Shown: one piece after another, positions 1 to 64,000 of the stretch
How positions within the stretch are numbered: position 1 is the first letter of the stretch
Layout: every line of letters begins with the position of its first letter
Source of the DNA: Ponticaulis koreensis DSM 19734
GTDB taxonomy: Bacteria; Pseudomonadota; Alphaproteobacteria; Caulobacterales; Hyphomonadaceae
Reading direction: 5' to 3'
DNA length: 64,000 bases
Assembly: GCF_000420665.1 (NCBI RefSeq)
Contig: NZ_ATVJ01000002.1
Location: 496,001 to 560,000 of the forward strand
Made by a program: the position numbers and the translations under genes
Notes under the pieces: model-generated
Database searches by the model: none
Told to the model about the DNA's origin: nothing
What the model saw: the letters and a program-made list of their open reading frames with translations, nothing else

Positions 1-507
1 TCCAACCCAGTTCCAGCGCGCTTCAGTCCGCGTCAGAATATCAGTCCAGACGGTCCCTTCGGCCGTCTCACAAAGCTGGTCATCAATCACGAGCTCGGAG
101 AGGTTGAGGCGGAACTGGCCGTTCAGATCGCGCACTTCCTGCTGCAGGTTCAACAGATCACGCGTTCCGCCCATGGCGCGGATATCAGCAAGACGCGTGC
201 GACCACCAAGGCCAGAGGACACTTTCCCCTCGCCGGTAATGCTTCCACCCGACAGAGAAAATTCGCCGGAAACGGCTCCAGTCAGCAGTGCTGTGAGGCT
301 GGTCCTGAACGCAACATCGCCAACCGGCTGGATGCCATACATCACGTTTTCGACACGTCCATTCCAGACGGTACCGGAAGCAACAGCATACCGCACAGAC
401 GGGTCACGGCTGGTGACCTGATCCATGACAAAGCGCGCAGGCGTCATCGCGAAGGCAATGATGGCCGCGAGGACAACAACGAGACCGGCAGACAAAAACC
501 ACTTCAT
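1..507 (-). CDS. gspN: Type II secretion protein N (GspN), 3' end cut by window
   Basis: Inner-membrane accessory protein of the type II secretion system. The ATG at 507 overlaps the gspM stop by one base (TGATG), so translation is probably coupled. The protein begins MKWFLSAGLVVVLAAIIAFA, a signal-anchor, followed by a T2SSN-like periplasmic region with 'SGTVWNGR' and 'GGRTRLADIRA'. GspN is the usual last gene of alphaproteobacterial gsp operons and resembles GspC/L-associated factors; its exact function is poorly defined. About 169 codons are visible and the C-terminus lies beyond position 1. Identification rests on operon position plus the membrane anchor and 'G-x-V-W-x-G' style motif. Confidence 0.82.
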   Translation of the reverse strand, partial: MKWFLSAGLVVVLAAIIAFAMTPARFVMDQVTSRDPSVRYAVASGTVWNGRVENVMYGIQPVGDVAFRTSLTALLTGAVSGEFSLSGGSITGEGKVSSGLGGRTRLADIRAMGGTRDLLNLQQEVRDLNGQFRLNLSELVIDDQLCETAEGTVWTDILTRTEARWNWVG

Positions 508-989
508 CACGCGCCCTCACGTTGCAAGAGAACACTTCCGCGAAGCGTGTTGTTTTCAGGTCGCTTTCTCAGTTCCGCGCGCTGAACCGACAGGCCATAC
601 CTGCCCTCAAGTTCGGTCAGCCAAAGCATGAGTGCCTGCGCATTCACCGTATCAAACCATACTGTTGTCTGGTTTGAGCCAGAGGGTTGCAGGCGAACAA
701 TCTGAAGCCCTGCCGCTGTAGCCGTACGGCTCAATAGAAGCTCAAGGCTTTCATTTGTCGTCTCGACGCCAGACGGAACCGCTGCGACCTGACTTTCCAA
801 CTGGGCTATACCCTGAAACACCTGCTGCGCTTCAAGAGACATGCGGCGATACTCGCGCTCTGCATTGTTATGCGCATCACGCAGAGGGACAAACATCAGA
901 AAATACACTACCAGGATGGCCGTAAGGCCACCTGCTATCAGGATCATCATGCGTTCGCGGCCTGTCAGGCCATGCCACCACTCTCTCAT
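507..989 (-). CDS. gspM: Type II secretion protein M (GspM)
   Basis: Bitopic inner-membrane protein of the T2SS assembly platform, partner of GspL. The 160-residue protein has a short cytoplasmic head (MREWWHGLTGRERMM), one membrane helix at about residues 13-34, a coiled-coil-like stretch, and a small ferredoxin-like periplasmic domain, which is the usual GspM plan and length. It overlaps gspL by 4 bases upstream and gspN by one base downstream, so it sits in a translationally coupled run. Sequence conservation of GspM is always low; the call leans on architecture and position between gspL and gspN. Confidence 0.88.
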   Translation of the reverse strand: MREWWHGLTGRERMMILIAGGLTAILVVYFLMFVPLRDAHNNAEREYRRMSLEAQQVFQGIAQLESQVAAVPSGVETTNESLELLLSRTATAAGLQIVRLQPSGSNQTTVWFDTVNAQALMLWLTELEGRYGLSVQRAELRKRPENNTLRGSVLLQREGA

Positions 990-2161
990 GGCTGACCTCC
1001 AAAGCTTGCTTCACCGACGATGACACCACCCTCCTGACGCGCACCGCCAAGCTCAAGGCTGAGACCGCGGCGTTCAAAGCTATCTCTCAGCCGGTCACGG
1101 CTCTCATAACCCGCAAACTGCAGAGATGCCGTAATCTGGCCCGACGTCCGATCAAAGGTCAGGCCCTGCAGAGAGACACCCTCGACTTCTTCCAGCCCCG
1201 CATAGAGAGCCGCAGAAAGTTCAATAAAGGACGCTCCGCTACCGCCCGGTGCGTTACGCATTTTCAGAGCCACTTCGCGTGACGGGTCAACGACACGCCC
1301 TTCCTCAGGAAAGGCACGGGAATACGCGGTGACCATAGAGTCATAGAGATCATCGCTCGCCTTGTTCAAGCCAATTACGCTGACACCAAGTGAGGCAATC
1401 CATATCAGTAGCGCTGCGGCAGCGAGGCCCAAGGTTGCTGACCAGCCACTCAGCTTGAACTGTCCTTGCGACCGGCGCGCATATGCGCCCTGTCGCAAAT
1501 CAATGCCTGCACCAGCCAGCAGGTTAGGCGCGATAAATGCAACGTAACTGTCCACGCGTGACGTTTCACCCGGCACATCAGTCAGCTGACTGTCGTCGCT
1601 GACAATGTGCTGAACCGATTGAAGGTCAGCCTGCTGCAAAATCGCCGGAACAAGATCAGCCGCAAGATGCGGATCGCATCCATGGAACCGCTCGCCGTCA
1701 TAAATTATGACGCGGCCATCACCGTCGAAAACGAAGGGCTCTCCTTCAGTGAAGAGCGACGTTTCGGGAATAAGCTCAGCACGCGCAAGAAGCTCTGCAG
1801 GAACGACTTCGCAGGCACTTAGCCACTCCGACATGGCATCGTCGGAAACGACGGCGACTGTACGCGTATTCGGGTTTTCCGGTGCACGTGGTCCAATCGC
1901 TATATGAAGCTCGCTGACTGGCTGGCTAAGATCATCTTCGAGCTGGAAAAGAGCTGCCGTGCGCAAATCCGCCATAGACCGCGTAGCTGCGGTGACCGTC
2001 GACATAAAAACGTCTGGCCCCGGCACAAGCAAAACAACGCGGTCCGCAATGACGTCTGACAACGTCTCGCGCAAAACGGGTTCTACCTCATTTTCAGAGC
2101 GCGCAATGAACCAGTCATCCCCCATTGGGGTGCCAGGCAGGCGCGCAAACAGAACACTCAT
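986..2161 (-). CDS. gspL: Type II secretion protein L (GspL)
   Basis: Inner-membrane platform component linking the GspE ATPase to the periplasmic pseudopilus machinery. The 391-residue protein has a large cytoplasmic actin-like-fold region (about 1-240), one membrane helix near residues 243-264 (LGLAAAALLIWIASLGV), then a periplasmic ferredoxin-like domain containing 'LSAALYAGLEEVEGVSL'. Size and layout are typical. The start overlaps the gspK stop by 4 bases and the end overlaps gspM by 4 bases. Confidence 0.9.
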   Translation of the reverse strand: MSVLFARLPGTPMGDDWFIARSENEVEPVLRETLSDVIADRVVLLVPGPDVFMSTVTAATRSMADLRTAALFQLEDDLSQPVSELHIAIGPRAPENPNTRTVAVVSDDAMSEWLSACEVVPAELLARAELIPETSLFTEGEPFVFDGDGRVIIYDGERFHGCDPHLAADLVPAILQQADLQSVQHIVSDDSQLTDVPGETSRVDSYVAFIAPNLLAGAGIDLRQGAYARRSQGQFKLSGWSATLGLAAAALLIWIASLGVSVIGLNKASDDLYDSMVTAYSRAFPEEGRVVDPSREVALKMRNAPGGSGASFIELSAALYAGLEEVEGVSLQGLTFDRTSGQITASLQFAGYESRDRLRDSFERRGLSLELGGARQEGGVIVGEASFGGQP

Positions 2162-3159
2162 TCGTCAACTCCGATCCGCCGCCTGACCAGCTGGACACTG
2201 TTATCCGATCCGAGACGGAACACCGCCTCATAGCTTGTCATGGCTTCGGCATAAACCACTTCACCGGAAAGTCTGAAAAATTTCGACGTCGTGCCGAGTA
2301 GCGTCTCATGACGCAATTCAGGCGCCACCGCCGCGAGCGTCGGCTCGGTCAGAAATGTTTCGACATCCGGAAATTCCAGATCGCCCTGCGCTTCCATAAT
2401 TGCGCGCATGCTTTCACGGCCAACCTGACCAGAGAACACAGCGCTCATAATGGGCGCGTGGCGTTCATCCATCGTATTGATATTGAAAACGCCAATGGCC
2501 TCATCAGGACGAGCGCACACATAAGGCGCAATCATACGATACAACTCCGGCGTATAGCCGCGCATATCCAGTAACTCAGCTGGCGTCACTATTGGCCCGT
2601 TAGCCGCAGAGCGTGGCTGAGAGAGGCTCGCGTAAAAGCCGTTCTCCGCACCAAACGCCTGCTGTACTGAGTCGGCATCAATCCAGTCTTTCGCCACCTG
2701 CATCAACTGCTGCGCATCACTCTGTGGCAGATCGAGCGCTTTAAGAAGTTCGACATAGAACCCGCCTGCATCAATCGCAGCCGTTGTCTCGGAGTCCTCG
2801 GCTTCATGGCCCAGGCTATTCAGATTGAAGCAGTTCGTCGCATCATCCACGCGCGCCATCAATCGCCCGCCCTCAATAGGAAAGGCAATTGTCTGGCCAA
2901 GCCCCGGAGAGAAGCGCGTAATGCTGCCTTGCGTGAGTTCGCTCAGCTGCGCAATTTTCTGCGCAGCAAGCGTTTCAGCGCCGCTGACATACCATCCAAT
3001 CTGGTTGCGAGCGCCCGTCATGGAGGCGACCTGAACCGAACGCGTGACCGTTTGAAGAATGCCAACGCTGACGACAGATAGCGTCGCGACAAGCAAAAGC
3101 ACAACAAGCAGAGCGGCGCCCGTGTCATTGCCCTTTATCTTCTGTTTCCCAGAGGTCAT
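2158..3159 (-). CDS. gspK: Minor pseudopilin GspK
   Basis: Largest minor pseudopilin, capping the T2SS pseudopilus tip with GspI and GspJ. The prepilin leader ends at Gly14 and the mature protein begins AALLVVLLL: the position that is Glu5 in other pseudopilins is Val here, which is the known exception for GspK. The 333-residue length and the inserted alpha domain ('NLNSLGHEAEDSE', 'VFNINTMDERHAP') match the family. Cleavage would be by a prepilin peptidase such as the one at 16656-17288. Start at 3159 abuts the gspJ end. Confidence 0.92.
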   Translation of the reverse strand: MTSGKQKIKGNDTGAALLVVLLLVATLSVVSVGILQTVTRSVQVASMTGARNQIGWYVSGAETLAAQKIAQLSELTQGSITRFSPGLGQTIAFPIEGGRLMARVDDATNCFNLNSLGHEAEDSETTAAIDAGGFYVELLKALDLPQSDAQQLMQVAKDWIDADSVQQAFGAENGFYASLSQPRSAANGPIVTPAELLDMRGYTPELYRMIAPYVCARPDEAIGVFNINTMDERHAPIMSAVFSGQVGRESMRAIMEAQGDLEFPDVETFLTEPTLAAVAPELRHETLLGTTSKFFRLSGEVVYAEAMTSYEAVFRLGSDNSVQLVRRRIGVDE

Positions 3160-3779
3160 CAGATCGCACCTCCTGCTGGCAGAAGGAACATCCAGACCAT
3201 TTCAGGTTTGTCCGCGGGGCGCACGACGAGACGCACAGCGGGCGGCGAAGTAATCGGCGTTTCCGGCGTTGCCCGCCATTCACGCGTCCAGAGCTGGCCC
3301 TGATTGAACTCGGCATAGACGTCATCCAGCCCGTCCAGCAGGACTTCATCGCGGAAATCGTCATTGAAAAGCGGGTCCGCAAATGGTCGCGTCCTGCGAA
3401 TGAGGCGACCGTTTTCGAACACATAGCGCACAGCGAAAAGCCCGCTTCGCTCCTCCGTCAGGCCGGGATTGGTCCAGCCGTCGCGAACGAACGCGAACAG
3501 AAGCCCGGCTTCACCAATCCCACCGCCCAGAAAGGATGCGGATGGGTCCAGAACCGGCCGACTTTCAGAGGCGCGCGGCACCCATTGCAAAAGGTCTTCA
3601 CGAATACGCGTATGCGCCTGAGCATAGGCTTGCGTCTGCTCCGTGGAGGCTGCCAGCGCATCGCGGCTCCGGAAAGAGCTCAGCAGCACTGTCGTTCCCG
3701 CAATGGAGATGGTCGAAATGATGAAGAGCGACACCAGCACTTCGATGAGGGAGAAACCGTGATCAGAGCGCATGGTCAT
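3159..3779 (-). CDS. gspJ: Minor pseudopilin GspJ
   Basis: Minor pseudopilin forming the tip complex with GspI and GspK. The leader MTMRSDHG is followed by FSLIEVLVSLFIISTIS, a clear type IV prepilin cleavage site with Glu5 and a hydrophobic helix. The 206-residue length is typical. The C-terminal part carries the beta-rich domain ('RYVFENGRLIRRTRPFADPLF'). Overlaps gspI by 4 bases. Confidence 0.92.
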   Translation of the reverse strand: MTMRSDHGFSLIEVLVSLFIISTISIAGTTVLLSSFRSRDALAASTEQTQAYAQAHTRIREDLLQWVPRASESRPVLDPSASFLGGGIGEAGLLFAFVRDGWTNPGLTEERSGLFAVRYVFENGRLIRRTRPFADPLFNDDFRDEVLLDGLDDVYAEFNQGQLWTREWRATPETPITSPPAVRLVVRPADKPEMVWMFLLPAGGAI

Positions 3780-4159
3780 TCCCTCCGAAAGCCATATCGC
3801 AGAACAAGTGTCTGCTCTGAATCGCCGAGAGACACCCGAACCGTCACGCCCAAAAGCCCCGCCTCACTGGTATTCTGAATGTCGCGTCGCCATTCGAAAT
3901 CGTATCCGCCCATCACCGTTTCACCCTGAGAGCCACCCAGCGTAAGGCGATCATTCAGATAGGTTTCAACAAGAACATTTTCCGCAACAAATTCGGCATA
4001 TGTGCGCGCTGCCATCAGGCCAGAAGAGCGTATATTCTGTGTAATCAGCGTCATGGTCGCGATGGCGACGGTTGCGAAAATGGCGAGCGCTACCAAGCTC
4101 TCGAACAGTGAAAACCCCGCATCATTTTGATTGGCGGTTCGATTAGCGGGAAGCGTCAT
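3776..4159 (-). CDS. gspI: Minor pseudopilin GspI
   Basis: Minor pseudopilin nucleating tip assembly. The 127-residue product has leader ending NQNDAG then FSLFESLVALAIFATVAIATM, with Glu5. The C-terminal 'WRRDIQNTSEAGLLGVTVRVSLGD' fits the T2SSI domain. The start lies 17 bases inside the end of gspH, and the end overlaps gspJ by 4 bases. Confidence 0.92.
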   Translation of the reverse strand: MTLPANRTANQNDAGFSLFESLVALAIFATVAIATMTLITQNIRSSGLMAARTYAEFVAENVLVETYLNDRLTLGGSQGETVMGGYDFEWRRDIQNTSEAGLLGVTVRVSLGDSEQTLVLRYGFRRE

Positions 4160-4652
4160 GAATCGTCACCTCCCCTGTCTGGCTGATATCGATCCCGACA
4201 CTCTGATTGCGCCAGTTGAGTTCCAGCGAGGCTTCAGTCGCAAAGCCGGACGGATCGAACCAGATGTCCGGAAGGACCGGCGCGTCATCATCTTGCGTGG
4301 TGCGGAATACCGGCTCGTCATCGCCCTCAAGAACGACTTCAGTATCAGGATGGAGCGCAAACACCGGTGTATCTCGCATGCCTGTTGGCGCGCGCCAGAG
4401 ACCGCGATCAAATACAAGTACGCGAACCTCGTTCTCCTCTAGCAGGAGACCACGCGGCGCGCCGCCCAGTATGGCTTCCGTCCGTTGATTATTAAGAAGC
4501 CGGTCCAGCGTTCCACGCACTTCAATCAACGGTGTCGGTGAACGCGGTAGCGACAAGACAACAAAGCTCGACGCCAGCCCGACAATGAACAGGGCGACCA
4601 TGATCTCAATGAGGCTAAGCCCCGCATCAGATCTTAAATCGCCCGATTGCAC
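4143..4652 (-). CDS. gspH: Minor pseudopilin GspH (GTG start)
   Basis: Minor pseudopilin linking the tip complex to the major GspG shaft. It starts with GTG directly after the gspG stop (TAGGTG), with a GGGGAGAG ribosome-binding sequence inside the 3' end of gspG, implying translational coupling. The leader ends SDAG, then LSLIEIMVALFIVGLAS with Glu5. The 169 residues include the GspH/FimT-type beta domain. The end overlaps gspI by 17 bases. Confidence 0.9.
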   Translation of the reverse strand: MQSGDLRSDAGLSLIEIMVALFIVGLASSFVVLSLPRSPTPLIEVRGTLDRLLNNQRTEAILGGAPRGLLLEENEVRVLVFDRGLWRAPTGMRDTPVFALHPDTEVVLEGDDEPVFRTTQDDDAPVLPDIWFDPSGFATEASLELNWRNQSVGIDISQTGEVTIHDASR

Positions 4653-5132
4653 CTAGTTCTCTCCCCAGTTCCCGACATCAGCGTTGAGATCTTCACCGCC
4701 GGGACGGCCATCCGCACCAAGTGAGAAGATGTCGATACGACCGCGTTCACCCGGATTGCGGTACTGATACGGATTGCCCCAAGGGTCAGCTGGAATTTCA
4801 GAACGCAGCAGATAGCCTCCCTGCCGGTAGAGTTCTGCCCGGTTCAGCCCTGTTGGCGCTTCAACAAGCGCCTCCAGCCCCTGCTCTGTAGTTGGAAATG
4901 TCAGCATGTCGGAATTGTACTCGTACAGCGCCGTTTCGAGCGCCTGAATGTCGGTACGTGCTTTCTGAACCATAGCGCGGTCACGAGACGGCAATACGTT
5001 GATCATCACGACCGTTGCGAGCAAGCCCATGATGAATACGGCCACCATGATCTCTGTCAGGCTGAAGCCTTCCTCTCCGCGGTTGCGGCGCTGCGATTTG
5101 CGAGCGAGCAGAGTTTTTAGCCAGGTCATCAT
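4653..5132 (-). CDS. gspG: Major pseudopilin GspG
   Basis: Main subunit of the T2SS pseudopilus, which drives substrates through the GspD secretin. The leader ends NRGEEG, then FSLTEIMVAVFIMGLLATVV with Glu5. The C-terminus carries the conserved GspG core ('FPTTEQGLEAL', 'DPWGNPYQYRNPG', 'SLGADGRPGGEDLNADVGNW'), including the calcium-site region. Start chosen at 5132 (MMTW, 159 residues) behind AGGAGAAA; the second ATG at 5129 has better spacing and is equally possible. A longer upstream reading would run back into gspF. Confidence 0.93.
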   Translation of the reverse strand: MMTWLKTLLARKSQRRNRGEEGFSLTEIMVAVFIMGLLATVVMINVLPSRDRAMVQKARTDIQALETALYEYNSDMLTFPTTEQGLEALVEAPTGLNRAELYRQGGYLLRSEIPADPWGNPYQYRNPGERGRIDIFSLGADGRPGGEDLNADVGNWGEN

Positions 5133-5142
5133 TTTCTCCTGA

Positions 5143-6357
5143 TCAACCGATAACGAATGAATTGAGCTGCAAAATTGGCAGCATGATAGATAGAACAACT
5201 AGGGCGACCATGCCGCCGAGCACGAGAATAATCAGCGGCTCAAGCAGGCCGAGCGCTACCTTGGTCGCCGCTTCGAACTCGTCTTCCAGATATTTCGCGC
5301 CGCGCAGCAACATGTCGGGCAGCTGACCGCTCGCCTCACCACTGGAGGAGAGCTGTGTGATCAGCGCCGGAAAGACGCCGGTCGACTTCATGGCGCGGCT
5401 AATGCCTGCGCCCTCGCGGACCTTCACAATGATGTCTGACACCGCGTTTTGAAACACGAGGTTCCCGAGGCTGCTGCGTGCTGCGGATAGACTTTCCAGA
5501 ACCGGGGCACCATTGCCCAGCAGCGTAGAAAGGGTTCGCGCGAAACGGGCGGTATTCACCTGCGTCAGCATGGTGCCGATAACCGGCAATTTCAGCATCA
5601 CCCCGTCGACTATGCGCTTCACTTTCGGCAGCGCGAAAAGCCGCGTCAGGCCAAAGATGGCAGCAACGATGACGGCCAGAATGATCAGACCGTAATTTTG
5701 CAGAACATCGCTAATGCCGATGACGATACGCGTCAGCATTGGGAGTTCCTGATTCATCGTCGTGAACTGCTCGATGACCCGCGGCACAACAAAGGTCATC
5801 AGGCCAACCATGACGAGAAGCGCCGTGAAGGCCAGCACCATCGGGTAGATGAGCGCTGTCTGCACGGTTTGACGAACCTTGCGCGAGCGTTCCAGATACT
5901 CTGCAAGACGCTCAAGCACTGCGCCCAGATCACCAGACGCTTCGCCAGCGGCAACGATGGACCGATAAAGCCCGTTAAAGACCTTCGGATGTTCGCCCAA
6001 CGCTTCCGACAGGCGATAGCCCTCCGTCACAGAGTTCCGGATCGCGAGCAGCGTTTTACGTACACCCGGCTTTTCTGCCTGCGCGGCAGCTGCCGCGATG
6101 CTTTCCTCTACCGGTGTGCCGGAGCCAATCATAATCGCCCATTGGCGCGTAATGAGCAGCAAATCAGATTGCGAAACGGACGCAGCGCTGAGGCTGGATA
6201 GCGCTGACTTCGGCTTCTCTTTTGCCTCTTCCAGCTTGAGCGGCGTCATCTGGCGCACGCGAAGTTCGCGGCGCGCAGCCCGCGCTGAATCGGCAGCGAT
6301 TACGCCCTTTTCACGCTTTCCCTCCGGTGAGAGCGCGACATAATCAAATGTCGGCAT
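5143..6357 (-). CDS. gspF: Type II secretion platform protein GspF
   Basis: Polytopic inner-membrane platform protein that couples GspE to pseudopilus growth. The 404 residues hold two T2SSF domains (about 70-195 and 275-400) separated by membrane helices, with the signature 'GEASGDLGAVLERLAEYLE' in the first and 'GEASGQLPDMLLRGAKYLE' in the second. The N-terminal 'FDYVALSPEGKREKGVI' is typical. The start overlaps gspE by 14 bases. Confidence 0.95.
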   Translation of the reverse strand: MPTFDYVALSPEGKREKGVIAADSARAARRELRVRQMTPLKLEEAKEKPKSALSSLSAASVSQSDLLLITRQWAIMIGSGTPVEESIAAAAAQAEKPGVRKTLLAIRNSVTEGYRLSEALGEHPKVFNGLYRSIVAAGEASGDLGAVLERLAEYLERSRKVRQTVQTALIYPMVLAFTALLVMVGLMTFVVPRVIEQFTTMNQELPMLTRIVIGISDVLQNYGLIILAVIVAAIFGLTRLFALPKVKRIVDGVMLKLPVIGTMLTQVNTARFARTLSTLLGNGAPVLESLSAARSSLGNLVFQNAVSDIIVKVREGAGISRAMKSTGVFPALITQLSSSGEASGQLPDMLLRGAKYLEDEFEAATKVALGLLEPLIILVLGGMVALVVLSIMLPILQLNSFVIG

Positions 6358-7855
6358 TGCCCTCTCCTTCCGGGCGACAGACCCGAAGTACTTCTTCGGC
6401 TGTGGTGATGCCGTTCAAAACGTGTCTTACGCCATTCTGGAACAGGCTTTGCGCTTCGCGGAAGGCATAGTTTTCCATGTTCTGCTCAGACGCTTCGTCA
6501 TGGATCATACGCTTGAGCGAGCTGTCCACCGTGATCATCTCGAACACGCCTGCACGTCCGGAATAGCCCGAATTGCTACAAGAGAGGCAGCCTTTGGCGC
6601 GATAGAAAACAAGATCAGGTGATGGCGTGAGGCCCAGAGCACGAACTTCGAAGTCTTCTGGCGTATAGGCTTCACGGCAAGACGGGCACAGTCGGCGGAC
6701 AAGGCGCTGAGCCAGAACGCCGCGTAGCGTTGAGCTCAGCAGGAATGGCTCAATACCCATATCGCGAAGACGCGTCACAGCGGCAATCGCGGAGTTGGTG
6801 TGAACGGTTGAGAGCACCACGTGGCCGGTGAGCGAGGCCTGAACGGCGATCTCGGCCGTCTCGATGTCACGGATCTCGCCAACCATCACAACGTCAGGGT
6901 CCTGACGCAAAATAGCGCGCAGACCGGCAGCAAATGTGAGGCCGACTTTGGTGTTCACCTGCGTCTGGCCGACACCATCCAGACCATACTCGATCGGGTC
7001 TTCCACGGTGAGAATATTACGGGACTGGTCGTTCAGAAGAGTGAGGCCGGAATAGAGCGTTGTTGTCTTACCGGAGCCGGTCGGACCCGTCACAAGGATG
7101 ATGCCGTTCGGGCTCTTGAGCGCGGCTTTGAAGGCATCCAGCGTGGACTGGTCCATGCCCAGATCGAGCAGGTTCAGACGCGCTTGTTCCTTATCGAGAA
7201 GACGCAGAACCACGCGCTCGCCATACCGTGATGGCAGCGTGGAGACACGCACATCGATGGAGCGTCCACCGAGTGCCAGAGAGATACGGCCATCCTGCGG
7301 CATGCGTTTCTCAGCAATATCGAGGCGTGCCATGACCTTGATACGTGAGACAAGCAGCGGCGCCAGACGACGCGAGGGCGAGAGCACGTCCTGCAGAACA
7401 CCATCAATCCGGTAGCGGATGGAGAGCTTGTCTTCATATGGCTCGATGTGAATGTCGGACGCGCGGCGCTTGACCGCTTCGTAGATCAGACCGTTGATCA
7501 GACGAATGATCGGCGCATCGTCTTCAGCATCCAGAAGGTCAGCCGTCTGTGGAATCCCCTCAACGAGAGAGGCCAGGTCTTCACGGTCTTCAAGGCCGCT
7601 TTCCTGATACTCGTCATCAATGCCTTTGGCCGCATAAACGGTCGACAAAATCTGGTCGAACTCAGTTCGGGATAGCGACTTCAGATGTGCGACTGGACCG
7701 ACAGCGCGTCGCGCCTCAAGAACAGACAGGACGCGCGCACCCTCGCGAACACCAAGGGTCAGCGCTTCACCGCCTTCGGCTCCCGGTGGAAGCAGAAGCA
7801 CGCCGTGATCCTTGGCGAAATTATACGAGATGGTTGCTGCCCGTTGGCTGGCCAT
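6344..7855 (-). CDS. gspE: Type II secretion ATPase GspE
   Basis: Cytoplasmic hexameric ATPase powering the T2SS. The 503 residues contain the Walker A motif GPTGSGKTTT (Lys263), the Asp-box around 288, Walker B 'DPDVVMVGEIRD' near 319-330, the His-box 'STVHTNSA', and a tetracysteine zinc element (CPSC ... CLSC) near the C-terminus that distinguishes GspE from twitching ATPases. The N-terminal domain is short. It follows gspD with a 26-base gap and overlaps gspF. Confidence 0.96.
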   Translation of the reverse strand: MASQRAATISYNFAKDHGVLLLPPGAEGGEALTLGVREGARVLSVLEARRAVGPVAHLKSLSRTEFDQILSTVYAAKGIDDEYQESGLEDREDLASLVEGIPQTADLLDAEDDAPIIRLINGLIYEAVKRRASDIHIEPYEDKLSIRYRIDGVLQDVLSPSRRLAPLLVSRIKVMARLDIAEKRMPQDGRISLALGGRSIDVRVSTLPSRYGERVVLRLLDKEQARLNLLDLGMDQSTLDAFKAALKSPNGIILVTGPTGSGKTTTLYSGLTLLNDQSRNILTVEDPIEYGLDGVGQTQVNTKVGLTFAAGLRAILRQDPDVVMVGEIRDIETAEIAVQASLTGHVVLSTVHTNSAIAAVTRLRDMGIEPFLLSSTLRGVLAQRLVRRLCPSCREAYTPEDFEVRALGLTPSPDLVFYRAKGCLSCSNSGYSGRAGVFEMITVDSSLKRMIHDEASEQNMENYAFREAQSLFQNGVRHVLNGITTAEEVLRVCRPEGEGNADI

Positions 7856-7881
7856 AAGCTGTCTTCAGTTCGTCATCTTGG

Positions 7882-9843
7882 TTATTGCGCCGGCGGCACT
7901 GTGCCGAGCACGTCCTGGACAAAGCGATCAATGTTAGACGTCTCAGCACCCGTGCTCATCAATTCCTGCGCGAGGATGTAGCGGTAACGCTGACTTGTCG
8001 TCATGCGCACATCCTCTGAATCGCGAACGACGGTCGGACGAATAAACACCATCAGATTGGTCCGGCTATTGGTTACGCCTTCAGACTGGAAGAGACGCCC
8101 GACACCCGGCAGATCGCCGAGGAACGGCACCTGAGAGGCGCTCACCGCGCTTGTCTGTTCAATCAAACCACCAAGCACAATGATCTCGCCATCATCCGCG
8201 ATGACTGTTGTCTCGATAGAGCGCTTGTTCGTGATGAACTCACCCGATGTGGATACCGCATCAGCGATGTTGGACGCTTCCTGATAGATGGAGAGACGCA
8301 CAGAATCGCCTTCACCGATCTGAGGCGTCACATCCAGCTGAACACCCACATTCTGGCGTTCAATCGTTCGGAACGCATTGGAGTTGCTATCGCTGAGCAC
8401 TTCGCCTGTCGTCACCGGTATTTCCTGGCCGACAATGATGGACGAGGTTTCGTTGTCGACAGCCATCAGCATTGGCGTGGAGAGAATGTTCGATTCAACA
8501 TCGTTCTCAACGGCATTCAGAATGACACCAAACAGCGTGTCTCCGCTCATGCCGCCACCACCGAGGGTCAAGCCTTCCAGACCGAGAAGAGACGAGATCG
8601 CTGCGCTCTGGAACGTGTTGCTGCCAGAGCCGGTCAATCCGCCATCAGAGACGAGCGCACCTGTGAGTGCCAGAATATTCGGCGCGGAACGCGAGAAATT
8701 CGTGGAGGCGAATGGAATGTCATTGCCTGTGCCTGATACAACAAACTGAAGGCCAAGTTCGTTGACCGCGTTGTCAGACATTTCAACAACCAGCGCCTCG
8801 ACCATCACTTGCGGACGGCGCACATCGAGTTCCTGAACCACACGCTCGAGCTGGTTCAGCATCTCATACTCTGCGCTCAGCACGAGTGAGTTAGTTGCTT
8901 CGTGGAATGAAATTGTCGGCGCAACACCACTACCTTCGCCAGCTCCGTTTTGCTGAGCAATCGCAGCGCTGAGGCGCTCCAGCACAGGGACGATCTCTTC
9001 GGCTTTGGCGTTAGAGAGCGGAAGCACGCGAATATTGTCGCGTACGCGTTCGGCAGCATCAAGCTCACGCGCCACAGTCAACGCCCGGGCCACTGCGTGT
9101 TCTTCACCGCGCAGAATGATAGAATTGGTCGTATCGGACGCAACAGCAGTAAAGTTGAGTGCAAACTCGTCATGCAGCCCGTTGAGAACGGTCTCCATCT
9201 CCTGCGCCGGTACGTTCTGAAGCGCTATGGTTTCAATCGTCGTGCCGTCCTCATCCAGCTGACGAACGACTTCACGGAGGCGCGGCATGTTGGACGCGTA
9301 ATCGACAATCACCAGCGTGTTGCTGTTGCGGTTGGCAACGACCTGCCCTGAGGGATTGAGGATCGGGTTCAGCATCTGCGCTGCCTCGACGGCACTGAAA
9401 TAATTGAGCTGCACGATCTGGGTGACAAAGCTGTCGCCGTTCGGGCCGCGGCTCTGAATGCCGGCAGAGCTGGAGGCAGTAGCTTCCGGGACGATCCGGT
9501 ATGTGCGATCGCCGGACGGGATAGCGACGAACTGGTGTACGCGAAGTGTCGCCAGGAACACGTCGAAAACCTCATCCGTCGTCAGCGCTGTCTGCGAGGT
9601 AACAGTTACGCGGCCACGCACCTGCGGATGCACGATGAATGTATAGCCCATGACGATAGACACATCCTCAATGAGGTCGGTGAGTTCGACATCATCAAGA
9701 TTGATACGGTGGCGCTGCTGAGCCGGCGTGTCCATCTGCGCCATGGCAATCGGTGAGACGAGAAGGCTACCAGCTGCGAGCGCCGCAAAAATGCCGCCCG
9801 ACACCACTGACGTTTTCAGAAAGTTCGCCATCTTAATTCCCAT
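7882..9843 (-). CDS. gspD: Type II secretion secretin GspD
   Basis: Outer-membrane secretin pore. A Sec signal peptide (to about AMAQ, near residue 36) is followed by N0 ('INLDDVELTDLIEDVS'), N1-N3 repeats and the secretin domain with 'ESNILSTPMLMAVDN', 'VGVQLDVTPQIGEGD' and 'VPFLGDLPGVGRLF'. Length is typical. The ATG at 9843 overlaps the gspC stop (TGATG); an in-frame ATG at 9831 (MANFLKTS) behind a GGGAAT sequence is an alternative. No pilotin gene is visible nearby. Confidence 0.95.
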   Translation of the reverse strand: MGIKMANFLKTSVVSGGIFAALAAGSLLVSPIAMAQMDTPAQQRHRINLDDVELTDLIEDVSIVMGYTFIVHPQVRGRVTVTSQTALTTDEVFDVFLATLRVHQFVAIPSGDRTYRIVPEATASSSAGIQSRGPNGDSFVTQIVQLNYFSAVEAAQMLNPILNPSGQVVANRNSNTLVIVDYASNMPRLREVVRQLDEDGTTIETIALQNVPAQEMETVLNGLHDEFALNFTAVASDTTNSIILRGEEHAVARALTVARELDAAERVRDNIRVLPLSNAKAEEIVPVLERLSAAIAQQNGAGEGSGVAPTISFHEATNSLVLSAEYEMLNQLERVVQELDVRRPQVMVEALVVEMSDNAVNELGLQFVVSGTGNDIPFASTNFSRSAPNILALTGALVSDGGLTGSGSNTFQSAAISSLLGLEGLTLGGGGMSGDTLFGVILNAVENDVESNILSTPMLMAVDNETSSIIVGQEIPVTTGEVLSDSNSNAFRTIERQNVGVQLDVTPQIGEGDSVRLSIYQEASNIADAVSTSGEFITNKRSIETTVIADDGEIIVLGGLIEQTSAVSASQVPFLGDLPGVGRLFQSEGVTNSRTNLMVFIRPTVVRDSEDVRMTTSQRYRYILAQELMSTGAETSNIDRFVQDVLGTVPPAQ

Positions 9844-10733
9844 CACTCGCCGACATTTACACGTATCGGCACAATCTGCCCGTTCCGTTCGACTTCAAAG
9901 TCAAAACGGGTTTCTTCCTGAAACACGTCATAGAGGTCGGATAAAGACTCATCTGACATGTCATATCCATTCACTGTGATCAGCTTATCGTTTACGCGTA
10001 GTCCAACACGCGCAAGACCTTCAGCATTCGATGTACCCTGAATTTGCAGCACGGTTGACCGGTCCGGCTGCACAACACGTCTGATGGTCACGTCACGATA
10101 GAAAGTTTCGAACGACCATTCATCCGCGCTGACAGTGTAATTCCCCGGGCTGCCGGCTTGAGGCGCTGCTTCAGTTGACGCAGCGCGTTCCGGATCATTA
10201 CGACTAATGGCATTGCGTTCATTCAGGTAAAGCGTTTCGCGCACGCCGTTACGCAGCAGGATAACCCGATCACTTTGGATTTGTTCGAGGCTGACGCCAG
10301 AGACAACGGTATCGCCTTCGTAATAGCGGCGTACTTCATTGTCAGGCGTATGAATGCGCACAAAGCTCTGCTCTGAATCGCCAAAAGCAAATACTGATCG
10401 AATCGACAGGTTCAGCGTCGTCTGAGGCGCCTCTTCCTCAACCGCCTCTACCTGACCGTCCAGCGTGCGCGTAAATGGATTGAAACTTCTGAAAATTGCA
10501 GGGCTGGCCGCGAAATCTGCAGACTGGCTTACTGATGTGCGCGCCGAAGCATTTGCGACAGGCACATCGACGAAAGCGGCGGGCGTGAGCACAGACCAGA
10601 AAAGCCGAGCCAGGAGCCAGGCACAGAGAATTACAAAAACGACGTCCAGAGCGATACCGACACCTCGCCCAATAGCGCCTTTACGCGCCGCGATATCGGC
10701 CAGTTTGCCAGTCAGTGCGGAGGACTCACCCAA
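9843..10733 (-). CDS. gspC: Type II secretion protein GspC with C-terminal PDZ domain (TTG start)
   Basis: Bitopic inner-membrane protein that contacts the GspD N0 domain and helps recognise substrates. The 296 residues have a cytoplasmic tail, a membrane helix at about 27-47, the homology region (around 115-175, 'SVFAFGDSEQSFVRI'), and a C-terminal PDZ domain ('GLARVGLRVNDKLITVNGYDM'). The reading frame opens at TTG (10733) just after an in-frame stop, and no ATG or GTG follows before the membrane helix, so a rare TTG start seems genuine. It is the first gsp gene after the TonB-dependent receptor. Confidence 0.88.
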   Translation of the reverse strand: MGESSALTGKLADIAARKGAIGRGVGIALDVVFVILCAWLLARLFWSVLTPAAFVDVPVANASARTSVSQSADFAASPAIFRSFNPFTRTLDGQVEAVEEEAPQTTLNLSIRSVFAFGDSEQSFVRIHTPDNEVRRYYEGDTVVSGVSLEQIQSDRVILLRNGVRETLYLNERNAISRNDPERAASTEAAPQAGSPGNYTVSADEWSFETFYRDVTIRRVVQPDRSTVLQIQGTSNAEGLARVGLRVNDKLITVNGYDMSDESLSDLYDVFQEETRFDFEVERNGQIVPIRVNVGE

Positions 10734-10760
10734 ATGTTTTCTCTGTCATTCTACTGTTCA

Positions 10761-10786
10761 AGCCGGGCGAGTGTCGTCGCCCGGCT
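10761..10786 (-). terminator. Intercistronic hairpin between TonB-dependent receptor and gspC
   Basis: Perfect 10-bp stem (AGCCGGGCGA / TCGCCCGGCT) with a 6-base loop, lying between the receptor stop (10841) and gspC. Read on the minus strand it is followed by TTGAAC, with no U-run, so it is more likely a leaky attenuator or an mRNA-stabilising structure than a full terminator. Confidence 0.55.
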
Positions 10787-10840
10787 CGGGTTTGTAAATT
10801 GTGCGAACACGATTGTGTACGAACAATAGTGGAAAACTGA

Positions 10841-13498
10841 TCAAAATTCGCGGCTGATGCCGAAAGAAATCGCTGGACCGAGACTGTAAGTGTCCACATC
10901 AACCGTGACACCACCGCCCTGTTGGTAGGCTTCAAAGTCATCGCCAAAAATGTTCGATGCGTTGAATGACAGCTCATATTCTGCACCACCAAGATCAACC
11001 GGACGGCTGTAGACAAAGTCCACAGTCATTGGCGGCTGCTCGATGATCGCAGGCAGACCATCAGCGATAGATTCGCCTGAACGGATACGCTCGCTTGCAT
11101 AGTTCAGAAGCACGTTCATTTCTGAACCGGTGTCATTGTTAGACAGACCGAGTTGCAGGTTGAACAGGTGCTCTGACTGGCCCTGAAGCTGGCGACCGTC
11201 TTCGATACGACCCGCAGCAGACACAGTGGACAGAACCGGCGACGTCGGCGTGCCGCCATTGATCGCGATTGTGCCGTCAGCGCTAATCTCAGAGTCAGAC
11301 CAAGTGTAGTTGGTCTTCACAGTGAAGTCGCGGTCACGGAAGAAGTCCCAGCTCGTCCAGTCGAACATTGGCAGGATCTGCTCGTATTCGACTTCGAAGC
11401 CGTAAAGCTCTGCGCTTGGAACGTTCACGAAGCTTGTGTTTGTTACGTTACCAATGCTGACGAGCACTTCCTCGATCGGGCTTTCCATCTCTTTGTAGAA
11501 CAGGCCGAAGGTGAGGAACTGACCGCGGTCGAAATAGTACTCGGCGCGGATGTCATAGTTGCTGATGGACGCGTTCTGAAGGAACGGGTTACCAACGAAA
11601 GATACGTCAGTTTCAGTGTTCACGAACTGCGTCGGCGCAAGCTCACGGAACTGTGGACGTGTCAGCGTTTCAGAGTAACCAAAGCGGATTTGGAAATCCT
11701 GGAATGGCGTAACGGTGATCGTCGCCGCTGGCAGGAAGTCTTCCTTGCTATCGCAGCTCTGGTCAGCCTGACGCTCGATACATGCCTCAACGAAGTTGCC
11801 TTCAGCCGGGCCGTTCAGCGTGATCGTGTCGACCGCCTGAATAGCAGACTCAAAGCGTCCACCAATGGCTGCACGAACAAATGGCGTAACCTGTGCATCA
11901 ACCTGAACATAAGCAGCATCGACTTCGAGCGTCGCGATATATGCTTCAGGGAATTGAATACCGCCCGTTTCCTGAACAGAGCCCGGACCACCATTGAACA
12001 GCGCGCTGTAGATGTAATCGAGACGAGTACCAGTCGCGTTTGGCAGACCACCGATTCCGGTGATGTCGAAAATACGGACAGATGCGAAACGGTCGTTCTC
12101 GACATATGAGTAACCTGCAAGCAGGTTTACTTCGCTGAACAGGTCACCGTTGAACTGTAGCGGGAGTTTGAAATCGAGGCCGAAATCTGTGGTGTCGTCC
12201 TGTACGTCAGAATACTGGATGCGGTTTGCAGCCGGAGATGACGACAGGATGAAGTCGCCATTCGCGTCTTCGCGGTAACGGTTAGACAGCTGGAACGGTG
12301 CATCACGCTGGGCTTCAGAGTAAGATCCGCGCCATTCAACTTCCAGATCCATCAGGTTCGGGAAGACGTGCTCGCCGCGAATCTGAGTTGTCCAGAGCTG
12401 GCGTTCGAACCACTCAAGAGAGTCGTCACGGAAGACACCTGCATCTTCTTCGGTTGTACCGATGATTGTACGCGCCTCTTTCTCAGAAGAGCGTGTACCA
12501 AGCGCAGTGAACTGCACTTCATGGTCCTGATAAAGCTCGAAGCCGATGACTGCGAGCGCGTTCACGCCAACAGTGTTCTGCGTAGAACGGCGGTCGCGCT
12601 GTTCTTCGGCTGCGATTTCAGGGCTGTTGATAGACGGACGCACGGCCTGTCCACGAATACCTTCGCGCGTAGACCATTCGTTTGAATATCCTACAGACCC
12701 AAGGATACCCATAGTGATATCGCTGCTGAGGTCATATGCATCACCAGCTGTGACGCCGAATGAGAAATTAGGGCCGACGTCACCTTCCTGCATCACGAGC
12801 AGAGAAGAATCGTCCGTGAAGGCGCGACCGAAATCGTAATTTTCCGATGCGATATCAAAGCCCGGAAGATCGCGGGCACCATCGTCAAATCCAAGTACGT
12901 CGGTATCAGAACCATGGTACAGAAGACCGGTTTGGAAACTTGTTTCTGTGTCGCCGCTAATGTCGAATGAAACGTTCAGGAAGCGATCGTCAGGAACGGC
13001 GCGTGTGCGGATGTCTACGAGACCACCACCGAACTCGCCTGGCAGGTTCGGAGAGTATGTTTTCTGCACCAGAATGCCAGAAAGAGCAGATGTCGGGAAA
13101 AGATCGAGCGGAGCAACACGGCGAAGCGGTGCCGGGCTCGGCAGCGGAGACCCGTTCAAGGTCGCGCTGGAATAACGCTCGTTCAGACCACGAACATAAA
13201 CGAATTTGTTGTCGGCTGTCGTAACGCCGGCCACACGGCGCAGAGCCGCCGCAGCATCACCATCGCCCTGAAGCTGGAAATCACCAGCGTCGAGAAGGCT
13301 TGAAACCTCTGAAGTCGAACGACGTTCATCCGGAATGTAGCGGTAGCGCACCTGAACTGTTTCGAGTGTACGCTGATCAGTTGCTTCTTCCTGTGGTGTT
13401 TCTACCGGCTCTGCTTCCTGAGCGAATGTCGGAAGGGCGAAAAGGAAAGACGCGCTGGTCAGAAGGACAAGTCGGGCACGCGAATTACGGGTGAACAT
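10841..13498 (-). CDS. TonB-dependent outer-membrane receptor
   Basis: Outer-membrane importer energised by TonB/ExbBD; the substrate is unknown. ATG at 13498 behind GGGGG gives 885 residues with a signal peptide ending LPTFAQ. A TonB-box-like ETVQVRYR lies near residue 45, the plug domain follows (about 60-165, 'AAALRRVAGVTT', 'VYVRGLNERYSS', 'LNGSPLPSP'), then a large beta-barrel ending in 'ISFGISREF' with a terminal Phe. The plug resembles the family with 'FPTSALSGILVQKTYSPNLPG' seen in Caulobacter-type receptors. The upstream neighbour is a large lipoprotein and the downstream neighbour is gspC, which suggests one expression unit; I infer that receptor and lipoprotein act on the same nutrient. 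Confidence 0.92.
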   Translation of the reverse strand: MFTRNSRARLVLLTSASFLFALPTFAQEAEPVETPQEEATDQRTLETVQVRYRYIPDERRSTSEVSSLLDAGDFQLQGDGDAAAALRRVAGVTTADNKFVYVRGLNERYSSATLNGSPLPSPAPLRRVAPLDLFPTSALSGILVQKTYSPNLPGEFGGGLVDIRTRAVPDDRFLNVSFDISGDTETSFQTGLLYHGSDTDVLGFDDGARDLPGFDIASENYDFGRAFTDDSSLLVMQEGDVGPNFSFGVTAGDAYDLSSDITMGILGSVGYSNEWSTREGIRGQAVRPSINSPEIAAEEQRDRRSTQNTVGVNALAVIGFELYQDHEVQFTALGTRSSEKEARTIIGTTEEDAGVFRDDSLEWFERQLWTTQIRGEHVFPNLMDLEVEWRGSYSEAQRDAPFQLSNRYREDANGDFILSSSPAANRIQYSDVQDDTTDFGLDFKLPLQFNGDLFSEVNLLAGYSYVENDRFASVRIFDITGIGGLPNATGTRLDYIYSALFNGGPGSVQETGGIQFPEAYIATLEVDAAYVQVDAQVTPFVRAAIGGRFESAIQAVDTITLNGPAEGNFVEACIERQADQSCDSKEDFLPAATITVTPFQDFQIRFGYSETLTRPQFRELAPTQFVNTETDVSFVGNPFLQNASISNYDIRAEYYFDRGQFLTFGLFYKEMESPIEEVLVSIGNVTNTSFVNVPSAELYGFEVEYEQILPMFDWTSWDFFRDRDFTVKTNYTWSDSEISADGTIAINGGTPTSPVLSTVSAAGRIEDGRQLQGQSEHLFNLQLGLSNNDTGSEMNVLLNYASERIRSGESIADGLPAIIEQPPMTVDFVYSRPVDLGGAEYELSFNASNIFGDDFEAYQQGGGVTVDVDTYSLGPAISFGISREF

Positions 13499-13566
13499 TG
13501 TGACCCCCAAAAATAAAAAAGAACGGGATTGCGATCCCAGTGACGTAGTTTTCGCAGGTGAGGAAT

Positions 13567-13589
13567 GGGGCCGGGAAATTCCCGGCCCC
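13567..13589 (-). terminator. Intercistronic hairpin between lipoprotein and receptor genes
   Basis: Perfect 9-bp GC stem (GGGGCCGGG / CCCGGCCCC) with loop AAATT, starting 8 bases past the lipoprotein stop. On the minus strand it is followed by ATTCCTC, so there is no U-run. It probably tunes or stabilises the upstream message rather than ending transcription fully. Confidence 0.55.
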
Positions 13590-13597
13590 TTCTCAGA

Positions 13598-16450
13598 TTA
13601 GTTTGTGACGTCGCCGTCTTCGTTGACAGTCCAGCCGCGGAACCATGTGTCGTTCGCATCTTCAACAGCACCGACATAAGTCGTTGCAGAGAGCGTACCG
13701 ATGCCTGTTACGTCGTATGCTGGAACAGCTGTTTCGTTCGCGCCAGGAACAACACCCGGACGCCCCGCACGGAATGTGAAGCCAGACAGAGTGTTTGTGC
13801 CTTCGACAATGTTATCGCCAGCTGCTGGTGCAGGTGGGTTGTCACCATCGTTGCGGAAGTTGTTGACGTTATCGAGGAAGATAGAGCGAAGCTCCAGCGT
13901 TCCGTTTGTGATGTTGTCAATCGTAGCCTGATCGTCCACGTCGATACCGTCGTCGAAGCCGACGATGATGCCGTTAGAGATCGTACCAGCCATACCGCGG
14001 CGCAGAACTGCACCAGCGTCAACCGCTACGTCACCAGAGTTGATGATCGTGAAGTTAGACAGACGTGGTGTAGAAACCGGCTGCAGATCGTTTGGACGCT
14101 GGTTGTCGCCCTCGATGCCGCGTGGGTCGCCAGACATGTCGCCTTCGCCCGGATAGACGATTGCGTACTGCATGGAGCCCTGCCAGCCGTCAGTCCAGTC
14201 GAGAGAGTCGTCACCGCAACCGAGCGCAACAACGTGGTCAGCGGAAACTGTACCACCGAAGAACTCGAAACAGTCATCAAGGTTGTTGAAGACCTGAACG
14301 TAGCTGACGTCTGTACCAGAACCTACGCCTTGGAATGCAATGCCGTTCAGCTCGTCTGTGTTTGTCAGACGTACGCCCGCATACTCAACACGAGTGTAGA
14401 AGAGTTGGCCGGAGTCATCGTCAGATGTCGCGCCGCCGAAGAAGCCGGAAGCACCCTCACCTGATTTCTCACAGTCAACCGTACCACCAACAGCTGTCGC
14501 ATCAGCACAGTCGTTGATTGGTGCGCGGCCGTTGATGACCAGACCACCCCAGATACCTTTTGTCGTGCGGTCAGTTGCAGTCGTTCCGTCGAGAACGCCT
14601 TTAGCTGTGAACACAACAGGGTCAGCTTCAGTACCGTTTGACAGGATGCGTGAACCACGAGCGATGACAAGGTAGTCGTCATTACCTTCAGACACGACAG
14701 TTACGCCAGCGTCGATTGTGAGTGTCGCAGAAACAGAACCTGGCAGTGGAGACGCAGGGTCAGCACCACGGTCAACGCCGATAAAGACAGGGTTCACGAG
14801 TTCGTAAACAATGTCGTCGCCGTTTGTGAGACGAAGGTCTGTTGTGATCGCGTTTGTACCGTCGATCTGGCAGAGCAGTTTTGTTTCGTTTGTCGCTGCA
14901 ACTGTGATGTCACCAGCAGCTGTCGTGCCTGTTGGACAAGCAACAACCGCTTCGTCGAACAGAGTACCCGGCAGAGCGAAGTTCGCCCAGCTATTGTCAA
15001 CATCTTCAGTTGGACCGAACGCACCGATATAGCCGATGTTCGCGCCGAAGAATGCCTGATCAGCCGCAGCAACCTGAGTTGGTGTAATGCTAGCTTCAGC
15101 AGAACCTGGGAAGAAGAGGTCAACGAGGGAGTTGTCACGCGCAACGACAGAAGCGTTGAACGCTGGAACGCCGTCACCGTCAGTTGCGAATGGCTCCGGA
15201 GAGTCTACGAGAATAGATTCAACAACCAGATCGCCGTTTGTGAAGCCGTCGAATGTCTGTTGATCGTCAACGTCGATACCCGTCGCGAAGTCAGTGATGA
15301 CACCGTTCACAAATACACCCTGTGTACCGCGACGGAGCAGCATGCCCTGCTGGTTGCCAGTTGTACCAACGAGCGTGAAGTTAGAGATGGTCGGGCTGGA
15401 AAATGGCTGAGCGTCGTTTGGACGCTGGTTGTCACCCTCAATACCGCGTGGGTCACCAGAAGAAGGAACTGTAGAACGGACTGCAGCGAACTGCAGACGG
15501 CCTTGCCAACCGTCGGTCCAGTCCAGAGAGTCGTCGCCAGCGCCTGTGATGACAACGTGTTTCGCGTCAACAGTACCACCGAACCACTCAACACCGTCGT
15601 CGAGATTGTTGTGAACCTGAATGTAATCAACGTCTGTGCCAGAACCAACGCCCTGGAACGCGATGCCGTTCAGCTCGTCATCGTTTGTGAGGCGTGCGCC
15701 AGCATACTCAACGATGAGGTAGTTCAGAACGCCTGAATCGTCGGCAGGGTCGCCGCCGCCGAAGAAGCCAGAAGCACCTTCACCGGATTTCTCACAAGCG
15801 GCTGTGCCGCCAGTTGCTGTTGCGTCAGAACAGTCGTTGATCGGTGCGAAACCGTTGATGACAAGACCACCCCATTGAGCGTTCGTGCCAGCTGCGATGA
15901 TAGAAGAACCCGTTTCTTCGTCGTTGACTGCTGCACGAGCAGTCATGCGAACAGGCGCCGCTTCCGTACCGTTTACAACAATCTGAGAACCACGTGTCAC
16001 AACCAGATAGTCGTCCGTCGCGTTCGCTGTGCCTGTAGAAGAAGCACCGAACAGAACTGCGCCGGCCTCAATTGTGAGGGTTGCGGAAGTGCCACCATCC
16101 TGACCAACGAATACAGGACCCTGGATAGCAACGTGTGTGTTTGCAGGGATTGTGACGTCTGCTGTCAGTTCGCCGCCTGTCGCTGAGCCGAGCGTACAAA
16201 CACTAACTGAAGAGAAGCCATCAGCAGCAACCGCGTCGAACAGTTCTTCTGAAGTGCCTGTCGGGCAGCCTGCATTAGGAACGAGGTTGATCGTCGCTGT
16301 TGGCGTTGGTGTTGGTGTTGGCGTCGGTGTCGGTGTTGGAACCGGCGCTGGAGCACCAGGCGATGAGATGTTGGTGTCGGAGCAACCGACAAGTGCAACT
16401 GCTGCGGCGCTTGCAAGAGCAAGTGCGCGCAGGGATCCTGCGATTTTCAT
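13598..16450 (-). CDS. Large lipoprotein with two tandem beta-helix-like modules
   Basis: 950-residue outer-envelope lipoprotein. The signal peptide ends ALVGC (Cys23) with Ser at +2, consistent with outer-membrane sorting; a Pro/Thr linker (about 35-52) follows. Residues 60-495 and 503-940 are two copies of one module: both have CPTGT, a later Cys, 'LTI(E/D)AG', 'GGLVING-APINDC', 'CEKSGEGASGFFGG', 'DELNGIAFQGVGSGTDV', 'DDSLDWTDGWQG' and 'GDPRGIEGDNQRPND'. Such modules resemble right-handed parallel beta-helix proteins often annotated as hypothetical in Bacteroidetes and Proteobacteria. SD GAGGGGG precedes the ATG. Position directly ahead of a TonB receptor and gspC suggests a surface-exposed partner of the receptor or a T2SS substrate. 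Function is unproven. Confidence 0.85.
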   Translation of the reverse strand: MKIAGSLRALALASAAAVALVGCSDTNISSPGAPAPVPTPTPTPTPTPTPTATINLVPNAGCPTGTSEELFDAVAADGFSSVSVCTLGSATGGELTADVTIPANTHVAIQGPVFVGQDGGTSATLTIEAGAVLFGASSTGTANATDDYLVVTRGSQIVVNGTEAAPVRMTARAAVNDEETGSSIIAAGTNAQWGGLVINGFAPINDCSDATATGGTAACEKSGEGASGFFGGGDPADDSGVLNYLIVEYAGARLTNDDELNGIAFQGVGSGTDVDYIQVHNNLDDGVEWFGGTVDAKHVVITGAGDDSLDWTDGWQGRLQFAAVRSTVPSSGDPRGIEGDNQRPNDAQPFSSPTISNFTLVGTTGNQQGMLLRRGTQGVFVNGVITDFATGIDVDDQQTFDGFTNGDLVVESILVDSPEPFATDGDGVPAFNASVVARDNSLVDLFFPGSAEASITPTQVAAADQAFFGANIGYIGAFGPTEDVDNSWANFALPGTLFDEAVVACPTGTTAAGDITVAATNETKLLCQIDGTNAITTDLRLTNGDDIVYELVNPVFIGVDRGADPASPLPGSVSATLTIDAGVTVVSEGNDDYLVIARGSRILSNGTEADPVVFTAKGVLDGTTATDRTTKGIWGGLVINGRAPINDCADATAVGGTVDCEKSGEGASGFFGGATSDDDSGQLFYTRVEYAGVRLTNTDELNGIAFQGVGSGTDVSYVQVFNNLDDCFEFFGGTVSADHVVALGCGDDSLDWTDGWQGSMQYAIVYPGEGDMSGDPRGIEGDNQRPNDLQPVSTPRLSNFTIINSGDVAVDAGAVLRRGMAGTISNGIIVGFDDGIDVDDQATIDNITNGTLELRSIFLDNVNNFRNDGDNPPAPAAGDNIVEGTNTLSGFTFRAGRPGVVPGANETAVPAYDVTGIGTLSATTYVGAVEDANDTWFRGWTVNEDGDVTN
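13631..14944 (-). repeat. Beta-helix module copy B of the lipoprotein
   Basis: Encodes residues about 503-940. It has two extra cysteines (Cys727, Cys744) that copy A lacks, so the copies have begun to diverge, although the core motifs remain identical. Confidence 0.85.
14966..16273 (-). repeat. Beta-helix module copy A of the lipoprotein
   Basis: Encodes residues about 60-495. Aligns by eye with copy B at an offset of about 442 residues, with long identical blocks such as CEKSGEGASGFFGG and GIEGDNQRPND. Confidence 0.85.
16299..16340 (-). repeat. Seven 6-bp repeats encoding the Pro-Thr linker
   Basis: Seven consecutive hexamers of the type GTTGGC/GTTGGT/GTCGGT on the plus strand, coding for a (Thr-Pro)n spacer behind the lipid anchor. 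Copy number may vary between strains without shifting the frame. Confidence 0.85.
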
Positions 16451-16655
16451 ACGTTGAGCCCCCTCAAATGAGCTTATGGCGAATTTGGTCGATCAGAGAG
16501 GCAGCGGCTTTTCTTTTATTCCTGCTACCCTCGGATAAGGGGCGATTAAGCGACGATCGTAACGGTTTTTTGACAGTCAGTGACAAATTTTGGTGCGCTC
16601 GGAATTAGATGTATTTTTGCAATACCGATTTGTGTTAGCGCAAACAAACCCTGAT

Positions 16656-17288
16656 TTATGGCATAAACGGCCACAAATCGCTGAAATTCCAGAGAAACCA
16701 TGCTGACATACACAAGGCCGGACCGAACGGAATGTACCCTGTCGGTTGAGTCTTTGATCGCCGCAGCAAAGTTTGCAACAAAAGAGACAAGAAGATTCCA
16801 AGGCCACTCGATATCATTAGAATAGGTGGCAGAACCTGCGGTCCCATCCAGCAGGCTATTGCAGCGAGCAGCTTTCCGTCGCCAAGACCGATTCCCTGTC
16901 GGCCAAGCAATTTTGTTGATGCCCATGCCAACGCAAGAATGCCAAGATACGCGACGAGGCCCGAAATTGCGTTTAGCGCTACAGCATACAGCGCGTTTGG
17001 CATTTGTCCCGCATACGTAAACAATAGTCCGCTCACCGCCATTGCGAGCGTGATCAGGTTTGGCAGACGGAATTCCCGCAGATCGAACCAGATCAGCGCC
17101 AGACACGCGACGCCGAGCACTAGCGACCCAACGCTCCAGAACGGCTCACTGAGAGGATACCCTGCATCGAAATGAAAGCCTGCAGCATAGATAAGCGCAA
17201 AGAAGACCACGCTCACGCCGAGCAGGAAACTACTCGTCCGAACCGATAATCCGCTCAGTTCTATTGAATTGTCGTGAGTTTTCGTCAC
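16656..17288 (-). CDS. Prepilin peptidase, A24 domain only (GspO/PilD class)
   Basis: Inner-membrane aspartic protease that cleaves pseudopilin leaders after Gly. The catalytic aspartates are visible as 'WFDLREFRLPN' (Asp69) and the GxGD motif 'GIGLGDGK' (Asp137). About six membrane helices and 'GYIPFGPAL' near the C-terminus fit family A24. The N-terminal methyltransferase/zinc domain of classical PilD/GspO is absent, giving about 210 residues, as in CpaA-type enzymes. Start taken at GTG 17288 behind AAGG; the longer GTG at 17324 is possible. No tad/cpa genes are nearby, so the T2SS pseudopilins are the likely substrates. A 205-base AT-rich gap separates it from the lipoprotein. Confidence 0.85.
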   Translation of the reverse strand: MTKTHDNSIELSGLSVRTSSFLLGVSVVFFALIYAAGFHFDAGYPLSEPFWSVGSLVLGVACLALIWFDLREFRLPNLITLAMAVSGLLFTYAGQMPNALYAVALNAISGLVAYLGILALAWASTKLLGRQGIGLGDGKLLAAIACWMGPQVLPPILMISSGLGIFLSLLLQTLLRRSKTQPTGYIPFGPALCMSAWFLWNFSDLWPFMP

Positions 17289-17343
17289 TGTTGCAGCCTT
17301 CGCGCCGATCCAGAGTAGCGTCACAATAATGGGAGATGAGAGA

Positions 17344-18555
17344 ATGTCAGCCGATTTTGCAGTGGATGGAACATTTGATCCTGAATTTGGCGGCGTCGCT
17401 GATGCCTTTTCTCAGAACTTTGAATCGCGTGGCGAAGTCGGCGCATCTCTCTGCGTTTATAAAGACGGGGAATGTCTGGCAGACCTGTGGGGCGGAACAG
17501 CCGATCTCAAAACCGGCACGCCCTGGACGAAAGATACCGTCTCTATTGTGTTCTCCTGCACAAAAGCCGCCACAGCGCTCTGCGCGCATCTTCTCGTGCA
17601 ACGTGGCCAGTTGAACTTGAATGCACCGGTTGCTGACTACTGGCCGGAATACGCCTGCAACGGAAAAGAAGATACGACCGTTCTGATGATGCTGAACCAT
17701 TCAGCGGGCGTGGCTTCCTTCCATGATGCGGTAGAACCGGGCGCACTTCTGGACTGGGATAAAGCTGTATCTCTGCTCGCCAACGAAACGCCATGGTGGG
17801 AACCGGGTACACGGAACGGCTATCATGCCCTCACCTTCGGCTGGACGGTAGGAGAACTTGTTCGTCGTGTTTCCGGAAAATCACTCGGCGATTTCTTTCG
17901 CGAAGAACTCGCAGAACCAATGGGCACAGATTTCTGGATTGGACTGCCTGAAGAACACGAACCTCGTGTCGCGCCGATGATCCCGTTCAAACCAGAGCCG
18001 GGTGCACCGCTTTCTCCGTTCACGCAGAAAATGCTGACTGATCCGGAATCGCTCCAGCATAAGAGCTTCTTCAACAATGGCGCACTGCAGATCGATAGTC
18101 GCGACGGGCGCGCAGCCCATCTCGGCGGCGCCGGCGGCGCATCTAACGCTCGCGGTATGGCTCAGTTATTTCTTGCGCTGTCACCATCCCATCCTTCCGA
18201 CTTCTATTCCAACGCACGCGTTGGCGCGATGGGATATGTTTCGACGGCAACGCGCGATGACGCCACACTGATGATCCCGACCCGCTTCGGTCAGGGCTTT
18301 ATGTGCAGCATGGATAACCGCCATCTGCGTCACGGACATGATTCATCCTTCATCATCGGGCGTAACGCGTTCGGCCATGTGGGCATGGGTGGCAGTTGTG
18401 TATTCTTCGATCCCGATGCAGATCTCATCTTCGCCTATTCGATGAACCGGATGGGCGGCGGCATTCTTCTGAACCCGCGCGGACAGTCTTTGATCGACGC
18501 CACCTATGAAGCGCTGGGCTATTCAAGCAATGCCGCAGGATATTGGATGTATTAA
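17344..18555 (+). CDS. Serine hydrolase of the class-C beta-lactamase/EstB family
   Basis: Cytoplasmic esterase or amidase-like enzyme with a beta-lactamase fold. 403 residues with the S-x-x-K nucleophile motif SCTK (Ser71, Lys74) and a Tyr at 160 in 'GYHALTFGW' that fills the Y-x-N position of class C. 'GVGHVG'-like 'FGHVGMGGS' near the C-terminus replaces the KTG triad, as in EstB-type esterases. There is no signal peptide. Start at ATG 17344 (GGGAG upstream) rather than ATG 17329, which lacks an SD. It diverges from the prepilin peptidase with only about 55 bases between starts. The natural substrate cannot be told. Confidence 0.88.
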   Translation: MSADFAVDGTFDPEFGGVADAFSQNFESRGEVGASLCVYKDGECLADLWGGTADLKTGTPWTKDTVSIVFSCTKAATALCAHLLVQRGQLNLNAPVADYWPEYACNGKEDTTVLMMLNHSAGVASFHDAVEPGALLDWDKAVSLLANETPWWEPGTRNGYHALTFGWTVGELVRRVSGKSLGDFFREELAEPMGTDFWIGLPEEHEPRVAPMIPFKPEPGAPLSPFTQKMLTDPESLQHKSFFNNGALQIDSRDGRAAHLGGAGGASNARGMAQLFLALSPSHPSDFYSNARVGAMGYVSTATRDDATLMIPTRFGQGFMCSMDNRHLRHGHDSSFIIGRNAFGHVGMGGSCVFFDPDADLIFAYSMNRMGGGILLNPRGQSLIDATYEALGYSSNAAGYWMY

Positions 18556-18654
18556 GCCGCCTCTGCGCGAGATTCGATAAAATTTCACCGAACCACCTTA
18601 CTCAATCTTGTCTCTAATTCGCTATGCACAATGCCGGAGAGAAGGTGGACCCAT

Positions 18655-20178
18655 ATGAACCAGACGGCACAATCGCTAGATGCGCAGCCATCGACACAAA
18701 GCGCGCCCAAACAGGCGCGCCTGTCTGTGCATGAAGCTAAGCGTCCTGGTCTGGAGGATGCCCGCCCGTTTCAGCAGCAATTCGTTATTGATCGCAAAGC
18801 AATCCGTCTGGGCGCACGTATCATCGATATTGTAGGCCTATGCTTGCTGTCCCTGATTGCTGTTTCCGCGCAAGGGACCGCCTTTCTGGATCTCCCGCTG
18901 GGCGTTGCGCTTCCGTTCATGACGATGCCGCCTCTCGTGGTTTGGGGCATGTGGTCGGCAGGTGCTTATCGCTTTCCGTTTACAGAAAAAATTCTCGACC
19001 ACATGGCAAAGGTCGCCCTCGGCGCGAGCCTGACACTGGCAGCACTTTTGTCTGCGAGCTGGCTGATCGGTCTTGGCGGTAATTTCATGTATTTTGCCGG
19101 CACCGGTACGCTCGCTGGCGTTTATGTCCTCGCTGCACACGCCCACCATGTAAGCTGGACAAAGCATCTTATCCGTAAGGGCAGACTGTCGGAGAACGTC
19201 GTTATTGTTGGTGCGACAGCGCACGCTTCACGCCTGATCGAGCGGAACTCCGAAGACCGTGAACTGAATATCGTAGCAATTTTCGATGACCGCCTGGGCC
19301 GTGCGCCACACCGTATGCATGGTGTTCCGGTTGTCGGCACTCTGGATGACCTGCTGGCGTGGGACAACCTGCCAAGCGTTGACCGCATTATTGTGACTGT
19401 AACATCCAAAGCACAAGACCGCGTTCGCCTGCTGATCGAGCGTCTGCGCTACCTTCCGAACCGCGTGGTGCTTTTGCTCGATCTGGAAGACTATAATCCG
19501 GAAGGCGCAAGCCTCGCTGAAGTTGCCGATGCACCTGCTGCATACGTTTCCGGCGCGCCAGCCGACGCACGCCGTGCGTTTGTAAAACGCATCTCAGATG
19601 TGGTGATTGGCGCGATGATGTTGGTCGCGTTCTCGCCATTCATGCTGATTATTGCCGCCTTGATCAAACTCGACAGCCCGGGCCCTGTCTTCTTCAAACA
19701 GAAGCGTCACGGGTTCAACAATAAGGTTATCCGCGTCTGGAAGTTCCGCACTATGCGTCCGGACAAAAAGGCCGAAGAAGGTATCATCACGCAGGTAACT
19801 GATGGTGATGACCGCGTCACGCGCCTTGGTCGCTTCCTGCGCAAAACCAGCCTTGATGAGCTGCCACAGCTGATCAATGTGCTGAAAGGTGAAATGTCTC
19901 TGGTTGGCCCACGCCCTCACGCCGTCGGCATGACCACCGAAGAGACCGAGGTTCACCACTTGGTTGGCGACTATGCGCACCGTCACCGCGTAAAGCCGGG
20001 TCTTACTGGTTGGGCACAGATCAACGGCTCTCGTGGCCCTGTTCACACGACCGAACTCGTTCGGGAGCGTGTGCGTCTTGATATGGAATATGTGAACCGG
20101 TCCAGCTTCTGGTTCGACCTCTACATCATGATCATGACAGCGCCTTGCCTACTGGGGGATGACACGAATGATCGCTGA
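18655..20178 (+). CDS. hfsE: Undecaprenyl-phosphate sugar-1-phosphate transferase (HfsE/PssY class)
   Basis: Starts holdfast or exopolysaccharide repeat units by moving a hexose-1-phosphate onto undecaprenyl phosphate at the inner membrane. 507 residues: a variable N-tail, about four membrane helices (45-170), a Rossmann-like CoA-binding-type segment ('[15 protein letters not shown]'), then a fifth membrane helix and the bacterial sugar transferase domain ('[12 protein letters not shown]', '[11 protein letters not shown]', 'WKFRTM', '[25 protein letters not shown]', '[13 protein letters not shown]'). ATG 18655 has AAGGTGG upstream. It is the first gene of a four-gene plus-strand run with overlapping ends. 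The HfsE assignment is from cluster context; WcaJ-like is the broader name. Confidence 0.85.
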
Positions 20179-21178
20179 AGCAGGCGCGCGTCAGGCTCCG
20201 CCTGCCTCTGCAGGCATTCCCGTAGCGACTGACGGCGAAACCATTCACACCAACGCAAATTGGACAGACGTGACACCGCGCCTGTCCATTCTGGTGCCGA
20301 CTTATAAGGACAGTGCCAACCAGCTTCTGAGCATGCTGGCGGCATGTCATTACGCTGAAGCTGTCGAGATCATCGTCTATGATGATGGCAGTCAGGATAT
20401 CGCGCTGACCGACGCGGTGCGCGAGAGCGTAGATGCCTTTCCGGGCGCGGCCTGTCTGATCACTGCCGAGCACAATAAAGGCCGCTCTGCGGGCCGAAAT
20501 CGGCTTCAGGCCAGCTCGCGCGCGCCATGGCTCGTCTTTCTCGATGCCGACATGATCCCCGATGATGAAGGTTTCATTGTACGTTATCTGAAATGCGTTC
20601 AGGACGATCCCGCTCCTCGCCTTGTTGTGGGGGGCTTCTCCATGAAGCTAACGCCTTTCTCATCGAAGACGGATTTGCACCGCGCCCAATCAGAACGTTC
20701 CGAATGTATACCTGCCCAGATCCGCTCTGAAGAGCCGGGCCGCTACGTGTTCACCAGTAATGTTCTGGCGCACAGAGATATTATGAATGACGTCCCGTTT
20801 GATCCGGCCTTCAGCGGCTGGGGCTGGGAAGACGTCGAATGGGGCATTCGTGTTTCACGCCAGTATCCGGTTGAACATATCGACAATACGGCAACTCACC
20901 TTGGCCTCGACACAGCGCAGGATTTGCTGCGAAAATACGAACAATCCGGCGCTAATTTCTGGCTGGCCGTTGAACGACATCCCGATGTGATGGCGCAAAC
21001 ACCGCTTTATCGCATGGCATCCATGTTCAGCCGGTTGCCGGGCCGTTCCCTGATCCGCGAGGTCAGCCGCTATGTCAGCCGCATGCCGGTCTGGCTGATG
21101 CCTCGCGCCATCCGCTTACTTGCGCTGAAGACATTCCGCGCAGCCGTTTATGGAGGAGCCCGTCATGCTGGCACCTAA
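20168..21178 (+). CDS. Family 2 glycosyltransferase with GT7-like C-terminal motif
   Basis: Predicted to add a sugar to the lipid-linked holdfast-type repeat unit at the cytoplasmic face. 336 residues with 'LSILVPTYKDS', 'IIVYDDGSQD', the DxD-like 'VFLDADMIPDD', and a downstream 'GWGWEDVEWGIRV' acidic motif like the GT7 C-domain. Start chosen at ATG 20168, spaced 9 bases from GGGGG; the ATG at 20159 abuts that sequence. It overlaps hfsE by 11 bases and the deacetylase by 14. It lies where HfsG would be (just before hfsH) but I cannot fix orthology. Confidence 0.85.
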   Translation: MIAEAGARQAPPASAGIPVATDGETIHTNANWTDVTPRLSILVPTYKDSANQLLSMLAACHYAEAVEIIVYDDGSQDIALTDAVRESVDAFPGAACLITAEHNKGRSAGRNRLQASSRAPWLVFLDADMIPDDEGFIVRYLKCVQDDPAPRLVVGGFSMKLTPFSSKTDLHRAQSERSECIPAQIRSEEPGRYVFTSNVLAHRDIMNDVPFDPAFSGWGWEDVEWGIRVSRQYPVEHIDNTATHLGLDTAQDLLRKYEQSGANFWLAVERHPDVMAQTPLYRMASMFSRLPGRSLIREVSRYVSRMPVWLMPRAIRLLALKTFRAAVYGGARHAGT

Positions 21179-21941
21179 ACCTTATGAGCCGAACCGGTCT
21201 CTGTTTGCTAAAATCGAGCGCCGCCTGACGCAATATCGGAAGGCTGCACCAGCTACGGTCATCACGGATCGCCCTATTCTTTCGGTCACATTCGATGACT
21301 GCCCGGCTTCAGCGGCGGAAACAGGCGCACGCACCCTTGAAGAGTATGGTGTTCGCGGGGGCTATTATATCGCCACAGGTCTGATGGGGCGTGACTCCCA
21401 TATGGGCCTCGTGACGACGCCCGATCAGGTCGCAGAACTGAATGCCGCTGGCCATGAGATCTGCGCACACTCTCACTCGCATCTCGATTGCGCGCAGGCC
21501 CGACACGACGAAGTCATGGCGGACGTCGAGCATAACATCGAACTTCTGAAAGAGATCTGTAAAACATACAGCGTGGACAGTTTCGCCTTCCCGTATGGCG
21601 AGACGCGCTTCGACGTGAAGAAACATCTCGCGGGCGATTTTCTCACGCTCCGTGGTATACTTCCGGGGATTAACCGCGGTGTTGTCGATCGCGCTCAGCT
21701 CCGCGCATTCGAGATTGATCACACGCAGCACAGCTTCGACCGGGCCTATGCGGCACTTGATTGCCTGCACCACACTCCCGGCTGGATGATCATTTTCACC
21801 CATGACGTTTCCGAGACACCGAGCGAACATGGCATGACACCAAGCCAGCTACGACAAATCCTCGATCGCGCCCGGGAACTCGATATCGAAATCTGCACAC
21901 CGAAAGTCGCCGCAAAACGTGTGGGGTTTAAAGTCAAATGA
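21165..21941 (+). CDS. hfsH: Polysaccharide deacetylase (HfsH-like)
   Basis: Metal-dependent NodB-fold deacetylase acting on N-acetylhexosamine residues; in Caulobacter, HfsH deacetylation is needed for holdfast cohesion and adhesion. 258 residues with the catalytic 'TFDDCPAS', the metal-binding 'HSHSHLD', 'FAFPYGE' and the C-terminal 'IIFTHDVSE'. There is no signal peptide, so it acts in the cytoplasm, as HfsH is thought to. ATG 21165 follows a strong GGAGGAG. It overlaps both neighbouring glycosyltransferase genes. Confidence 0.85.
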   Translation: MLAPKPYEPNRSLFAKIERRLTQYRKAAPATVITDRPILSVTFDDCPASAAETGARTLEEYGVRGGYYIATGLMGRDSHMGLVTTPDQVAELNAAGHEICAHSHSHLDCAQARHDEVMADVEHNIELLKEICKTYSVDSFAFPYGETRFDVKKHLAGDFLTLRGILPGINRGVVDRAQLRAFEIDHTQHSFDRAYAALDCLHHTPGWMIIFTHDVSETPSEHGMTPSQLRQILDRARELDIEICTPKVAAKRVGFKVK

Positions 21942-22864
21942 CAAAAATCCGCACCTCCGTTGTTATTCCGACTTTCCGTCGGCTTGAAAGCCTGACCCGC
22001 GCTATCGACAGCGTGCTGGCTCAGAAAAACGTGTGTGCGGAAGAAACCGAACTGCTTGTCGTCGACAATGATGCAGAACGGTCTGCGCGTGTCGTCGTCG
22101 AGAGATACGGAAACGCGCCTATTCAGGTCAGATATGCGTCAGAGCCCGAGCCGGGTGTGGCCAATGTAAGAAACAAGGCGATTTCAGAAGTACGCGGCCG
22201 CCTGATCGCGTTTCTCGACGATGACCAGTCTGCGCCGTCGAACTGGCTCGCAGAAATGCTCAGCGTCTATGACAAGCATAAATCTGCAATCACTTTCGGC
22301 CCTGTCGTAACAGCTTTGCCTCACGAGAACCAACTGCACGAGCGCTATTTCAAGAAGTTCTTCTCGCGCATTGGTCCTGAAGAGACAGGCGTGATCAACG
22401 AGTTCTACGGCTGCGGCAACTCCCTGTTTGATCTCGATCAGCTGCCCTGTGACGGCCCGCTGTTTGACACGCGCTCCAACGAAACCGGCGGTGAAGACGA
22501 TATCCTCTTTTCCAAACTGGATCAGGCAGGCCATAAATTCGGCTGGGCGAGTAAAGCTTCGGTTTTTGAGCATGTACCGGAAAGCCGTCTGCGTCTTCGC
22601 TACACGCTCCGCCGTGCCTTTGCCTATGGTCAGGCACCGACAACCATCTGCGCGCGTAAGACGCCAAGCGATATTCCCGGCATGGTATTCTGGACTTTGG
22701 TTGGCGTGGGTCAGGCTGGCATTTATGGCTTAATGTCCGCAGGCATGCTTCTGATCCGTCATCCGGACCGTGCGTTCTGGTTTGATCGCACGGCGCAAGG
22801 CCTCGGGAAGATTTTCTGGTTTGGTCCGTTTGAACAACGTTTTTACGGCGCACACGCCCGCTAG
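21938..22864 (+). CDS. Family 2 glycosyltransferase (holdfast cluster)
   Basis: Second elongating glycosyltransferase of the cluster. 308 residues with 'SVVIPTFRRLESL', 'LLVVDND', the DxD motif 'IAFLDDDQSAPSNWL' and an acidic 'NETGGEDDILF' (ED motif), plus C-terminal hydrophobic stretches (about 245-280) that could anchor it. ATGA overlap with hfsH. Its stop codon shares a CTAG with the stop of the convergent hfsC gene. HfsG-like by type, but with two such enzymes present I leave the symbol open. Confidence 0.86.
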   Translation: MTKIRTSVVIPTFRRLESLTRAIDSVLAQKNVCAEETELLVVDNDAERSARVVVERYGNAPIQVRYASEPEPGVANVRNKAISEVRGRLIAFLDDDQSAPSNWLAEMLSVYDKHKSAITFGPVVTALPHENQLHERYFKKFFSRIGPEETGVINEFYGCGNSLFDLDQLPCDGPLFDTRSNETGGEDDILFSKLDQAGHKFGWASKASVFEHVPESRLRLRYTLRRAFAYGQAPTTICARKTPSDIPGMVFWTLVGVGQAGIYGLMSAGMLLIRHPDRAFWFDRTAQGLGKIFWFGPFEQRFYGAHAR

Positions 22865-24150
22865 ACCAATGCCGGGCGGCGCGCAGTGCGTGTCCGTGCT
22901 TTCCGTTCGGCGCGAGCGCGCGCGCGATTTCTGGCATCCAGAGATAACTTTGCGGCTACGGCGACATAGGTCACCCATGTCAGGTTATTCTGAAGGAGGA
23001 ACACACTTTCAGACACGCTGAACAGCGCGAACAGCGCCATTGTACCAAATGCAAAGAGCGAAGTTGGCCGTGAGCTGACGGTCGAAGCTGAGCGATACAA
23101 GTTCATCAGGAAATCGATGATCATCAGGCCACCGCCGATCCAGCCCAGCGCCAGAACGACTTCCAGAATACCATTGTGCGCCGTCGGAACCAGCCATTCA
23201 GTCGCGAGCCATACCTGATAGGCCGGACCGTTTTGTTCACCCCAGAACGCACCATAGCCATAGCCAAGCAATGGACGCTCGGAAATCAGCTGCAACAGCA
23301 CTTCCCAGATATCGGTACGCCCCGTCAGCGAGAGATCGCGCCCGATCAACGCCACAACGGCCTCAGGCGCGACCGTCAGAACGAGATACCCTGCCCCCGT
23401 CAGCCCGAAAATGAGCCAAAGCGTCGAGATCGTGACGATACGTCCACGCTGCATCCAGAGGTAACAGAAGATGATTCCAAACCCGAGCATCATGCCCAGA
23501 AGCGAGGTTTTAGAAGTCGACAGAAGCACCAGCAATACCGACAGGAAGAGACCAAACCCCCACCACCGACGATGGCCTTTATCAACCATCAAAAGGAAGG
23601 CGAACAAAAAGCTCGCGCGCGCCAGATAGCCGCCCAGCGCGTTCTTTTCGAACCATAGGCCATTCCATGCGCCGACGTGAATCTCGTGCATGCGGCCAAA
23701 CCCCGGAAAGGCTGCCCCAGCAATGAAATTGCCCGCGGCCAGAATAATCCAGACGATACCCAACACGCGCAGCATCTGTTTCCAGGTCAGCGTGGAGGCG
23801 ACGTAAAAGCCAAAGACCGTCGTGAAGAGAATAGCAATGCCTCGGCGGAGCGACGTGCTGGGATCAACCGACCAGAACATCGATGCGACAGCCAGACAGG
23901 ACAGCGCAACAAGTGCAGGCGACCGAATGACAATCGCTACGAAATCGCGCCACCGCGCCATAATGGCGACGGCGCCAAACCCGTAAATAGGGAGCCAGAG
24001 AAAACGAAGAAACGCGCCGCCCTCAGGATTTTCCGGAGTCGCAAAAATGCGTCCCAACAACGCTTCGGAAAAGAGAAGCAGGCTGACTCCCACGCAGACC
24101 ACTTCCAGCCAGCGCAGTCGGGCGAGAAATGGCATCTGCGCCCTACTCAT
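22861..24150 (-). CDS. hfsC: O-antigen polymerase/ligase family protein (HfsC/Wzy-like)
   Basis: Polytopic inner-membrane protein predicted to polymerise lipid-linked repeat units in the periplasm. 429 residues with about ten to twelve membrane helices and the Wzy_C/WaaL region including 'SLTGRTDIWEVLLQLISERPLLGYGYGAFW' and 'AHNGILEVVLALG'. The C-terminal tail is strongly Arg-rich. Gene order polymerase-HfsB-HfsA on one strand with hfsD diverging matches the Caulobacter hfs locus, which supports the symbol. Confidence 0.8.
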   Translation of the reverse strand: MSRAQMPFLARLRWLEVVCVGVSLLLFSEALLGRIFATPENPEGGAFLRFLWLPIYGFGAVAIMARWRDFVAIVIRSPALVALSCLAVASMFWSVDPSTSLRRGIAILFTTVFGFYVASTLTWKQMLRVLGIVWIILAAGNFIAGAAFPGFGRMHEIHVGAWNGLWFEKNALGGYLARASFLFAFLLMVDKGHRRWWGFGLFLSVLLVLLSTSKTSLLGMMLGFGIIFCYLWMQRGRIVTISTLWLIFGLTGAGYLVLTVAPEAVVALIGRDLSLTGRTDIWEVLLQLISERPLLGYGYGAFWGEQNGPAYQVWLATEWLVPTAHNGILEVVLALGWIGGGLMIIDFLMNLYRSASTVSSRPTSLFAFGTMALFALFSVSESVFLLQNNLTWVTYVAVAAKLSLDARNRARARAERKARTRTARRPALV

Positions 24151-24153
24151 GAC

Positions 24154-24858
24154 TTACCCCGAAAACCTGTCAGCAAAGCGTGCATCGCCTCTGATCTGAT
24201 TGACCACGACGCCAACACAGCGGCCACCATGTGCTTCAATCTGATCACGTGTCGCATTGAGAGATTCAGCTGTCGTCTGATCTGCTTCCATCACGATGAC
24301 GACACCGTCTACGTAACGGCAAAGCGCAAGTCCTGCGGTCGAGCTATCGAGTGCAGGTGCATCCAGAACCGCCCAGTCAGACACTTTGCGCAGCGCATCC
24401 CAGTACGCGCCGCCAGAGCGAACCTGAATACGCTGGCCCGGCTTGATATGTTGCGTGCGGAACCGCGTCACAAACAGATTTGAGTGCTCGACGCGGTGTG
24501 CGCCCAATAGCTTTAGTGGACCACGCGATGCGCCGCCATTTGCTCGCACCTGAGGTACCACCTGATAGAACTGGTCTACGTTCAATGAGGCATCAAGCGG
24601 CCGTCCCGGAAGCCCAATGCGTGGAAAAATACGCTGCTGGAAAGCATTGAACTGGCCATTACCGCGAAGATCGAGGTCGATCAGCCAGGCCGCACGCGTT
24701 GAACGTCCGGCCAAAAGCACAGCGAGCGACGCGGCGACGCTGGACGCACCGTTGCCGGGATCTGCGCCAATAACCATGACAGACCGTCCGCGGTCGCTGC
24801 CCGGAATGCGGTCAACGGAACGAGCAAGGTCGGTAATCTCAGAGCGAAGGTCGATCAT
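24154..24858 (-). CDS. hfsB: HfsB-like CpsD/CapB-family protein with degenerate Walker A
   Basis: Cytoplasmic partner of the Wzc-like HfsA. 234 residues with the P-loop layout of bacterial tyrosine-kinase domains: 'VMVIGADPGNGASSVAASLA' stands where GxxGxGKS/T would be, 'LIDLDLRG' matches Walker A', and 'VLDAPALDSS' matches Walker B. The Walker A lysine is replaced by Ala, and no Tyr-rich tail is present, so kinase activity is doubtful. Spaced 13 bases from hfsA and 3 bases from hfsC. Confidence 0.78.
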   Translation of the reverse strand: MIDLRSEITDLARSVDRIPGSDRGRSVMVIGADPGNGASSVAASLAVLLAGRSTRAAWLIDLDLRGNGQFNAFQQRIFPRIGLPGRPLDASLNVDQFYQVVPQVRANGGASRGPLKLLGAHRVEHSNLFVTRFRTQHIKPGQRIQVRSGGAYWDALRKVSDWAVLDAPALDSSTAGLALCRYVDGVVIVMEADQTTAESLNATRDQIEAHGGRCVGVVVNQIRGDARFADRFSG

Positions 24859-24871
24859 CTATCTGCTTCCT

Positions 24872-26374
24872 TCACACACGTCTGACGCTGGCTAGAACCG
24901 GCAAACCGACCGTGCGTGATGCACAGGCCGCTGTGGGCATCGTATTCCTAGAGAAAATCCAGACCATCGCCGCAATTAGGCCGGTGAAACCACCAAACAG
25001 CAGGCCTGCAGCAGCCACAAGCATGCGCATGCTTTTTCCTTGCGCAGGTGGGCGTGCTGGCTCAAGAATCTGGATGTTATCCAGGTTCGCCCGCGACACT
25101 TCACGGATCAGGCGTTCGTCACCTTCACGAACCGTAAGGTTGCGCAACTGGTTCTCCAGAATGGAATGATCACGGAGCAATTCCTGATAATGCGGCTCAA
25201 GCCGGGTCAGTTGGAGCTGGCGCTCTTCAATCTCATTCTTCTGACGGCGCAGCTCTTCATATCGTGTCTGCAGCGCAGACGCTTCTGCTTCGAGTTCTGC
25301 ACGCTGCTGATCAAGGCGCTGGAACACTTCGTTCGGTCCGCGTCGAATGACGCCTACGCCATCACCCTGAGATGCGATCAGGTTCTGAACATTCTGAATA
25401 CGACGATCAATAGCATCAATCTGCGGCGTACCTGGCAGATAAGTAGACAGCAGGCTCTCACGCTCAATTTGCAGATCAAGGAGCTGCTGCTGATAATTGG
25501 TCTCAACGTAGAGATCGATGGTCGGTTCAGTAAGCGCAAGTTGAGCTGTGAGCGAAGCCAGACGCCCCTGCACTTCACTACGCTGGGCCTGAACGTTGAA
25601 AAGGTTGTCGGTTACCGCACCATAGAGCGACGCAACGGACCCTTTCTCTGTATCAAAATCGCCGATGCGATTATCGACCAGAAAACGTTCAATCGCAGCA
25701 TCGGCCGCGGCAAGTTCGTCTGCGAGTGTTTCGCGCTGTCGAGACAAGACACCATCGTCATCCTCAAGGAAAAGTTCGGAGCGATACTCCAGATAGGTCT
25801 GCACAATCGCATTCAGGACACGCGCGGCGACAACCGGGTCCTCATGTTCGTATGATGTGCGGATCACAGGGTTTTTTGGCGCAGCACCGGCGGCGAAGTC
25901 TTTCTGGAAGCCTAATAGCGTACGCTCATACAACAGCGGACGATCCTCCTCGGGTGCTTCCATCATCGCCTCGTAGTCATCGGGATAGATGACATCCATA
26001 CCGATCTCCTGCAGCACACGATCAAAAATGACCGGGCTGTAGATCAGCTCGATTTCCGAACCCGTGATCTCTTCCTGACCGAGATTTGCAGACTGGGCAT
26101 CTGCCCCCGTCGTCAAAGGCGCAAAGACACGCTCGTTACCAAGGGTGACCTGAACACGAGACGTCGCAGCGTATTTAACCGGCAGCATAAAAGCAAACAG
26201 GATCGCGAGCGCCAGTATCGGAAGAGCAACGAGAATAATCGCCCATTTCGCGCGCCAGAGCAGTAGCACATACTCAGGTATATCCAGTTGAGGCCTGTTG
26301 GAACGACGTGCGGAAGCTGACGTCGATGAGGCGACTGAAGTCGCTACATTTGACCATCCATCGTCCGCTGGCAT
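24872..26374 (-). CDS. hfsA: Polysaccharide co-polymerase (HfsA/Wzz-Wzc-like)
   Basis: Inner-membrane chain-length and export regulator. 500 residues: an N-terminal membrane helix at about 43-65, a large periplasmic region with Wzz start ('YAATSRVQVTLGNE') and long coiled coils (about 200-420), and a second membrane helix near 448-472. The GNVR-type segment is around 395-420. The cytoplasmic kinase domain of Wzc is encoded separately (hfsB). Divergent from hfsD across an 80-base AT-rich gap. Confidence 0.88.
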   Translation of the reverse strand: MPADDGWSNVATSVASSTSASARRSNRPQLDIPEYVLLLWRAKWAIILVALPILALAILFAFMLPVKYAATSRVQVTLGNERVFAPLTTGADAQSANLGQEEITGSEIELIYSPVIFDRVLQEIGMDVIYPDDYEAMMEAPEEDRPLLYERTLLGFQKDFAAGAAPKNPVIRTSYEHEDPVVAARVLNAIVQTYLEYRSELFLEDDDGVLSRQRETLADELAAADAAIERFLVDNRIGDFDTEKGSVASLYGAVTDNLFNVQAQRSEVQGRLASLTAQLALTEPTIDLYVETNYQQQLLDLQIERESLLSTYLPGTPQIDAIDRRIQNVQNLIASQGDGVGVIRRGPNEVFQRLDQQRAELEAEASALQTRYEELRRQKNEIEERQLQLTRLEPHYQELLRDHSILENQLRNLTVREGDERLIREVSRANLDNIQILEPARPPAQGKSMRMLVAAAGLLFGGFTGLIAAMVWIFSRNTMPTAACASRTVGLPVLASVRRV

Positions 26375-26453
26375 TAGATTCGGCCCTACTCTCGCTATTA
26401 TCCCAAACGAAAATCGGAAATTGACCTTAATATTTCATTGATGATTAACCACG

Positions 26454-27194
26454 ATGCTGCCGGTGATTTCGAAATTTATAGGCCGTGTAATGAGACGTTC
26501 TGCAGCCATCATGTTCGCAAGCATTCTCGCTGCCTGCGCCAGTCAGGGAAACCCGCCAACAACAGTGTCTGGCATACCCGGGTTCCAGCCCTACTCTCCG
26601 AGCCTCCCAAACTACCGGATTTTCCCGGGCGACCAGCTGGAAATTACCGTCTATTCAGCGCCTGAGTTGTCTCGAACCGTCACCGTCGGCCCTGACGGGC
26701 GCATTCATATGCCACTGCTTGATCCGATCATGGTCGCCAACCGGACTCTACCGGAAATAAACCAGCAGATTTACAGCGCAATGAGTTCCAGACTGGTTGA
26801 TCCAAGCCTGGACGTATTCGTCGCCCAGTATGGTCCGCAGCAAGTTTTCGTGGGTGGACAGGTCAGCCAACCGGGAATCATCGAGATTCCGGGGCAGATT
26901 GATGCGCTTCAGGCCGTTATCATGGCCGGCGGCTTCACCAGCAACGCTAACGAGCGTCAGGTCATTCTGGTGCGTCGTCAGCCAAGCGGCGAAATCAGCA
27001 GCTGGGCAATAGATGTTCGCTCCGGATGGCATGATCCGCAGCTGGCCAATCTTGGGCCACTTCAACGCTATGACGTCATCTACGTCCCGCGTTCACCGAT
27101 CGCACAGCACAATCTGTTCATCCAGCAGTACATTCGTGAAGCACTGCCAATTGATTTCAGCCTGTTCTACGACGTGCGTAGCGGTCTGAACTAA
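26454..27194 (+). CDS. hfsD: Polysaccharide export outer-membrane lipoprotein (HfsD/Wza-like)
   Basis: Outer-membrane export channel for the polysaccharide. The signal peptide ends ILAAC, with lipidation predicted at Cys28 of this start. The body has the Poly_export domain ('YRIFPGDQLEITVYSAPELSRTVTVGPDGRI', 'PLLDPIMVANRTL') and SLBB-type repeats ('VFVGGQVSQPGIIEIPGQIDALQAVIMAGGF'). At 246 residues it is shorter than E. coli Wza, as is usual for HfsD. ATG 26490 (MRRSAA, with AGG upstream) is a plausible shorter start. Diverges from hfsA. Confidence 0.88.
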   Translation: MLPVISKFIGRVMRRSAAIMFASILAACASQGNPPTTVSGIPGFQPYSPSLPNYRIFPGDQLEITVYSAPELSRTVTVGPDGRIHMPLLDPIMVANRTLPEINQQIYSAMSSRLVDPSLDVFVAQYGPQQVFVGGQVSQPGIIEIPGQIDALQAVIMAGGFTSNANERQVILVRRQPSGEISSWAIDVRSGWHDPQLANLGPLQRYDVIYVPRSPIAQHNLFIQQYIREALPIDFSLFYDVRSGLN

Positions 27195-27227
27195 CTTACC
27201 AAACACCAAAGCCACTTCAGGAGTGCC

Positions 27228-27247
27228 CTGCCCGGCATACCGGGCAG
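27228..27247 (+). terminator. Hairpin after hfsD
   Basis: 8-bp perfect stem CTGCCCGG / CCGGGCAG with loop CATA, between the convergent hfsD and Sel1 genes. There is no T-run on either side, so it is a weak terminator candidate. Confidence 0.45.
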
Positions 27248-27282
27248 ATTGCATTCGGTTGCTTAGAAATGTTTTGAAACGC

Positions 27283-27555
27283 TTAGTGCGCGAGGACGAG
27301 CCATTCACGCGCTGCTTTCTGGGCAGCTGCGATCTCTTCCGAGCTCATATACTCGGCGAGTTCCTTGCGTGACGCCTTGGCTTCCTCATAGCCGCGCAGA
27401 GCAGCCAGATTGAACCATTTATGCGCCGTGATGTAATCGACTGCGACGCCCATTCCCGTGGAATAAACCAATCCCATCCGATAAAGGTCTTCACCTTTAG
27501 ACTCAGGACCCATTTCTTCGCATGGGGCTTCCAGTTTGCTTTCAGCAAATGCCAT
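27283..27555 (-). CDS. Small Sel1-like repeat protein
   Basis: 90-residue protein with a Sel1/TPR-like unit: 'DLYRMGLVYSTGMGVAVDYITAHKWFNLAALRGYEEA' is the classic pattern, followed by a helical tail ('SRKELAEYMSSEEIAAAQKAAREWL'). Sel1 units mediate protein contacts. No signal peptide is seen, so it is probably cytoplasmic. SD AGGAG sits upstream. Similar small single-repeat proteins occur across Caulobacterales and Rhodobacterales; the role is unknown. It is convergent with hfsD and preceded by a long AT-rich region. Confidence 0.85.
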   Translation of the reverse strand: MAFAESKLEAPCEEMGPESKGEDLYRMGLVYSTGMGVAVDYITAHKWFNLAALRGYEEAKASRKELAEYMSSEEIAAAQKAAREWLVLAH

Positions 27556-27878
27556 TTGTCTTTCTCCTAATGTGGAAAACCTCGCCTGATTTTCAGGTCT
27601 AAAAGCTTTCCTTCATCACCTGTCGGTCATTGCCGACAATGAAAGTAAGACAAGGATAGATTGCCCATTAGTTAACCAAACTACTTTTCTGATCTGTATT
27701 TAGTTATTGAGGTAAACGTTGGTAACTATTCATTTATTTGAATTTCCGGAACCCTAATATTTGGCGAATATTTCGTTACCAAACCATGGTGAACTGCATC
27801 CGGGACTGCGACGACTAAGCCATAGCAAAACACCGAAACCGGCGTTATTTTCCCCGCCAATCAAAAGGTGACTCACTT
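27556..27878. other. 323-bp AT-rich divergent intergenic region
   Basis: No ORF supported. It lies between the starts of the Sel1 gene (minus) and the oxygenase gene (plus), so it should hold both promoters. It contains a stem TGTCGG/CCGACA at 27621-27638, extended by TTCAT/ATGAA with a bulge, within what would be the Sel1 5' leader, and one GTTAAC half-site resembling a CtrA half-box at 27671-27676. No clear sigma-70 pair was recognised. Confidence 0.6.
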
Positions 27879-28820
27879 ATGGACACTCTGAAACCCATTT
27901 CACTGCCAGCGCCAGGCGCTGATGATGCAGACTTTACGAAGGCGCTGATGGCGTCTTTCATGGAAACCGGCTTTGCTGTTATTGCCAATCACGGACTCGA
28001 CCAGACGAAGATCGATAAGGCCTATCAGGCATCGCGTGATTTCTTTGCTCTACCTGCTGACACCAAGCAAAAATATTTCGACCCGAACGGGGCTGGCCAA
28101 CGTGGCTACACGCCTTTTGGCCAGGAGAACGCCAAAGGTGTTGCGGCCATCGATCTGAAAGAGTTCTGGCACACAGGCCGAGAGCTGCCGGAAGACCACC
28201 CTTATCGGGAAACCATGCCTGACACGCCTAGCGTTCCGGAAGTTCCGGACTTTGACACGGCGACGAATGGTATCTTCAAAGAGTTTGACAGTCTCGGTCA
28301 TCGTCTTCTTCAATCTGTCGCGACAGGCCTCGGTCTGGAGCGCGACTGGTTTGTCGACAAGGTTCAGTACGGCAATTCAATTCTGCGCCTTCTACACTAC
28401 CCTGCGCAGAAAGAACCGCCGCCGGAAGGTTCCGTGCGTGCTGCGGCTCACGAAGACATTAACGTCATCACCCTGCTCCTGGGCGCTGATGAGGCAGGCT
28501 TGCAAGTCCGGCCGCGTGGCGTAGAAGACTGGATCTCCGTGAGCGCGCCTCCAGGCACAATGGTCATTAATGTGGGCGACATGCTGCAACGCCTGACTAA
28601 TGGCGTCCTTCAAAGCACCTCCCACCGCGTCGTGAACCCGTCTCCGGAACGCTCGAAATTCGGCCGTTATTCCATGCCGTTCTTCCTGCATTTCGAACCG
28701 GATGTCGAAATCCGCGCGCTGCCTTCGTGTGTGTCTGACGAGAACCCTGAAAAGTTTCCGCAGATCACGGCGAATGAATATCTTATGGAACGTTTGCGCG
28801 AGATCGGGCTTCTTAAATAG
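27879..28820 (+). CDS. 2-oxoglutarate/Fe(II) oxygenase, isopenicillin-N-synthase-like
   Basis: Non-haem iron oxygenase of the IPNS family. 313 residues with an N-terminal DIOX_N region ('FMETGFAVIANHGLD') and the jelly-roll metal site: His191 and Asp193 in 'AAHEDINVITLL', His249 in 'STSHRVVNP', and the cosubstrate-binding Arg263/Ser265 in 'RYSMPFF'. Start ATG 27879 behind AAGGTGA. Bacterial members act on diverse small molecules; the neighbours give no clue, so the substrate is unknown. Confidence 0.9.
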   Translation: MDTLKPISLPAPGADDADFTKALMASFMETGFAVIANHGLDQTKIDKAYQASRDFFALPADTKQKYFDPNGAGQRGYTPFGQENAKGVAAIDLKEFWHTGRELPEDHPYRETMPDTPSVPEVPDFDTATNGIFKEFDSLGHRLLQSVATGLGLERDWFVDKVQYGNSILRLLHYPAQKEPPPEGSVRAAAHEDINVITLLLGADEAGLQVRPRGVEDWISVSAPPGTMVINVGDMLQRLTNGVLQSTSHRVVNPSPERSKFGRYSMPFFLHFEPDVEIRALPSCVSDENPEKFPQITANEYLMERLREIGLLK

Positions 28821-28866
28821 AAGGCCTGACTGCAAAAAGGGGCTGTTCAGCCCCCGTTCACTTTGG

Positions 28867-28881
28867 TTAACTATTGTTTAT
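28867..28881 (+). promoter_or_regulatory. CtrA-like box upstream of the RcnB-like gene
   Basis: TTAA-N7-TTAT, one mismatch from the CtrA consensus TTAA-N7-TTAA, 38 bases upstream of the start at 28919. Candidate only: CtrA motifs are AT-rich and arise by chance, and no binding data can be inferred here. Confidence 0.3.
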
Positions 28882-28918
28882 CCATGTGTGTGGGGGCCCA
28901 GACTGGGAGATTCTCCGA

Positions 28919-29656
28919 ATGAAGCCTCTGAAATTCCTCGGCGTGTCGTTTCTGGCTGGCTGTATGATCACGGTTTCCGCTATGCCTGCGTCCGCGCAGA
29001 GCTACGGGCATGGCCGCGGTAACGGACACGCCCAGCAAACCAACGACCGACATTACAATGGCCATGACCGCCATCGCGACCGCAATTATCGCGGCGATCG
29101 ACACCGTGATCGTGATTACCGTGGCAACCGTCACCGCGACTATCGCGGAGATCGTCATCGCGACCGCGACTACCGCCACAATAATCGTCGTCATGACAAT
29201 TATTCGCGCCATAACAACAATCGCTATTACGGTTACAACAATAGCAACCGTCATTACGGCTATAACAACTATAACCAGCGCCACTATGGTCAGAGGCAAT
29301 ATAACAACCGGTATTACAACAATAACCGCGGGTATAATTACTCGTACAACAACTATAATTACCGGAATTATCGCCCACGGAACAATCATTACCAGCCGCG
29401 CTACCACTGGAATCCGCGCACACCGGTATTGTACTCGCCGCGTTTCGGATATCAGCCGAACTATCGGCCTTACTATCGCGTAGGCTCACGCTTCCACGAC
29501 CATGGGCGCCACCGGATCAATGACTATCACCGATATGGTCTGTATGCTCCGCCGTCCGGTCATTATTGGGTCCGCCATAATAACGATGCTTACCTGGCCG
29601 CTGTCGGAACAGGCATTGTTGCAGGCATTATCGTAGGCGCAATCCTCACCGATTAA
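28919..29656 (+). CDS. RcnB-like envelope protein with Arg/His/Tyr/Asn-rich repeats
   Basis: Secreted or periplasmic protein of 245 residues. ATG 28919 (GGGAG upstream) gives a signal peptide ending MPASAQ. Residues about 45-190 are low-complexity with units such as HRDRDYRG and NNYNYR. The C-terminal segment 'HRYGLYAPPSGHYWVRHNNDAYLAAVGTGIVAGIIVGAI' matches the RcnB family, which includes E. coli RcnB of nickel/cobalt homeostasis, and ends in a Gly-rich hydrophobic helix. A strong terminator follows. The His-rich tract could bind metal, but that is inference. Confidence 0.8.
   Translation: MKPLKFLGVSFLAGCMITVSAMPASAQSYGHGRGNGHAQQTNDRHYNGHDRHRDRNYRGDRHRDRDYRGNRHRDYRGDRHRDRDYRHNNRRHDNYSRHNNNRYYGYNNSNRHYGYNNYNQRHYGQRQYNNRYYNNNRGYNYSYNNYNYRNYRPRNNHYQPRYHWNPRTPVLYSPRFGYQPNYRPYYRVGSRFHDHGRHRINDYHRYGLYAPPSGHYWVRHNNDAYLAAVGTGIVAGIIVGAILTD
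29065..29200 (+). repeat. Imperfect tandem repeat encoding Arg/His/Asp/Tyr units
   Basis: Degenerate repeat of about 24-30 bases built on CGCGACCGCGACTATCGC-type units within the RcnB-like gene, giving HRDRDYRG-like peptides four or more times. The antisense frame produces a spurious valine/isoleucine-rich ORF. Confidence 0.7.
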
Positions 29657-29682
29657 TGCCTACTGAAAAAAGTTTTATGATC

Positions 29683-29708
29683 AGCCCGGCCCTCGTGCCG
29701 GGCTTTTT
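29683..29708 (+). terminator. Intrinsic terminator of the RcnB-like gene
   Basis: 8-bp perfect stem AGCCCGGC / GCCGGGCT, loop CCTCGT, directly followed by T5. It starts 26 bases after the stop codon. Confidence 0.85.
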
Positions 29709-29885
29709 AACAACCTGTTAAAATACAAATCTTCATCGAATCAAAAGTCTAAACCCAGACCTAATTTAGCGAGGTCTAATTCAAGTCCAGAACCGTCTTT
29801 CCGCCACAATCTCTCGTTACACTCTGGAACCAAGTAGAGTTTGGAGTGTTAATCGGGATATGATATAAGTTAAGACGGTAACGGC

Positions 29886-30593
29886 ATGAAAAACGCTATT
29901 CTTCTTCTCACCGGCATTCTTGCCTGGACAGCGCAGTCTGCAACAGCAGAGGAAGAACAAGGTATTATCTCCGCCCCGCATTATTCAGATACGCGAATCA
30001 ACATCCAGCCGACGACGGTTCCCGGCACGGCACAACTCAATCTTGCCAGACCGAGTGCGGACATCTCGCCTGCATTGCCTTCAGATTTTGGCTTCGGCGC
30101 TGAGAATAGCCTGCACCTGTCCCCAACCCGACCGACCGACACCCGGACCCAGCTGAATTTCCGTAATGACTGGGCGGTTTCAGCCCCGGACGAACGCGAT
30201 GGATCGGGCCTGTATCTATCTCCGCGCTACACGGCGTTTTCGTCAAATGACGCAGGCTTTGAAGGTTATTCAGCCGAAATTCGATTCGGCAACGTCGTTC
30301 AGTTCGAACGCGGAGAAGCAACGAGCGGCTGGTATATATTCGCAGCTGCGGACGGCGAAGCCCTTAGCGTCAGCACGAACAATTTCTCACTGTCCGACGG
30401 CGCGCCCATGACGATGAGCCTCGATGACCAGATCACCATTGGTGATCTTCAAGCGGGTGTATCAACCTATTTTGGCGGCACACAGTTCACGATCAGCTAT
30501 ATCGAGACCGAAGCGTCTTATTCAGCGCCCGGCGGCATCAGCAATTCCGAACGTGAATCATTCGCAGGCTTCTCCCTGGCCCGTGAATTCTAG
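29886..30593 (+). CDS. Secreted protein, probable small outer-membrane beta-barrel
   Basis: 235 residues with a signal peptide ending SATA (about residue 21) and a beta-rich body ('GLYLSPRYTAFSS', 'YSAEIRFGNVVQF', 'TQFTISYIETEASYS') ending 'GFSLAREF' with a terminal Phe, the usual outer-membrane insertion signal. No named family recognised. An AT-rich 229-base gap precedes it. Convergent with tamB, 51 bases away. It could instead be a periplasmic beta protein. Confidence 0.75.
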   Translation: MKNAILLLTGILAWTAQSATAEEEQGIISAPHYSDTRINIQPTTVPGTAQLNLARPSADISPALPSDFGFGAENSLHLSPTRPTDTRTQLNFRNDWAVSAPDERDGSGLYLSPRYTAFSSNDAGFEGYSAEIRFGNVVQFERGEATSGWYIFAAADGEALSVSTNNFSLSDGAPMTMSLDDQITIGDLQAGVSTYFGGTQFTISYIETEASYSAPGGISNSERESFAGFSLAREF

Positions 30594-30644
30594 GACTATC
30601 AGCGGGCTTTGATCGCCCGTTTAAAGCCTCCCCATACCCCTCTA

Positions 30645-33600
30645 TTAATCGAAGTCACGCGTCCATTCGATCGTCAGGTTCTCACCTTCGCCCGGCGTTG
30701 TGTCAGCAGTGACAGAAATGTTCTCTCGCGGTTCCCACTCAACGCTAACGCCGGCATTGCCCTGCGCGTCTGACATGACCTCCAGATAGACATCTTCTGA
30801 AAGATACCGGCCGGTAGACACTTCGAACTGACCAGAGTCGTTCTGACGCACATCCAGCGCATCCAGCCCAGCCAGTTGCTCGATACCGCCCAGCAGATCA
30901 AAACCGCCGCCACCACCCATTTGCGCGAGCGCGGCGGCTAGTCTGGCAGCCTCTAGCCCTGTCAGCTGAGACGGGGACCGCCCGAACAGCACACGCGCCA
31001 AGACCTCATCCTGCGGCAATTCTGGAACCGAACTGAGTGACACATCAGGGCGCGCAGGTGTGCCGGTGATATTCACGCGGGACAGTAGGTCATTCGTCTC
31101 GCGTTCCGCCGTGATATCCAGACGGGCTTCCATAGGCGCACCTTCCAAGAAGACTACACTGTCAACGAACTCAAACCGCTTACCAAGAAGCTCAAACCGC
31201 CCGCGCACAATGTCGGCGCGTCCGTCAATTCTGACATCCGACAGTGTGCCTGTAATGCGCGACTCCAGAGAGAGCTCTGCGTCCATGCCCTGCCCGGTTA
31301 CATAAAGACGCCGTGGCGCGTTTAGTGAAACGTCGATCTCGACCGTGCGCTCTTCATCAACCTCTGGCTCTTCTTCTTCGCCAAAGCTCACATCCAGTGT
31401 TGTCACACCTGACGATGTCGGCAGCCGATCCAGATAGACATGGCCCTCATCGAGCGTGAGATCACCCGTAACGACAATCGTCTCGTCGTTCAGCTCCATG
31501 CCAAAGATACCTGACGCCGTGGCGCGGCCTTCATACCTGTCAGCGAGCACCAGATTGTCGGCCTCGAGCCTGAGGTTACTGTCGCCCGCGCCAGTGAGGG
31601 AAAAACTACCCTGCCCGGCGAGCGTGCCACCGCTACGGCCGTTCGCGCTGAGTCGGTTGAGCGTAAGCGTTTCATTGGCAAGTCCGATATCGAATGCGAT
31701 GGCCTGCAAAACTGCGCCCAATTCGCCCTGTTCGAACTGGCCATCGTCCATGCGGACATAGCCGTCCAGCGCCTGAGGCTGGAATGGGATAGGCCCTGTA
31801 ACATTGGCATCAATACCGCCAGTAAGCACAGTGCGGTCCGGAAGCGCGAGCGCAGCGATATTATCCACACGTCCGCCAAGCGCGGCCGTAAAGCCGCCTT
31901 CGCGGCTATCATCTAGCGAAATCGAGAGCCCGGCTGCGTTCGTAATGAGCGGAAGGTTCGCCTCAAAGCGCGCGCTCAAAGCTTGTCCTTCAGCGCTTCT
32001 GAGACGAATATTTGCCTCTTCGTTCTCAATGACACCATTCAGGAAGAAGGTGACCGGCGACATCTCCGAGTCCGGCAGCGCAACGTCACCCATTTTGCCA
32101 TTGATCGTACCAACCAGAGCATCTCCATTCTCACGCAGCTGGACGGACACATCGATTGCACCATCCAGCGGTGCGCGCCCTGTCGCAACGAGCAAGCGTG
32201 GCAATTCAACAGCAGCAATCGAGGCCGTGACGCGCGCTTCCGGATTGTCACTCAAAGCAGCGGCGACTTCACCACCGAACACGGCGAGGCGGATGTCGCC
32301 CGAATATCCGGTTTCTGTCTGTGCGAAGGAAAACGGTTCCGTCGTTCCGAATTCTTCAAGGCCGAGCTGCCCGTTGATTTCACCGGACACTGATCTTGTC
32401 ATATCTGCAAGATCGCGCGCTTCACCCGTCAAACGCAAATCCACATCCTGCGGGATACCGGATACCAGCGTGAGGCCTGTGAGCGCGATGTCATAGCGCA
32501 GCTGTTCAAGCGCGCCCTGAACATCCAGAGTGAGTTCACCATTCTGCACAGCACCGAGTTCAACACCTTCGAGCACACCATTGATCGCAACACTACTGCT
32601 CTCCAGTCGCGCATTCAGATTGACGGTCTCCGCAAGCAGCCCGTCAGGTAGCGGCCCTGCGAGATTGGTATCTGCTCTGATGGCCTCAAGGTCGCCGCCA
32701 TCGCCATAAGCGTCTCCCTCCAGAACAAGCTCACGCCATTGGCCATCAATTGCACTGACTTGCCACGACCCGCCGTCAACACGAGCAGAGGCGGCCAGCC
32801 GCAACGGATCGCCTTCCAGACCACCGGTGAAAAGAATATCGCCATCAAGAACACCGTCAGAGAACGCACCGGTGAAGCCGAACTCCGGTTCCGCCACCAC
32901 AACACCGCCTGGCGCAAGTTCTGACGCATTCAGCATTGCTTCAATGTTCAGCGCCTCCATCGCCCCGGAAACTGTCGACCGAATGCGTGTACCGGGCGCC
33001 ATATCTGCGAGTGGATAGCTTTCAGCCGTTATCAGTTCAAAGGATGACTGGAGCATGCCTTCGGCAGTCCGCGAGGCATTGCCCGAAAGTTCAAACGCAG
33101 ATGTCACAAGCGATAATGATGGCACAGTGAGCGCACCATCGTCAGTAATGCGACCGTTCGCATCCAGCGCGATGGATTCGCCAAACCAGTCGTAAGCCGC
33201 ACTTCCTTCTTCACCGAGTCCGCGACCGTTCAGAGCCACGCGAAACTGTGCCGGCGCAGCCGAACTGTTTTTTCGAAGCTCCCAGCGCCCTGAAACTGTA
33301 CCGCGCTCGTAAACTCTGAACTCAGACAGCCCGGCCCTTACGTCGCCAGCCAGATTGATGGAAATTCCATCTGCAAAAGACCCGCTACCACTTACGTTCA
33401 ACGAAGAGCGCGGTGTTGAAACAGCTAATCGCTGAAGGTCGAGCGCCATAGTTTCCAGAGTAAACTCTGCGACACCATTGGTGCGGATATACCTTAGAGC
33501 AATCTCCTCATCACCAGTCGCCACACGTGCGCCTGTGACCTCGAGCTGTGGCTCGATGTGAACGACGCCGCCATCGAACCTCGCCGCAATGGGGCCAGAA

Positions 33601-34790
33601 AGCGAGCTGCCGCTAAAGCCGGGCACAATAAGATTTCGACCGGTAATATTACCGTCGAATGCCAGAGCGCTCCCTCCGCGCTGCACCTGCCCGACAAGGC
33701 TCAAGTCATCAATCGAAACATCCGACGTTCCCGCAACGCGGCTGAGGTCACGCGCCCGAAATTCTATATTCGCCGTCTGGGAATTATCGGCGTCATTCGC
33801 ATCGGATACAGTCAGAGACATTGTTTCCGTCTGAGCCGTAAGCGTCGCCGTCGCCAGCGGATCATCGAACTCAAACATGCCACTCAAATCAAGCACGTCA
33901 CCCAGCCGGACAATCTGTGACGATGTTGCAGGATGGCGCGCAAGTTCAACCCGCGCCGTAACAGCCTGAAGGCCATCTGACGGCGTTGTTTCGAACTCAA
34001 TCCAGTCCTCATCATTGATCCGGGCTGTGAGGGTCGCATCAACCGCATCCATATCTCCGGACGCGTTGAACATCGCATTTACACTGTCGCCGTCTTCGAG
34101 TTCAAGCAGCGCTGCAAACAGGCCGCCTGCCGGACCATTCAGCTCCAGAGCACCAGAGAGCGGCGTGCGCCTGCCCCATTCAACTTCACCGACGAGACGA
34201 TCACCATCGGCATCCTCAGGCAAAATCTCTACGTCGAAACGCGACATTGCAGGCGTCCAGTTAAGAGCCGCATAGACTGACGCCGCCACTTCCTGCTGAA
34301 CCACACCTTCCGCCATAAAGAGCCGATCAATATCCAGATTGGACAGCGTGACAGAACGCAGCGGGCTCGTACTGTCAGACGGCTCCTCCTCCGGTTCTTC
34401 AGATTTAGGTATGACCGGTCTGCGCAGGACCTCCAGATCCGACATAGTCAGGTCAGTAAGGACCAAGCGGCGGCCAACGAGATTGAACGGCTTCCAGCCA
34501 AGTGAAATGTTTCTTGCCTCTGCCCAGATGCCATCTTCATCGCGGACCACGAGGCGGTCGATCGTGGCAGACGACAGAATATCTCCGTCGAAACCGTCGA
34601 TCTCGACCTGTTGGCCGCTGAAGGTCAGAGCCTCAAGGCGGCTCTCCACGAAATCGCGCCCGACTGAGCTGCCCGCAATAATTCGCGCAGCAATGAGCAG
34701 CACGATAATCGTGAGCAGAACACCCGCCAGCCATTTCGCCCATAAAGGTATGCGCCGCGTCTTCAAAGGTTGTTGAGCAGTCTCAGTCAT
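30645..34790 (-). CDS. tamB: Translocation and assembly module protein TamB
   Basis: Inner-membrane-anchored AsmA/TamB-family protein spanning the periplasm; with TamA it supports autotransporter and outer-membrane protein assembly, and the family is also linked to phospholipid transport. 1381 residues: N-terminal helix at about 18-42 (LAGVLLTIIVLLIAARII), long repetitive beta structure, and the conserved C-terminal DUF490 domain ('LSSVPELPQDEVLARVLFGRSPSQLTGLEAARLA', ending 'TIEWTRDFD'). The start overlaps the tamA stop (TGATG). Length and domain order are typical. Confidence 0.94.
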   Translation of the reverse strand: MTETAQQPLKTRRIPLWAKWLAGVLLTIIVLLIAARIIAGSSVGRDFVESRLEALTFSGQQVEIDGFDGDILSSATIDRLVVRDEDGIWAEARNISLGWKPFNLVGRRLVLTDLTMSDLEVLRRPVIPKSEEPEEEPSDSTSPLRSVTLSNLDIDRLFMAEGVVQQEVAASVYAALNWTPAMSRFDVEILPEDADGDRLVGEVEWGRRTPLSGALELNGPAGGLFAALLELEDGDSVNAMFNASGDMDAVDATLTARINDEDWIEFETTPSDGLQAVTARVELARHPATSSQIVRLGDVLDLSGMFEFDDPLATATLTAQTETMSLTVSDANDADNSQTANIEFRARDLSRVAGTSDVSIDDLSLVGQVQRGGSALAFDGNITGRNLIVPGFSGSSLSGPIAARFDGGVVHIEPQLEVTGARVATGDEEIALRYIRTNGVAEFTLETMALDLQRLAVSTPRSSLNVSGSGSFADGISINLAGDVRAGLSEFRVYERGTVSGRWELRKNSSAAPAQFRVALNGRGLGEEGSAAYDWFGESIALDANGRITDDGALTVPSLSLVTSAFELSGNASRTAEGMLQSSFELITAESYPLADMAPGTRIRSTVSGAMEALNIEAMLNASELAPGGVVVAEPEFGFTGAFSDGVLDGDILFTGGLEGDPLRLAASARVDGGSWQVSAIDGQWRELVLEGDAYGDGGDLEAIRADTNLAGPLPDGLLAETVNLNARLESSSVAINGVLEGVELGAVQNGELTLDVQGALEQLRYDIALTGLTLVSGIPQDVDLRLTGEARDLADMTRSVSGEINGQLGLEEFGTTEPFSFAQTETGYSGDIRLAVFGGEVAAALSDNPEARVTASIAAVELPRLLVATGRAPLDGAIDVSVQLRENGDALVGTINGKMGDVALPDSEMSPVTFFLNGVIENEEANIRLRSAEGQALSARFEANLPLITNAAGLSISLDDSREGGFTAALGGRVDNIAALALPDRTVLTGGIDANVTGPIPFQPQALDGYVRMDDGQFEQGELGAVLQAIAFDIGLANETLTLNRLSANGRSGGTLAGQGSFSLTGAGDSNLRLEADNLVLADRYEGRATASGIFGMELNDETIVVTGDLTLDEGHVYLDRLPTSSGVTTLDVSFGEEEEPEVDEERTVEIDVSLNAPRRLYVTGQGMDAELSLESRITGTLSDVRIDGRADIVRGRFELLGKRFEFVDSVVFLEGAPMEARLDITAERETNDLLSRVNITGTPARPDVSLSSVPELPQDEVLARVLFGRSPSQLTGLEAARLAAALAQMGGGGGFDLLGGIEQLAGLDALDVRQNDSGQFEVSTGRYLSEDVYLEVMSDAQGNAGVSVEWEPRENISVTADTTPGEGENLTIEWTRDFD

Positions 34791-36583
34791 CAGAATGCCT
34801 GCCCCAATGCGATGTAAACCTGAACCGGATCATCAAACTCCGACCTGTCCAGCGGCGTCGCGATATCAATCCGTAGCGGCCCTGCGGGCGTGAGATAGCG
34901 CACACCGAAACCTGCGCCGAAGCGGAGCTCAGAGAAGTTCGGCACTTCCGTGCGCGATACGCTGCCACCATCCACAAAGCCGACAATTCCGATTTGCGGA
35001 CGAACCTGCCAGCGGGCTTCAACCGATGTCTCCAGAAGCGCGCGTCCGCCGATGGGGTCATCATCAGCAGACCTCGGGCCAATCGCCTGATAGCCATATC
35101 CACGGACGCTGCCGCCACCCCCGGAATAGAAGCGGCTATCGGATGGCAGAGCATCAATATCAGCGCCATAAACCGTGCCGACTTTCACGCGGCCCGCTAG
35201 AACCAGATCATCATCACCCAGCACAGGCCAATAAGCACGCGCCTGTGTTTCAGCCCGTATAAACTGGCTCTCTTCGCCGCCGAAAGAGACATTCGGATCA
35301 ATACGACCGTCAAGACGCCAGCCTCGCGTCGGATTCAGGAAATCATTTGACCGGTCGAGACGCGCCGCCAGAAAGAGTCCAAGAAGCTGGAGATCGCGTT
35401 CGCCAAAGTCATCCTCTTCATGGATCAGAGATGCCGTCGCGCCGAACGTATATGTAAAGTCCGGAGACCGGCTGACTTCAAGCGCTGCACTGACACCAAC
35501 TTGCTGCCGGTCGAACCCGTCAGTTTCTTCGTTCGACAGGCTGGTTGAAAGCACGATGTTGCGGCCATATCCGAGTTCATTCGGGCGGCGCCACTCAACC
35601 TCGATTTCCTGTTCCAGCTGCGCAAAATCAAGTCCTGCGGTCAGTGTATCGCCTCTGCCGGTGAAATTACGGCGCGTATAATCAAGACTGAAACCGACGC
35701 CGACGTCAGTTGCTATGCTTGCGCCGACAGCGACTGTATTCCGTTCACGCTCGGTAAGCGTCACAACGACATCGTGGATTACGTCGCCCTCCGGACTTTC
35801 TCCCGTCGGCTCATCTGTCAATCTGACATTGGCGATACGGAAGGTGCGCAATTCATTCAGACGAGCGGCGTAACTGGAAAGCTTAGACGGCGCATATATC
35901 TCGCCTTGCTCAAACGGCTGCAGGTCCAGAATGTACTCAGCATCCGTTTCAGAATCTTCCGGCAGCACTGTTTCTCCGAGACGAACACGATCTCCGAGAT
36001 CAAGTGTGTAGGTGATATTGAGCGTTGCTGCTTCACGGTCCCCGCGTACGCGCCGGGTGGATACATCTGCAAAAGCGTAACCTTCATTCTGGAAAAACTG
36101 GGACAGCTGACGCTCCACGTCGATTATCTCGGCAGGTATGGCGATATCGCCTTCGCTGACGCCGATCTCGGACATGGCCTGCTGGATGTCTTCGGCTTCG
36201 GCACTGCGGCCTTCAAATGCGAGGTTGAGCCCTGCAATGCGAAATCGCGGTCCCGGATTCACTTCGATAACCGGCGAGTTAACCGTGCCTGTCTCAACCA
36301 GTGCCGTGATCTCAGGCGCGTAATAGCCGCGCGAATTCAGAATATTGCTGATGATACCGCTGGCGCGCTCGGCCTGACGACGCGCATCGAACAGCGTTTC
36401 AGGCGTGCGTTCGTCCGGCAGTGCATTGCGAAGCGCGCTCCAGAGATCATCCGGATAATTGGACTCAGTCGTCCGACGGATATCAACAGTATCCGCCTGC
36501 GCTACGGACACTGGCAACAGCGCGACAAAACTCAATGCAAACGCGCTGGCTAGTGCACGCACAGACACAAAACTCTCGAACAT
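34790..36583 (-). CDS. tamA: Omp85-family assembly factor TamA
   Basis: Outer-membrane protein of the BamA superfamily. About 597 residues: signal peptide ending VAQA, POTRA-like domains (about 60-290, with 'FQNEGYAFADV'), then a 16-strand barrel ('VGASIATDVGVGFSLDYTRRNFTGRGDTL', 'FYSGGGGSVRGYGYQAIGPR', 'LRFGAGFGVRYLTPAGPLRIDIATPL', terminal 'ALGQAF'). The GGxSVRGY-type loop motif is the Omp85 hallmark. ATG 36583 preferred; GTG 36610 is an in-frame alternative. Coupled to tamB and divergent from the autotransporter at 36866. Confidence 0.93.
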   Translation of the reverse strand: MFESFVSVRALASAFALSFVALLPVSVAQADTVDIRRTTESNYPDDLWSALRNALPDERTPETLFDARRQAERASGIISNILNSRGYYAPEITALVETGTVNSPVIEVNPGPRFRIAGLNLAFEGRSAEAEDIQQAMSEIGVSEGDIAIPAEIIDVERQLSQFFQNEGYAFADVSTRRVRGDREAATLNITYTLDLGDRVRLGETVLPEDSETDAEYILDLQPFEQGEIYAPSKLSSYAARLNELRTFRIANVRLTDEPTGESPEGDVIHDVVVTLTERERNTVAVGASIATDVGVGFSLDYTRRNFTGRGDTLTAGLDFAQLEQEIEVEWRRPNELGYGRNIVLSTSLSNEETDGFDRQQVGVSAALEVSRSPDFTYTFGATASLIHEEDDFGERDLQLLGLFLAARLDRSNDFLNPTRGWRLDGRIDPNVSFGGEESQFIRAETQARAYWPVLGDDDLVLAGRVKVGTVYGADIDALPSDSRFYSGGGGSVRGYGYQAIGPRSADDDPIGGRALLETSVEARWQVRPQIGIVGFVDGGSVSRTEVPNFSELRFGAGFGVRYLTPAGPLRIDIATPLDRSEFDDPVQVYIALGQAF

Positions 36584-36865
36584 CAAACCTGATACACTCT
36601 CCAGCGGCACTCAAAATAACGGCCGCCCCCGCCTGTGAAGATAATGGAGAATGTCGGGCTTTGCATCAGGGCAATACACTTTCACGCTCACCTTACGGCA
36701 AGCTGCAACTATCTTACATCAACGCCTACGAAAAGAGGGTCATTTTCTCTATTTAATGCACGAACAGGCTTTGACGTTCCCGTGAAATTACCGTCATATA
36801 TCGCGCATTGGCTGATTTGCCGGGACGCTAAATCAGCCTGCATTGTAATCCGGGGAGATTATACC

Positions 36866-39800
36866 TTGAAATCGAAGACTTTTATGGCTCATTTGGCCAC
36901 GACCTCAGCTCTTGCGCTGAGCGTCGCGCTTGCGCCTGCCGCAAACGCTCTTACCGTTCGCGATGACGTCACCGTTGCTGGTTCAGAAGAGTATGCCGAC
37001 AACACCCAATGGGACGGCGTTGTTCAGATTTATATGCTAAACAATCAGACAGGCGGAATTACGTTTAACTGTACCGGCTCTCTCATTAACGGCCGTACGG
37101 TTCTGTCTGCAGCGCACTGCTTTAATGATTTTCCGTCCACTTTCTATGACGCAGACGCCAACCTTCTATCGCCGATCATCGCATACGGCCCTGATACATT
37201 TGACGCACTGTTTGGCTGGCTGAGCACTGGCGCGGCAAGCAGCTTCTACGAAATCGACGAGCGTAACGGCCTCGTCCTCGGTAACCAGGTCCTCATCCAC
37301 CCGGACGCAGACCCTGCATTCGGTTCCGCGCTGAACTTCCCATCCGCTGACGTTGCGATGGTGAGCCTGTCTAACCCTCTCGCGCACCTGCCTAGCTACT
37401 CGATGCTGTTCAGCCCTGTTGGCGTTGGCGAGCACGTATCTATGGTCGGTTATGGTGGCCACGGTATTGGCTCCACCGGTGATGTCGGCATTGATGGCAA
37501 ACGTCAGGCTGGTGAAAACCTTATCGGCATGGTCGGATCTCAGGTCGACTTCCTGAGCGCAATCTTCGGTACAGATGCAACGCCATATTACACGAACGCT
37601 CCGGGCGCGAACCAGTCCATGTACTGGATCGACTTCGATAATCCGGATCGCACAGGCGACGAATGCGGTCGTGACGGTATTGGTGACTGGGCGTGTACAG
37701 ATGGTGTGAGCTGGTTTTTCTTTGATGACCCAATCAATAACACCTGGTTCAATACATCTCTGTCTAACGATATTTTCCCTGACGATGCACTCCCATACGA
37801 GTCGGGTACTGCAGGCGGCGATTCCGGTTCTGCGATCTTCTTTGATCAGCTCGGCGACGCGCCAATTATTGGCGGCGTTCTCAGTGGCGGCTTCACATTC
37901 GTTTCGCCGGTTCCATCCGGTTACTCCGATGTCAGCTATTACAACCCGCTGTTCAACTATTATGACTTCATCGTCGAAGCGAACCCTTACAAATATGTCA
38001 GCGCGATCGAAGGCGACGGTCTCTGGAGCGATGCAACACATTGGGTTCAGGACCTCGACCCGAATTATCTGATCATTGACGAGAACGGTAACCTCGTAAA
38101 CGGCATCCCTGACGCGCCAGAACCTGGCGTGGGCAGCGATGGCCCGGACGAAGGCATCGTTCTGGACGTCGATATCGCACCAGCACAGCAAACAGAAGGC
38201 ACTCCAGCCGGCACAGCTGGCGTTGATGCATCTGCAAACGCAGTCGTTGGCTCTATCGGTGAAAACCGTCCGGCAGGTGGTCTCCTCATTGAAGGTGACG
38301 GCATTGGTGACGCCAACTTCGGTTCTGTTTCAGGCGGTTCTGTCTGGGGCACAACTGGCGATGCAGAACTCATCACTTACCAGTATGGTGACATTGGCTC
38401 TCCGACAGCTCTGGCTGGCCCGGGTTCTACGAACTTCGTTCCGAACAACGGCCTTCAGGCTTCTGGTTTCTACAACTATTTCGACGTCACGCTCAGCAAT
38501 GCTGGCACAACGACCGTCGACATCTTTGCAGAAGTCGACAGCCTGACCATAGCTAACCTCGACGCGACGCTGCGCGTTAATTCCGATGCCGGCCTCTGGG
38601 CGCTCGTCGATACGCAAGTCATTGGTGGCACGCTGGAAAACAACGGCGTCTTTATCTCCCGTGACATTCTGAACGTTGCAGGTGTTCTGACAGGTACCGG
38701 TACATACAATGCGGAAACGCTCTGGAACGCTGGCCTTCTGACACCAGGCGAAGGCATGTCGCTGATTGGCGACCTCGTCATGACGTCGGCAAGCGTCTTC
38801 GGCTACACAGGCAACAGCCTGTCTGTCGATGGTGATGCCTCCTTTGGCGGTAGCGTTCTGTTCGGCACGCCTTACCAGTTCGGCGACACAGGCACGCTGA
38901 TCACCTACACAGGCGCATCGACAGGCACCATTGCAGACACCGACCTGCTCGGCGTCCTCTATGCGACCTACGCAGATGTTGGCGGCGCGCTGAACTACAC
39001 AATCGAAGCTGCAAGCTTTGAGTCTGTGCTTCCAACAATCACAGACGAGAACACTCAGAGCCTCGTCGACGGCCTAAACCGTGCCCGTAGCTCATCTTAT
39101 GATGACATGAGCGGCGTTTATGGCGTGCTCGACTATCTGAGCGGCGATCAGCTTCTCTCTGCTCTAGAAGGCGTAACGCCACATGAGCAAGGGTCTGTGG
39201 TTAACGGTCTCCTTGCAGGCAATAATCAGCTTGGTGTTCACCTGCAGAACCGCTTTGCAGCAATCGCTCAAGGCAATGCCAATGGGGCCGCGTTCAACCG
39301 CACTGGAACAAGCGGCGTTCAGGTTGCAGGCTCACAAGAAATGGCAGCGTTCGCGCTGGCAGCTGAAGCAACCGCAGCTCAGGGCGGCGGTAGCGTCAAT
39401 ACTCAGTCCGATACAGGTATGGGCTCGTTCGTGGAGGTTTCTTACTATACTGGTACAGAAACCAATGCACTGAACAACGAAACCAGTGACCTCGATGGCA
39501 TCACCATCACAGCAGGTATCGACCGCGAACTCGAACCTGGCTTCCGCATGGGTGCATTCCTCAGCTATACTGACGGCGAGACCACATACAATTCATCCGT
39601 CGGCGGCAATGAATCTGATGGCGTGACACTTGGCATTTACGCAGCTTATGCCGGGGAAAATGGTATCAACCTCAACGCGTACGCAGGCGCCGGTCAACGC
39701 GGCGTCACCTCGACACGCATTGACGTCCTCACAGGCGGTACACTGCTCGGCTCTACTGACGCAGACGAGTTCGTCATCGGTGCAGAACTGTCCCGAGCTT

Positions 39801-40246
39801 ACGACACCGGCCACCTGCTCTTTATCGAACCATCGTTCGGTATCGACTATGCATCGTTCGATGTGGATGGCTACTCAGAGCGAGGTGGTGCAGGCGCACT
39901 GACTTTTGATGACATCCGGGCCCGTACGGCTCAGGTGCATGCCGGTGCGGATTTCCACTTCTTCAACCCTGACAGCCCATCTAAATTCCGCCCAACCATC
40001 GGTGCGGATTTCATCTATGATCTGGCAACTGACGGAACGACAGTGTCGTCCTTCTTCAACGGTGCGTCACCATCAACGTTCCAGACTGTTGGTCCAGAAT
40101 CCGATAGCTCCTGGGTGGATCTTAGCGCTCAGCTTCAATACTACAGCTCTGATAACCTGAGCTTTAACGGCTTTGTCTCTCAGAGCTTAGGTCGCGATGA
40201 GCTCGACATCACGACATTTGGCCTGAACGTCCGCGCGACATTCTAA
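36866..40246 (+). CDS. Type Va autotransporter with trypsin-like serine protease passenger (TTG start)
   Basis: Secreted/surface protease. TTG 36866, spaced 8 bases from GGGGAG, gives 1126 residues with signal peptide MKSKTFMAHLATTSALALSV...ANA. The S1 protease triad is visible: His84 in 'LSAAHCF', Asp162 in 'SADVAMVSL', Ser320 in 'TAGGDSGSA', with likely disulfides around Cys69-Cys85 and Cys267-Cys277. A beta-rich linker follows and the last ~270 residues form an autotransporter barrel ('TAGIDRELEPGFRMGAFLSYTDG', 'FIEPSFGIDYASFDVDGYSERG', terminal 'GLNVRATF'). The next ATG (36884) is too far from the SD. It faces away from tamA-tamB, which suggests a functional pair. Target proteins are unknown. 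Confidence 0.92.
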   Translation: MKSKTFMAHLATTSALALSVALAPAANALTVRDDVTVAGSEEYADNTQWDGVVQIYMLNNQTGGITFNCTGSLINGRTVLSAAHCFNDFPSTFYDADANLLSPIIAYGPDTFDALFGWLSTGAASSFYEIDERNGLVLGNQVLIHPDADPAFGSALNFPSADVAMVSLSNPLAHLPSYSMLFSPVGVGEHVSMVGYGGHGIGSTGDVGIDGKRQAGENLIGMVGSQVDFLSAIFGTDATPYYTNAPGANQSMYWIDFDNPDRTGDECGRDGIGDWACTDGVSWFFFDDPINNTWFNTSLSNDIFPDDALPYESGTAGGDSGSAIFFDQLGDAPIIGGVLSGGFTFVSPVPSGYSDVSYYNPLFNYYDFIVEANPYKYVSAIEGDGLWSDATHWVQDLDPNYLIIDENGNLVNGIPDAPEPGVGSDGPDEGIVLDVDIAPAQQTEGTPAGTAGVDASANAVVGSIGENRPAGGLLIEGDGIGDANFGSVSGGSVWGTTGDAELITYQYGDIGSPTALAGPGSTNFVPNNGLQASGFYNYFDVTLSNAGTTTVDIFAEVDSLTIANLDATLRVNSDAGLWALVDTQVIGGTLENNGVFISRDILNVAGVLTGTGTYNAETLWNAGLLTPGEGMSLIGDLVMTSASVFGYTGNSLSVDGDASFGGSVLFGTPYQFGDTGTLITYTGASTGTIADTDLLGVLYATYADVGGALNYTIEAASFESVLPTITDENTQSLVDGLNRARSSSYDDMSGVYGVLDYLSGDQLLSALEGVTPHEQGSVVNGLLAGNNQLGVHLQNRFAAIAQGNANGAAFNRTGTSGVQVAGSQEMAAFALAAEATAAQGGGSVNTQSDTGMGSFVEVSYYTGTETNALNNETSDLDGITITAGIDRELEPGFRMGAFLSYTDGETTYNSSVGGNESDGVTLGIYAAYAGENGINLNAYAGAGQRGVTSTRIDVLTGGTLLGSTDADEFVIGAELSRAYDTGHLLFIEPSFGIDYASFDVDGYSERGGAGALTFDDIRARTAQVHAGADFHFFNPDSPSKFRPTIGADFIYDLATDGTTVSSFFNGASPSTFQTVGPESDSSWVDLSAQLQYYSSDNLSFNGFVSQSLGRDELDITTFGLNVRATF

Positions 40247-40268
40247 GGTTCAAAATCTATGCACTCTG

Positions 40269-40299
40269 AAAGAGGCGGTCTTCGGGCCGCCTCTTTTTT
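40269..40299 (+). terminator. Intrinsic terminator of the autotransporter gene
   Basis: 8-bp stem AGAGGCGG / CCGCCTCT with loop TCTTCGGG, followed by a run of T, 22 bases past the stop codon. Confidence 0.9.
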
Positions 40300-40366
40300 A
40301 TTGCGCTAAAAGACAAGACGCGCTGACATGGTGACCAGTCATCATGTTTCGAAATCGGAGCCCTTC

Positions 40367-41476
40367 ATGTCTTTCCGCTCAGCTTCCGTCGCCCTCGCCG
40401 CCTCAGCGCTAGCTTTTGGAGCATGCGCGACCTCCGCCTCCGAGCCTCTCCTCGAAGTGCCGGCGCCGCCATTGGAGTGGTCCATTGTCATTCACGGCGG
40501 CGCGGGGGTGATCACACGCGAATCTATGAACGACGAAACCGAGGCAGCTTACGCCGCTGCGCTGACGCAAGCTCTGGCGACAGGTAGCGGCATCCTCTCT
40601 GAGGGCGGCGAAGCTATTGATGCTGTCGAGGCCGTGATTCGAGGTCTGGAAGACAACCCTCTCTTTAATGCCGGACGCGGCGCTGTGATGACAGAAACAG
40701 GTGGCTTCTCACTCGACTCATCCATCATGCGCGGCGACACGCTCGACGCCGGTGCTGTCGCAGGCCTTTCCAACATCCAGCACCCGATTTCCGCGGCCAG
40801 AGCAGCGATGGAGCATTCGCCTCACGTCATGCTGGCAGGCGAAGGTGCAGATCAATTCGCAGCGGAGCAAGGACTGGCGATCGTCGATCCATATTACTTC
40901 TTTACGGAACGTCGCTGGCAGAGCCTGCTGCGCGCGCTGGAACGGCGCGGCGTAGAGGCGCCGGAGCGTATGCAGCCAATGGCGCCACAGGAAGCCTCGC
41001 TCTCGGACGACTGGCTCTCGTCGCTTTCATTCCCGGACGATCAGAAATTCGGAACGGTTGGCGTGGTCGCTATGGACATGAATGGCAATATCGTCGCCGG
41101 CACGTCTACAGGTGGCACCACCGCGAAGCGTTGGGGCCGCGTTGGTGACAGCCCAATAATCGGTGCAGGCACCTATGCGGAAAACAATGTCTGCGGCATT
41201 TCTTCGACCGGTACAGGCGAATACTTCATACGTCTGGCTATCGCCTACGCGATTTGCAACCGTATCGAGTTATTAGGTGAAACGGCTCAAGAGGCAGCAG
41301 ATCACGTCATCCATACAGAGCTTACTGGGCTCGGCGGCGACGGCGGCATTGTGATGCTCGGGCCGGACGGCTATCCAGCCTGGTCGTTCAATACCGAAGG
41401 TATGTATCGCGCATATCAGACATCTGAGGGCCGCACAGAAATCGAGATCTACGAATACAATGAAGGCGCCTTTTAG
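40367..41476 (+). CDS. Lipoprotein isoaspartyl peptidase/L-asparaginase (Ntn hydrolase)
   Basis: Type 2 asparaginase/isoaspartyl dipeptidase that matures by self-cleavage. 369 residues with lipoprotein signal ending AFGAC (Cys20), the family start 'WSIVIHGGAGVI', 'NPLFNAGRGAVMTETG', the catalytic Thr230 in 'KFGTVGVVAMD', and 'GTSTGGTTAKRWGRVGDSPIIGAGTYA' plus 'CGISSTGTGEYFIR'. Export as a lipoprotein is less common than the cytoplasmic form and suggests use of peptides in the periplasm. ATG 40367 has GGAGC upstream. Confidence 0.92.
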   Translation: MSFRSASVALAASALAFGACATSASEPLLEVPAPPLEWSIVIHGGAGVITRESMNDETEAAYAAALTQALATGSGILSEGGEAIDAVEAVIRGLEDNPLFNAGRGAVMTETGGFSLDSSIMRGDTLDAGAVAGLSNIQHPISAARAAMEHSPHVMLAGEGADQFAAEQGLAIVDPYYFFTERRWQSLLRALERRGVEAPERMQPMAPQEASLSDDWLSSLSFPDDQKFGTVGVVAMDMNGNIVAGTSTGGTTAKRWGRVGDSPIIGAGTYAENNVCGISSTGTGEYFIRLAIAYAICNRIELLGETAQEAADHVIHTELTGLGGDGGIVMLGPDGYPAWSFNTEGMYRAYQTSEGRTEIEIYEYNEGAF

Positions 41477-41485
41477 GGCGCCTTC
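41462..41485 (+). terminator. Hairpin overlapping the asparaginase stop codon
   Basis: 9-bp perfect stem GAAGGCGCC / GGCGCCTTC with loop TTTTAG that contains the stop codon. No T-run follows. It lies between this gene and the convergent mipZ, and could serve both strands weakly. Confidence 0.5.
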
Positions 41486-41515
41486 CTGATATGATTTATT
41501 GTCTGGAGCGACGCT

Positions 41516-42388
41516 CTAGAACGCCAGTTCCATGCCCTCAATACCCGGAAGCTTCAGAAGGATGAGCAGGTCACGTAGTTCCTGACGAGCAGCGACGTGG
41601 CTCATCGTGAAGGTGATGTTCGAACCTTCTTCTGTCAGGTCGAGAAGTGTCAGGCCCATTGGGAAGAGTTCACGGTAAATCACACGCTCGGACAGGCCTG
41701 GCGCCAGACGGAAGCCAATACGGCGCGCCAAATTGTCGAGCGCCTCGCCAACACGCTGTTTATTGCGCGCTTCGAGTGGAGACATCCGGTTACGCATGAC
41801 AACCCAGTCAATCGGCTTTCGCGTCGTCTGCGCTTTGTGCTTACGGCACGCCCAGACCATTTCTGCGTAGAAAGACGGACGAACAACTTCGAGGCTTTGC
41901 GGGTTCACATCGCCCAGAAGGTCGAAGTCAACAAAGCTGTCGTTCAGAGGCGTGATCAGCGTATCAGCCGAAGCGTGCGCAAGGCGAGACAGGAATGTGT
42001 CACCACCCGGCGCGTCTACGATAATGTAATTGCAGCTGGCTTTGAGACGCTTCAGGCTATCGAGGAAACGTTCGCTCTCTTCTGCCTCAGCTTCGTCAAG
42101 GTTACGCGCAACGCTCGCATCCACACGCAGAGATTCTGGCATCGGGATGTTGGAGCCGGTTGATTTAACCCAGCGTGTGCGGTTCTCAAGATAGCGGGTA
42201 AACGTGCGCTGGCGAACATCGAGGTCGATGACACCGACCTTCTTGCCCATACGCATGAGAGCCACGGAAAGGTGCATCGCAACGGTAGACTTACCGGCGC
42301 CGCCCTTCTCGTTACCAATAATGATGACACGACACTCATGTGCATCAACTGTCGTCTTGTTTGACGTCAGGTCCTGCGCACGATCCAT
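41516..42388 (-). CDS. mipZ: Division-plane positioning ATPase MipZ
   Basis: ParA-superfamily ATPase that forms a gradient from ParB at the poles and inhibits FtsZ there. 290 residues with the deviant Walker A 'NEKGGAGKST' (Lys28 and Lys33), 'VIDLDVRQRTFTRYLENR', Walker B-like 'YIIVDAPGG', 'LITPLNDSFVDFDLLG', 'DWVVMRNRMSPLEARNKQRV' and 'LSERVIYRELFPMGLTLLDL'; these blocks are distinctive of MipZ rather than ParA. Start ATG 42388 chosen with AAGGA upstream; GTG 42418 overlaps the preceding gene. Followed divergently by panC, as I recall for Caulobacter mipZ. Confidence 0.94.
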   Translation of the reverse strand: MDRAQDLTSNKTTVDAHECRVIIIGNEKGGAGKSTVAMHLSVALMRMGKKVGVIDLDVRQRTFTRYLENRTRWVKSTGSNIPMPESLRVDASVARNLDEAEAEESERFLDSLKRLKASCNYIIVDAPGGDTFLSRLAHASADTLITPLNDSFVDFDLLGDVNPQSLEVVRPSFYAEMVWACRKHKAQTTRKPIDWVVMRNRMSPLEARNKQRVGEALDNLARRIGFRLAPGLSERVIYRELFPMGLTLLDLTEEGSNITFTMSHVAARQELRDLLILLKLPGIEGMELAF

Positions 42389-42408
42389 GAGATTAAATCC
42401 TTCGGGTT

Positions 42409-42933
42409 TCACGAGCACGCTCCATTCAACATTGGACTTACCCTCCCCGACACAGTTTCCGTCGAGCTCTGGTCTGCCCCCAGACCTTTGAGCCTTCCAG
42501 TCTGGCTGGCTGCGATAATCTGATTCTGCGAAGCTGCTTCCGAAACTCCTGGGGAAACATCAAACAGATCGGCCTCCACCGCCTCTGTTTTTGCTGCGCT
42601 GTCGAACAGAAAGTCTGAAACGACATTATCAGAAACTGGTTCAACCGCTTGCTTCTGCGTGTTGCCCTGAGGCTGCAGAAGATTAGCGATTTGAGCTGAC
42701 AGATCTTCCAGCGCGCTACCAAGCACATCATTGCGTCCGGTTGCGCCGTTCAGTGCGGCACCCTCATGCGCATGAACAGAAAGAGAAGTCAGGGACTGAG
42801 CCTTACGCGCCGTTCCAAAAAGTCTGTTCTCCAGCTCCCGGTCAACGTTGCGGAAAGCTTCGCCTTCCGCTGCATCTTGAGGAAAGCTGGCGTGAACATG
42901 GCTCTGAGAAGGGCGTAAGAGTCGTGTAAACAT
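42409..42933 (-). CDS. Hypothetical protein upstream of mipZ
   Basis: About 174 residues (ATG 42933; a TTG at 42984 would add 17). No recognised domain, signal peptide or membrane helix; rich in Gln, Ser and Ala and probably partly disordered, with a helical 'LGSALEDLSAQIANLLQ' stretch. It ends 20 bases before mipZ on the same strand, so the two are likely co-transcribed. Codon usage looks like its neighbours. A cell-cycle role is only guilt by association. Confidence 0.6.
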   Translation of the reverse strand: MFTRLLRPSQSHVHASFPQDAAEGEAFRNVDRELENRLFGTARKAQSLTSLSVHAHEGAALNGATGRNDVLGSALEDLSAQIANLLQPQGNTQKQAVEPVSDNVVSDFLFDSAAKTEAVEADLFDVSPGVSEAASQNQIIAASQTGRLKGLGADQSSTETVSGRVSPMLNGACS

Positions 42934-42956
42934 ATTACCAAATTGAATGGTTTCGG

Positions 42957-42972
42957 TTAACCAAGTGTTTAA
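42957..42972 (-). promoter_or_regulatory. CtrA-like palindromic TTAA pair upstream of the mipZ unit
   Basis: TTAA pair separated by 8 bases (TTAA-N7-TTTA if read with 7), about 24 bases upstream of the ATG at 42933. It is close to but not exactly the CtrA box. Candidate only. Confidence 0.25.
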
Positions 42973-43046
42973 GCCGATTGCCAAAATCTTAGCGCACGCT
43001 ATTGCAGGGGTCGGAATTTCACACTTCGTTCACACAGGACTTCCCC

Positions 43047-43889
43047 ATGCAGGTTGTGCGCTCTCTTGAAGAACTTCGCGGTATTGTGCGCGGCTGGAAA
43101 CGCGATGGCCTGACCGTTGGCTTCGTGCCAACTATGGGGGCGCTCCATCAGGGTCACCTGTCTCTCGTGGATCTGTCCGTGGCCGCATGTGACCGCACAG
43201 TGGCGAGCATTTTCGTGAACCCGACTCAATTTGCACCGCACGAAGATCTGGACGCCTATCCACGTCAGGAGCAGGCCGATCAGGCTATGCTGGAAGCGCA
43301 TAAATGCGATCTCGTCTTCACGCCAGAAGTCGCAACCATGTATCCGGAAGGCGAAGAGACTCGCGTCTCAGTGCCAGATCTGGGCGCGAAGCTTGAAGGT
43401 CAATTCCGCCCTCACTTCTTTGGCGGCGTCGCGACCGTAGTCGCCAAACTATTTAATCAGGTGCAGCCCGATAAGGCTTTTTTTGGCGAGAAGGATTTCC
43501 AACAGGTTCAGGTGATCAAGCGCATGGTGATCGACCTTTGCTTCCCGATTGAGATCGTGCCTGGCGCCACACTTCGGGCCGCAGACGGCCTCGCGCTTTC
43601 TTCGCGTAACGCCTACCTCACGCCGGAAGAGCGCCGGATTGCGCCATCTCTGCATCTGGCGATGCACCGCGCATCCATCCGCATCCGAAACGGCGCGGAT
43701 CAGACGGCAGCGGTCGCCGAAGCGATCAAAACGCTTGAAGAGGCCGGCTTCAACCAGGTCGAGTACATCACAGCCGTTGACCCGGCCTCGCTTGATCCGA
43801 TTGAGGGCCCAATCCCTGATCACCCTTGCCGCCTGATAGCAGCAGCATGGCTCGGTAAAACACGTCTCATCGACAATATCGCGCTTTAG
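43047..43889 (+). CDS. panC: Pantothenate synthetase
   Basis: Condenses pantoate and beta-alanine using ATP, the last step to pantothenate (CoA pathway), cytoplasmic. 280 residues from ATG 43047 (CAGGAC upstream): 'GFVPTMGALHQGHLSL' with the HxGH nucleotide motif, 'SIFVNPTQF', 'FFGEKDFQQVQVIKRMV' and 'LALSSRNAYLTPEER' (KMSKS-like). Length is normal. It diverges from mipZ and its unit. The stop overlaps the next gene's stop by 4 bases. Confidence 0.96.
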   Translation: MQVVRSLEELRGIVRGWKRDGLTVGFVPTMGALHQGHLSLVDLSVAACDRTVASIFVNPTQFAPHEDLDAYPRQEQADQAMLEAHKCDLVFTPEVATMYPEGEETRVSVPDLGAKLEGQFRPHFFGGVATVVAKLFNQVQPDKAFFGEKDFQQVQVIKRMVIDLCFPIEIVPGATLRAADGLALSSRNAYLTPEERRIAPSLHLAMHRASIRIRNGADQTAAVAEAIKTLEEAGFNQVEYITAVDPASLDPIEGPIPDHPCRLIAAAWLGKTRLIDNIAL

Positions 43890-45382
43890 CGCAGGTCTTC
43901 CATCTCCGGATAAAGATCATCCATCGGAACAGAACGGCCATTGGCCTGAACAATACGAACATGGCTGCGGCGGAGGAAGCGCGCGTGCTCCACACCGCAG
44001 CTGTGCGCAATCATTTCCACATCCTTCTCCATACGCTTCACATAGAATGCGACGGACTTTGCTTTCGTCTCTGGCACAATACCGTCCTGAAGGTGCGGCT
44101 TGTGTGTGGTAATGCCTGTCGGGCAGTTATTCGTGTTACACGCCATGGCCTGAATACAGCCGATAGAGAACATGAAGCCACGCGCCGTATTCACAGCATC
44201 CGCGCCCGTACAATATGCCCACGCAACTTCGGCAGGCACAGCAAGCTTGCCAGATGCGATGACTTTGATGCGCTGGCGCAATCCATGCTCGCGTAATGCA
44301 TCTACAAGCATAGGTAGCGCTTCACGGAGTGTCAGACCGACATTGTCCATCAGCGCCATAGGAGCGGCGCCTGTGCCGCCGTCACCGCCATCTACCGTAA
44401 TAAAGTCCGGCGCGCTTTCAGGGCCTCTGGCATTGATGCCTTTACAGAACTCATCGAGCCAGCGCTTTGAACTTACGACGGTTTTGATACCAACAGGCTT
44501 ACCTGAAATCTCCCGCAGGCGGACGATAAAGTCCAGCAGGTCATCAACAGAATCAATCTCGGGATGCCGGTTCGGTGACACCGAATCCTCGCCTTCAGGA
44601 ATACCACGCACGTCTGCAATCTCAGACGTCACCTTAGACGCTGGTAGCAGACCGCCTTTGCCTGGCTTGGCCCCCTGAGCCAGCTTGAGCTCTGTCATTT
44701 TAACTTCCGGGTGGCCCGTCACCTCACGGTATTTCTCAACGGAGAACTCACCATTCTCGTCACGCACGCCATACTTTGCCGTGCCGATTTGAAAGATGAT
44801 GTCGCAGCCACCCTCAAGGTGATACGGCGACAGACCACCCTCGCCGGTATTCAGCCAGCAACCGGCCAGTTTGGCACCGCGCGACAGAGACTGGATCGCT
44901 GGCTTGGAAAGCGCGCCGTAACTCATACCAGATATGTTGATCAGCTGCCGGATACGATAAGGCTGCGCGCAGCCTTCGCCAAAGGTCAGCTCGGGGCTGT
45001 CATTTGTTTCCTCTAAAATCGGGAATGGCGCATTGGCGAATATGGGTGTTCCAACGATATTAAGCGAGCGCGTCGAACCAAAAGGCTGCGTGTTATCTTC
45101 TCCGGCCGCCGAGGTATAGATCCAGTCGCGCTCAGCGCGGTTAAATGGCATCTCCTCGCGGTCCAGCGCAAAGAAATACTGGCGAAAAAATTCGCCCAGC
45201 CGCGCGAACAGATCACGAAATCGACCCACCACCGGAAAGTTGCGCCGAACGGCATTCTTTGACTGGTTCGCATCGATGAGAAACATGATCACGATCAGCA
45301 GAACGCCGAAGCCAATCGCCAGCACGAAGAGCGTCGAAAGAATACTGAGGCCCTGAACGGTAATGCGCGTAAGAAATTCCAT
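43886..45382 (-). CDS. Membrane-anchored FMN-binding glutamate-synthase-like protein
   Basis: 498 residues with one or two N-terminal membrane helices (about 15-40) and the glutamate-synthase FMN/synthase domain: 'ISGMSYGALSKPAIQSLSRGA', 'VDGGDGGTGAAPMALMDNVG', and the Cys motif 'CIQAMACNTNNCPTG' that binds a 3Fe-4S cluster in GltB. It lacks the glutaminase and GXGXG domains, so it belongs to the stand-alone family whose reaction is unproven. It follows the sulfotransferase by 15 bases. Confidence 0.9.
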   Translation of the reverse strand: MEFLTRITVQGLSILSTLFVLAIGFGVLLIVIMFLIDANQSKNAVRRNFPVVGRFRDLFARLGEFFRQYFFALDREEMPFNRAERDWIYTSAAGEDNTQPFGSTRSLNIVGTPIFANAPFPILEETNDSPELTFGEGCAQPYRIRQLINISGMSYGALSKPAIQSLSRGAKLAGCWLNTGEGGLSPYHLEGGCDIIFQIGTAKYGVRDENGEFSVEKYREVTGHPEVKMTELKLAQGAKPGKGGLLPASKVTSEIADVRGIPEGEDSVSPNRHPEIDSVDDLLDFIVRLREISGKPVGIKTVVSSKRWLDEFCKGINARGPESAPDFITVDGGDGGTGAAPMALMDNVGLTLREALPMLVDALREHGLRQRIKVIASGKLAVPAEVAWAYCTGADAVNTARGFMFSIGCIQAMACNTNNCPTGITTHKPHLQDGIVPETKAKSVAFYVKRMEKDVEMIAHSCGVEHARFLRRSHVRIVQANGRSVPMDDLYPEMEDLR

Positions 45383-45397
45383 AGCCTCGGTCCTTAT

Positions 45398-46114
45398 CTA
45401 GAAATAGGTCAGCCCGACCATTGCACCCGCTGCAATCACAACAACACCCAGAAACAACCATGGTACAATGGATAACCGTTTCAGTGTCTTCGTCATCCGG
45501 CGAAACTGGCCCTTGTCATTTACTCGTGGGAACGGTGAGTCCGGCTCAGGGACGCCAAGAAACACACAAAGCGGCGCCCATCCGTCTTTGACCTCCATGA
45601 CCAGAAGGCGCTCTTTCGGAATGGCCGCTTTCACGTCATCAACATGGCGTTCAAATTCAGCGCGCGCATAGGATTCGTTCTCGAAACGGCCATCGAACAG
45701 CCCCTGCCAGACGAGCCTGTCTGCCAGCTCGGTGAGCTTTCCAACGCGCGGGAAGCACCATTGCACCCAGCGCGGCACTGAGGTCTCTACCTTATAGATC
45801 GTATCTCGCATGGAGGCGTACCAGTCAGCCGGCGGGCGAACCGTCAGGATGACTTTTGCATCCGGATTAGCCGCGGCAAGCTCTCGAAAATAAAGACTGG
45901 ACGGAAAGTCGACACACGCATCATAGCCCTGAAACACGTCATCCCAGTCCGGCGTTTCACCTTCCATGATGTCATGCCACTGATTAACCTGACGGGAGCT
46001 GAGCATCACATCGAACATGTGATGACACTTACCATAGCCCAGCTGCTCGAGCGCAGCCTTGAGCGACAACGTCCCTGTCCGCGGTAAACCCGCTCCAATA
46101 ATTCTGAGACTCAT
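45398..46114 (-). CDS. Sulfotransferase-family protein with C-terminal membrane helix
   Basis: About 238 residues (ATG 46114 behind GGGGCAGGGG). 'GAGLPRTGTLSLKAALEQLGYGKCHHM' carries the PAPS 5'-phosphate loop, and 'ILTVRPPADWYASM' the 3'-phosphate loop, as in the alphaproteobacterial sulfotransferase/NodH-like family. A helix (LGVVVIAAGAMVGLTYF) ends the protein. The acceptor is unknown; some members are annotated only as hypothetical. Confidence 0.85.
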   Translation of the reverse strand: MSLRIIGAGLPRTGTLSLKAALEQLGYGKCHHMFDVMLSSRQVNQWHDIMEGETPDWDDVFQGYDACVDFPSSLYFRELAAANPDAKVILTVRPPADWYASMRDTIYKVETSVPRWVQWCFPRVGKLTELADRLVWQGLFDGRFENESYARAEFERHVDDVKAAIPKERLLVMEVKDGWAPLCVFLGVPEPDSPFPRVNDKGQFRRMTKTLKRLSIVPWLFLGVVVIAAGAMVGLTYF

Positions 46115-46143
46115 CCCCTGCCCCGTCGCGTCCTCGACGCTTC

Positions 46144-46572
46144 TTACCACACACCTGCGTCGCGCAAAGCCCGTGTCAGCTCGGGAGGCACTTCGGCAGA
46201 GTGACTGCCCGTTGCATCTTTTGGAGCATCTTCAGGCTTGAGGTAGCGCCAGCCCTGAAAAGCTCTGCGCCCCTGCGGCTCGGTCGGGTGAATTTCGGGA
46301 TCCAGAACCAGTTCGCAATAATTACGACCGTTCATGTCCTCCATGACATTCACCTCGACGATTTCCTGTCGGGCCAGAATAACGCCTTTGATCACCCAAT
46401 AGATCGAACCGCCATCCAGCAGTTCGTCTGCTCGCTTCGGCGACTGACGGGTTTCGTGGACAGGGTTTGGAGACATTCCAAGCGCTTTGCGATGCGCGAT
46501 AACACGCTTCTGCCAGTTTGCCAGATCGTCCACGCTTTCCGCGCCGACACAGAGTTTAACCAGGTGAATCAT
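46144..46572 (-). CDS. DUF1489-family protein
   Basis: 142-residue cytoplasmic protein with the DUF1489 pattern ('MIHLVKLCVGAESVDDL', 'HETRQSPKRADELLDGGSIYWVIKG', 'NYCELVLDPE', 'RAFQGWRYL'). The family is conserved across Alphaproteobacteria without an assigned function. First of a minus-strand trio with the sulfotransferase and the FMN protein. Confidence 0.88.
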   Translation of the reverse strand: MIHLVKLCVGAESVDDLANWQKRVIAHRKALGMSPNPVHETRQSPKRADELLDGGSIYWVIKGVILARQEIVEVNVMEDMNGRNYCELVLDPEIHPTEPQGRRAFQGWRYLKPEDAPKDATGSHSAEVPPELTRALRDAGVW

Positions 46573-46624
46573 ACCCGTAATGTAGTGGGTCGTGGGCGTC
46601 TGGGCAGCCCGTCTGCGAAAAAAA

Positions 46625-47365
46625 TTACTGGCGAACCATCACGCCAATCACAGGCCCGTTTTCGGAATTGCGCTGACGCAGAAAGCGGGATTCTTCCACC
46701 GGGCTGGAAAAGAAGAAATCGATATCTGTAATGCGCGCGCGGTAAGACCGCGAAATGTCTTCCCGCAAAATCTCACCCTGCACATCGACCATGAAGGCCG
46801 AGATGAAAGAGACGCCGTATTCAGGGTCCTGATGCAGAATATACTGATGAGTGTAAGAATCGACACGACCACCGCCAGGCGCGTCAAACGGCCCAAATGA
46901 ATGGTATTCTACACGCACAAGATTCTGACCGACCGGATCAAGCCAGGTGTAGCCAATAAGATGTTCACTCGCCCAACGGTCGATCGGACCATCATTGCTT
47001 GAAGGCTGATGCTCAAATTCGATACGCCATAGGCGGCCCAGATCGTCGGCTTCGACAACACCGCCCATGCTCGCTTCGAGATCATCAGGGATCAGCCAGC
47101 CGTCAGGGGAAATTTCCTCACCCCATTCTTCAACGACACGGTCCAGCTCTTCGCTCGTTCCGTTCGCTTCCACAACAGTCCAACGCGGATCAGGCAGTTG
47201 AATTCGCGGATCATACCGGATTTCGCGGAATGCTTCGCCGTCCGTCAGCTCGACGGTAAACGCGGCACGAAGACTTGGAGGTGGTTCAGTGCGCGCCAAA
47301 GCGGTTTCGAGCGGAGGTCTCCCTGTCGAAATCAAAAACGCCGCTGCTAGCACTGCGAAACTCAT
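46625..47365 (-). CDS. Hypothetical exported protein
   Basis: 246 residues with an N-terminal hydrophobic stretch (MSFAVLAAAFLISTG), probably a signal peptide or anchor. The body is acidic and beta-rich with 'WTVVEANGTSEELDRVVEEWG' and 'HLIGYTWLDPVGQNLVRVEYHSFGP'. No family recognised. It is followed by the DUF1489 gene about 50 bases downstream; co-transcription is possible. Confidence 0.7.
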   Translation of the reverse strand: MSFAVLAAAFLISTGRPPLETALARTEPPPSLRAAFTVELTDGEAFREIRYDPRIQLPDPRWTVVEANGTSEELDRVVEEWGEEISPDGWLIPDDLEASMGGVVEADDLGRLWRIEFEHQPSSNDGPIDRWASEHLIGYTWLDPVGQNLVRVEYHSFGPFDAPGGGRVDSYTHQYILHQDPEYGVSFISAFMVDVQGEILREDISRSYRARITDIDFFFSSPVEESRFLRQRNSENGPVIGVMVRQ

Positions 47366-47407
47366 CCCATCCTCTCACCGCCCCGATTTGCCGGGCCGGA
47401 GGATGTA

Positions 47408-48331
47408 TCAAGCGATATCCCGTACGGCCATCTCAGAATCGAGGTCCACAACAAATGTGCGTGGATTATGGTATTCAAAGGCTTTACGAACCTTCAAAAT
47501 TTTGAAGATTCTCGCCAATCCGGCTTTGGAATACTGCGAAAACATTCCGTCGCGCGCTATTTGCGGCGACATTCCGAAGTTTCGACGAAGTACGCCATTC
47601 GCATAAACAGCATTCGCACGAACGACAGATTTAAGTGTCTGGAATTCGCAGGATAGCGAGACATTCACCATGTCTTCGTTGACGATGCGGTGTGGGCCGT
47701 TTTGCGGCCATGTCGCCACCATTCCCGGCTCTAGGCGCACTTTCAGTGCCGTGTCATCGAAGTGTGGTGTGAACGGAATTTCTTCTTCGGACTCTTTGAG
47801 AACAACCGTCTCAAGGTCTTCATCTGTGAGGTATGGTGCCTCAGGCGGATAGAGCCAGACATTCTTCACACCGCGAATTTGCCATAGCGTCACGAGCGGC
47901 ACATCAAAGTGATAAAAAACCTGCGCATTAGGTGAAGAAATAAGGATAGACGTATCCTGCTTCATCGTTTTAACGCCTGGGTTCACTTCTTCCAGTGCAT
48001 CAAACATCTCTGCCGTCAGGTCAGCATACTCGGGCAGATACCGATTAGACTGGCGCATATTGATCCAGATGCGACCTTCATGAACGGCACGGAAAAGCTC
48101 TTCACCGGACAGGTCAGGCGCGTCACCCGAACGGAAGGATTCCCGATCAGTGACCTCATACCCCATGGTATAGATGCCCATGCGGTCACGCGGATAACGA
48201 TCAAGCAGATCAATCAATCCCTCATCAGAGAACATATCCCGATGCTGAAGGTTGTGATGCGCAACGATGTTTTCTTTTTCAAAAGCCGCAGCTTTGTCCG
48301 CTGACCAGTCCGTCAGTACTGTCTGAGTCAT
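47408..48331 (-). CDS. Cupin/JmjC-like hypothetical protein
   Basis: 307 residues. The central 'QVFYHFDVPLVTLWQIRGVKNVWLYPP' with His-x-Asp and 'WPQNGPHRIVNEDMVNVSLSCEF' with a distal His resemble the metal site of cupin-like hydroxylases, which suggests a 2-oxoglutarate/Fe(II) fold. There is no signal peptide. Similar proteins are common in Alphaproteobacteria as hypotheticals. Family membership is by motif reading only. Confidence 0.65.
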   Translation of the reverse strand: MTQTVLTDWSADKAAAFEKENIVAHHNLQHRDMFSDEGLIDLLDRYPRDRMGIYTMGYEVTDRESFRSGDAPDLSGEELFRAVHEGRIWINMRQSNRYLPEYADLTAEMFDALEEVNPGVKTMKQDTSILISSPNAQVFYHFDVPLVTLWQIRGVKNVWLYPPEAPYLTDEDLETVVLKESEEEIPFTPHFDDTALKVRLEPGMVATWPQNGPHRIVNEDMVNVSLSCEFQTLKSVVRANAVYANGVLRRNFGMSPQIARDGMFSQYSKAGLARIFKILKVRKAFEYHNPRTFVVDLDSEMAVRDIA

Positions 48332-48482
48332 AACGATCCCACTGAATCCCTCTAGATTGCGCGAAAACTAGCAGCGAAGCCTCAAATTATATCTGCCAGC
48401 GGGACCCAAATTTCCCTTTCAGCGTTAAGACTGAGCAGGACCTCGCAAACGCAGACCTGCATGCGACTAAGAAAGGCCGGAA

Positions 48483-49184
48483 TTGACTAAATCGGTACGC
48501 AAATGGGTTTCACTGATCTTCTGGTGCGTAATCGCAGCGGCGGTTGTCTGGCAGGTACTTGTCCGCCTGCCACCGCAACATAACCCGTTCACAGATTTAT
48601 CGATCAATCACCCGATCGGATTTGCGACTGCAAACAAGGTATCGAACCTTCAGGGCAATCCGGATGTCTGTTTCGCATTTCTCGAAGAGGCCGACACAGC
48701 CTTCACACGGCTCGAAAATACGACGGATGATGAGAACTGCGGCTTTACCGACGCGCTGACACTGGACCAGTCGCGCTTTCCCTATAACGCCACGCTCAGC
48801 ATGACATGCCCGCTGACAGCAGGTTTGATGGTGTGGGAGGAGCACTCGCTCATTCCAAGAGCACGTGAAATTCTGGGACGCGACATCGAAGAAATCAGAA
48901 GCTTTGGCAGCTATTCCTGCCGCCGGCTTTATGGCCGTGAGAGCGGACGCTTCAGCGAACATGCAACCGGCAATGCGGTCGACATTGAAGGCATCACCTT
49001 CACTGATGGCTCAACACTGACACTTTTGCACGATTGGGATGCCGATAGCGTCGAGGCTGAATTTCTCCGGGCAATCCGTGATGATGCCTGCGAAATCTTC
49101 GGCACTGTGCTCGGGCCGGAATACAACGCTGCACATGAAAACCACTTCCATTTCGACATGAGCCAGACGGGCATTTGCCGATAA
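48483..49184 (+). CDS. Extensin-like C-terminal domain protein (TTG start)
   Basis: 233 residues with an N-terminal membrane anchor or signal (WVSLIFWCVIAAAVVWQVLV) and the extensin-like catalytic domain: 'SMTCPLTAGLMVWEE', 'FGSYSCRRLYGRESGRFSEHATGNAVDIEGI', 'GTVLGPEYNAAHENHFHFDM'. The conserved Cys, His and Asp (SEHATGNAVDI, HENHFHFD) match a LAS/peptidase M15-type zinc site, so a cell-wall amidase/peptidase role is likely. The frame opens at TTG with AAAGG upstream and no in-frame ATG before the anchor. Confidence 0.85.
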   Translation: MTKSVRKWVSLIFWCVIAAAVVWQVLVRLPPQHNPFTDLSINHPIGFATANKVSNLQGNPDVCFAFLEEADTAFTRLENTTDDENCGFTDALTLDQSRFPYNATLSMTCPLTAGLMVWEEHSLIPRAREILGRDIEEIRSFGSYSCRRLYGRESGRFSEHATGNAVDIEGITFTDGSTLTLLHDWDADSVEAEFLRAIRDDACEIFGTVLGPEYNAAHENHFHFDMSQTGICR

Positions 49185-49304
49185 AAAGCGCTCGCCTGAA
49201 CCACCGCGAATAGCGCGCTTCGTTAACCATAATCAGCTAATCTGACGCTCAACTGGATGATGACCGCAAATTGTTCGGGCTGATGCTTAACATCACGCGC
49301 CAAT

Positions 49305-51080
49305 TTGCGTTACGCATCACATGAACAAGTTCGAGCGTTATCTGTGTCTAATCTGGCCCGTATTCCATTTCTGAAAGACATTCCTCTGCGCACGCTACGT
49401 GCCGCAGAAAAAGAAGCTGTATGGTTTTCGGTTCCAGGCGGCGGCACGCTGTTTGATGAAGGCACAAGCTCGGATGCCATTTATTTCGTCCTCAGTGGAA
49501 CGCTCGGCGCTTTTCGCCGCGCACCCGACGGACGCACAGACTTTGTAGGCCATATCCGCCCCGGCGAACCCGTGGGTGAAATGGCGATGCTCGCTGGTGA
49601 GCCGCACTCAAACTCTGTTCTGGCCGTCCGCGATACGGAGGTCATCAAACTTCCTCGCACGACCTTTATGAAGATGATGCGCTCCTCACCGGAAGTGATG
49701 GAGCGACTGTCTCGCATTCTGCTGATGAGGCTTCGCCAGAACCGCCGGCAAAACAATCGCGCTGAACCAAAAGTCTTCGCGCTCGCGGCTTCTTCACCGA
49801 CCATTGACCTGAAACTGCGAGCCCGTGTGCTTGCTGACGCTTTGGCGCGCCTTGGCATGTCGGCAGCCATTGTTGGTGAAGAAGCAGAAAATCAGGGCGC
49901 TTCTTATTTTGACGCGCTGGAAGCTTCCAATGACGTCGTCATTCTTACCTCCACCATCGGTGACAATGCATGGTTCAAGCTCTCGCTTCGGCAGGCAGAC
50001 CGCGTCTGGGTTCTGGCGCGGCCTGATGCGCGCCCGTCCGTGCCCCTGCTTCCGGATGACACCTCACCGGCAAAGACCTTCCGCTTGATTGATATTGTCC
50101 TGATCGAACATTCGAACGGTCGTCGTGTGTCTGAACCGACAGACTGGATCGACGCCGCCGGTGCGGCGCGCTGTTTCCACTGGAAAGGCGTTCAGGGCGG
50201 AGATTGCGACCGGCTGGCCCGCGTTATGGCCGGACGCTCGGTCGGCCTTGTTCTGTCTGGCGGCGGCGCACGCGCTTACGCACACATCGGTGCGGTAAAA
50301 GCGCTGCGCGAACACAATTGCCCGATCGACTTTCTTGGCGGCGCGAGCATGGGCGGCGTTGTTGCCGCATGCGTCGCTATGGGCTGGGATGACGATGAGA
50401 TCGAGTATCGCATCCGCAAAGCCTTCGTGGAAAGCAACCCGCTGGGTGACTACACCCTGCCCGTGGTGTCCATGGTCAAAGGAAAGCTGGTCGATGAACG
50501 GCTGAAAGAGCATTTCGGCGAGACAATGATCAACGACATGCATCTGCCATTCTTTTGCGTATCGACGAACCTGACCGCGGGGGCGGTTCACCTGCACACA
50601 CGCGGAAAGCTTCGCGAAGCCCTGCGTGCGAGCATCGCGCTCCCGGGTATTCTCCCGCCGTTCGTCGAGAACCGCGAAGTGCTGGTTGATGGCGCTGTGC
50701 TGAACAATTTCCCCGTCGACATAATGCGCCAGGCCCATCGTGGATTTATTATCGGTTCGGACGTGGCACGCGCCCCCGAAGGCCTCGCGGCAGACGACTT
50801 CATCGACCCGCCCGGTTTCATGGGCTGGGCGTTCAAGCACGGCCTGTCAGAAGCGCCGCCGATTGCCAGCTTGCTTATGCGGACAGCGACATTGTCAGTC
50901 GACCCGAATGCCGGGCGCGAACTGACGACCATTCTCGTTGCGCCGGAACTTCCAAAAATCGACCTGAGAGACTGGGAAGAGTATGATCGCGCCGTCGAGG
51001 AAGGCTATAACGCCACCTGTCAGGCGCTTTCCATGGCGAGCGGCCCGATTGTCAGACTGATGAAAAACAATAGCGCCTGA
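49305..51080 (+). CDS. Cyclic-nucleotide-binding-domain patatin-like phospholipase (NTE-like)
   Basis: 591 residues. The N-terminal cNMP-binding fold (about 15-135, 'LFDEGTSSDAIYFVLSGTLGAF', 'GEPVGEMAMLAGEPHSNSVLA') is followed by a helical linker, a Rossmann-like middle, and a patatin domain (311-480) with 'LSGGGARAYAHIGA' oxyanion loop, nucleophile Ser348 in 'GASMGG', and the dyad Asp462 in 'LVDGAVLNNFP'. This is the architecture of neuropathy-target-esterase-like lysophospholipases. The start is uncertain: the frame opens at TTG 49305; GTG 49344 is an alternative; neither has a good SD. Confidence 0.9.
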   Translation: MRYASHEQVRALSVSNLARIPFLKDIPLRTLRAAEKEAVWFSVPGGGTLFDEGTSSDAIYFVLSGTLGAFRRAPDGRTDFVGHIRPGEPVGEMAMLAGEPHSNSVLAVRDTEVIKLPRTTFMKMMRSSPEVMERLSRILLMRLRQNRRQNNRAEPKVFALAASSPTIDLKLRARVLADALARLGMSAAIVGEEAENQGASYFDALEASNDVVILTSTIGDNAWFKLSLRQADRVWVLARPDARPSVPLLPDDTSPAKTFRLIDIVLIEHSNGRRVSEPTDWIDAAGAARCFHWKGVQGGDCDRLARVMAGRSVGLVLSGGGARAYAHIGAVKALREHNCPIDFLGGASMGGVVAACVAMGWDDDEIEYRIRKAFVESNPLGDYTLPVVSMVKGKLVDERLKEHFGETMINDMHLPFFCVSTNLTAGAVHLHTRGKLREALRASIALPGILPPFVENREVLVDGAVLNNFPVDIMRQAHRGFIIGSDVARAPEGLAADDFIDPPGFMGWAFKHGLSEAPPIASLLMRTATLSVDPNAGRELTTILVAPELPKIDLRDWEEYDRAVEEGYNATCQALSMASGPIVRLMKNNSA

Positions 51081-51083
51081 GGT

Positions 51084-51455
51084 TCAGGCCAGCCTTGAAC
51101 CGTTCGGCACTGTCTTATCGGGTGAGAACATTACAATCGCACCCGCCTCGTCAGCAAAGCCAAGCGTCAGCACTTCCGACATAAAGGGGCCAATCTGGCG
51201 CGGCGGAAAGTTCACCACTGCTGCGACCTGCTTTCCAAGGAGCGCCTCAGCATCATAATGCACTGTGATCTGTGCAGATGACTTTTTCACGCCGACGGCA
51301 GGACCGAAGTCGATTTTCAGTTTCAGAGATGGCTTTCGCGCTTCTGGAAACGGCTCCACTTCGACAATCGTCCCGACACGAATGTCGACTTTCAAAAAGT
51401 CTCCGAACTCGATCTCCGGCGCTGGTGGCGCGTCTGCGGTGAAATCCATATGCAT
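51084..51455 (-). CDS. csaA: tRNA-binding domain protein CsaA
   Basis: 123-residue OB-fold protein of the CsaA/EMAP class. 'DFLKVDIRVGTIVEVEPFPEARKPSLKLKIDFG' and 'VNFPPRQIGPFMSEVLTLGF' are diagnostic. CsaA is described as a secretion-related chaperone in Bacillus and binds tRNA-like RNA. ATG 51455 has AGAGGA upstream at 7 bases; the longer frame to 51515 has no SD. Convergent with the patatin gene. Confidence 0.9.
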   Translation of the reverse strand: MHMDFTADAPPAPEIEFGDFLKVDIRVGTIVEVEPFPEARKPSLKLKIDFGPAVGVKKSSAQITVHYDAEALLGKQVAAVVNFPPRQIGPFMSEVLTLGFADEAGAIVMFSPDKTVPNGSRLA

Positions 51456-51673
51456 TGGGCATTCCTCTGTCTTCGAGACGAATGCATAGCCCTCACCCGC
51501 CTGAGCTTCCAGCAATCACGCTCAACAGGCCGACGAGATATCCTCATTGCTGAAACAATTATCACGAAAAGTGATCCGTCACGCACACGTGAGCTTGAAA
51601 CGGCGTGTTTTGCTAAATTGATTTAGAGCCGTCAGATAGGGTCGATCCACTGCAAGCAAGGGACGCATGCACA

Positions 51674-52153
51674 ATGAAAAAGATCATCGGCTTTATTCCA
51701 CACGTCATCGCCGTTTTCGCAGCGGCGGTCTTTCTGGACAGTCTGCGCTACAAATTCACGAACGCACCAGAGACGCAGGAAATCTTCGGTCGCCTGGACG
51801 GCTGGGCCGGCACACTTGGCGCGGGCGGCCTGTTCTCCCAGACAGGTCTGTTTTCGCAATACACGATCGGAACGGCCGAGCTGTTTGCATCAGCACTTCT
51901 TCTTATCGGAATCATTCCGGCTCTGCGTCGCCTTCAGGCGCTGGGCGCACTTATCGCGCTGGCCGTTATGTCGGGTGCAGTCAGTTTTCACCTGTTCACA
52001 CCGCTCGGCATCGACCCGAACAATGATGGCGGCGGCCTCTTCATGTCGGCGGTGATTATCTGGATGACATCGCTCGTCATGCTGGTCATTCGCCGCAAGG
52101 AACTGACCGGTCTCGTTGGCGATATTGGTGCTGCTCTCGTTCGCAAAGACTGA
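51674..52153 (+). CDS. DoxX-like membrane protein
   Basis: 159 residues with four membrane helices and 'FLDSLRYKFTNAPETQEIFGRL', the DoxX-type first loop, followed by 'LGAGGLFSQTG' and 'GTAELFASALLLIGIIPALRRLQALGAL'. DoxX-like proteins are poorly defined inner-membrane proteins linked to redox or stress processes. It stands alone on plus. Confidence 0.78.
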   Translation: MKKIIGFIPHVIAVFAAAVFLDSLRYKFTNAPETQEIFGRLDGWAGTLGAGGLFSQTGLFSQYTIGTAELFASALLLIGIIPALRRLQALGALIALAVMSGAVSFHLFTPLGIDPNNDGGGLFMSAVIIWMTSLVMLVIRRKELTGLVGDIGAALVRKD

Positions 52154-52277
52154 TCGCGCGCCCGTCCCACTGTAAAAATACTGGCCAAGCCTATTCCCTG
52201 GACCGAATCCGTGCGTCTAAATGCGCAAGGTTAATCAGGGCGTGCACGGCACGCCCGAATTTACGGGGATAGAGATC

Positions 52278-52631
52278 ATGGAAGCGATTCTGGAGAATTT
52301 GCAGAATGTGTTCGGCGGCAGCGTCGATCTTGCAGCACTCGCGTCAGGCGCGGGTTTTTTCGGCGGCAGCGCCAGCGCTATCGCCGTCGCCTTCTTCCGG
52401 GGCGCGATCATCCGGTTCGTTATCCGCACGATTTCGACGGCCCTGCTAACAGGCGTCGGCTTTCTGTTCCTGCTCGATTTCCTCGGCTTCGAAATTGTGC
52501 CGCCGGAAGAATATCGCGATCAGTTCCAGTTCGGTCAGAGCATGGATTCAACAGAGACGATCGAGAAAACAGATGAAGACGGCAACCGTCGCCGCATCAT
52601 CATTCATTCACCGTACCGCCGCCACGGCTGA
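52278..52631 (+). CDS. Small membrane protein, unknown
   Basis: 117 residues from ATG 52278 (GGGGATAGAG upstream) with two hydrophobic stretches (about 25-45 and 50-72) and a charged C-terminal tail ('TEKTDEDGNRRRIII'). No family recognised. Its stop (TGA) directly abuts the convergent gene's stop (TCA on plus). Confidence 0.65.
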   Translation: MEAILENLQNVFGGSVDLAALASGAGFFGGSASAIAVAFFRGAIIRFVIRTISTALLTGVGFLFLLDFLGFEIVPPEEYRDQFQFGQSMDSTETIEKTDEDGNRRRIIIHSPYRRHG

Positions 52632-52952
52632 TCAGGCTGCGATATTGTCGCCGGATGTTCGGAACGCCTGAGTTTCGGCATCACGGCGAAAACGCTCGTA
52701 CATGCGCATTACAGCTTCAGGACGATAATTAAAGCCGAGGCTCGAAAGATCAGCGTGGACTTTTTCCACCGCAAGATCAGCGCCCGTATTCGCGATTGAG
52801 CTCACGATACGTTTGTAAGCATTCGGTTCTGTCCGGTCACCGAAATGGGCCAGCGCCCATTCTGCAAGCTGACGGCACGACCATGTGTCGATGCGGTGCT
52901 CGCGGTAGAACAGTTCCTCGGATGAAAGCGTATTATTGTTGTTATCAGTCAT
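52632..52952 (-). CDS. Small hypothetical protein
   Basis: 106 residues, soluble, with no signal. Start MTDNNNNTLSSEELFYREHRI; helical body with 'WSCRQLAEWALAHFGD'. No family recognised. SD-like GGAGATG sits upstream. It lies between two converging genes and upstream of a minus-strand terminator. Confidence 0.6.
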   Translation of the reverse strand: MTDNNNNTLSSEELFYREHRIDTWSCRQLAEWALAHFGDRTEPNAYKRIVSSIANTGADLAVEKVHADLSSLGFNYRPEAVMRMYERFRRDAETQAFRTSGDNIAA

Positions 52953-53027
52953 GCCACATCTCCAAACGGGTTTCTCTTCATTCGAACCCTGTCTGAAGTT
53001 TCGCCGAACTGATTTAGGATCAGGTGC

Positions 53028-53065
53028 AAAAAAGGTTACGAAACCTCGCGGTATTCGTAACCTTT
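53028..53065 (-). terminator. Intrinsic terminator of the zeta-subunit gene
   Basis: Long inverted repeat AAAGGTTACGAA / TTCGTAACCTTT (12 bp) with an inner ACC-TCGC-GGT tetraloop stem and one bulged A. On the minus strand it is followed by T6 (53033-53028). It lies downstream of the minus gene at 53110-53430. Confidence 0.88.
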
Positions 53066-53109
53066 CAGAAAGCTTTAGCCGGACGAACCGGCGAAGTCTG
53101 TAAGCGGAA

Positions 53110-53430
53110 TTAGCCCGCTTTCACCTGCTCGATTGCGACAGGCATCAGTTCCGCGAGCTGTGCAACGATGTCTTCGCGTGAGCGTGAAACGCCCTTCGCG
53201 TCGAAATCGCCAAGAACTTTACGGATCACGTCTTCATCGCCCGGCTCTTCCAGGTCAGACACGACAACAGATTTTGCATAAGCTTCAGCTTCGTCGCCCG
53301 CCAGACCGAGAACGTCTGCAGCCCAGAGGCCGAGAAGTTTGTTGCGGCGCGCAGTCGCTTTGAAGAGTGTTTCCTGATCGAGGGAGAACTTCTTTTCTTC
53401 TCCGCGCTCGCGATCTTCAAATTGTGCCAT
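53110..53430 (-). CDS. DUF1476/ATP synthase zeta inhibitory subunit
   Basis: 106-residue protein of the alphaproteobacterial DUF1476 family, known from Paracoccus denitrificans as the F1-ATPase inhibitor subunit zeta. 'DREREGEKKF'-type start ('FEDRERGEEKKFSLDQE'), 'TARRNKLLGLWAADVLGL' and 'DDEDVIRKV'-like 'GDEDVIRKVLGDFDAKGV' are typical. It blocks ATP hydrolysis by the F1 motor. Single-gene unit with its own terminator, divergent from purC. Confidence 0.88.
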   Translation of the reverse strand: MAQFEDRERGEEKKFSLDQETLFKATARRNKLLGLWAADVLGLAGDEAEAYAKSVVVSDLEEPGDEDVIRKVLGDFDAKGVSRSREDIVAQLAELMPVAIEQVKAG

Positions 53431-53620
53431 GTTCGGGTCACTTTCCTGACTGACTTTGTTACAATGATTTCTACCCCGTTCTTTGCTAGGTTTTCCACCC
53501 TATCGCAAACAGAATCTCCGGGTTTTTCGCCGCAGATATGGCATCTTGCATAGAAACCGTGTAGTGCGTCGCAGCTTGAAACACTCTATTCTATACAGAG
53601 CGTCGTAACCGGAGAGCCGA

Positions 53621-54400
53621 ATGATGTCTCGTCGCCGCAAAATCTACGAAGGCAAAGCCAAGATTCTTTATGAAGGTCCTGAACCGAACACACTGATTCA
53701 GTACTTCAAAGATGACGCCACAGCTTTCAATGCGGAAAAGCATGCCGTTCTTGATGGCAAGGGCGTACTGAACAACCGTTTGTCAGAATACTTTATGACG
53801 CGCCTTTCCGGCATCGGTATTCCGACGCACTTCATCAAGCGCCTCAATATGCGTGAGCAGCTGGTAAAGCAGTGCGAAATCATTCCTCTGGAAGTGGTTG
53901 TTCGTAACGTTGCTGCAGGCTCCATCTCCAAGCGCCTCGGCATCACCGAAGGCGAAGCGCTGCCGCGTTCACTTGTTGAATTCTATTATAAGAAAGACGA
54001 ACTCGGCGACCCGATGGTCTCCGAAGAACATATCGCTGCCTTCGGCTGGGCGACCCCGCAGGAAATCGACGACATGGTCTCAACGACCCTGCGCGTGAAC
54101 GACTTCCTTGCAGGCCTGTTTGCTGCTGTCGGCATCCGTCTTGTTGATATGAAACTGGAATTCGGTCGCCATTTCGAAGGCGATATGGTTCGCACAATCC
54201 TTGCGGACGAAATCAGCCCTGACAGCTGCCGTCTCTGGGATCTTGAAACCAACGAAAAACTCGACAAAGACCGCTTCCGTCGCGACATGGGCGGTGTTAC
54301 CGAGGCCTATGCAGAAGTCGCAACGCGACTCGGTATCTTCAAACAATCCTCAGACATCGCGTCTGTGATTGATATCAACAGCGAGCGCAACGGAGGCTAA
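53621..54400 (+). CDS. purC: SAICAR synthetase
   Basis: Phosphoribosylaminoimidazole-succinocarboxamide synthase, the eighth purine step (CAIR plus Asp plus ATP). 259 residues: '[16 protein letters not shown]', '[24 protein letters not shown]', '[14 protein letters not shown]', '[11 protein letters not shown]' and '[27 protein letters not shown]'. Start MMSR at 53621 with CGGAGAG upstream. Followed by purS. Confidence 0.96.
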
Positions 54401-54407
54401 CGCTCAC

Positions 54408-54656
54408 ATGAAAGCTATCGTTTATGTGGAACTGAAGAACGGCGTACTTGACCCGCAGGGCAAGGCTGTTTCCGAAACGCTCTCCCGTCTTGGCTTCGAC
54501 GAAGTCAAAAGCGCACGCATCGGCAAACGTATCGAGCTCGAACTCGAAGACGGTCTGGCGAAAGATGCTGCTGAAGCTCGCGTGAAAGAGATGTGCGAAA
54601 GCCTTCTCGCAAACACGGTAATCGAGCGCTACCAGATCGAACTGGCCGACGCGTAA
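54408..54656 (+). CDS. purS: Phosphoribosylformylglycinamidine synthase subunit PurS
   Basis: Small subunit of the three-part FGAM synthase (PurS-PurQ-PurL), which transfers ammonia made by PurQ to PurL. 82 residues: 'MKAIVYVELKNGVLDPQGKAVSETLSRLGFDEVKSARIGK'. ATG 54408 has GGAGG upstream; the longer frame has no support. The purQ partner follows 1.35 kb later rather than next door, because a lipoprotein and an RNA gene intervene. Confidence 0.93.
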   Translation: MKAIVYVELKNGVLDPQGKAVSETLSRLGFDEVKSARIGKRIELELEDGLAKDAAEARVKEMCESLLANTVIERYQIELADA

Positions 54657-54669
54657 AATTATCCGGCTA

Positions 54670-54688
54670 CGGCATTTTTTTAGTGCCG
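54670..54688 (+). promoter_or_regulatory. Small hairpin in the purS-lipoprotein gap
   Basis: 5-bp stem CGGCA / TGCCG with a T-rich loop, 14 bases past the purS stop. Possibly part of a leader or weak terminator in front of the stronger hairpin at 54708. Confidence 0.35.
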
Positions 54689-54707
54689 CGTCGTGAAATC
54701 GTCATAG

Positions 54708-54751
54708 CTCCGCGATACTGGCTGGACTCAGCTAAGATCGCGGAGTTTTTT
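54708..54751 (+). terminator. Terminator-like hairpin overlapping the lipoprotein SD and start
   Basis: 9-bp perfect stem CTCCGCGAT / ATCGCGGAG followed by T6 that runs into the ATG at 54752. The 3' arm contains GCGGAG, the apparent Shine-Dalgarno of the lipoprotein. It can end purC-purS transcripts or, if read through, hide the ribosome site. Confidence 0.75.
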
Positions 54752-55708
54752 ATGCTGAAGACTGCAAACCTATTCGTCCTGTCCGGGCTTGCGCTTTGTC
54801 TGGCAGCCTGTGGGAACGACACCACCGAGACAGCGGCTACAGACGCGCCCGTGCTGCCACAGCTCGTCTTTCCCGGCGAAGAAATTCCTGATCCCTATCA
54901 CCGCGCCTATACGCTGACTGAAAATGCGGAAGGCACTGTTCGTGTTTTCACCCGTGAAACACGCGACGACACTGACCTTTACGAAATGCTGCTTCAGGAC
55001 GACGGAAGCTGGTCAGAGCCGGTGAAACTGGAGTGGCCAAAGCTGCGCTCTAACGTTGCCCCGCACTTCAGCCCGTTTGACGGCCGGCTTTACTTCGCTT
55101 CGGACCGCCCCGCTCCCGGCCTCGAAAACCGCGATGACATGAACATCTGGTCCATCGAACGTACCGAAGATGGCTGGGGTGAAGCCGAATATGTGCCCGG
55201 CAATATTCATTACGGTTCGGACGAGACTTCAGTAACCACAACGGCGAATGGCGACATGTATTTCGTATCGCAGCGCCGCGAAGGTCCGGGCGGCCATGAT
55301 TTCTATGTCGCCCATTATGACGAAACCACAGAAGGCTGGATTTTTGATGGCCTGCTGCCTGAGGGCAATACGTCGCTCGTTGAAAGCCATATCGCGGCAA
55401 CGGCTGACGGTCGCCATCTGGTTTTCTATTCGCGCATGCGACCAATCCTCGGTAATGTGGATTTGAAAGTACTCACCCGCGCAGACGATGGCAGCTGGAT
55501 TGGCCCTTACACGCTTGGCCCGAATATCAATTCGCGTGGCATCGAATTCGGCGCGAGCTTCTCCGCGACCGGCGACACCTTCTTCTATTCTCAGGAAGGA
55601 CGCCTCGTTGAGATGCCGATGGACGCCTTCATGGCTGAAATTGATGCGGCTCGAGCCGCATACCTTGCGGACGAAGAGCTTCAATTCCTCGGACTTTCTG
55701 ACAACTAA
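54752..55708 (+). CDS. Lipoprotein with PD40/TolB-like beta-propeller repeats
   Basis: 318 residues from ATG 54752. Lipobox LAAC (Cys20, Gly at +2). The body shows propeller-type repeats such as 'APHFSPFDGRLYFASDR', 'TTTANGDMYFVSQRREG', 'IAATADGRHLVFYSR' and 'GASFSATGDTFFYSQEG'. Probably periplasmic or outer-membrane and involved in binding; no catalytic motif seen. It is placed unusually between purS and purQ and directly behind a terminator hairpin. Confidence 0.85.
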   Translation: MLKTANLFVLSGLALCLAACGNDTTETAATDAPVLPQLVFPGEEIPDPYHRAYTLTENAEGTVRVFTRETRDDTDLYEMLLQDDGSWSEPVKLEWPKLRSNVAPHFSPFDGRLYFASDRPAPGLENRDDMNIWSIERTEDGWGEAEYVPGNIHYGSDETSVTTTANGDMYFVSQRREGPGGHDFYVAHYDETTEGWIFDGLLPEGNTSLVESHIAATADGRHLVFYSRMRPILGNVDLKVLTRADDGSWIGPYTLGPNINSRGIEFGASFSATGDTFFYSQEGRLVEMPMDAFMAEIDAARAAYLADEELQFLGLSDN

Positions 55709-55770
55709 TTAATGTAAAAACCGGCGACGGAGCAGACGGAAACCGGATCGGCCGGCGTTTTACTATCATG

Positions 55771-55948
55771 AACGCGGCCGAAAGCGGCTGGAGCTCCCCC
55801 TTAATGGACACCGCCTGTCCGCCCCTTAAAGCTCCATGGTCCCAATACCGTGATTGGTCATGTTCATACGTTTAAGTTCCTCCACGAACTTACCCAGACT
55901 AAGGACGTTCGCTTTCCCCCTGCCCTTTTAAGCGAACGTCCTTTTTTT
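55771..55948 (+). ncRNA. Candidate multi-hairpin small RNA with C-rich loops
   Basis: The 298-base gap between the lipoprotein and purQ has no ORF but at least five stems: CGGCCG/CGGCTG at 55775-55790 with loop AAAG; GGAGCT/AGCTCC (55790-55835) enclosing GGACA/TGTCC with a symmetric CCCCTTAA-type internal loop; CCAAT/ATTGG (55842-55857); AAGTTC/GAACTT (55874-55891) with loop CTCCAC; and a 14-bp terminator. CCTCC-type anti-SD sequence is exposed in loops. The 5' end is a guess; TACTAT at 55761 could be a -10. It does not look like 6S, SRP or tmRNA. Confidence reflects the structure, not a known family. Confidence 0.55.
55901..55948 (+). terminator. Strong intrinsic terminator
   Basis: 14-bp perfect stem AAGGACGTTCGCTT / AAGCGAACGTCCTT with a 15-base C-rich loop, followed by T-run (55942-55948). 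On plus it ends transcription before purQ, probably of the candidate small RNA. Confidence 0.93.
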
Positions 55949-56006
55949 GTGTCTTCCGCGCGCCTTCGGGATTTTCATTTGCTGCAATTACGGCTAATGC
56001 GAACGC

Positions 56007-56678
56007 ATGAAAGCAGGCGTCATCATTTTCCCCGGTTCAAACTGTGATCGCGATGCGATTACGGCTCTGAAGGACATCACCGGACAAGATCCGGTGCAAA
56101 TCTGGCACAAGACAACGGAATGGCCGAAAGGTCTCGATTTCGTGGTCGTTCCAGGCGGGTTCTCTTATGGTGACTATCTACGCTGCGGCGCGATGGCTGG
56201 TAACTCTCCGATCATCCCGGAGCTGAAAGCGTTCGCAAATTCCGGTGGCCATATCCTCGGCATTTGCAACGGCTTCCAGATTCTGACTGAAACCGGCCTG
56301 CTTCCGGGCGCGCTTCTGCGAAACGCCGGGTTGAACTTTGTCTGCCGCAATGAACGTCTCATCGTCAGCCCGAACAGCTCTGCTTTCACGTCCGAGTATC
56401 AGTCTGGCAGCGAAATCATCGTACCTGTTGCACACCATGACGGTAACTTCTTCGCAGACGACGCCACGCTCGATATGCTGGAAGGCGATGGCCGCGTGGC
56501 GTTCCGCTATGCGGATAATCCGAACGGTTCAGCACGCGATATTGCTGGTATTCTTTCTGAAAACCGCCGCGTTCTCGGTATGATGCCTCACCCGGAACGC
56601 GCTATTGGCGGCCATGAAGGTGGCAGCGATGGCCGTGCGATGTTCACAGGCGTCATGAACGCTCTGGCGACTGCGTAA
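56007..56678 (+). CDS. purQ: Phosphoribosylformylglycinamidine synthase subunit PurQ
   Basis: Glutaminase subunit of FGAM synthase. 223 residues: '[15 protein letters not shown]', '[16 protein letters not shown]', nucleophile Cys in '[11 protein letters not shown]', and 'GMMPHPERA' with the catalytic His/Glu. It must have its own promoter because a strong terminator lies upstream. The stop is 2 bases from the convergent TauE gene. purL is not in the window. Confidence 0.95.
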
Positions 56679-56680
56679 GG

Positions 56681-57451
56681 CTAGATCAACCCGAAACCAC
56701 CCATCAGATAGACGACACCGATCGCCGTGAGGATGTACTTCGTCCAACTGCGAAAGGAAACGTCTGTCATTTTGTCGAGGACTTTGCCCCCTACCCAGGT
56801 GCCCGTCATCGCCACAGGCAGCGCGGCAATGCAAAGCCAGATGGGCGGTAACGCCCCCTCTTCTGCTGACATGAGAACAGGCAATGTCCAGAAACCAATC
56901 TTGGTGAGGTGGGCGATAACCTGCGTTGCGCCTTTGGTCGCGACAATCTGCTGGCGCGTCATATCCGACTTTACGAAGAAAATATCGAGCACAGGCCCAA
57001 CGACACCTGCCAGCGTGTTCAGTGCCTGTGCGATAAAGCCAAGCACTTCAGCCTGAAACGGTCGGTTCACATCCAGCGCGAAAACTGTCTTGGGTATCCA
57101 AGGCACAAATGCGAGTACGCCAAGCATGACGAAAACCGCCTGCTTATCCGGCTGCCAGAACACCAGACACAAACCACCAATCGCAAGCACACCGCCAATC
57201 AGATAGCGGCCGACGATTCTCCATTGGATGTGCTGTCGGATCAGAAAGGCGCGCCACCCGTTTGCAAACAGCTGGACCACTCCATGCAGCACCATGGCAA
57301 AAGATAGTGGAAAAATCGCCGTGAAAACGCCCATCAGTATGAGCCCGCCAGCCATCCCGAAAATACCGGATAAGAGAGACGTGACGAAAACGGCGGAAAA
57401 GATGATGGCGAGCAATTTCAGGAGAGCTGCGGTTCCCGTCACTCCCAACAT
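56681..57451 (-). CDS. TauE/SafE-family membrane transporter
   Basis: 256 residues with about eight membrane helices. 'SLLSGIFGMAGGLILMGVFT' and 'LAGVVGPVLDIFFV' are the two TauE/SafE half motifs. The family exports sulfite, sulfoacetate or related anions; the substrate here is unknown. A single minus gene, convergent with purQ. Confidence 0.85.
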   Translation of the reverse strand: MLGVTGTAALLKLLAIIFSAVFVTSLLSGIFGMAGGLILMGVFTAIFPLSFAMVLHGVVQLFANGWRAFLIRQHIQWRIVGRYLIGGVLAIGGLCLVFWQPDKQAVFVMLGVLAFVPWIPKTVFALDVNRPFQAEVLGFIAQALNTLAGVVGPVLDIFFVKSDMTRQQIVATKGATQVIAHLTKIGFWTLPVLMSAEEGALPPIWLCIAALPVAMTGTWVGGKVLDKMTDVSFRSWTKYILTAIGVVYLMGGFGLI

Positions 57452-57632
57452 GCCTGCCCTCCAAACTTATCTTCGTGGTCTGAGTAAGCGGCTTTCACTC
57501 GGGTCGCAATATGTAGCGATCTATACGATGCAACGTTTTGTCACACAAAAAGTATGGTTTTGAGGCATTCTGTCCAATAGGCATATTCCTCAAAAAAATT
57601 ATGGTCTCTCTCAAGATTATGGGAGAAACCTG

Positions 57633-58919
57633 ATGAAGTTCGATTTTTCAGACAGAACAAAAGACTATATTGCCCGCGTGTCCGCCTTCATGGACGAGCA
57701 TATTTATCCAAACCAGAAAACCTATGAAGATCAGCACGCTGCGTTCGAGAACCCGTGGAACGTGCCGCAGATTGTCGATGATCTGAAAGCCAAAGCGAAG
57801 GCTGAAGGTCTGTGGAACCTGTTCCTGGCTCCGAGCCCTGAGCACGATGATGACGAGTTCCATGGAGCTGGTCTCTCCAATCTGGAATACGCGCCACTCG
57901 CAGAGATGATGGGGCGCGTCAGCTGGGCATCAGAAGTCTTCAACTGCAACGCACCGGACACCGGCAATATGGAGACGATCCACCGCTACGGTACGCGCGC
58001 GCAGAAAGAGCAATGGCTGCGCCCGCTGATGAATGGCGACATCCGGTCTGCATTCCTTATGACAGAGCCGCAGGTTGCCTCCTCTGATGCAACTAATATT
58101 GAGACCCGTATTGAGCGCGACGGAGATCACTACGTAATCAACGGACGCAAATGGTGGTCTTCCGGTGCAGGCGATCCTCACTGCAAAGTTGCGATCGTTA
58201 TGGGCAAAACCGATTTTAATGCGCCGAAACATGCGCAGCAGAGCATGATACTGGTGCCTATGGACATGCCGGGCCTCGAAATCGTTCGCATGCTGCCGGT
58301 GTTCGGATTTGATCATGCGCCGCACGGTCATGCCGAAATCCAGCTAACGAATGTTCGTGTGCCAGTCGAGAACATGCTTCTGGGCGAAGGCCGCGGCTTT
58401 GAGATTGCGCAAGGTCGTCTCGGGCCGGGCCGAATCCACCACTGCATGCGCACCATCGGCGCGGCAGAGCTCGCGCTTGAGAAAATGTGCAAGCGCCTCG
58501 TGGGCCGTGTCGCGTTCGGTAAATCCATCGCAGAACATTCAGTCTGGGAACAACGCGTCGCCGATGCGCGCCTGAATATCGAAATGACGCGCCTTCTGAC
58601 ACTTAAAGCCGCGTATATGATGGACACGGTCGGCAATAAGGTCGCGAAGAACGAAATCGCCATGATCAAGGTCGCAGGTCCTCGAATCGCCTGCCAGATC
58701 ATTGACGATGCCATTCAGGCCTATGGCGGCGCCGGTGTGACGGAAGACTTCGGCCTTGCTGACGCCTACGCCAATATTCGCACGCTGCGCATGGCGGACG
58801 GGCCGGACGAGGTGCACGCGCGAGCTATCGCGCGCAATGAATTCCGCAAGTATCGAGATGCCAATTACGGCAAATCCGTTGATGCGGAGAAATTCACTGA
58901 AAGCGTCGGCGCGCGCTAA
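57633..58919 (+). CDS. Acyl-CoA dehydrogenase
   Basis: FAD enzyme that desaturates acyl-CoA (fatty-acid or branched-chain catabolism). 428 residues: '[51 protein letters not shown]', the FAD-binding 'RVAFGKSI', and the C-terminal '[32 protein letters not shown]' region. The length fits the ACAD11-like subgroup. Preceded by an AT-rich 181-base gap and followed by a terminator hairpin. Confidence 0.93.
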
Positions 58920-58943
58920 GACCCGCTGCAATCTTCACAGAAG

Positions 58944-58973
58944 CAGCCCTTCGGAACCTCCGGAGGGCTGTTT
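58944..58973 (+). terminator. Terminator hairpin after acyl-CoA dehydrogenase
   Basis: 12-bp stem (one G-U) CAGCCCTTCGGA / TCCGGAGGGCTG with loop ACC, followed by TTTGC. Short T-run, so moderate strength. Confidence 0.7.
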
Positions 58974-59011
58974 GCTATAGCGCGCCAGATTCTTCATGCT
59001 AACAGTTGAGC

Positions 59012-59719
59012 ATGTTTACCCGCTTTGTTCGCCGAATCTCACGGCTCCACAAAATATTCGGCATGGTTATCGGCCTGCAGCTCCTTTTCTGGGTGGTGTC
59101 AGGCTTCTATTTCACGCTCTACCCGATCGAGACGATCCGCGGAGATCATTTACGCGAACAGATCGATCACGGCATACTCCGCCCTGAAGACGTTGAAGTC
59201 AGCGTGCAGGATGCCATGAATGCCTCGGATATCTGGGTGTTTGAGGCAGAGCTATCCATGTTTCTGGGTGAACCGGTCTGGAAGCTCAGCAATAGTCATG
59301 AGGTAAAGCTCGTCAGTGCACGCACAGGCGATCTGATCTCTCCAATACCTGAAGAAACGGCGCTTGAGATTGCCCGAGCGGGAGTGCCGGGCCTCGCTTC
59401 CTTCGAAGGCGAGATGCGTCTCATCGAAGAAAACGCGCCGCGTGAATATGGCGGTCGACTACCTGTCTGGGCGTTTGAGACCGCGGATAGCCATGAGCGC
59501 GCCTATATTGACGTGAACACAGGAGACATCCGGGCCGTACGAACCACCGAATGGCGCATATTCGATGTGCTCTGGCGTTTTCATATCATGGACATCACTG
59601 GCGATGACCGGATTGATACCTGGTGGATGAAGCTTGCGGCTTTCCTCGCCTTCGCGATGGTCATCACAGGCATCATAATTCTGGTCCAGCGTCTGATTCG
59701 CGGAAAGCTGTTCAGCTAA
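59012..59719 (+). CDS. PepSY-domain membrane protein
   Basis: 235 residues with two membrane helices (about 15-40 'IFGMVIGLQLLFWVVSGFYF' and 200-225) and PepSY-like periplasmic repeats ('VKLVSARTGDLISPI', 'RAYIDVNTGDIRAVR'). The layout matches PepSY-associated reductase-like membrane proteins; the haem or metal partner is not shown by sequence. ATG 59012 preferred to TTG 59006. Convergent with the VOC gene. Confidence 0.8.
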   Translation: MFTRFVRRISRLHKIFGMVIGLQLLFWVVSGFYFTLYPIETIRGDHLREQIDHGILRPEDVEVSVQDAMNASDIWVFEAELSMFLGEPVWKLSNSHEVKLVSARTGDLISPIPEETALEIARAGVPGLASFEGEMRLIEENAPREYGGRLPVWAFETADSHERAYIDVNTGDIRAVRTTEWRIFDVLWRFHIMDITGDDRIDTWWMKLAAFLAFAMVITGIIILVQRLIRGKLFS

Positions 59720-59733
59720 CCGCGCCAACAGCG

Positions 59734-60120
59734 TCAGACAGTATAGCTGACGACCTCGAATTCGATGCCGTCCTCATTGTCGAAATAAAACCGGCTGCCA
59801 GGCTCATAAGTCTGGTGTGAATGGGTTTCATATCCCTCGGCCAGAACCGCTTTCTCGGCGGCCTCCAGATCGTCGACCAGAATGCCGATATGGTTCAGGC
59901 CGCCTCGGGTGCGGTAATTATCCGGTCCGTCAGATACGCCTTCAGGCGGCGAATAGATCGCCAGATAGAGATCAGGTGTTCCTACGTGAACGCTCTGCCC
60001 ACCGTGAATGGATGGGCCTTTCCAGCGGATATACCAGCTAAAGATACGCGCCAGCCGCTCTGCCGATTTCACCGGATCAGCTGCGGTGAAGTTCAGGTGT
60101 TCGAGAGTTGCCATAGACAT
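59734..60120 (-). CDS. VOC-family (glyoxalase/bleomycin-resistance fold) protein
   Basis: 128 residues with the two beta-alpha-beta-beta-beta modules; 'LEHLNFTAADPVKSAERL' and 'GLNHIGILVDDLEAAEKAVLAEGYE' provide the N-terminal His of each half, and 'RFYFDNEDGIEFEVVSY' the metal-binding Glu. A metal-dependent lyase or dioxygenase-like role is possible. ATG 60120 has AAGGAG at 8 bases. The promoter at 60165-60195 contains a SoxR box with the correct spacing, so it is a likely SoxR target. Confidence 0.88.
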   Translation of the reverse strand: MSMATLEHLNFTAADPVKSAERLARIFSWYIRWKGPSIHGGQSVHVGTPDLYLAIYSPPEGVSDGPDNYRTRGGLNHIGILVDDLEAAEKAVLAEGYETHSHQTYEPGSRFYFDNEDGIEFEVVSYTV

Positions 60121-60164
60121 GGTTCTTACTCCTTTTCGTTATGGATTGATATGTCGATGGGCCG

Positions 60165-60195
60165 GTTCTAATTTCTCAAGTTAAGTTGAGATCAA
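60165..60195 (-). promoter_or_regulatory. SoxR-regulated promoter of the VOC gene
   Basis: The palindrome CTCAA-N6-TTGAG (60175-60190) resembles the SoxR box. On the minus strand it sits between TTGATC (-35, 60190-60195) and TAGAAC (-10, 60165-60170) separated by exactly 19 bases, the stretched spacer used by MerR-family activators. The soxR gene starts 22 bases away on plus. Confidence 0.75.
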
Positions 60196-60217
60196 GAGAT
60201 TTTTTGGAGAGGCAGAT

Positions 60218-60676
60218 ATGGCGCTGAAACAGGTATTAGCCATTGGAGATCTCGCCGCGCGTACGGGGCTGTCTGTCTCCGCTATTCGCTTCTATGAAGA
60301 GAAAGGCCTGATTTCCCCTCATCGCAATGCAGGTGGTCACCGTCGCTATATGCGTTCCGATATCCGGCGCCTCTCTTTTGTGATGATCACCCAGAAGCTC
60401 GGTTTTTCGATTGATGACATCGCAGCTGAAATGAGAAAGCTACCCAAGGGCCGGACACCAACAGCAAAAGACTGGGAGGCGATCAGCTCTCGCTTCATCA
60501 CGGTACTGGATGAAAAGATCAACGAACTTACCCGCATGAGAAATAATCTGAACGGATGTATCGGCTGCGGCTGCCTCTCGCTGGATAAGTGCGCTCTCTA
60601 CAATGCCGAGGATGAAAAAGGCCAAAATGGCCCCGGTCCACAAAACATATTCCCTTCGCGTAAGGAGAAGGCTTGA
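60218..60676 (+). CDS. soxR: Redox-sensing transcriptional activator SoxR
   Basis: MerR-family activator carrying a 2Fe-2S cluster oxidised by redox-cycling compounds. 152 residues: winged-helix 'AIGDLAARTGLSVSAIRFYEEKGLI', 'RRYMRSDIRRL', a dimer helix, and the cluster motif C-x2-C-x-C-x5-C at Cys114, 117, 119, 125 ('CIGCGCLSLDKC'). All four Cys are present. No soxS is nearby, which is normal outside enteric bacteria. Next to its likely own operator. Confidence 0.95.
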   Translation: MALKQVLAIGDLAARTGLSVSAIRFYEEKGLISPHRNAGGHRRYMRSDIRRLSFVMITQKLGFSIDDIAAEMRKLPKGRTPTAKDWEAISSRFITVLDEKINELTRMRNNLNGCIGCGCLSLDKCALYNAEDEKGQNGPGPQNIFPSRKEKA

Positions 60677-60729
60677 TTAACGCTGCGTGACCTCCATTAC
60701 TGCAATCGCAATAAGAGAGGGAGAAACGC

Positions 60730-61515
60730 ATGGCTTACACGCCATTTGATCTGACCGGTAAGGTCGCACTCGTCACTGGTGGTAACCGCGGCATTGGCCT
60801 CGGCATGGCCGAAGCACTGGCGGCATCGAACGCTGACGTGGTGCTCTGGTGCCGTAATGCGGCGAGCGCTGACGAGGCTATCGCAAAGCTGAAGACACTT
60901 GGCACTGGCGACGCGACCGCATTCTCGGTAGACGTATCCGACGAGCAATCTGTCGTAGACGGCATGGCGCTTACAAATGCCTGGAAGGGCCGCCTTGATA
61001 CCGTAATCGCGAACGCCGGCGTTTCGGCACGCGGTATTCCGTTCATTCAACAGGACACACAAACCTATCGCGACGTATTGTCAGTGAACCTTGATGGCGC
61101 TTACTGGACCCTGCGCGAAGCAGCCAAAGTCATGGTCGAGCGTGCCAAAGACGGCGACCCGGGCGGCTCTCTCATGGTGACAGCGTCTATGGCTGCTGTA
61201 GAAGGCGCAGCGCGCAATCAGGCCTATGCGGCAACCAAAGGCGGCGTGATCTCAATGGTCAAAGCGACTGCTGTGGAACTCGCCCGCTATGGCATTCGCG
61301 CAAACTCCATCCTGCCGGGCTGGATCGCGACAGACATGACGTCGAACGCTCAGGGCGATGACAAGTTTGAAGAGAATGTGATCAAACGCGTACCTGTACG
61401 CCGCTGGGGCAAGCCGGAGGACTTTGGCGGCATCGCTGTCTATCTCGCATCCGATGCGTCATCCTTCCATACGGGCGACACGCTGCTCGTCGATGGCGGG
61501 TACAGCATCTTCTAA
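60730..61515 (+). CDS. Short-chain dehydrogenase/reductase
   Basis: NAD(P)-dependent oxidoreductase, 261 residues. 'VALVTGGNRGIGLGMAEAL' cofactor motif, 'NAG' at 95-97, catalytic Ser153, Tyr166 and Lys170 ('AYAATKGG'), and 'NSILPGWIATDM'. A classical SDR close to 3-ketoacyl reductase/gluconate-5-dehydrogenase types; substrate unknown. It follows soxR by 53 bases, but no SoxR link is implied. Confidence 0.92.
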   Translation: MAYTPFDLTGKVALVTGGNRGIGLGMAEALAASNADVVLWCRNAASADEAIAKLKTLGTGDATAFSVDVSDEQSVVDGMALTNAWKGRLDTVIANAGVSARGIPFIQQDTQTYRDVLSVNLDGAYWTLREAAKVMVERAKDGDPGGSLMVTASMAAVEGAARNQAYAATKGGVISMVKATAVELARYGIRANSILPGWIATDMTSNAQGDDKFEENVIKRVPVRRWGKPEDFGGIAVYLASDASSFHTGDTLLVDGGYSIF

Positions 61516-61542
61516 TGGCGCTTAGCGGAACCATCCGCATAC

Positions 61543-61577
61543 AAAAAGAGCGCTGCCCTCCTCAAAGCAGCGCTCTT
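61543..61577 (-). terminator. Intrinsic terminator between SDR and the Ala/Glu-rich lipoprotein
   Basis: 11-bp stem AAGAGCGCTGC / GCAGCGCTCTT (61546-61577) with loop CCTCCTCAAA-type. On minus it is followed by T5, fitting the lipoprotein gene; on plus CTTCTC follows, giving weaker function for the SDR. Confidence 0.85.
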
Positions 61578-61598
61578 CTCAAGCTCTATAAGTCGCTC

Positions 61599-61919
61599 TT
61601 AGTGCTCAGTGTGAGCTTCGACTTCAGCCTCGACGTCAGCTTCAACTTCTTCAGCTTCGTCGGTCATGTCTTCGACTGCTCCTTCAACGGCTTCAACGCC
61701 CTCGTCGACCATATCGCCAGCCGCTTCAAGCATGTCGCCAGTCGCTTCAGCAGCCTCTTCAGTGCTCGCTTCGATAGCCGCGCCAGCTTCAACAGCCATT
61801 TCTTCAGTTTCAGCAGCAACTTCCGCAGCAGCTGCTTCGATTTCTGTCGGCTCTTCGCCTTCGCCACTACAAGCCGCGAGCGCGAGTGCAGCCACAGCCG
61901 CAAATACGTAATTCTTCAT
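61599..61919 (-). CDS. Small Ala/Glu-rich lipoprotein
   Basis: 106 residues from ATG 61919 (TAGGGGAAA upstream), signal MKNYVFAAVAALALAAC with lipidation at Cys17. The mature part is almost only Ala, Glu, Val, Asp and Met in imperfect heptad-like units ('EAAAAEVAAETEEMAVEAG'), predicting a long acidic helix that may coil. No family named; similar low-complexity envelope lipoproteins are common in Hyphomonadaceae. Own terminator downstream. Confidence 0.8.
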   Translation of the reverse strand: MKNYVFAAVAALALAACSGEGEEPTEIEAAAAEVAAETEEMAVEAGAAIEASTEEAAEATGDMLEAAGDMVDEGVEAVEGAVEDMTDEAEEVEADVEAEVEAHTEH

Positions 61920-62067
61920 CTGGTTTCCCCTAATGCAAGGTCGGGATTCGACCGATGCCTTATATACAACCTTCGAAGAATTCACGCCACGAAAACCTAA
62001 TGCAGGTCGCAAGATATAAATATAGCGACCTACTTTTAACCAATAAATACATGGGAAGGAAACAAGA

Positions 62068-63039
62068 ATGGGCATCAAAACACCGCTAAATACTTTACTG
62101 GGCATCGAACACCCGATCATGCTCGCTGGCATGGGCGGCGTGTCCTATGCCGAGCTCGTCGCAGCAATGTCTAACGCAGGCGGCTATGGGGTGCTCGGCA
62201 TGGCGGGCACAGGGCCGGACTTCATCGAAGCCCAGATCGCCAAGGTCAAAAGCCTCACAGACAAGAAATTCGGTGTGGACTTGCTCGCAGCCGATCCTGA
62301 AAGCCTGGAGCGTTCAGTAGATGTCATCATTGAAGGCGGCGCCGACAGCTTCGTGGCAGGTCTTGGCGTACCGATGCCGATCATGAAAAAGCTCAAAGAC
62401 GCTGGCGTTAAAGTTATGGTTGTCGGCGGTGCGGTGAAGCATGCCATTAAAGCCGAGGAAGCCGGCTGCGACGCCGTTATCCTGCAAGGCGGTGAAGGCG
62501 GTGGCCACACAGGTCTTGTCGGCACCCTGCCCCTCGTCGCGCAAGCTGTAGAGGCCGTGAAGATTCCGGTGATCGCTGCAGGCGGAATTTACGACGGACG
62601 CGGCATCGCGGCCGCGCTCAGCCTTGGCGCTGTAGGCGTATGGATGGGCACGCGCTTCATCGCGTCAGCTGAGTCCCACGCCGCAGACACGTATCGCAAC
62701 GCCATTGTCGGCGCGACAGACGCCGATACGACCCGCACACGCTGCTATTCTGGCAAACCAATGCGCGTACGTACCAATCCTTATGTGGTCGATTGGGAAA
62801 AGCGCCCTGACGAGATCATGCCGTTCCCGCATCAGGCTATCCACTCAAGACAGGTGGATGTGCTGAGCGGCATTGCAGGCGTTACAGACGAATCCCGTCT
62901 GGATATGGAGAAGTCCTGCTTCGCCATGGGTCAGTCCGCTGGCGGCGTGAAAGAGATCAAACCGGTCTCAGAAATCGTCACTGACCTGATGAGCGAGGCC
63001 GAAGCTGCCATCCGCAAGACCAACACCCTGCTGGTCTGA
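62068..63039 (+). CDS. Nitronate monooxygenase (2-nitropropane dioxygenase family)
   Basis: FMN-dependent TIM-barrel oxidoreductase, 323 residues: 'GIEHPIMLAGMGGVSYAELVAAMSNAGGYGVLGMAG', phosphate-binding 'VILQGGEGGGHTG', 'PVIAAGGIYDGRGIAAALSLGAVGVWMGTRF'. The His in 'GGHTG' is the usual catalytic residue region. It detoxifies alkyl nitronates in characterised members, but many paralogs are unassigned. A terminator follows. Confidence 0.9.
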   Translation: MGIKTPLNTLLGIEHPIMLAGMGGVSYAELVAAMSNAGGYGVLGMAGTGPDFIEAQIAKVKSLTDKKFGVDLLAADPESLERSVDVIIEGGADSFVAGLGVPMPIMKKLKDAGVKVMVVGGAVKHAIKAEEAGCDAVILQGGEGGGHTGLVGTLPLVAQAVEAVKIPVIAAGGIYDGRGIAAALSLGAVGVWMGTRFIASAESHAADTYRNAIVGATDADTTRTRCYSGKPMRVRTNPYVVDWEKRPDEIMPFPHQAIHSRQVDVLSGIAGVTDESRLDMEKSCFAMGQSAGGVKEIKPVSEIVTDLMSEAEAAIRKTNTLLV

Positions 63040-63054
63040 TCAACTCGTCTCAAT

Positions 63055-63285
63055 TCAAACAACAATCCCCCCGCGTGAGTCGGGGGGCTTTTTGTTTCTG
63101 GCTTCCGCGTCCTTGCGCATGACATAGTCCATCTTCGCGCGGGCCAGTTGTTTGATTTCGTCTTCAGTCGCTGTCTTAGGAGCAACAAAACGGACCTCAC
63201 GGCCCGTTTCGCTGTCTATGGCTGCGATTTCAAGCGCATGGCCGACAGGCAGGATCTCGATATAGATACTGCCTTTATCGGCCAT
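63055..63285 (-). CDS. Small conserved protein beside hemA (DUF6898-like)
   Basis: 76 residues, soluble: 'YIEILPVGHALEIAAIDSETGREVRFVAPKTATEDEIKQLARAKMDYVMRK'. A short protein of this type next to hemA is common in Caulobacterales-like genomes and matches what I recall as DUF6898. Its 3' end overlaps the terminator of the convergent nitronate monooxygenase gene. Starts 6 bases after the hemA stop. Confidence 0.7.
   Translation of the reverse strand: MADKGSIYIEILPVGHALEIAAIDSETGREVRFVAPKTATEDEIKQLARAKMDYVMRKDAEARNKKPPDSRGGIVV
63067..63094 (+). terminator. Intrinsic terminator of the nitronate monooxygenase gene
   Basis: 7-bp stem CCCCCCG / CGGGGGG with loop CGTGAGT, then CTTTTTG. It lies inside the 3' end of the minus-strand gene at 63055-63285. 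Confidence 0.85.
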
Positions 63286-63291
63286 TGGAGC

Positions 63292-64000
63292 TTAGGCTGC
63301 TTTTGGCAGGCCGAGCTGCTTCCAGATCGCAAGGAGCGCTGCAACGAGGTCATTCATCATCTCTTCTGTATGAACAGGAGACGGAGTGAAGCGCAGGCGC
63401 TCAGTACCTTTAGGAACAGTCGGATAGTTGATCGGCTGAACATAAACGCCGAAGTCGTGCAGGAGCGTATCAGAGAGCGCTTTGCAGCGTTCCGGATCGC
63501 CCACCATTAGCGGCACGATGTGCGTGTCTGATTCCATCAGAGGCAGACCGGCGTCACGGAATTTCTGCTTCAGCATCTCTGCTTTTGCCTGATGCTCGGC
63601 GCGCAGACGACGGCCCTCATCTGTGCGGAGTTTCGCGACAGATTTCAGAGCGCCAGCAGCCATGACCGGGCAAGTGGATGTCGTGAAGATGAAGCCAGGG
63701 GCCATAGAGCGAATCGCGTCGACAACTGCTTCGTCAGACGCGATATAGCCGCCCATTACGCCGTAAGCTTTCGCCAGCGTACCTTCGATAATGTCGATGC
63801 GGTCCATCACACCATCGCGCTGGGCAACGCCTGCACCTTCATGGCCATACATACCGACCGCGTGGACTTCATCAAGATAGGTGATCGCGTTGAATTCGTC
63901 TGCGAGGTCGCAGAGTTCTTTCATCGGCGCGACGTCACCGTCCATAGAATAGACAGACTCAAACGCGATGACCTTTGGACGATCAGGATCGTCATTTTCC
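63292..64000 (-). CDS. hemA: 5-aminolevulinate synthase, 5' end beyond the window
   Basis: PLP enzyme condensing glycine and succinyl-CoA to 5-aminolevulinate, the first step of haem synthesis in Alphaproteobacteria (Shemin pathway). The frame stays open to 64000. Visible motifs: '[14 protein letters not shown]', '[19 protein letters not shown]', the PLP-lysine region '[15 protein letters not shown]', and '[23 protein letters not shown]'. About 236 residues are seen of the usual ~400, so it is the C-terminal part. It is followed by the small protein at 63055. Confidence 0.95.

Follow-up and report, generated by a model that had tools for sequence, protein, structure and literature searches.

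Within the window, a stretch of 64,000 nucleotides from Ponticaulis koreensis DSM 19734, the genes for a prepilin peptidase, a two-module lipoprotein, a TonB-dependent receptor and the type II secretion system (T2SS) components gspC–N follow one another in this order on the minus strand. This order was read from the list of open reading frames (ORFs) and Pfam matches, and both agree with the initial annotation of this DNA in order and single strand. The features are as follows.

16656..17324, minus strand: prepilin peptidase, GspO-like, 222 aa (PF01478, Peptidase_A24, E 3.8e-15)
16559..16576, minus strand: PhoB-box-like site CTGTCAAAAAACCGTTAC, 126 bases 5' of the lipoprotein start (p = 0.007)
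13598..16450, minus strand: ElpS-like lipoprotein, 950 aa, two parallel beta-helix modules (identity of the halves, predicted model, beta-helix matches)
16385..16450, minus strand: lipoprotein signal peptide, residues 1-22 (sequence)
16355..16384, minus strand: lipobox Cys23 and conserved SPG box, CSDTNISSPG (SPG-box counts in relatives)
16295..16354, minus strand: Thr-Pro spacer (sequence)
14981..16273, minus strand: lipoprotein module 1 (comparison of halves, module alignment)
13601..14950, minus strand: lipoprotein module 2 (comparison of halves, module alignment)
13511..13597, minus strand: structured lipoprotein–receptor gap (perfect hairpin 13567-13589; hairpin with T-run 13511-13539)
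10841..13510, minus strand: TonB-dependent receptor, 889 aa, likelier start ATG 13498 (PF00593, PF07715, model)
10760..10787, minus strand: hairpin between receptor and gspC
9843..10733, minus strand: gspC (PF11356, T2SSC)
7882..9846, minus strand: gspD secretin (TIGR02517, 524 bits, cut-off 351)
507..7855, minus strand: gspE, F, G, H, I, J, K, L, M (Pfam; gspH by position and N-methylation motif)
1..510, minus strand: 5' part of gspN, which continues past the window's left end (L009:9767-10510, PF01203, E 1.3e-24)

The T2SS gene set GspC, D, E, F, G, I, J, K, L, M, and N was found with Pfam and NCBIfam, including Pfam matches for GspD, L, and M and for E, F, G, I, J, and K; at the gspH position the search gave the N-methylation motif alone. 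Both intergenic gaps folded better than their shuffles (z -3.87 for lipoprotein–receptor, z -5.79 for receptor–gspC), and z was below -2 in 67 of 71 lipoprotein–receptor gaps and 25 of 30 receptor–gspC gaps examined. Because a simple search for terminators and promoters gave this region no surplus over shuffled sequence (11 vs. a mean of 8.3 and 3 vs. 3.7), these hairpins are not proven terminators.

The arrangement is not new: the same order, elpS (cc0170), the TonB receptor gene cc0171 and gspC–N, was published for Caulobacter crescentus, with similar clusters in Hyphomonas neptunium, Sphingomonas alaskensis, and Xanthomonas campestris (Le Blastier et al. 2010, PMC2996285). In Caulobacter the lipoprotein–receptor–T2SS arrangement has been described as belonging to the phosphate-starvation response. 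ElpS is induced by phosphate starvation, cc0171 is expressed in both rich and poor media, the T2SS is described as made irrespective of conditions, and no change of intracellular phosphate was detected by the method of those authors (PMC2996285). As in Caulobacter, the lipoprotein and receptor genes of the window lie directly 5' of gspC–N, a likeness judged from gene order and from relatives. The two loci differ in that the window lipoprotein has two modules and 950 aa, against about 50 kDa for the protein secreted by Caulobacter, and in that gspO leads the window cluster but follows gspN in the opposite orientation in Caulobacter (PMC2996285). A GspO-like gene 5' of the lipoprotein gene on the same strand was found in 7 of 56 named loci and 4 of 18 further loci that we picked. 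The window locus is a two-module member of the ElpS–CC0171–T2SS kind.

The lipobox of the lipoprotein reads LVG followed by C23, with Ser at +2; SPG occupies residues 30-32, and next comes a spacer rich in PTP. The Ser+2 and the Thr-Pro spacer are seen as initially stated. Of the ElpS-like ORFs predicted to have a lipobox, 57 of 64 carry the SPG box, compared with 2 of 28 other lipobox ORFs of the same loci. The duplication noted earlier is not due to chance, since the two halves share 49% identity across 447 columns (E 3e-121). A single ancient duplication was considered, and the module tree fits independent duplications and homogenization alike. In this tree, which leaves out L061, L100, L140, and L149, the nearest neighbor of a module was another module of the same protein in 17 of 53 multi-module proteins (one of which has three modules), and others paired M1 with M1 and M2 with M2. 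Pfam and NCBIfam gave no family match for the lipoprotein, and a sequence search of the PDB returned two weak matches to unrelated proteins (E 0.49 and 0.69). The predicted model (pLDDT 88) had no Foldseek match in the PDB at E ≤ 0.001; the structural matches listed span a wide variety of beta-helix proteins and were therefore not used to assign an enzyme class. Short or N-terminal matches to the lipoprotein (5 of 14 matching genomes of the class and one second place in its own genome) were rejected as homologues, being due to Pro/Thr linkers or chance (in this check L021 yielded no readable frame). Linkers of the Thr-Pro type also yielded chance matches elsewhere.

The receptor contains plug and barrel domains over the Pfam cut-off (PF07715, PF00593). 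Its predicted model (pLDDT 85) was nearest to BtuB (Z 28.8, rmsd 2.9, 530 aligned) and also near BtuB1 of the BtuB1-BtuG1 complex (8blw, Z 27.4, rmsd 3.3, 587 aligned). The two-gene layout is like that of SusCD/PusCD, BtuBG, and TbpAB, with BtuB closest to the receptor model. The lipoprotein appears to differ from its counterparts in being a parallel beta-helix, a comparison made via the PDB search; it had no SusD match in Pfam, and beta-helix proteins were among the structural matches listed.

Conserved linkage in relatives, proposed earlier as a check, was indeed found. Among 79 named loci taken from the best 80 of at least 583 matches, a sampling that leans to close relatives, the receptor gene lay directly 3' of the lipoprotein gene in 60 of the 66 loci with room, the other six having a module protein with no adjoining receptor; the T2SS came directly after the receptor in 36 of the 56 loci with more room. 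The 18 further loci all had the receptor adjoining, and in 11 the T2SS was next. These counts leave out L061, L083, L140, and L149 and ORFs with fewer than 300 module residues. The same gene order occurred in relatives including Caulobacter sp. (L115) and Xanthomonas (L095). Across 48 loci (without L061, L100, L140, and L149), lipoprotein and receptor distances co-varied, with a partial rho of 0.61 given GspE; the corresponding value for lipoprotein and GspD was 0.19. The adjoining position and a co-variation beyond that with the T2SS uphold the earlier proposal that the lipoprotein works with the receptor.

Association with the T2SS was considered at the genome level too. In the family, 89 of 94 genomes with GspD were positive for the lipoprotein versus 3 of only seven without it (p = 0.001), an association beyond chance. 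Four genomes of 99-100% completeness (G125, G207, G276, and G301) keep the pair, with an intact SPG box, and have no GspD match over the cut-off. G301 is the clean GspD-negative case in the family, since of the other two positive genomes G289 has no more than a fragment and G377 reaches 300 bits with a GspD-like match. GspD was over the cut-off in all 14 tested named genomes whose pair lacks a T2SS right after it, and together with the family association this makes some dependence of the pair on the T2SS possible. The absence of GspL_C is a weak sign, because G010 has GspD over the cut-off and no GspL_C match. Transfer of a lipoprotein–receptor cassette was considered for G316, where GspD and GspE are 75% and 79% identical to those of the window clade versus 43% for the lipoprotein and 37% for the receptor; it is not claimed, because this genome is 6% contaminated and carries, on a contig of 4,904 bases, a second lipoprotein resembling that of the window. 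Taken together, the data suggest that lipoprotein and receptor make up an independent unit, linked to phosphate, that can be kept without the secretion machine.

The link to phosphate comes from the upstream regions, which were scored with a PhoB-box consensus. For the site before the window lipoprotein, significance was judged from 1000 dinucleotide-shuffled versions of the 170 bases upstream of the gene, and the same scan found no significant PhoB-like site upstream of the window receptor, gspC, or gspO. Sites with p < 0.05 preceded 47 of 87 lipoprotein, 4 of 80 receptor, and 13 of 50 gspC/D genes; the sets of 87 and 80 still include the near-duplicates L061/L062, L086/L140, and L099/L100, and the set of 87 omits ORFs with fewer than 300 module residues, no usable start, or no lipobox. 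The window's genome has a PhoB over the cut-off. In five Rheinheimera-type loci the genes for PhoB and PhoR lie next to the pair, and in 5 of 7 SAR86 loci the gene immediately 5' of the lipoprotein encodes a PhoR-like kinase. Among 16 neighbor proteins covering part of each of L145, L146, L158, and L071, no phosphatase, phytase, or phoBR was found, and of the pair loci scanned that have no T2SS nearby, only Rheinheimera L110 showed such neighbors. The Caulobacter T2SS belongs to the PhoB regulon. Regulation shared from the operon head, as initially suggested, is not supported by the position of the window site, before the lipoprotein and not before the receptor, gspC, or gspO, or by cc0171 being constitutive while elpS is induced (PMC2996285). 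Phosphate control would be a better link than delivery by the T2SS. In Flavobacterium johnsoniae, the ElpS-related FI/FII lipoproteins are reported to be Pi-induced; two of these lie next to TonB transporters that are Pi-induced as well, and one such pair is in the phoBR cluster (PMC8115612). This resembles our pair by description, and differs in that the organism belongs to Bacteroidota and the gene clusters described there are without T2SS.

Our favored explanation, which we hold to be somewhat probable, is that lipoprotein and transporter are a pair under Pho control that handles a phosphorus compound and stands beside a separable T2SS. PhoB would turn on the lipoprotein at phosphate starvation, as the site and the Caulobacter homologue suggest, and the lipoprotein would reach the surface by a route not strictly needing the T2SS, as for that homologue. 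One or two beta-helix modules may bind the compound, probably a polymer or phosphate ester, which the lipoprotein would pass to the adjacent receptor for import. The neighboring T2SS probably belongs to the same response, secreting hydrolases and allowing lipoprotein release as in Caulobacter, and would not be an obligate export route; the functional unit would be lipoprotein plus receptor, with the T2SS a common, separable neighbor. Weighing against this explanation, Pho control in the window is a motif match, and its gspC has no site; the six named loci whose module protein has no adjoining receptor, the gspN gene of the window cluster, and the unchanged intracellular phosphate in the Caulobacter work (PMC2996285) count on this side too.

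The initial annotation had the T2SS place the lipoprotein outside, and a T2SS with GspN taking it to the surface, where it feeds the receptor, is a possibility that we consider unlikely. It draws on the strong linkage to gsp genes, the genome-level association of the pair with GspD, and the gspN gene in the window cluster (PF01203, E 1.3e-24), gspN being needed for T2SS export of lipoproteins in Acinetobacter and GspN-dependent export being shown for PulA as well. The window also resembles the exported PulA and InvL (PMC12802150) in combining a lipobox protein with a gspN-containing T2SS, and 5 of the 7 residues after its Cys are S, D, or N. Unlike PulA and InvL (PMC12802150), the window sequence CSDTNISS has neither GGG nor ND(N/D) at the positions given for the motif, which was derived in Acinetobacter as a Gly/Ser-rich or Asn/Asp-rich stretch with one of these triplets directly following the lipobox Cys (3 G/S and 2 N/D residues are present). 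Some relatives do have GGG, right after the Cys in 16 of the 68 lipoproteins with an SPG match among 87 rows; as an export mark in the ElpS-like family it did not hold up, being equally frequent with (10/43) and without (6/25) an adjoining T2SS. Against this possibility, the one experiment on a homologue showed that ElpS was fully protease-accessible on Caulobacter cells without gspC–N (PMC2996285), so that it reaches the surface without T2SS, again unlike PulA and InvL, and the pair and its SPG box persist in the four genomes without GspD over the cut-off. Of the earlier reading as a whole, a lipoprotein working with the TonB receptor is supported; T2SS delivery and shared regulation are not. 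Release of ElpS into the medium needed the T2SS and surface exposure did not (PMC2996285). "T2SS-assisted" uptake may hold as release or as common Pho control, the latter fitting poorly because cc0171 and the T2SS are made irrespective of conditions in Caulobacter (PMC2996285).

That the lipoprotein is instead enzymatic, as a lyase, hydrolase, or phosphodiesterase with a beta-helix fold, freeing phosphate or sugar phosphates for the receptor seems quite unlikely. Polysaccharide lyases, epimerases, and polygalacturonases share its fold, Asp and Glu residues are invariant in ten aligned modules, and ElpS overproduction was accompanied by more secreted alkaline phosphatase activity (PMC2996285); the fold also occurs, however, in the non-enzymes NosD and adenovirus LH3, and the Foldseek result above speaks against this explanation. 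We regard as very unlikely that lipoprotein, receptor, and T2SS adjoin merely through the Pho response, with no direct lipoprotein–receptor interaction: Pho-like sites upstream of lipoprotein genes and of part of the gspC/D genes, and the T2SS in the PhoB regulon, would fit, but the pair stays together without T2SS and the co-variation within it exceeds that with the T2SS. HasA brings heme back to HasR, and on this model the lipoprotein could be a shed phosphorus carrier, displayed next to the receptor, released with T2SS help, capturing its compound remotely and returning to the receptor; to this we give little credence. If it were true, the family-specific SPG box would be a surface-sorting or receptor-docking signal of a T2SS-independent export route.

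Returning to the proposed Pho-controlled pair, its separation from the T2SS weakens a natural, and probably wrong, idea of how the lipoprotein gets to the surface. The uptake of large or bound phosphorus compounds by bacteria of phosphate-poor waters is poorly known, and this pair, which shows signs of Pho control, occurs in groups ranging from Hyphomonadaceae to SAR86 and Rheinheimera and has published relatives in Flavobacterium, is a good candidate for such uptake.

Prepilin peptidase, lipoprotein, TonB receptor and gsp genes all lie on the minus strand of the window, in the order and orientation stated by the initial annotation:

17329-18555, plus strand: protein with a beta-lactamase fold (PF00144; closest to LipL, though under the cut-off), divergent, its start adjoining the prepilin peptidase
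16656-17324, minus strand: prepilin peptidase
13598-16450, minus strand: lipoprotein of 950 residues
10841-13510, minus strand: TonB receptor
after the receptor, minus strand: gspC to gspM
crossing the left window edge, minus strand: gspN

Among the matches listed, gspC–G were 95-100% identical in the closest genomes, a Hyphomonadaceae MAG (UBA1849) and a Ponticaulis MAG. The observation is correct and the linkage is strong, yet it is already published. Sections of the Caulobacter study on ElpS (PMC2996285) place cc0170 (ElpS) and cc0171 directly upstream of gspC–N, the type II secretion (T2SS) cluster, and note comparable gene arrangements in Xanthomonas campestris, Sphingomonas alaskensis and Hyphomonas neptunium. 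They report ElpS as a membrane lipoprotein produced upon phosphate starvation, regard T2SS production as independent of conditions, and already put forward an ElpS–Cc0171 interaction. The T2SS was placed within the PhoB regulon in a passage of another paper (PMC11208175), and part of a Flavobacterium study (PMC8115612) describes Pi-induced ElpS-related lipoproteins, two of which adjoin Pi-induced TonB transporters. Considering the Caulobacter and Flavobacterium texts, both the arrangement and the idea of a lipoprotein–receptor pair are in print; a later study of the ElpS ligand was not found in the collection of papers searched.

Within the family to which the window belongs, the lipoprotein was matched in 92 of 101 genomes and GspD exceeded the cut-off in 94 (both in 89, GspD only in 5, lipoprotein only in 3 and neither in 4; Fisher p = 0.001). 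The lipoprotein was matched in 14 of 289 genomes of the class-wide sample, of which five were set aside as linker or chance matches on the basis of their match ranges, leaving nine. GspD was over the cut-off in 6 of these 9 genomes, as against 34 of the 280 others. Gene order was scored in 76 of the 79 loci fetched from the best 80 of at least 583 matches, a set leaning to close relatives, and a receptor was counted as downstream if it lay on the same strand within 600 bases. It directly followed the lipoprotein in 60 of the 66 loci with room (all but L107, L126, L129, L131, L135 and L138), and at least two of gspC–G came directly after the receptor in 36 of the 56 loci with at least 3 kb beyond it (anywhere in the locus, 39). 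The corresponding counts in 18 further hand-picked loci were 18, 11 and 12. Linkage of lipoprotein, receptor and gsp genes is thus conserved in relatives. In locus L122 the T2SS genes share the locus with the pair but lie upstream.

The proposal that the lipoprotein works with the TonB receptor is favoured by this adjacency and by the co-variation of distances, calculated as pairwise Spearman correlations over 48 loci in which lipoprotein, receptor, GspD and GspE were all present. Lipoprotein and receptor correlated at 0.64 (0.61 given GspE), lipoprotein and GspD at 0.31 (0.19), and receptor and GspD at 0.37 (0.27), while the raw value for GspD and GspE was 0.75. Given GspE, the lipoprotein–receptor and lipoprotein–GspD values each exceeded 999 label permutations; because the loci are mutually related, the contrast between correlations is weightier than the p-values. 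The further proposal, that the T2SS delivers the lipoprotein to the surface, was not supported. According to the Caulobacter sections on ElpS (PMC2996285), the protein was still surface-exposed after deletion of gspC–N, and the T2SS was needed only for its release, perhaps via a secreted protease. Moreover, an adjoining pair is kept in four genomes without GspD over the cut-off, three (G125, G207 and G276) with a completeness estimate of 100 and 1 to 5 contigs, and one (G301) with 99 and 180 contigs. Their best GspD matches (105 to 119 bits, cut-off 351) resemble other secretins, and GspL_C was not found in any of the four by a test that also misses G010, which has GspD. Therefore, the T2SS is not needed for keeping the pair, which can persist without it. 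All 14 genomes tested because no T2SS comes after the pair in the locus, that of L122 among them, had GspD over the cut-off. A second GspD-like secretin in genome G000 (G000:C1:1759967-1761613; 309 bits, below the 351 of the curated cut-off) suggests that a second T2SS-like system may exist there.

The two halves of the window lipoprotein are mutually 49% identical (E 3e-121). This two-module form is common: in the tree set, 53 proteins had at least two ElpS-type modules and 42 had one. In 17 of the 53 multi-module lipoproteins (L077-L159) a module had another from its own protein as nearest neighbour, suggesting that duplication recurred or that modules were homogenised. One module also occurs within a 2832-residue open frame, a far larger protein (L149:4254-12749; G303 contig 8). 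The predicted structure (pLDDT 88, pTM 0.63) consists of two all-beta modules aligning with parallel beta-helices. Foldseek gave zero matches at E <= 0.001; the top match of a second look was NosD (7osf; Z 22.7, rmsd 3.5, 281 aligned), and phage tailspikes, alginate epimerases and polygalacturonases (1nhc; Z 19.2, rmsd 3.5, 270 aligned) were also among the leading ones.

In the window lipoprotein, the lipobox Cys is residue 23, with Ser at +2, SPG at residues 30-32 and then a Thr-Pro spacer. This SPG box is family-specific, lying some ten residues or fewer from the Cys in 57 of 64 ElpS-like ORFs with a predicted lipobox (72 of 87 by a broader count) versus 2 of 28 other such ORFs from the same loci. 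Those two are a frame in L083, which enters masked letters immediately ahead of the ElpS-like one and might form the beginning of it, and a frame of 125 residues in L094, where an ElpS-like protein lies downstream. For Acinetobacter T2SS lipoproteins, PMC12802150 gives motifs nearer the Cys than this box, GGG or ND(N/D). GGG is also present in 16 of 68 SPG-bearing starts (10 of the 43 next to a T2SS, 6 of the 25 others), and SPG is intact in L144, L145, L146 and L158, the loci of all four genomes lacking GspD over the cut-off.

The receptor is predicted to be a standard TonB receptor (pLDDT 85, pTM 0.82), closest to BtuB (2guf; Z 28.8, rmsd 2.9, 530 aligned). Almost as close were BtuB1, taken from its complex with BtuG1 (8blw; Z 27.4, rmsd 3.3, 587 aligned), and HasR (5c58; Z 26.7, rmsd 3.6, 585 aligned). 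Two Xanthomonas loci carry frames in pieces, the receptor in L101:11227-14010 and the lipoprotein in L106:9530-11272, by decay or sequencing error.

The PhoB box consists of two CTGTCAT half-sites with a period of 11, and this consensus was scored against dinucleotide shuffles. Within 170 bases upstream of the lipoprotein, PhoB-like sites reached p < 0.05 in 47 of 87 loci (p < 0.01 in 30); the 150 bases upstream of the receptor had them in 4 of 80 (none at p < 0.01), and gspC or gspD were preceded by them in 13 of 50 (8 at p < 0.01); a first run over 300 bases before the lipoprotein gave 42 of 87. The window has such a site before the lipoprotein (16576-16559, p = 0.007) and none before the receptor, gspC or gspO. 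A putative Pho site thus goes with the lipoprotein start, not with the receptor. Independent support for Pho control comes from phoB and phoR genes that adjoin the pair divergently in five gammaproteobacterial loci containing no T2SS gene (L110, L117, L118, L120 and L137; three Rheinheimera, an Arsukibacterium MAG and a gammaproteobacterial MAG). L110 PhoR matches PF11808, L117 PhoB and L137 PhoR pass NCBIfam cut-offs, and the remaining proteins are at least 68% identical to those of L110. In five of seven SAR86 loci (L114, L119, L121, L123 and L130), the gene immediately ahead of the lipoprotein encodes a PhoR-like kinase, and wherever the contig extends far enough (L114, L121, L123 and L130) this is in turn preceded by a PhoB-like gene; in L114, L123 and L130, the receptor and gspD, E, F and G come next on the same strand. 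In L114 and L123, which were scored, the regulator was best matched by PhoB and the kinase by PnpS, with PhoR third, all below cut-offs. PhoB/PhoR-like genes also lie beside a module protein with no adjoining TonB receptor in L131 (Myxococcota) and L135 (Lysobacterales), the PhoR of the latter being above its cut-off. More stable folding than in shuffles (z < -2) was seen for the lipoprotein–receptor gap in 67 of 71 loci and for the receptor–gspC gap in 25 of 30. This may reflect partial termination or processing of the mRNA, but a terminator scan of the window region gave no excess over shuffles.

The best-supported interpretation is a putative Pho-controlled pair, in which a surface lipoprotein and a TonB transporter would import a phosphorus compound, the neighbouring T2SS probably serving the same phosphate response. 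To the published picture are added the common two-module form, the pair without T2SS, the Pho-like site, the phoBR neighbours in gammaproteobacteria and the family-specific SPG box.
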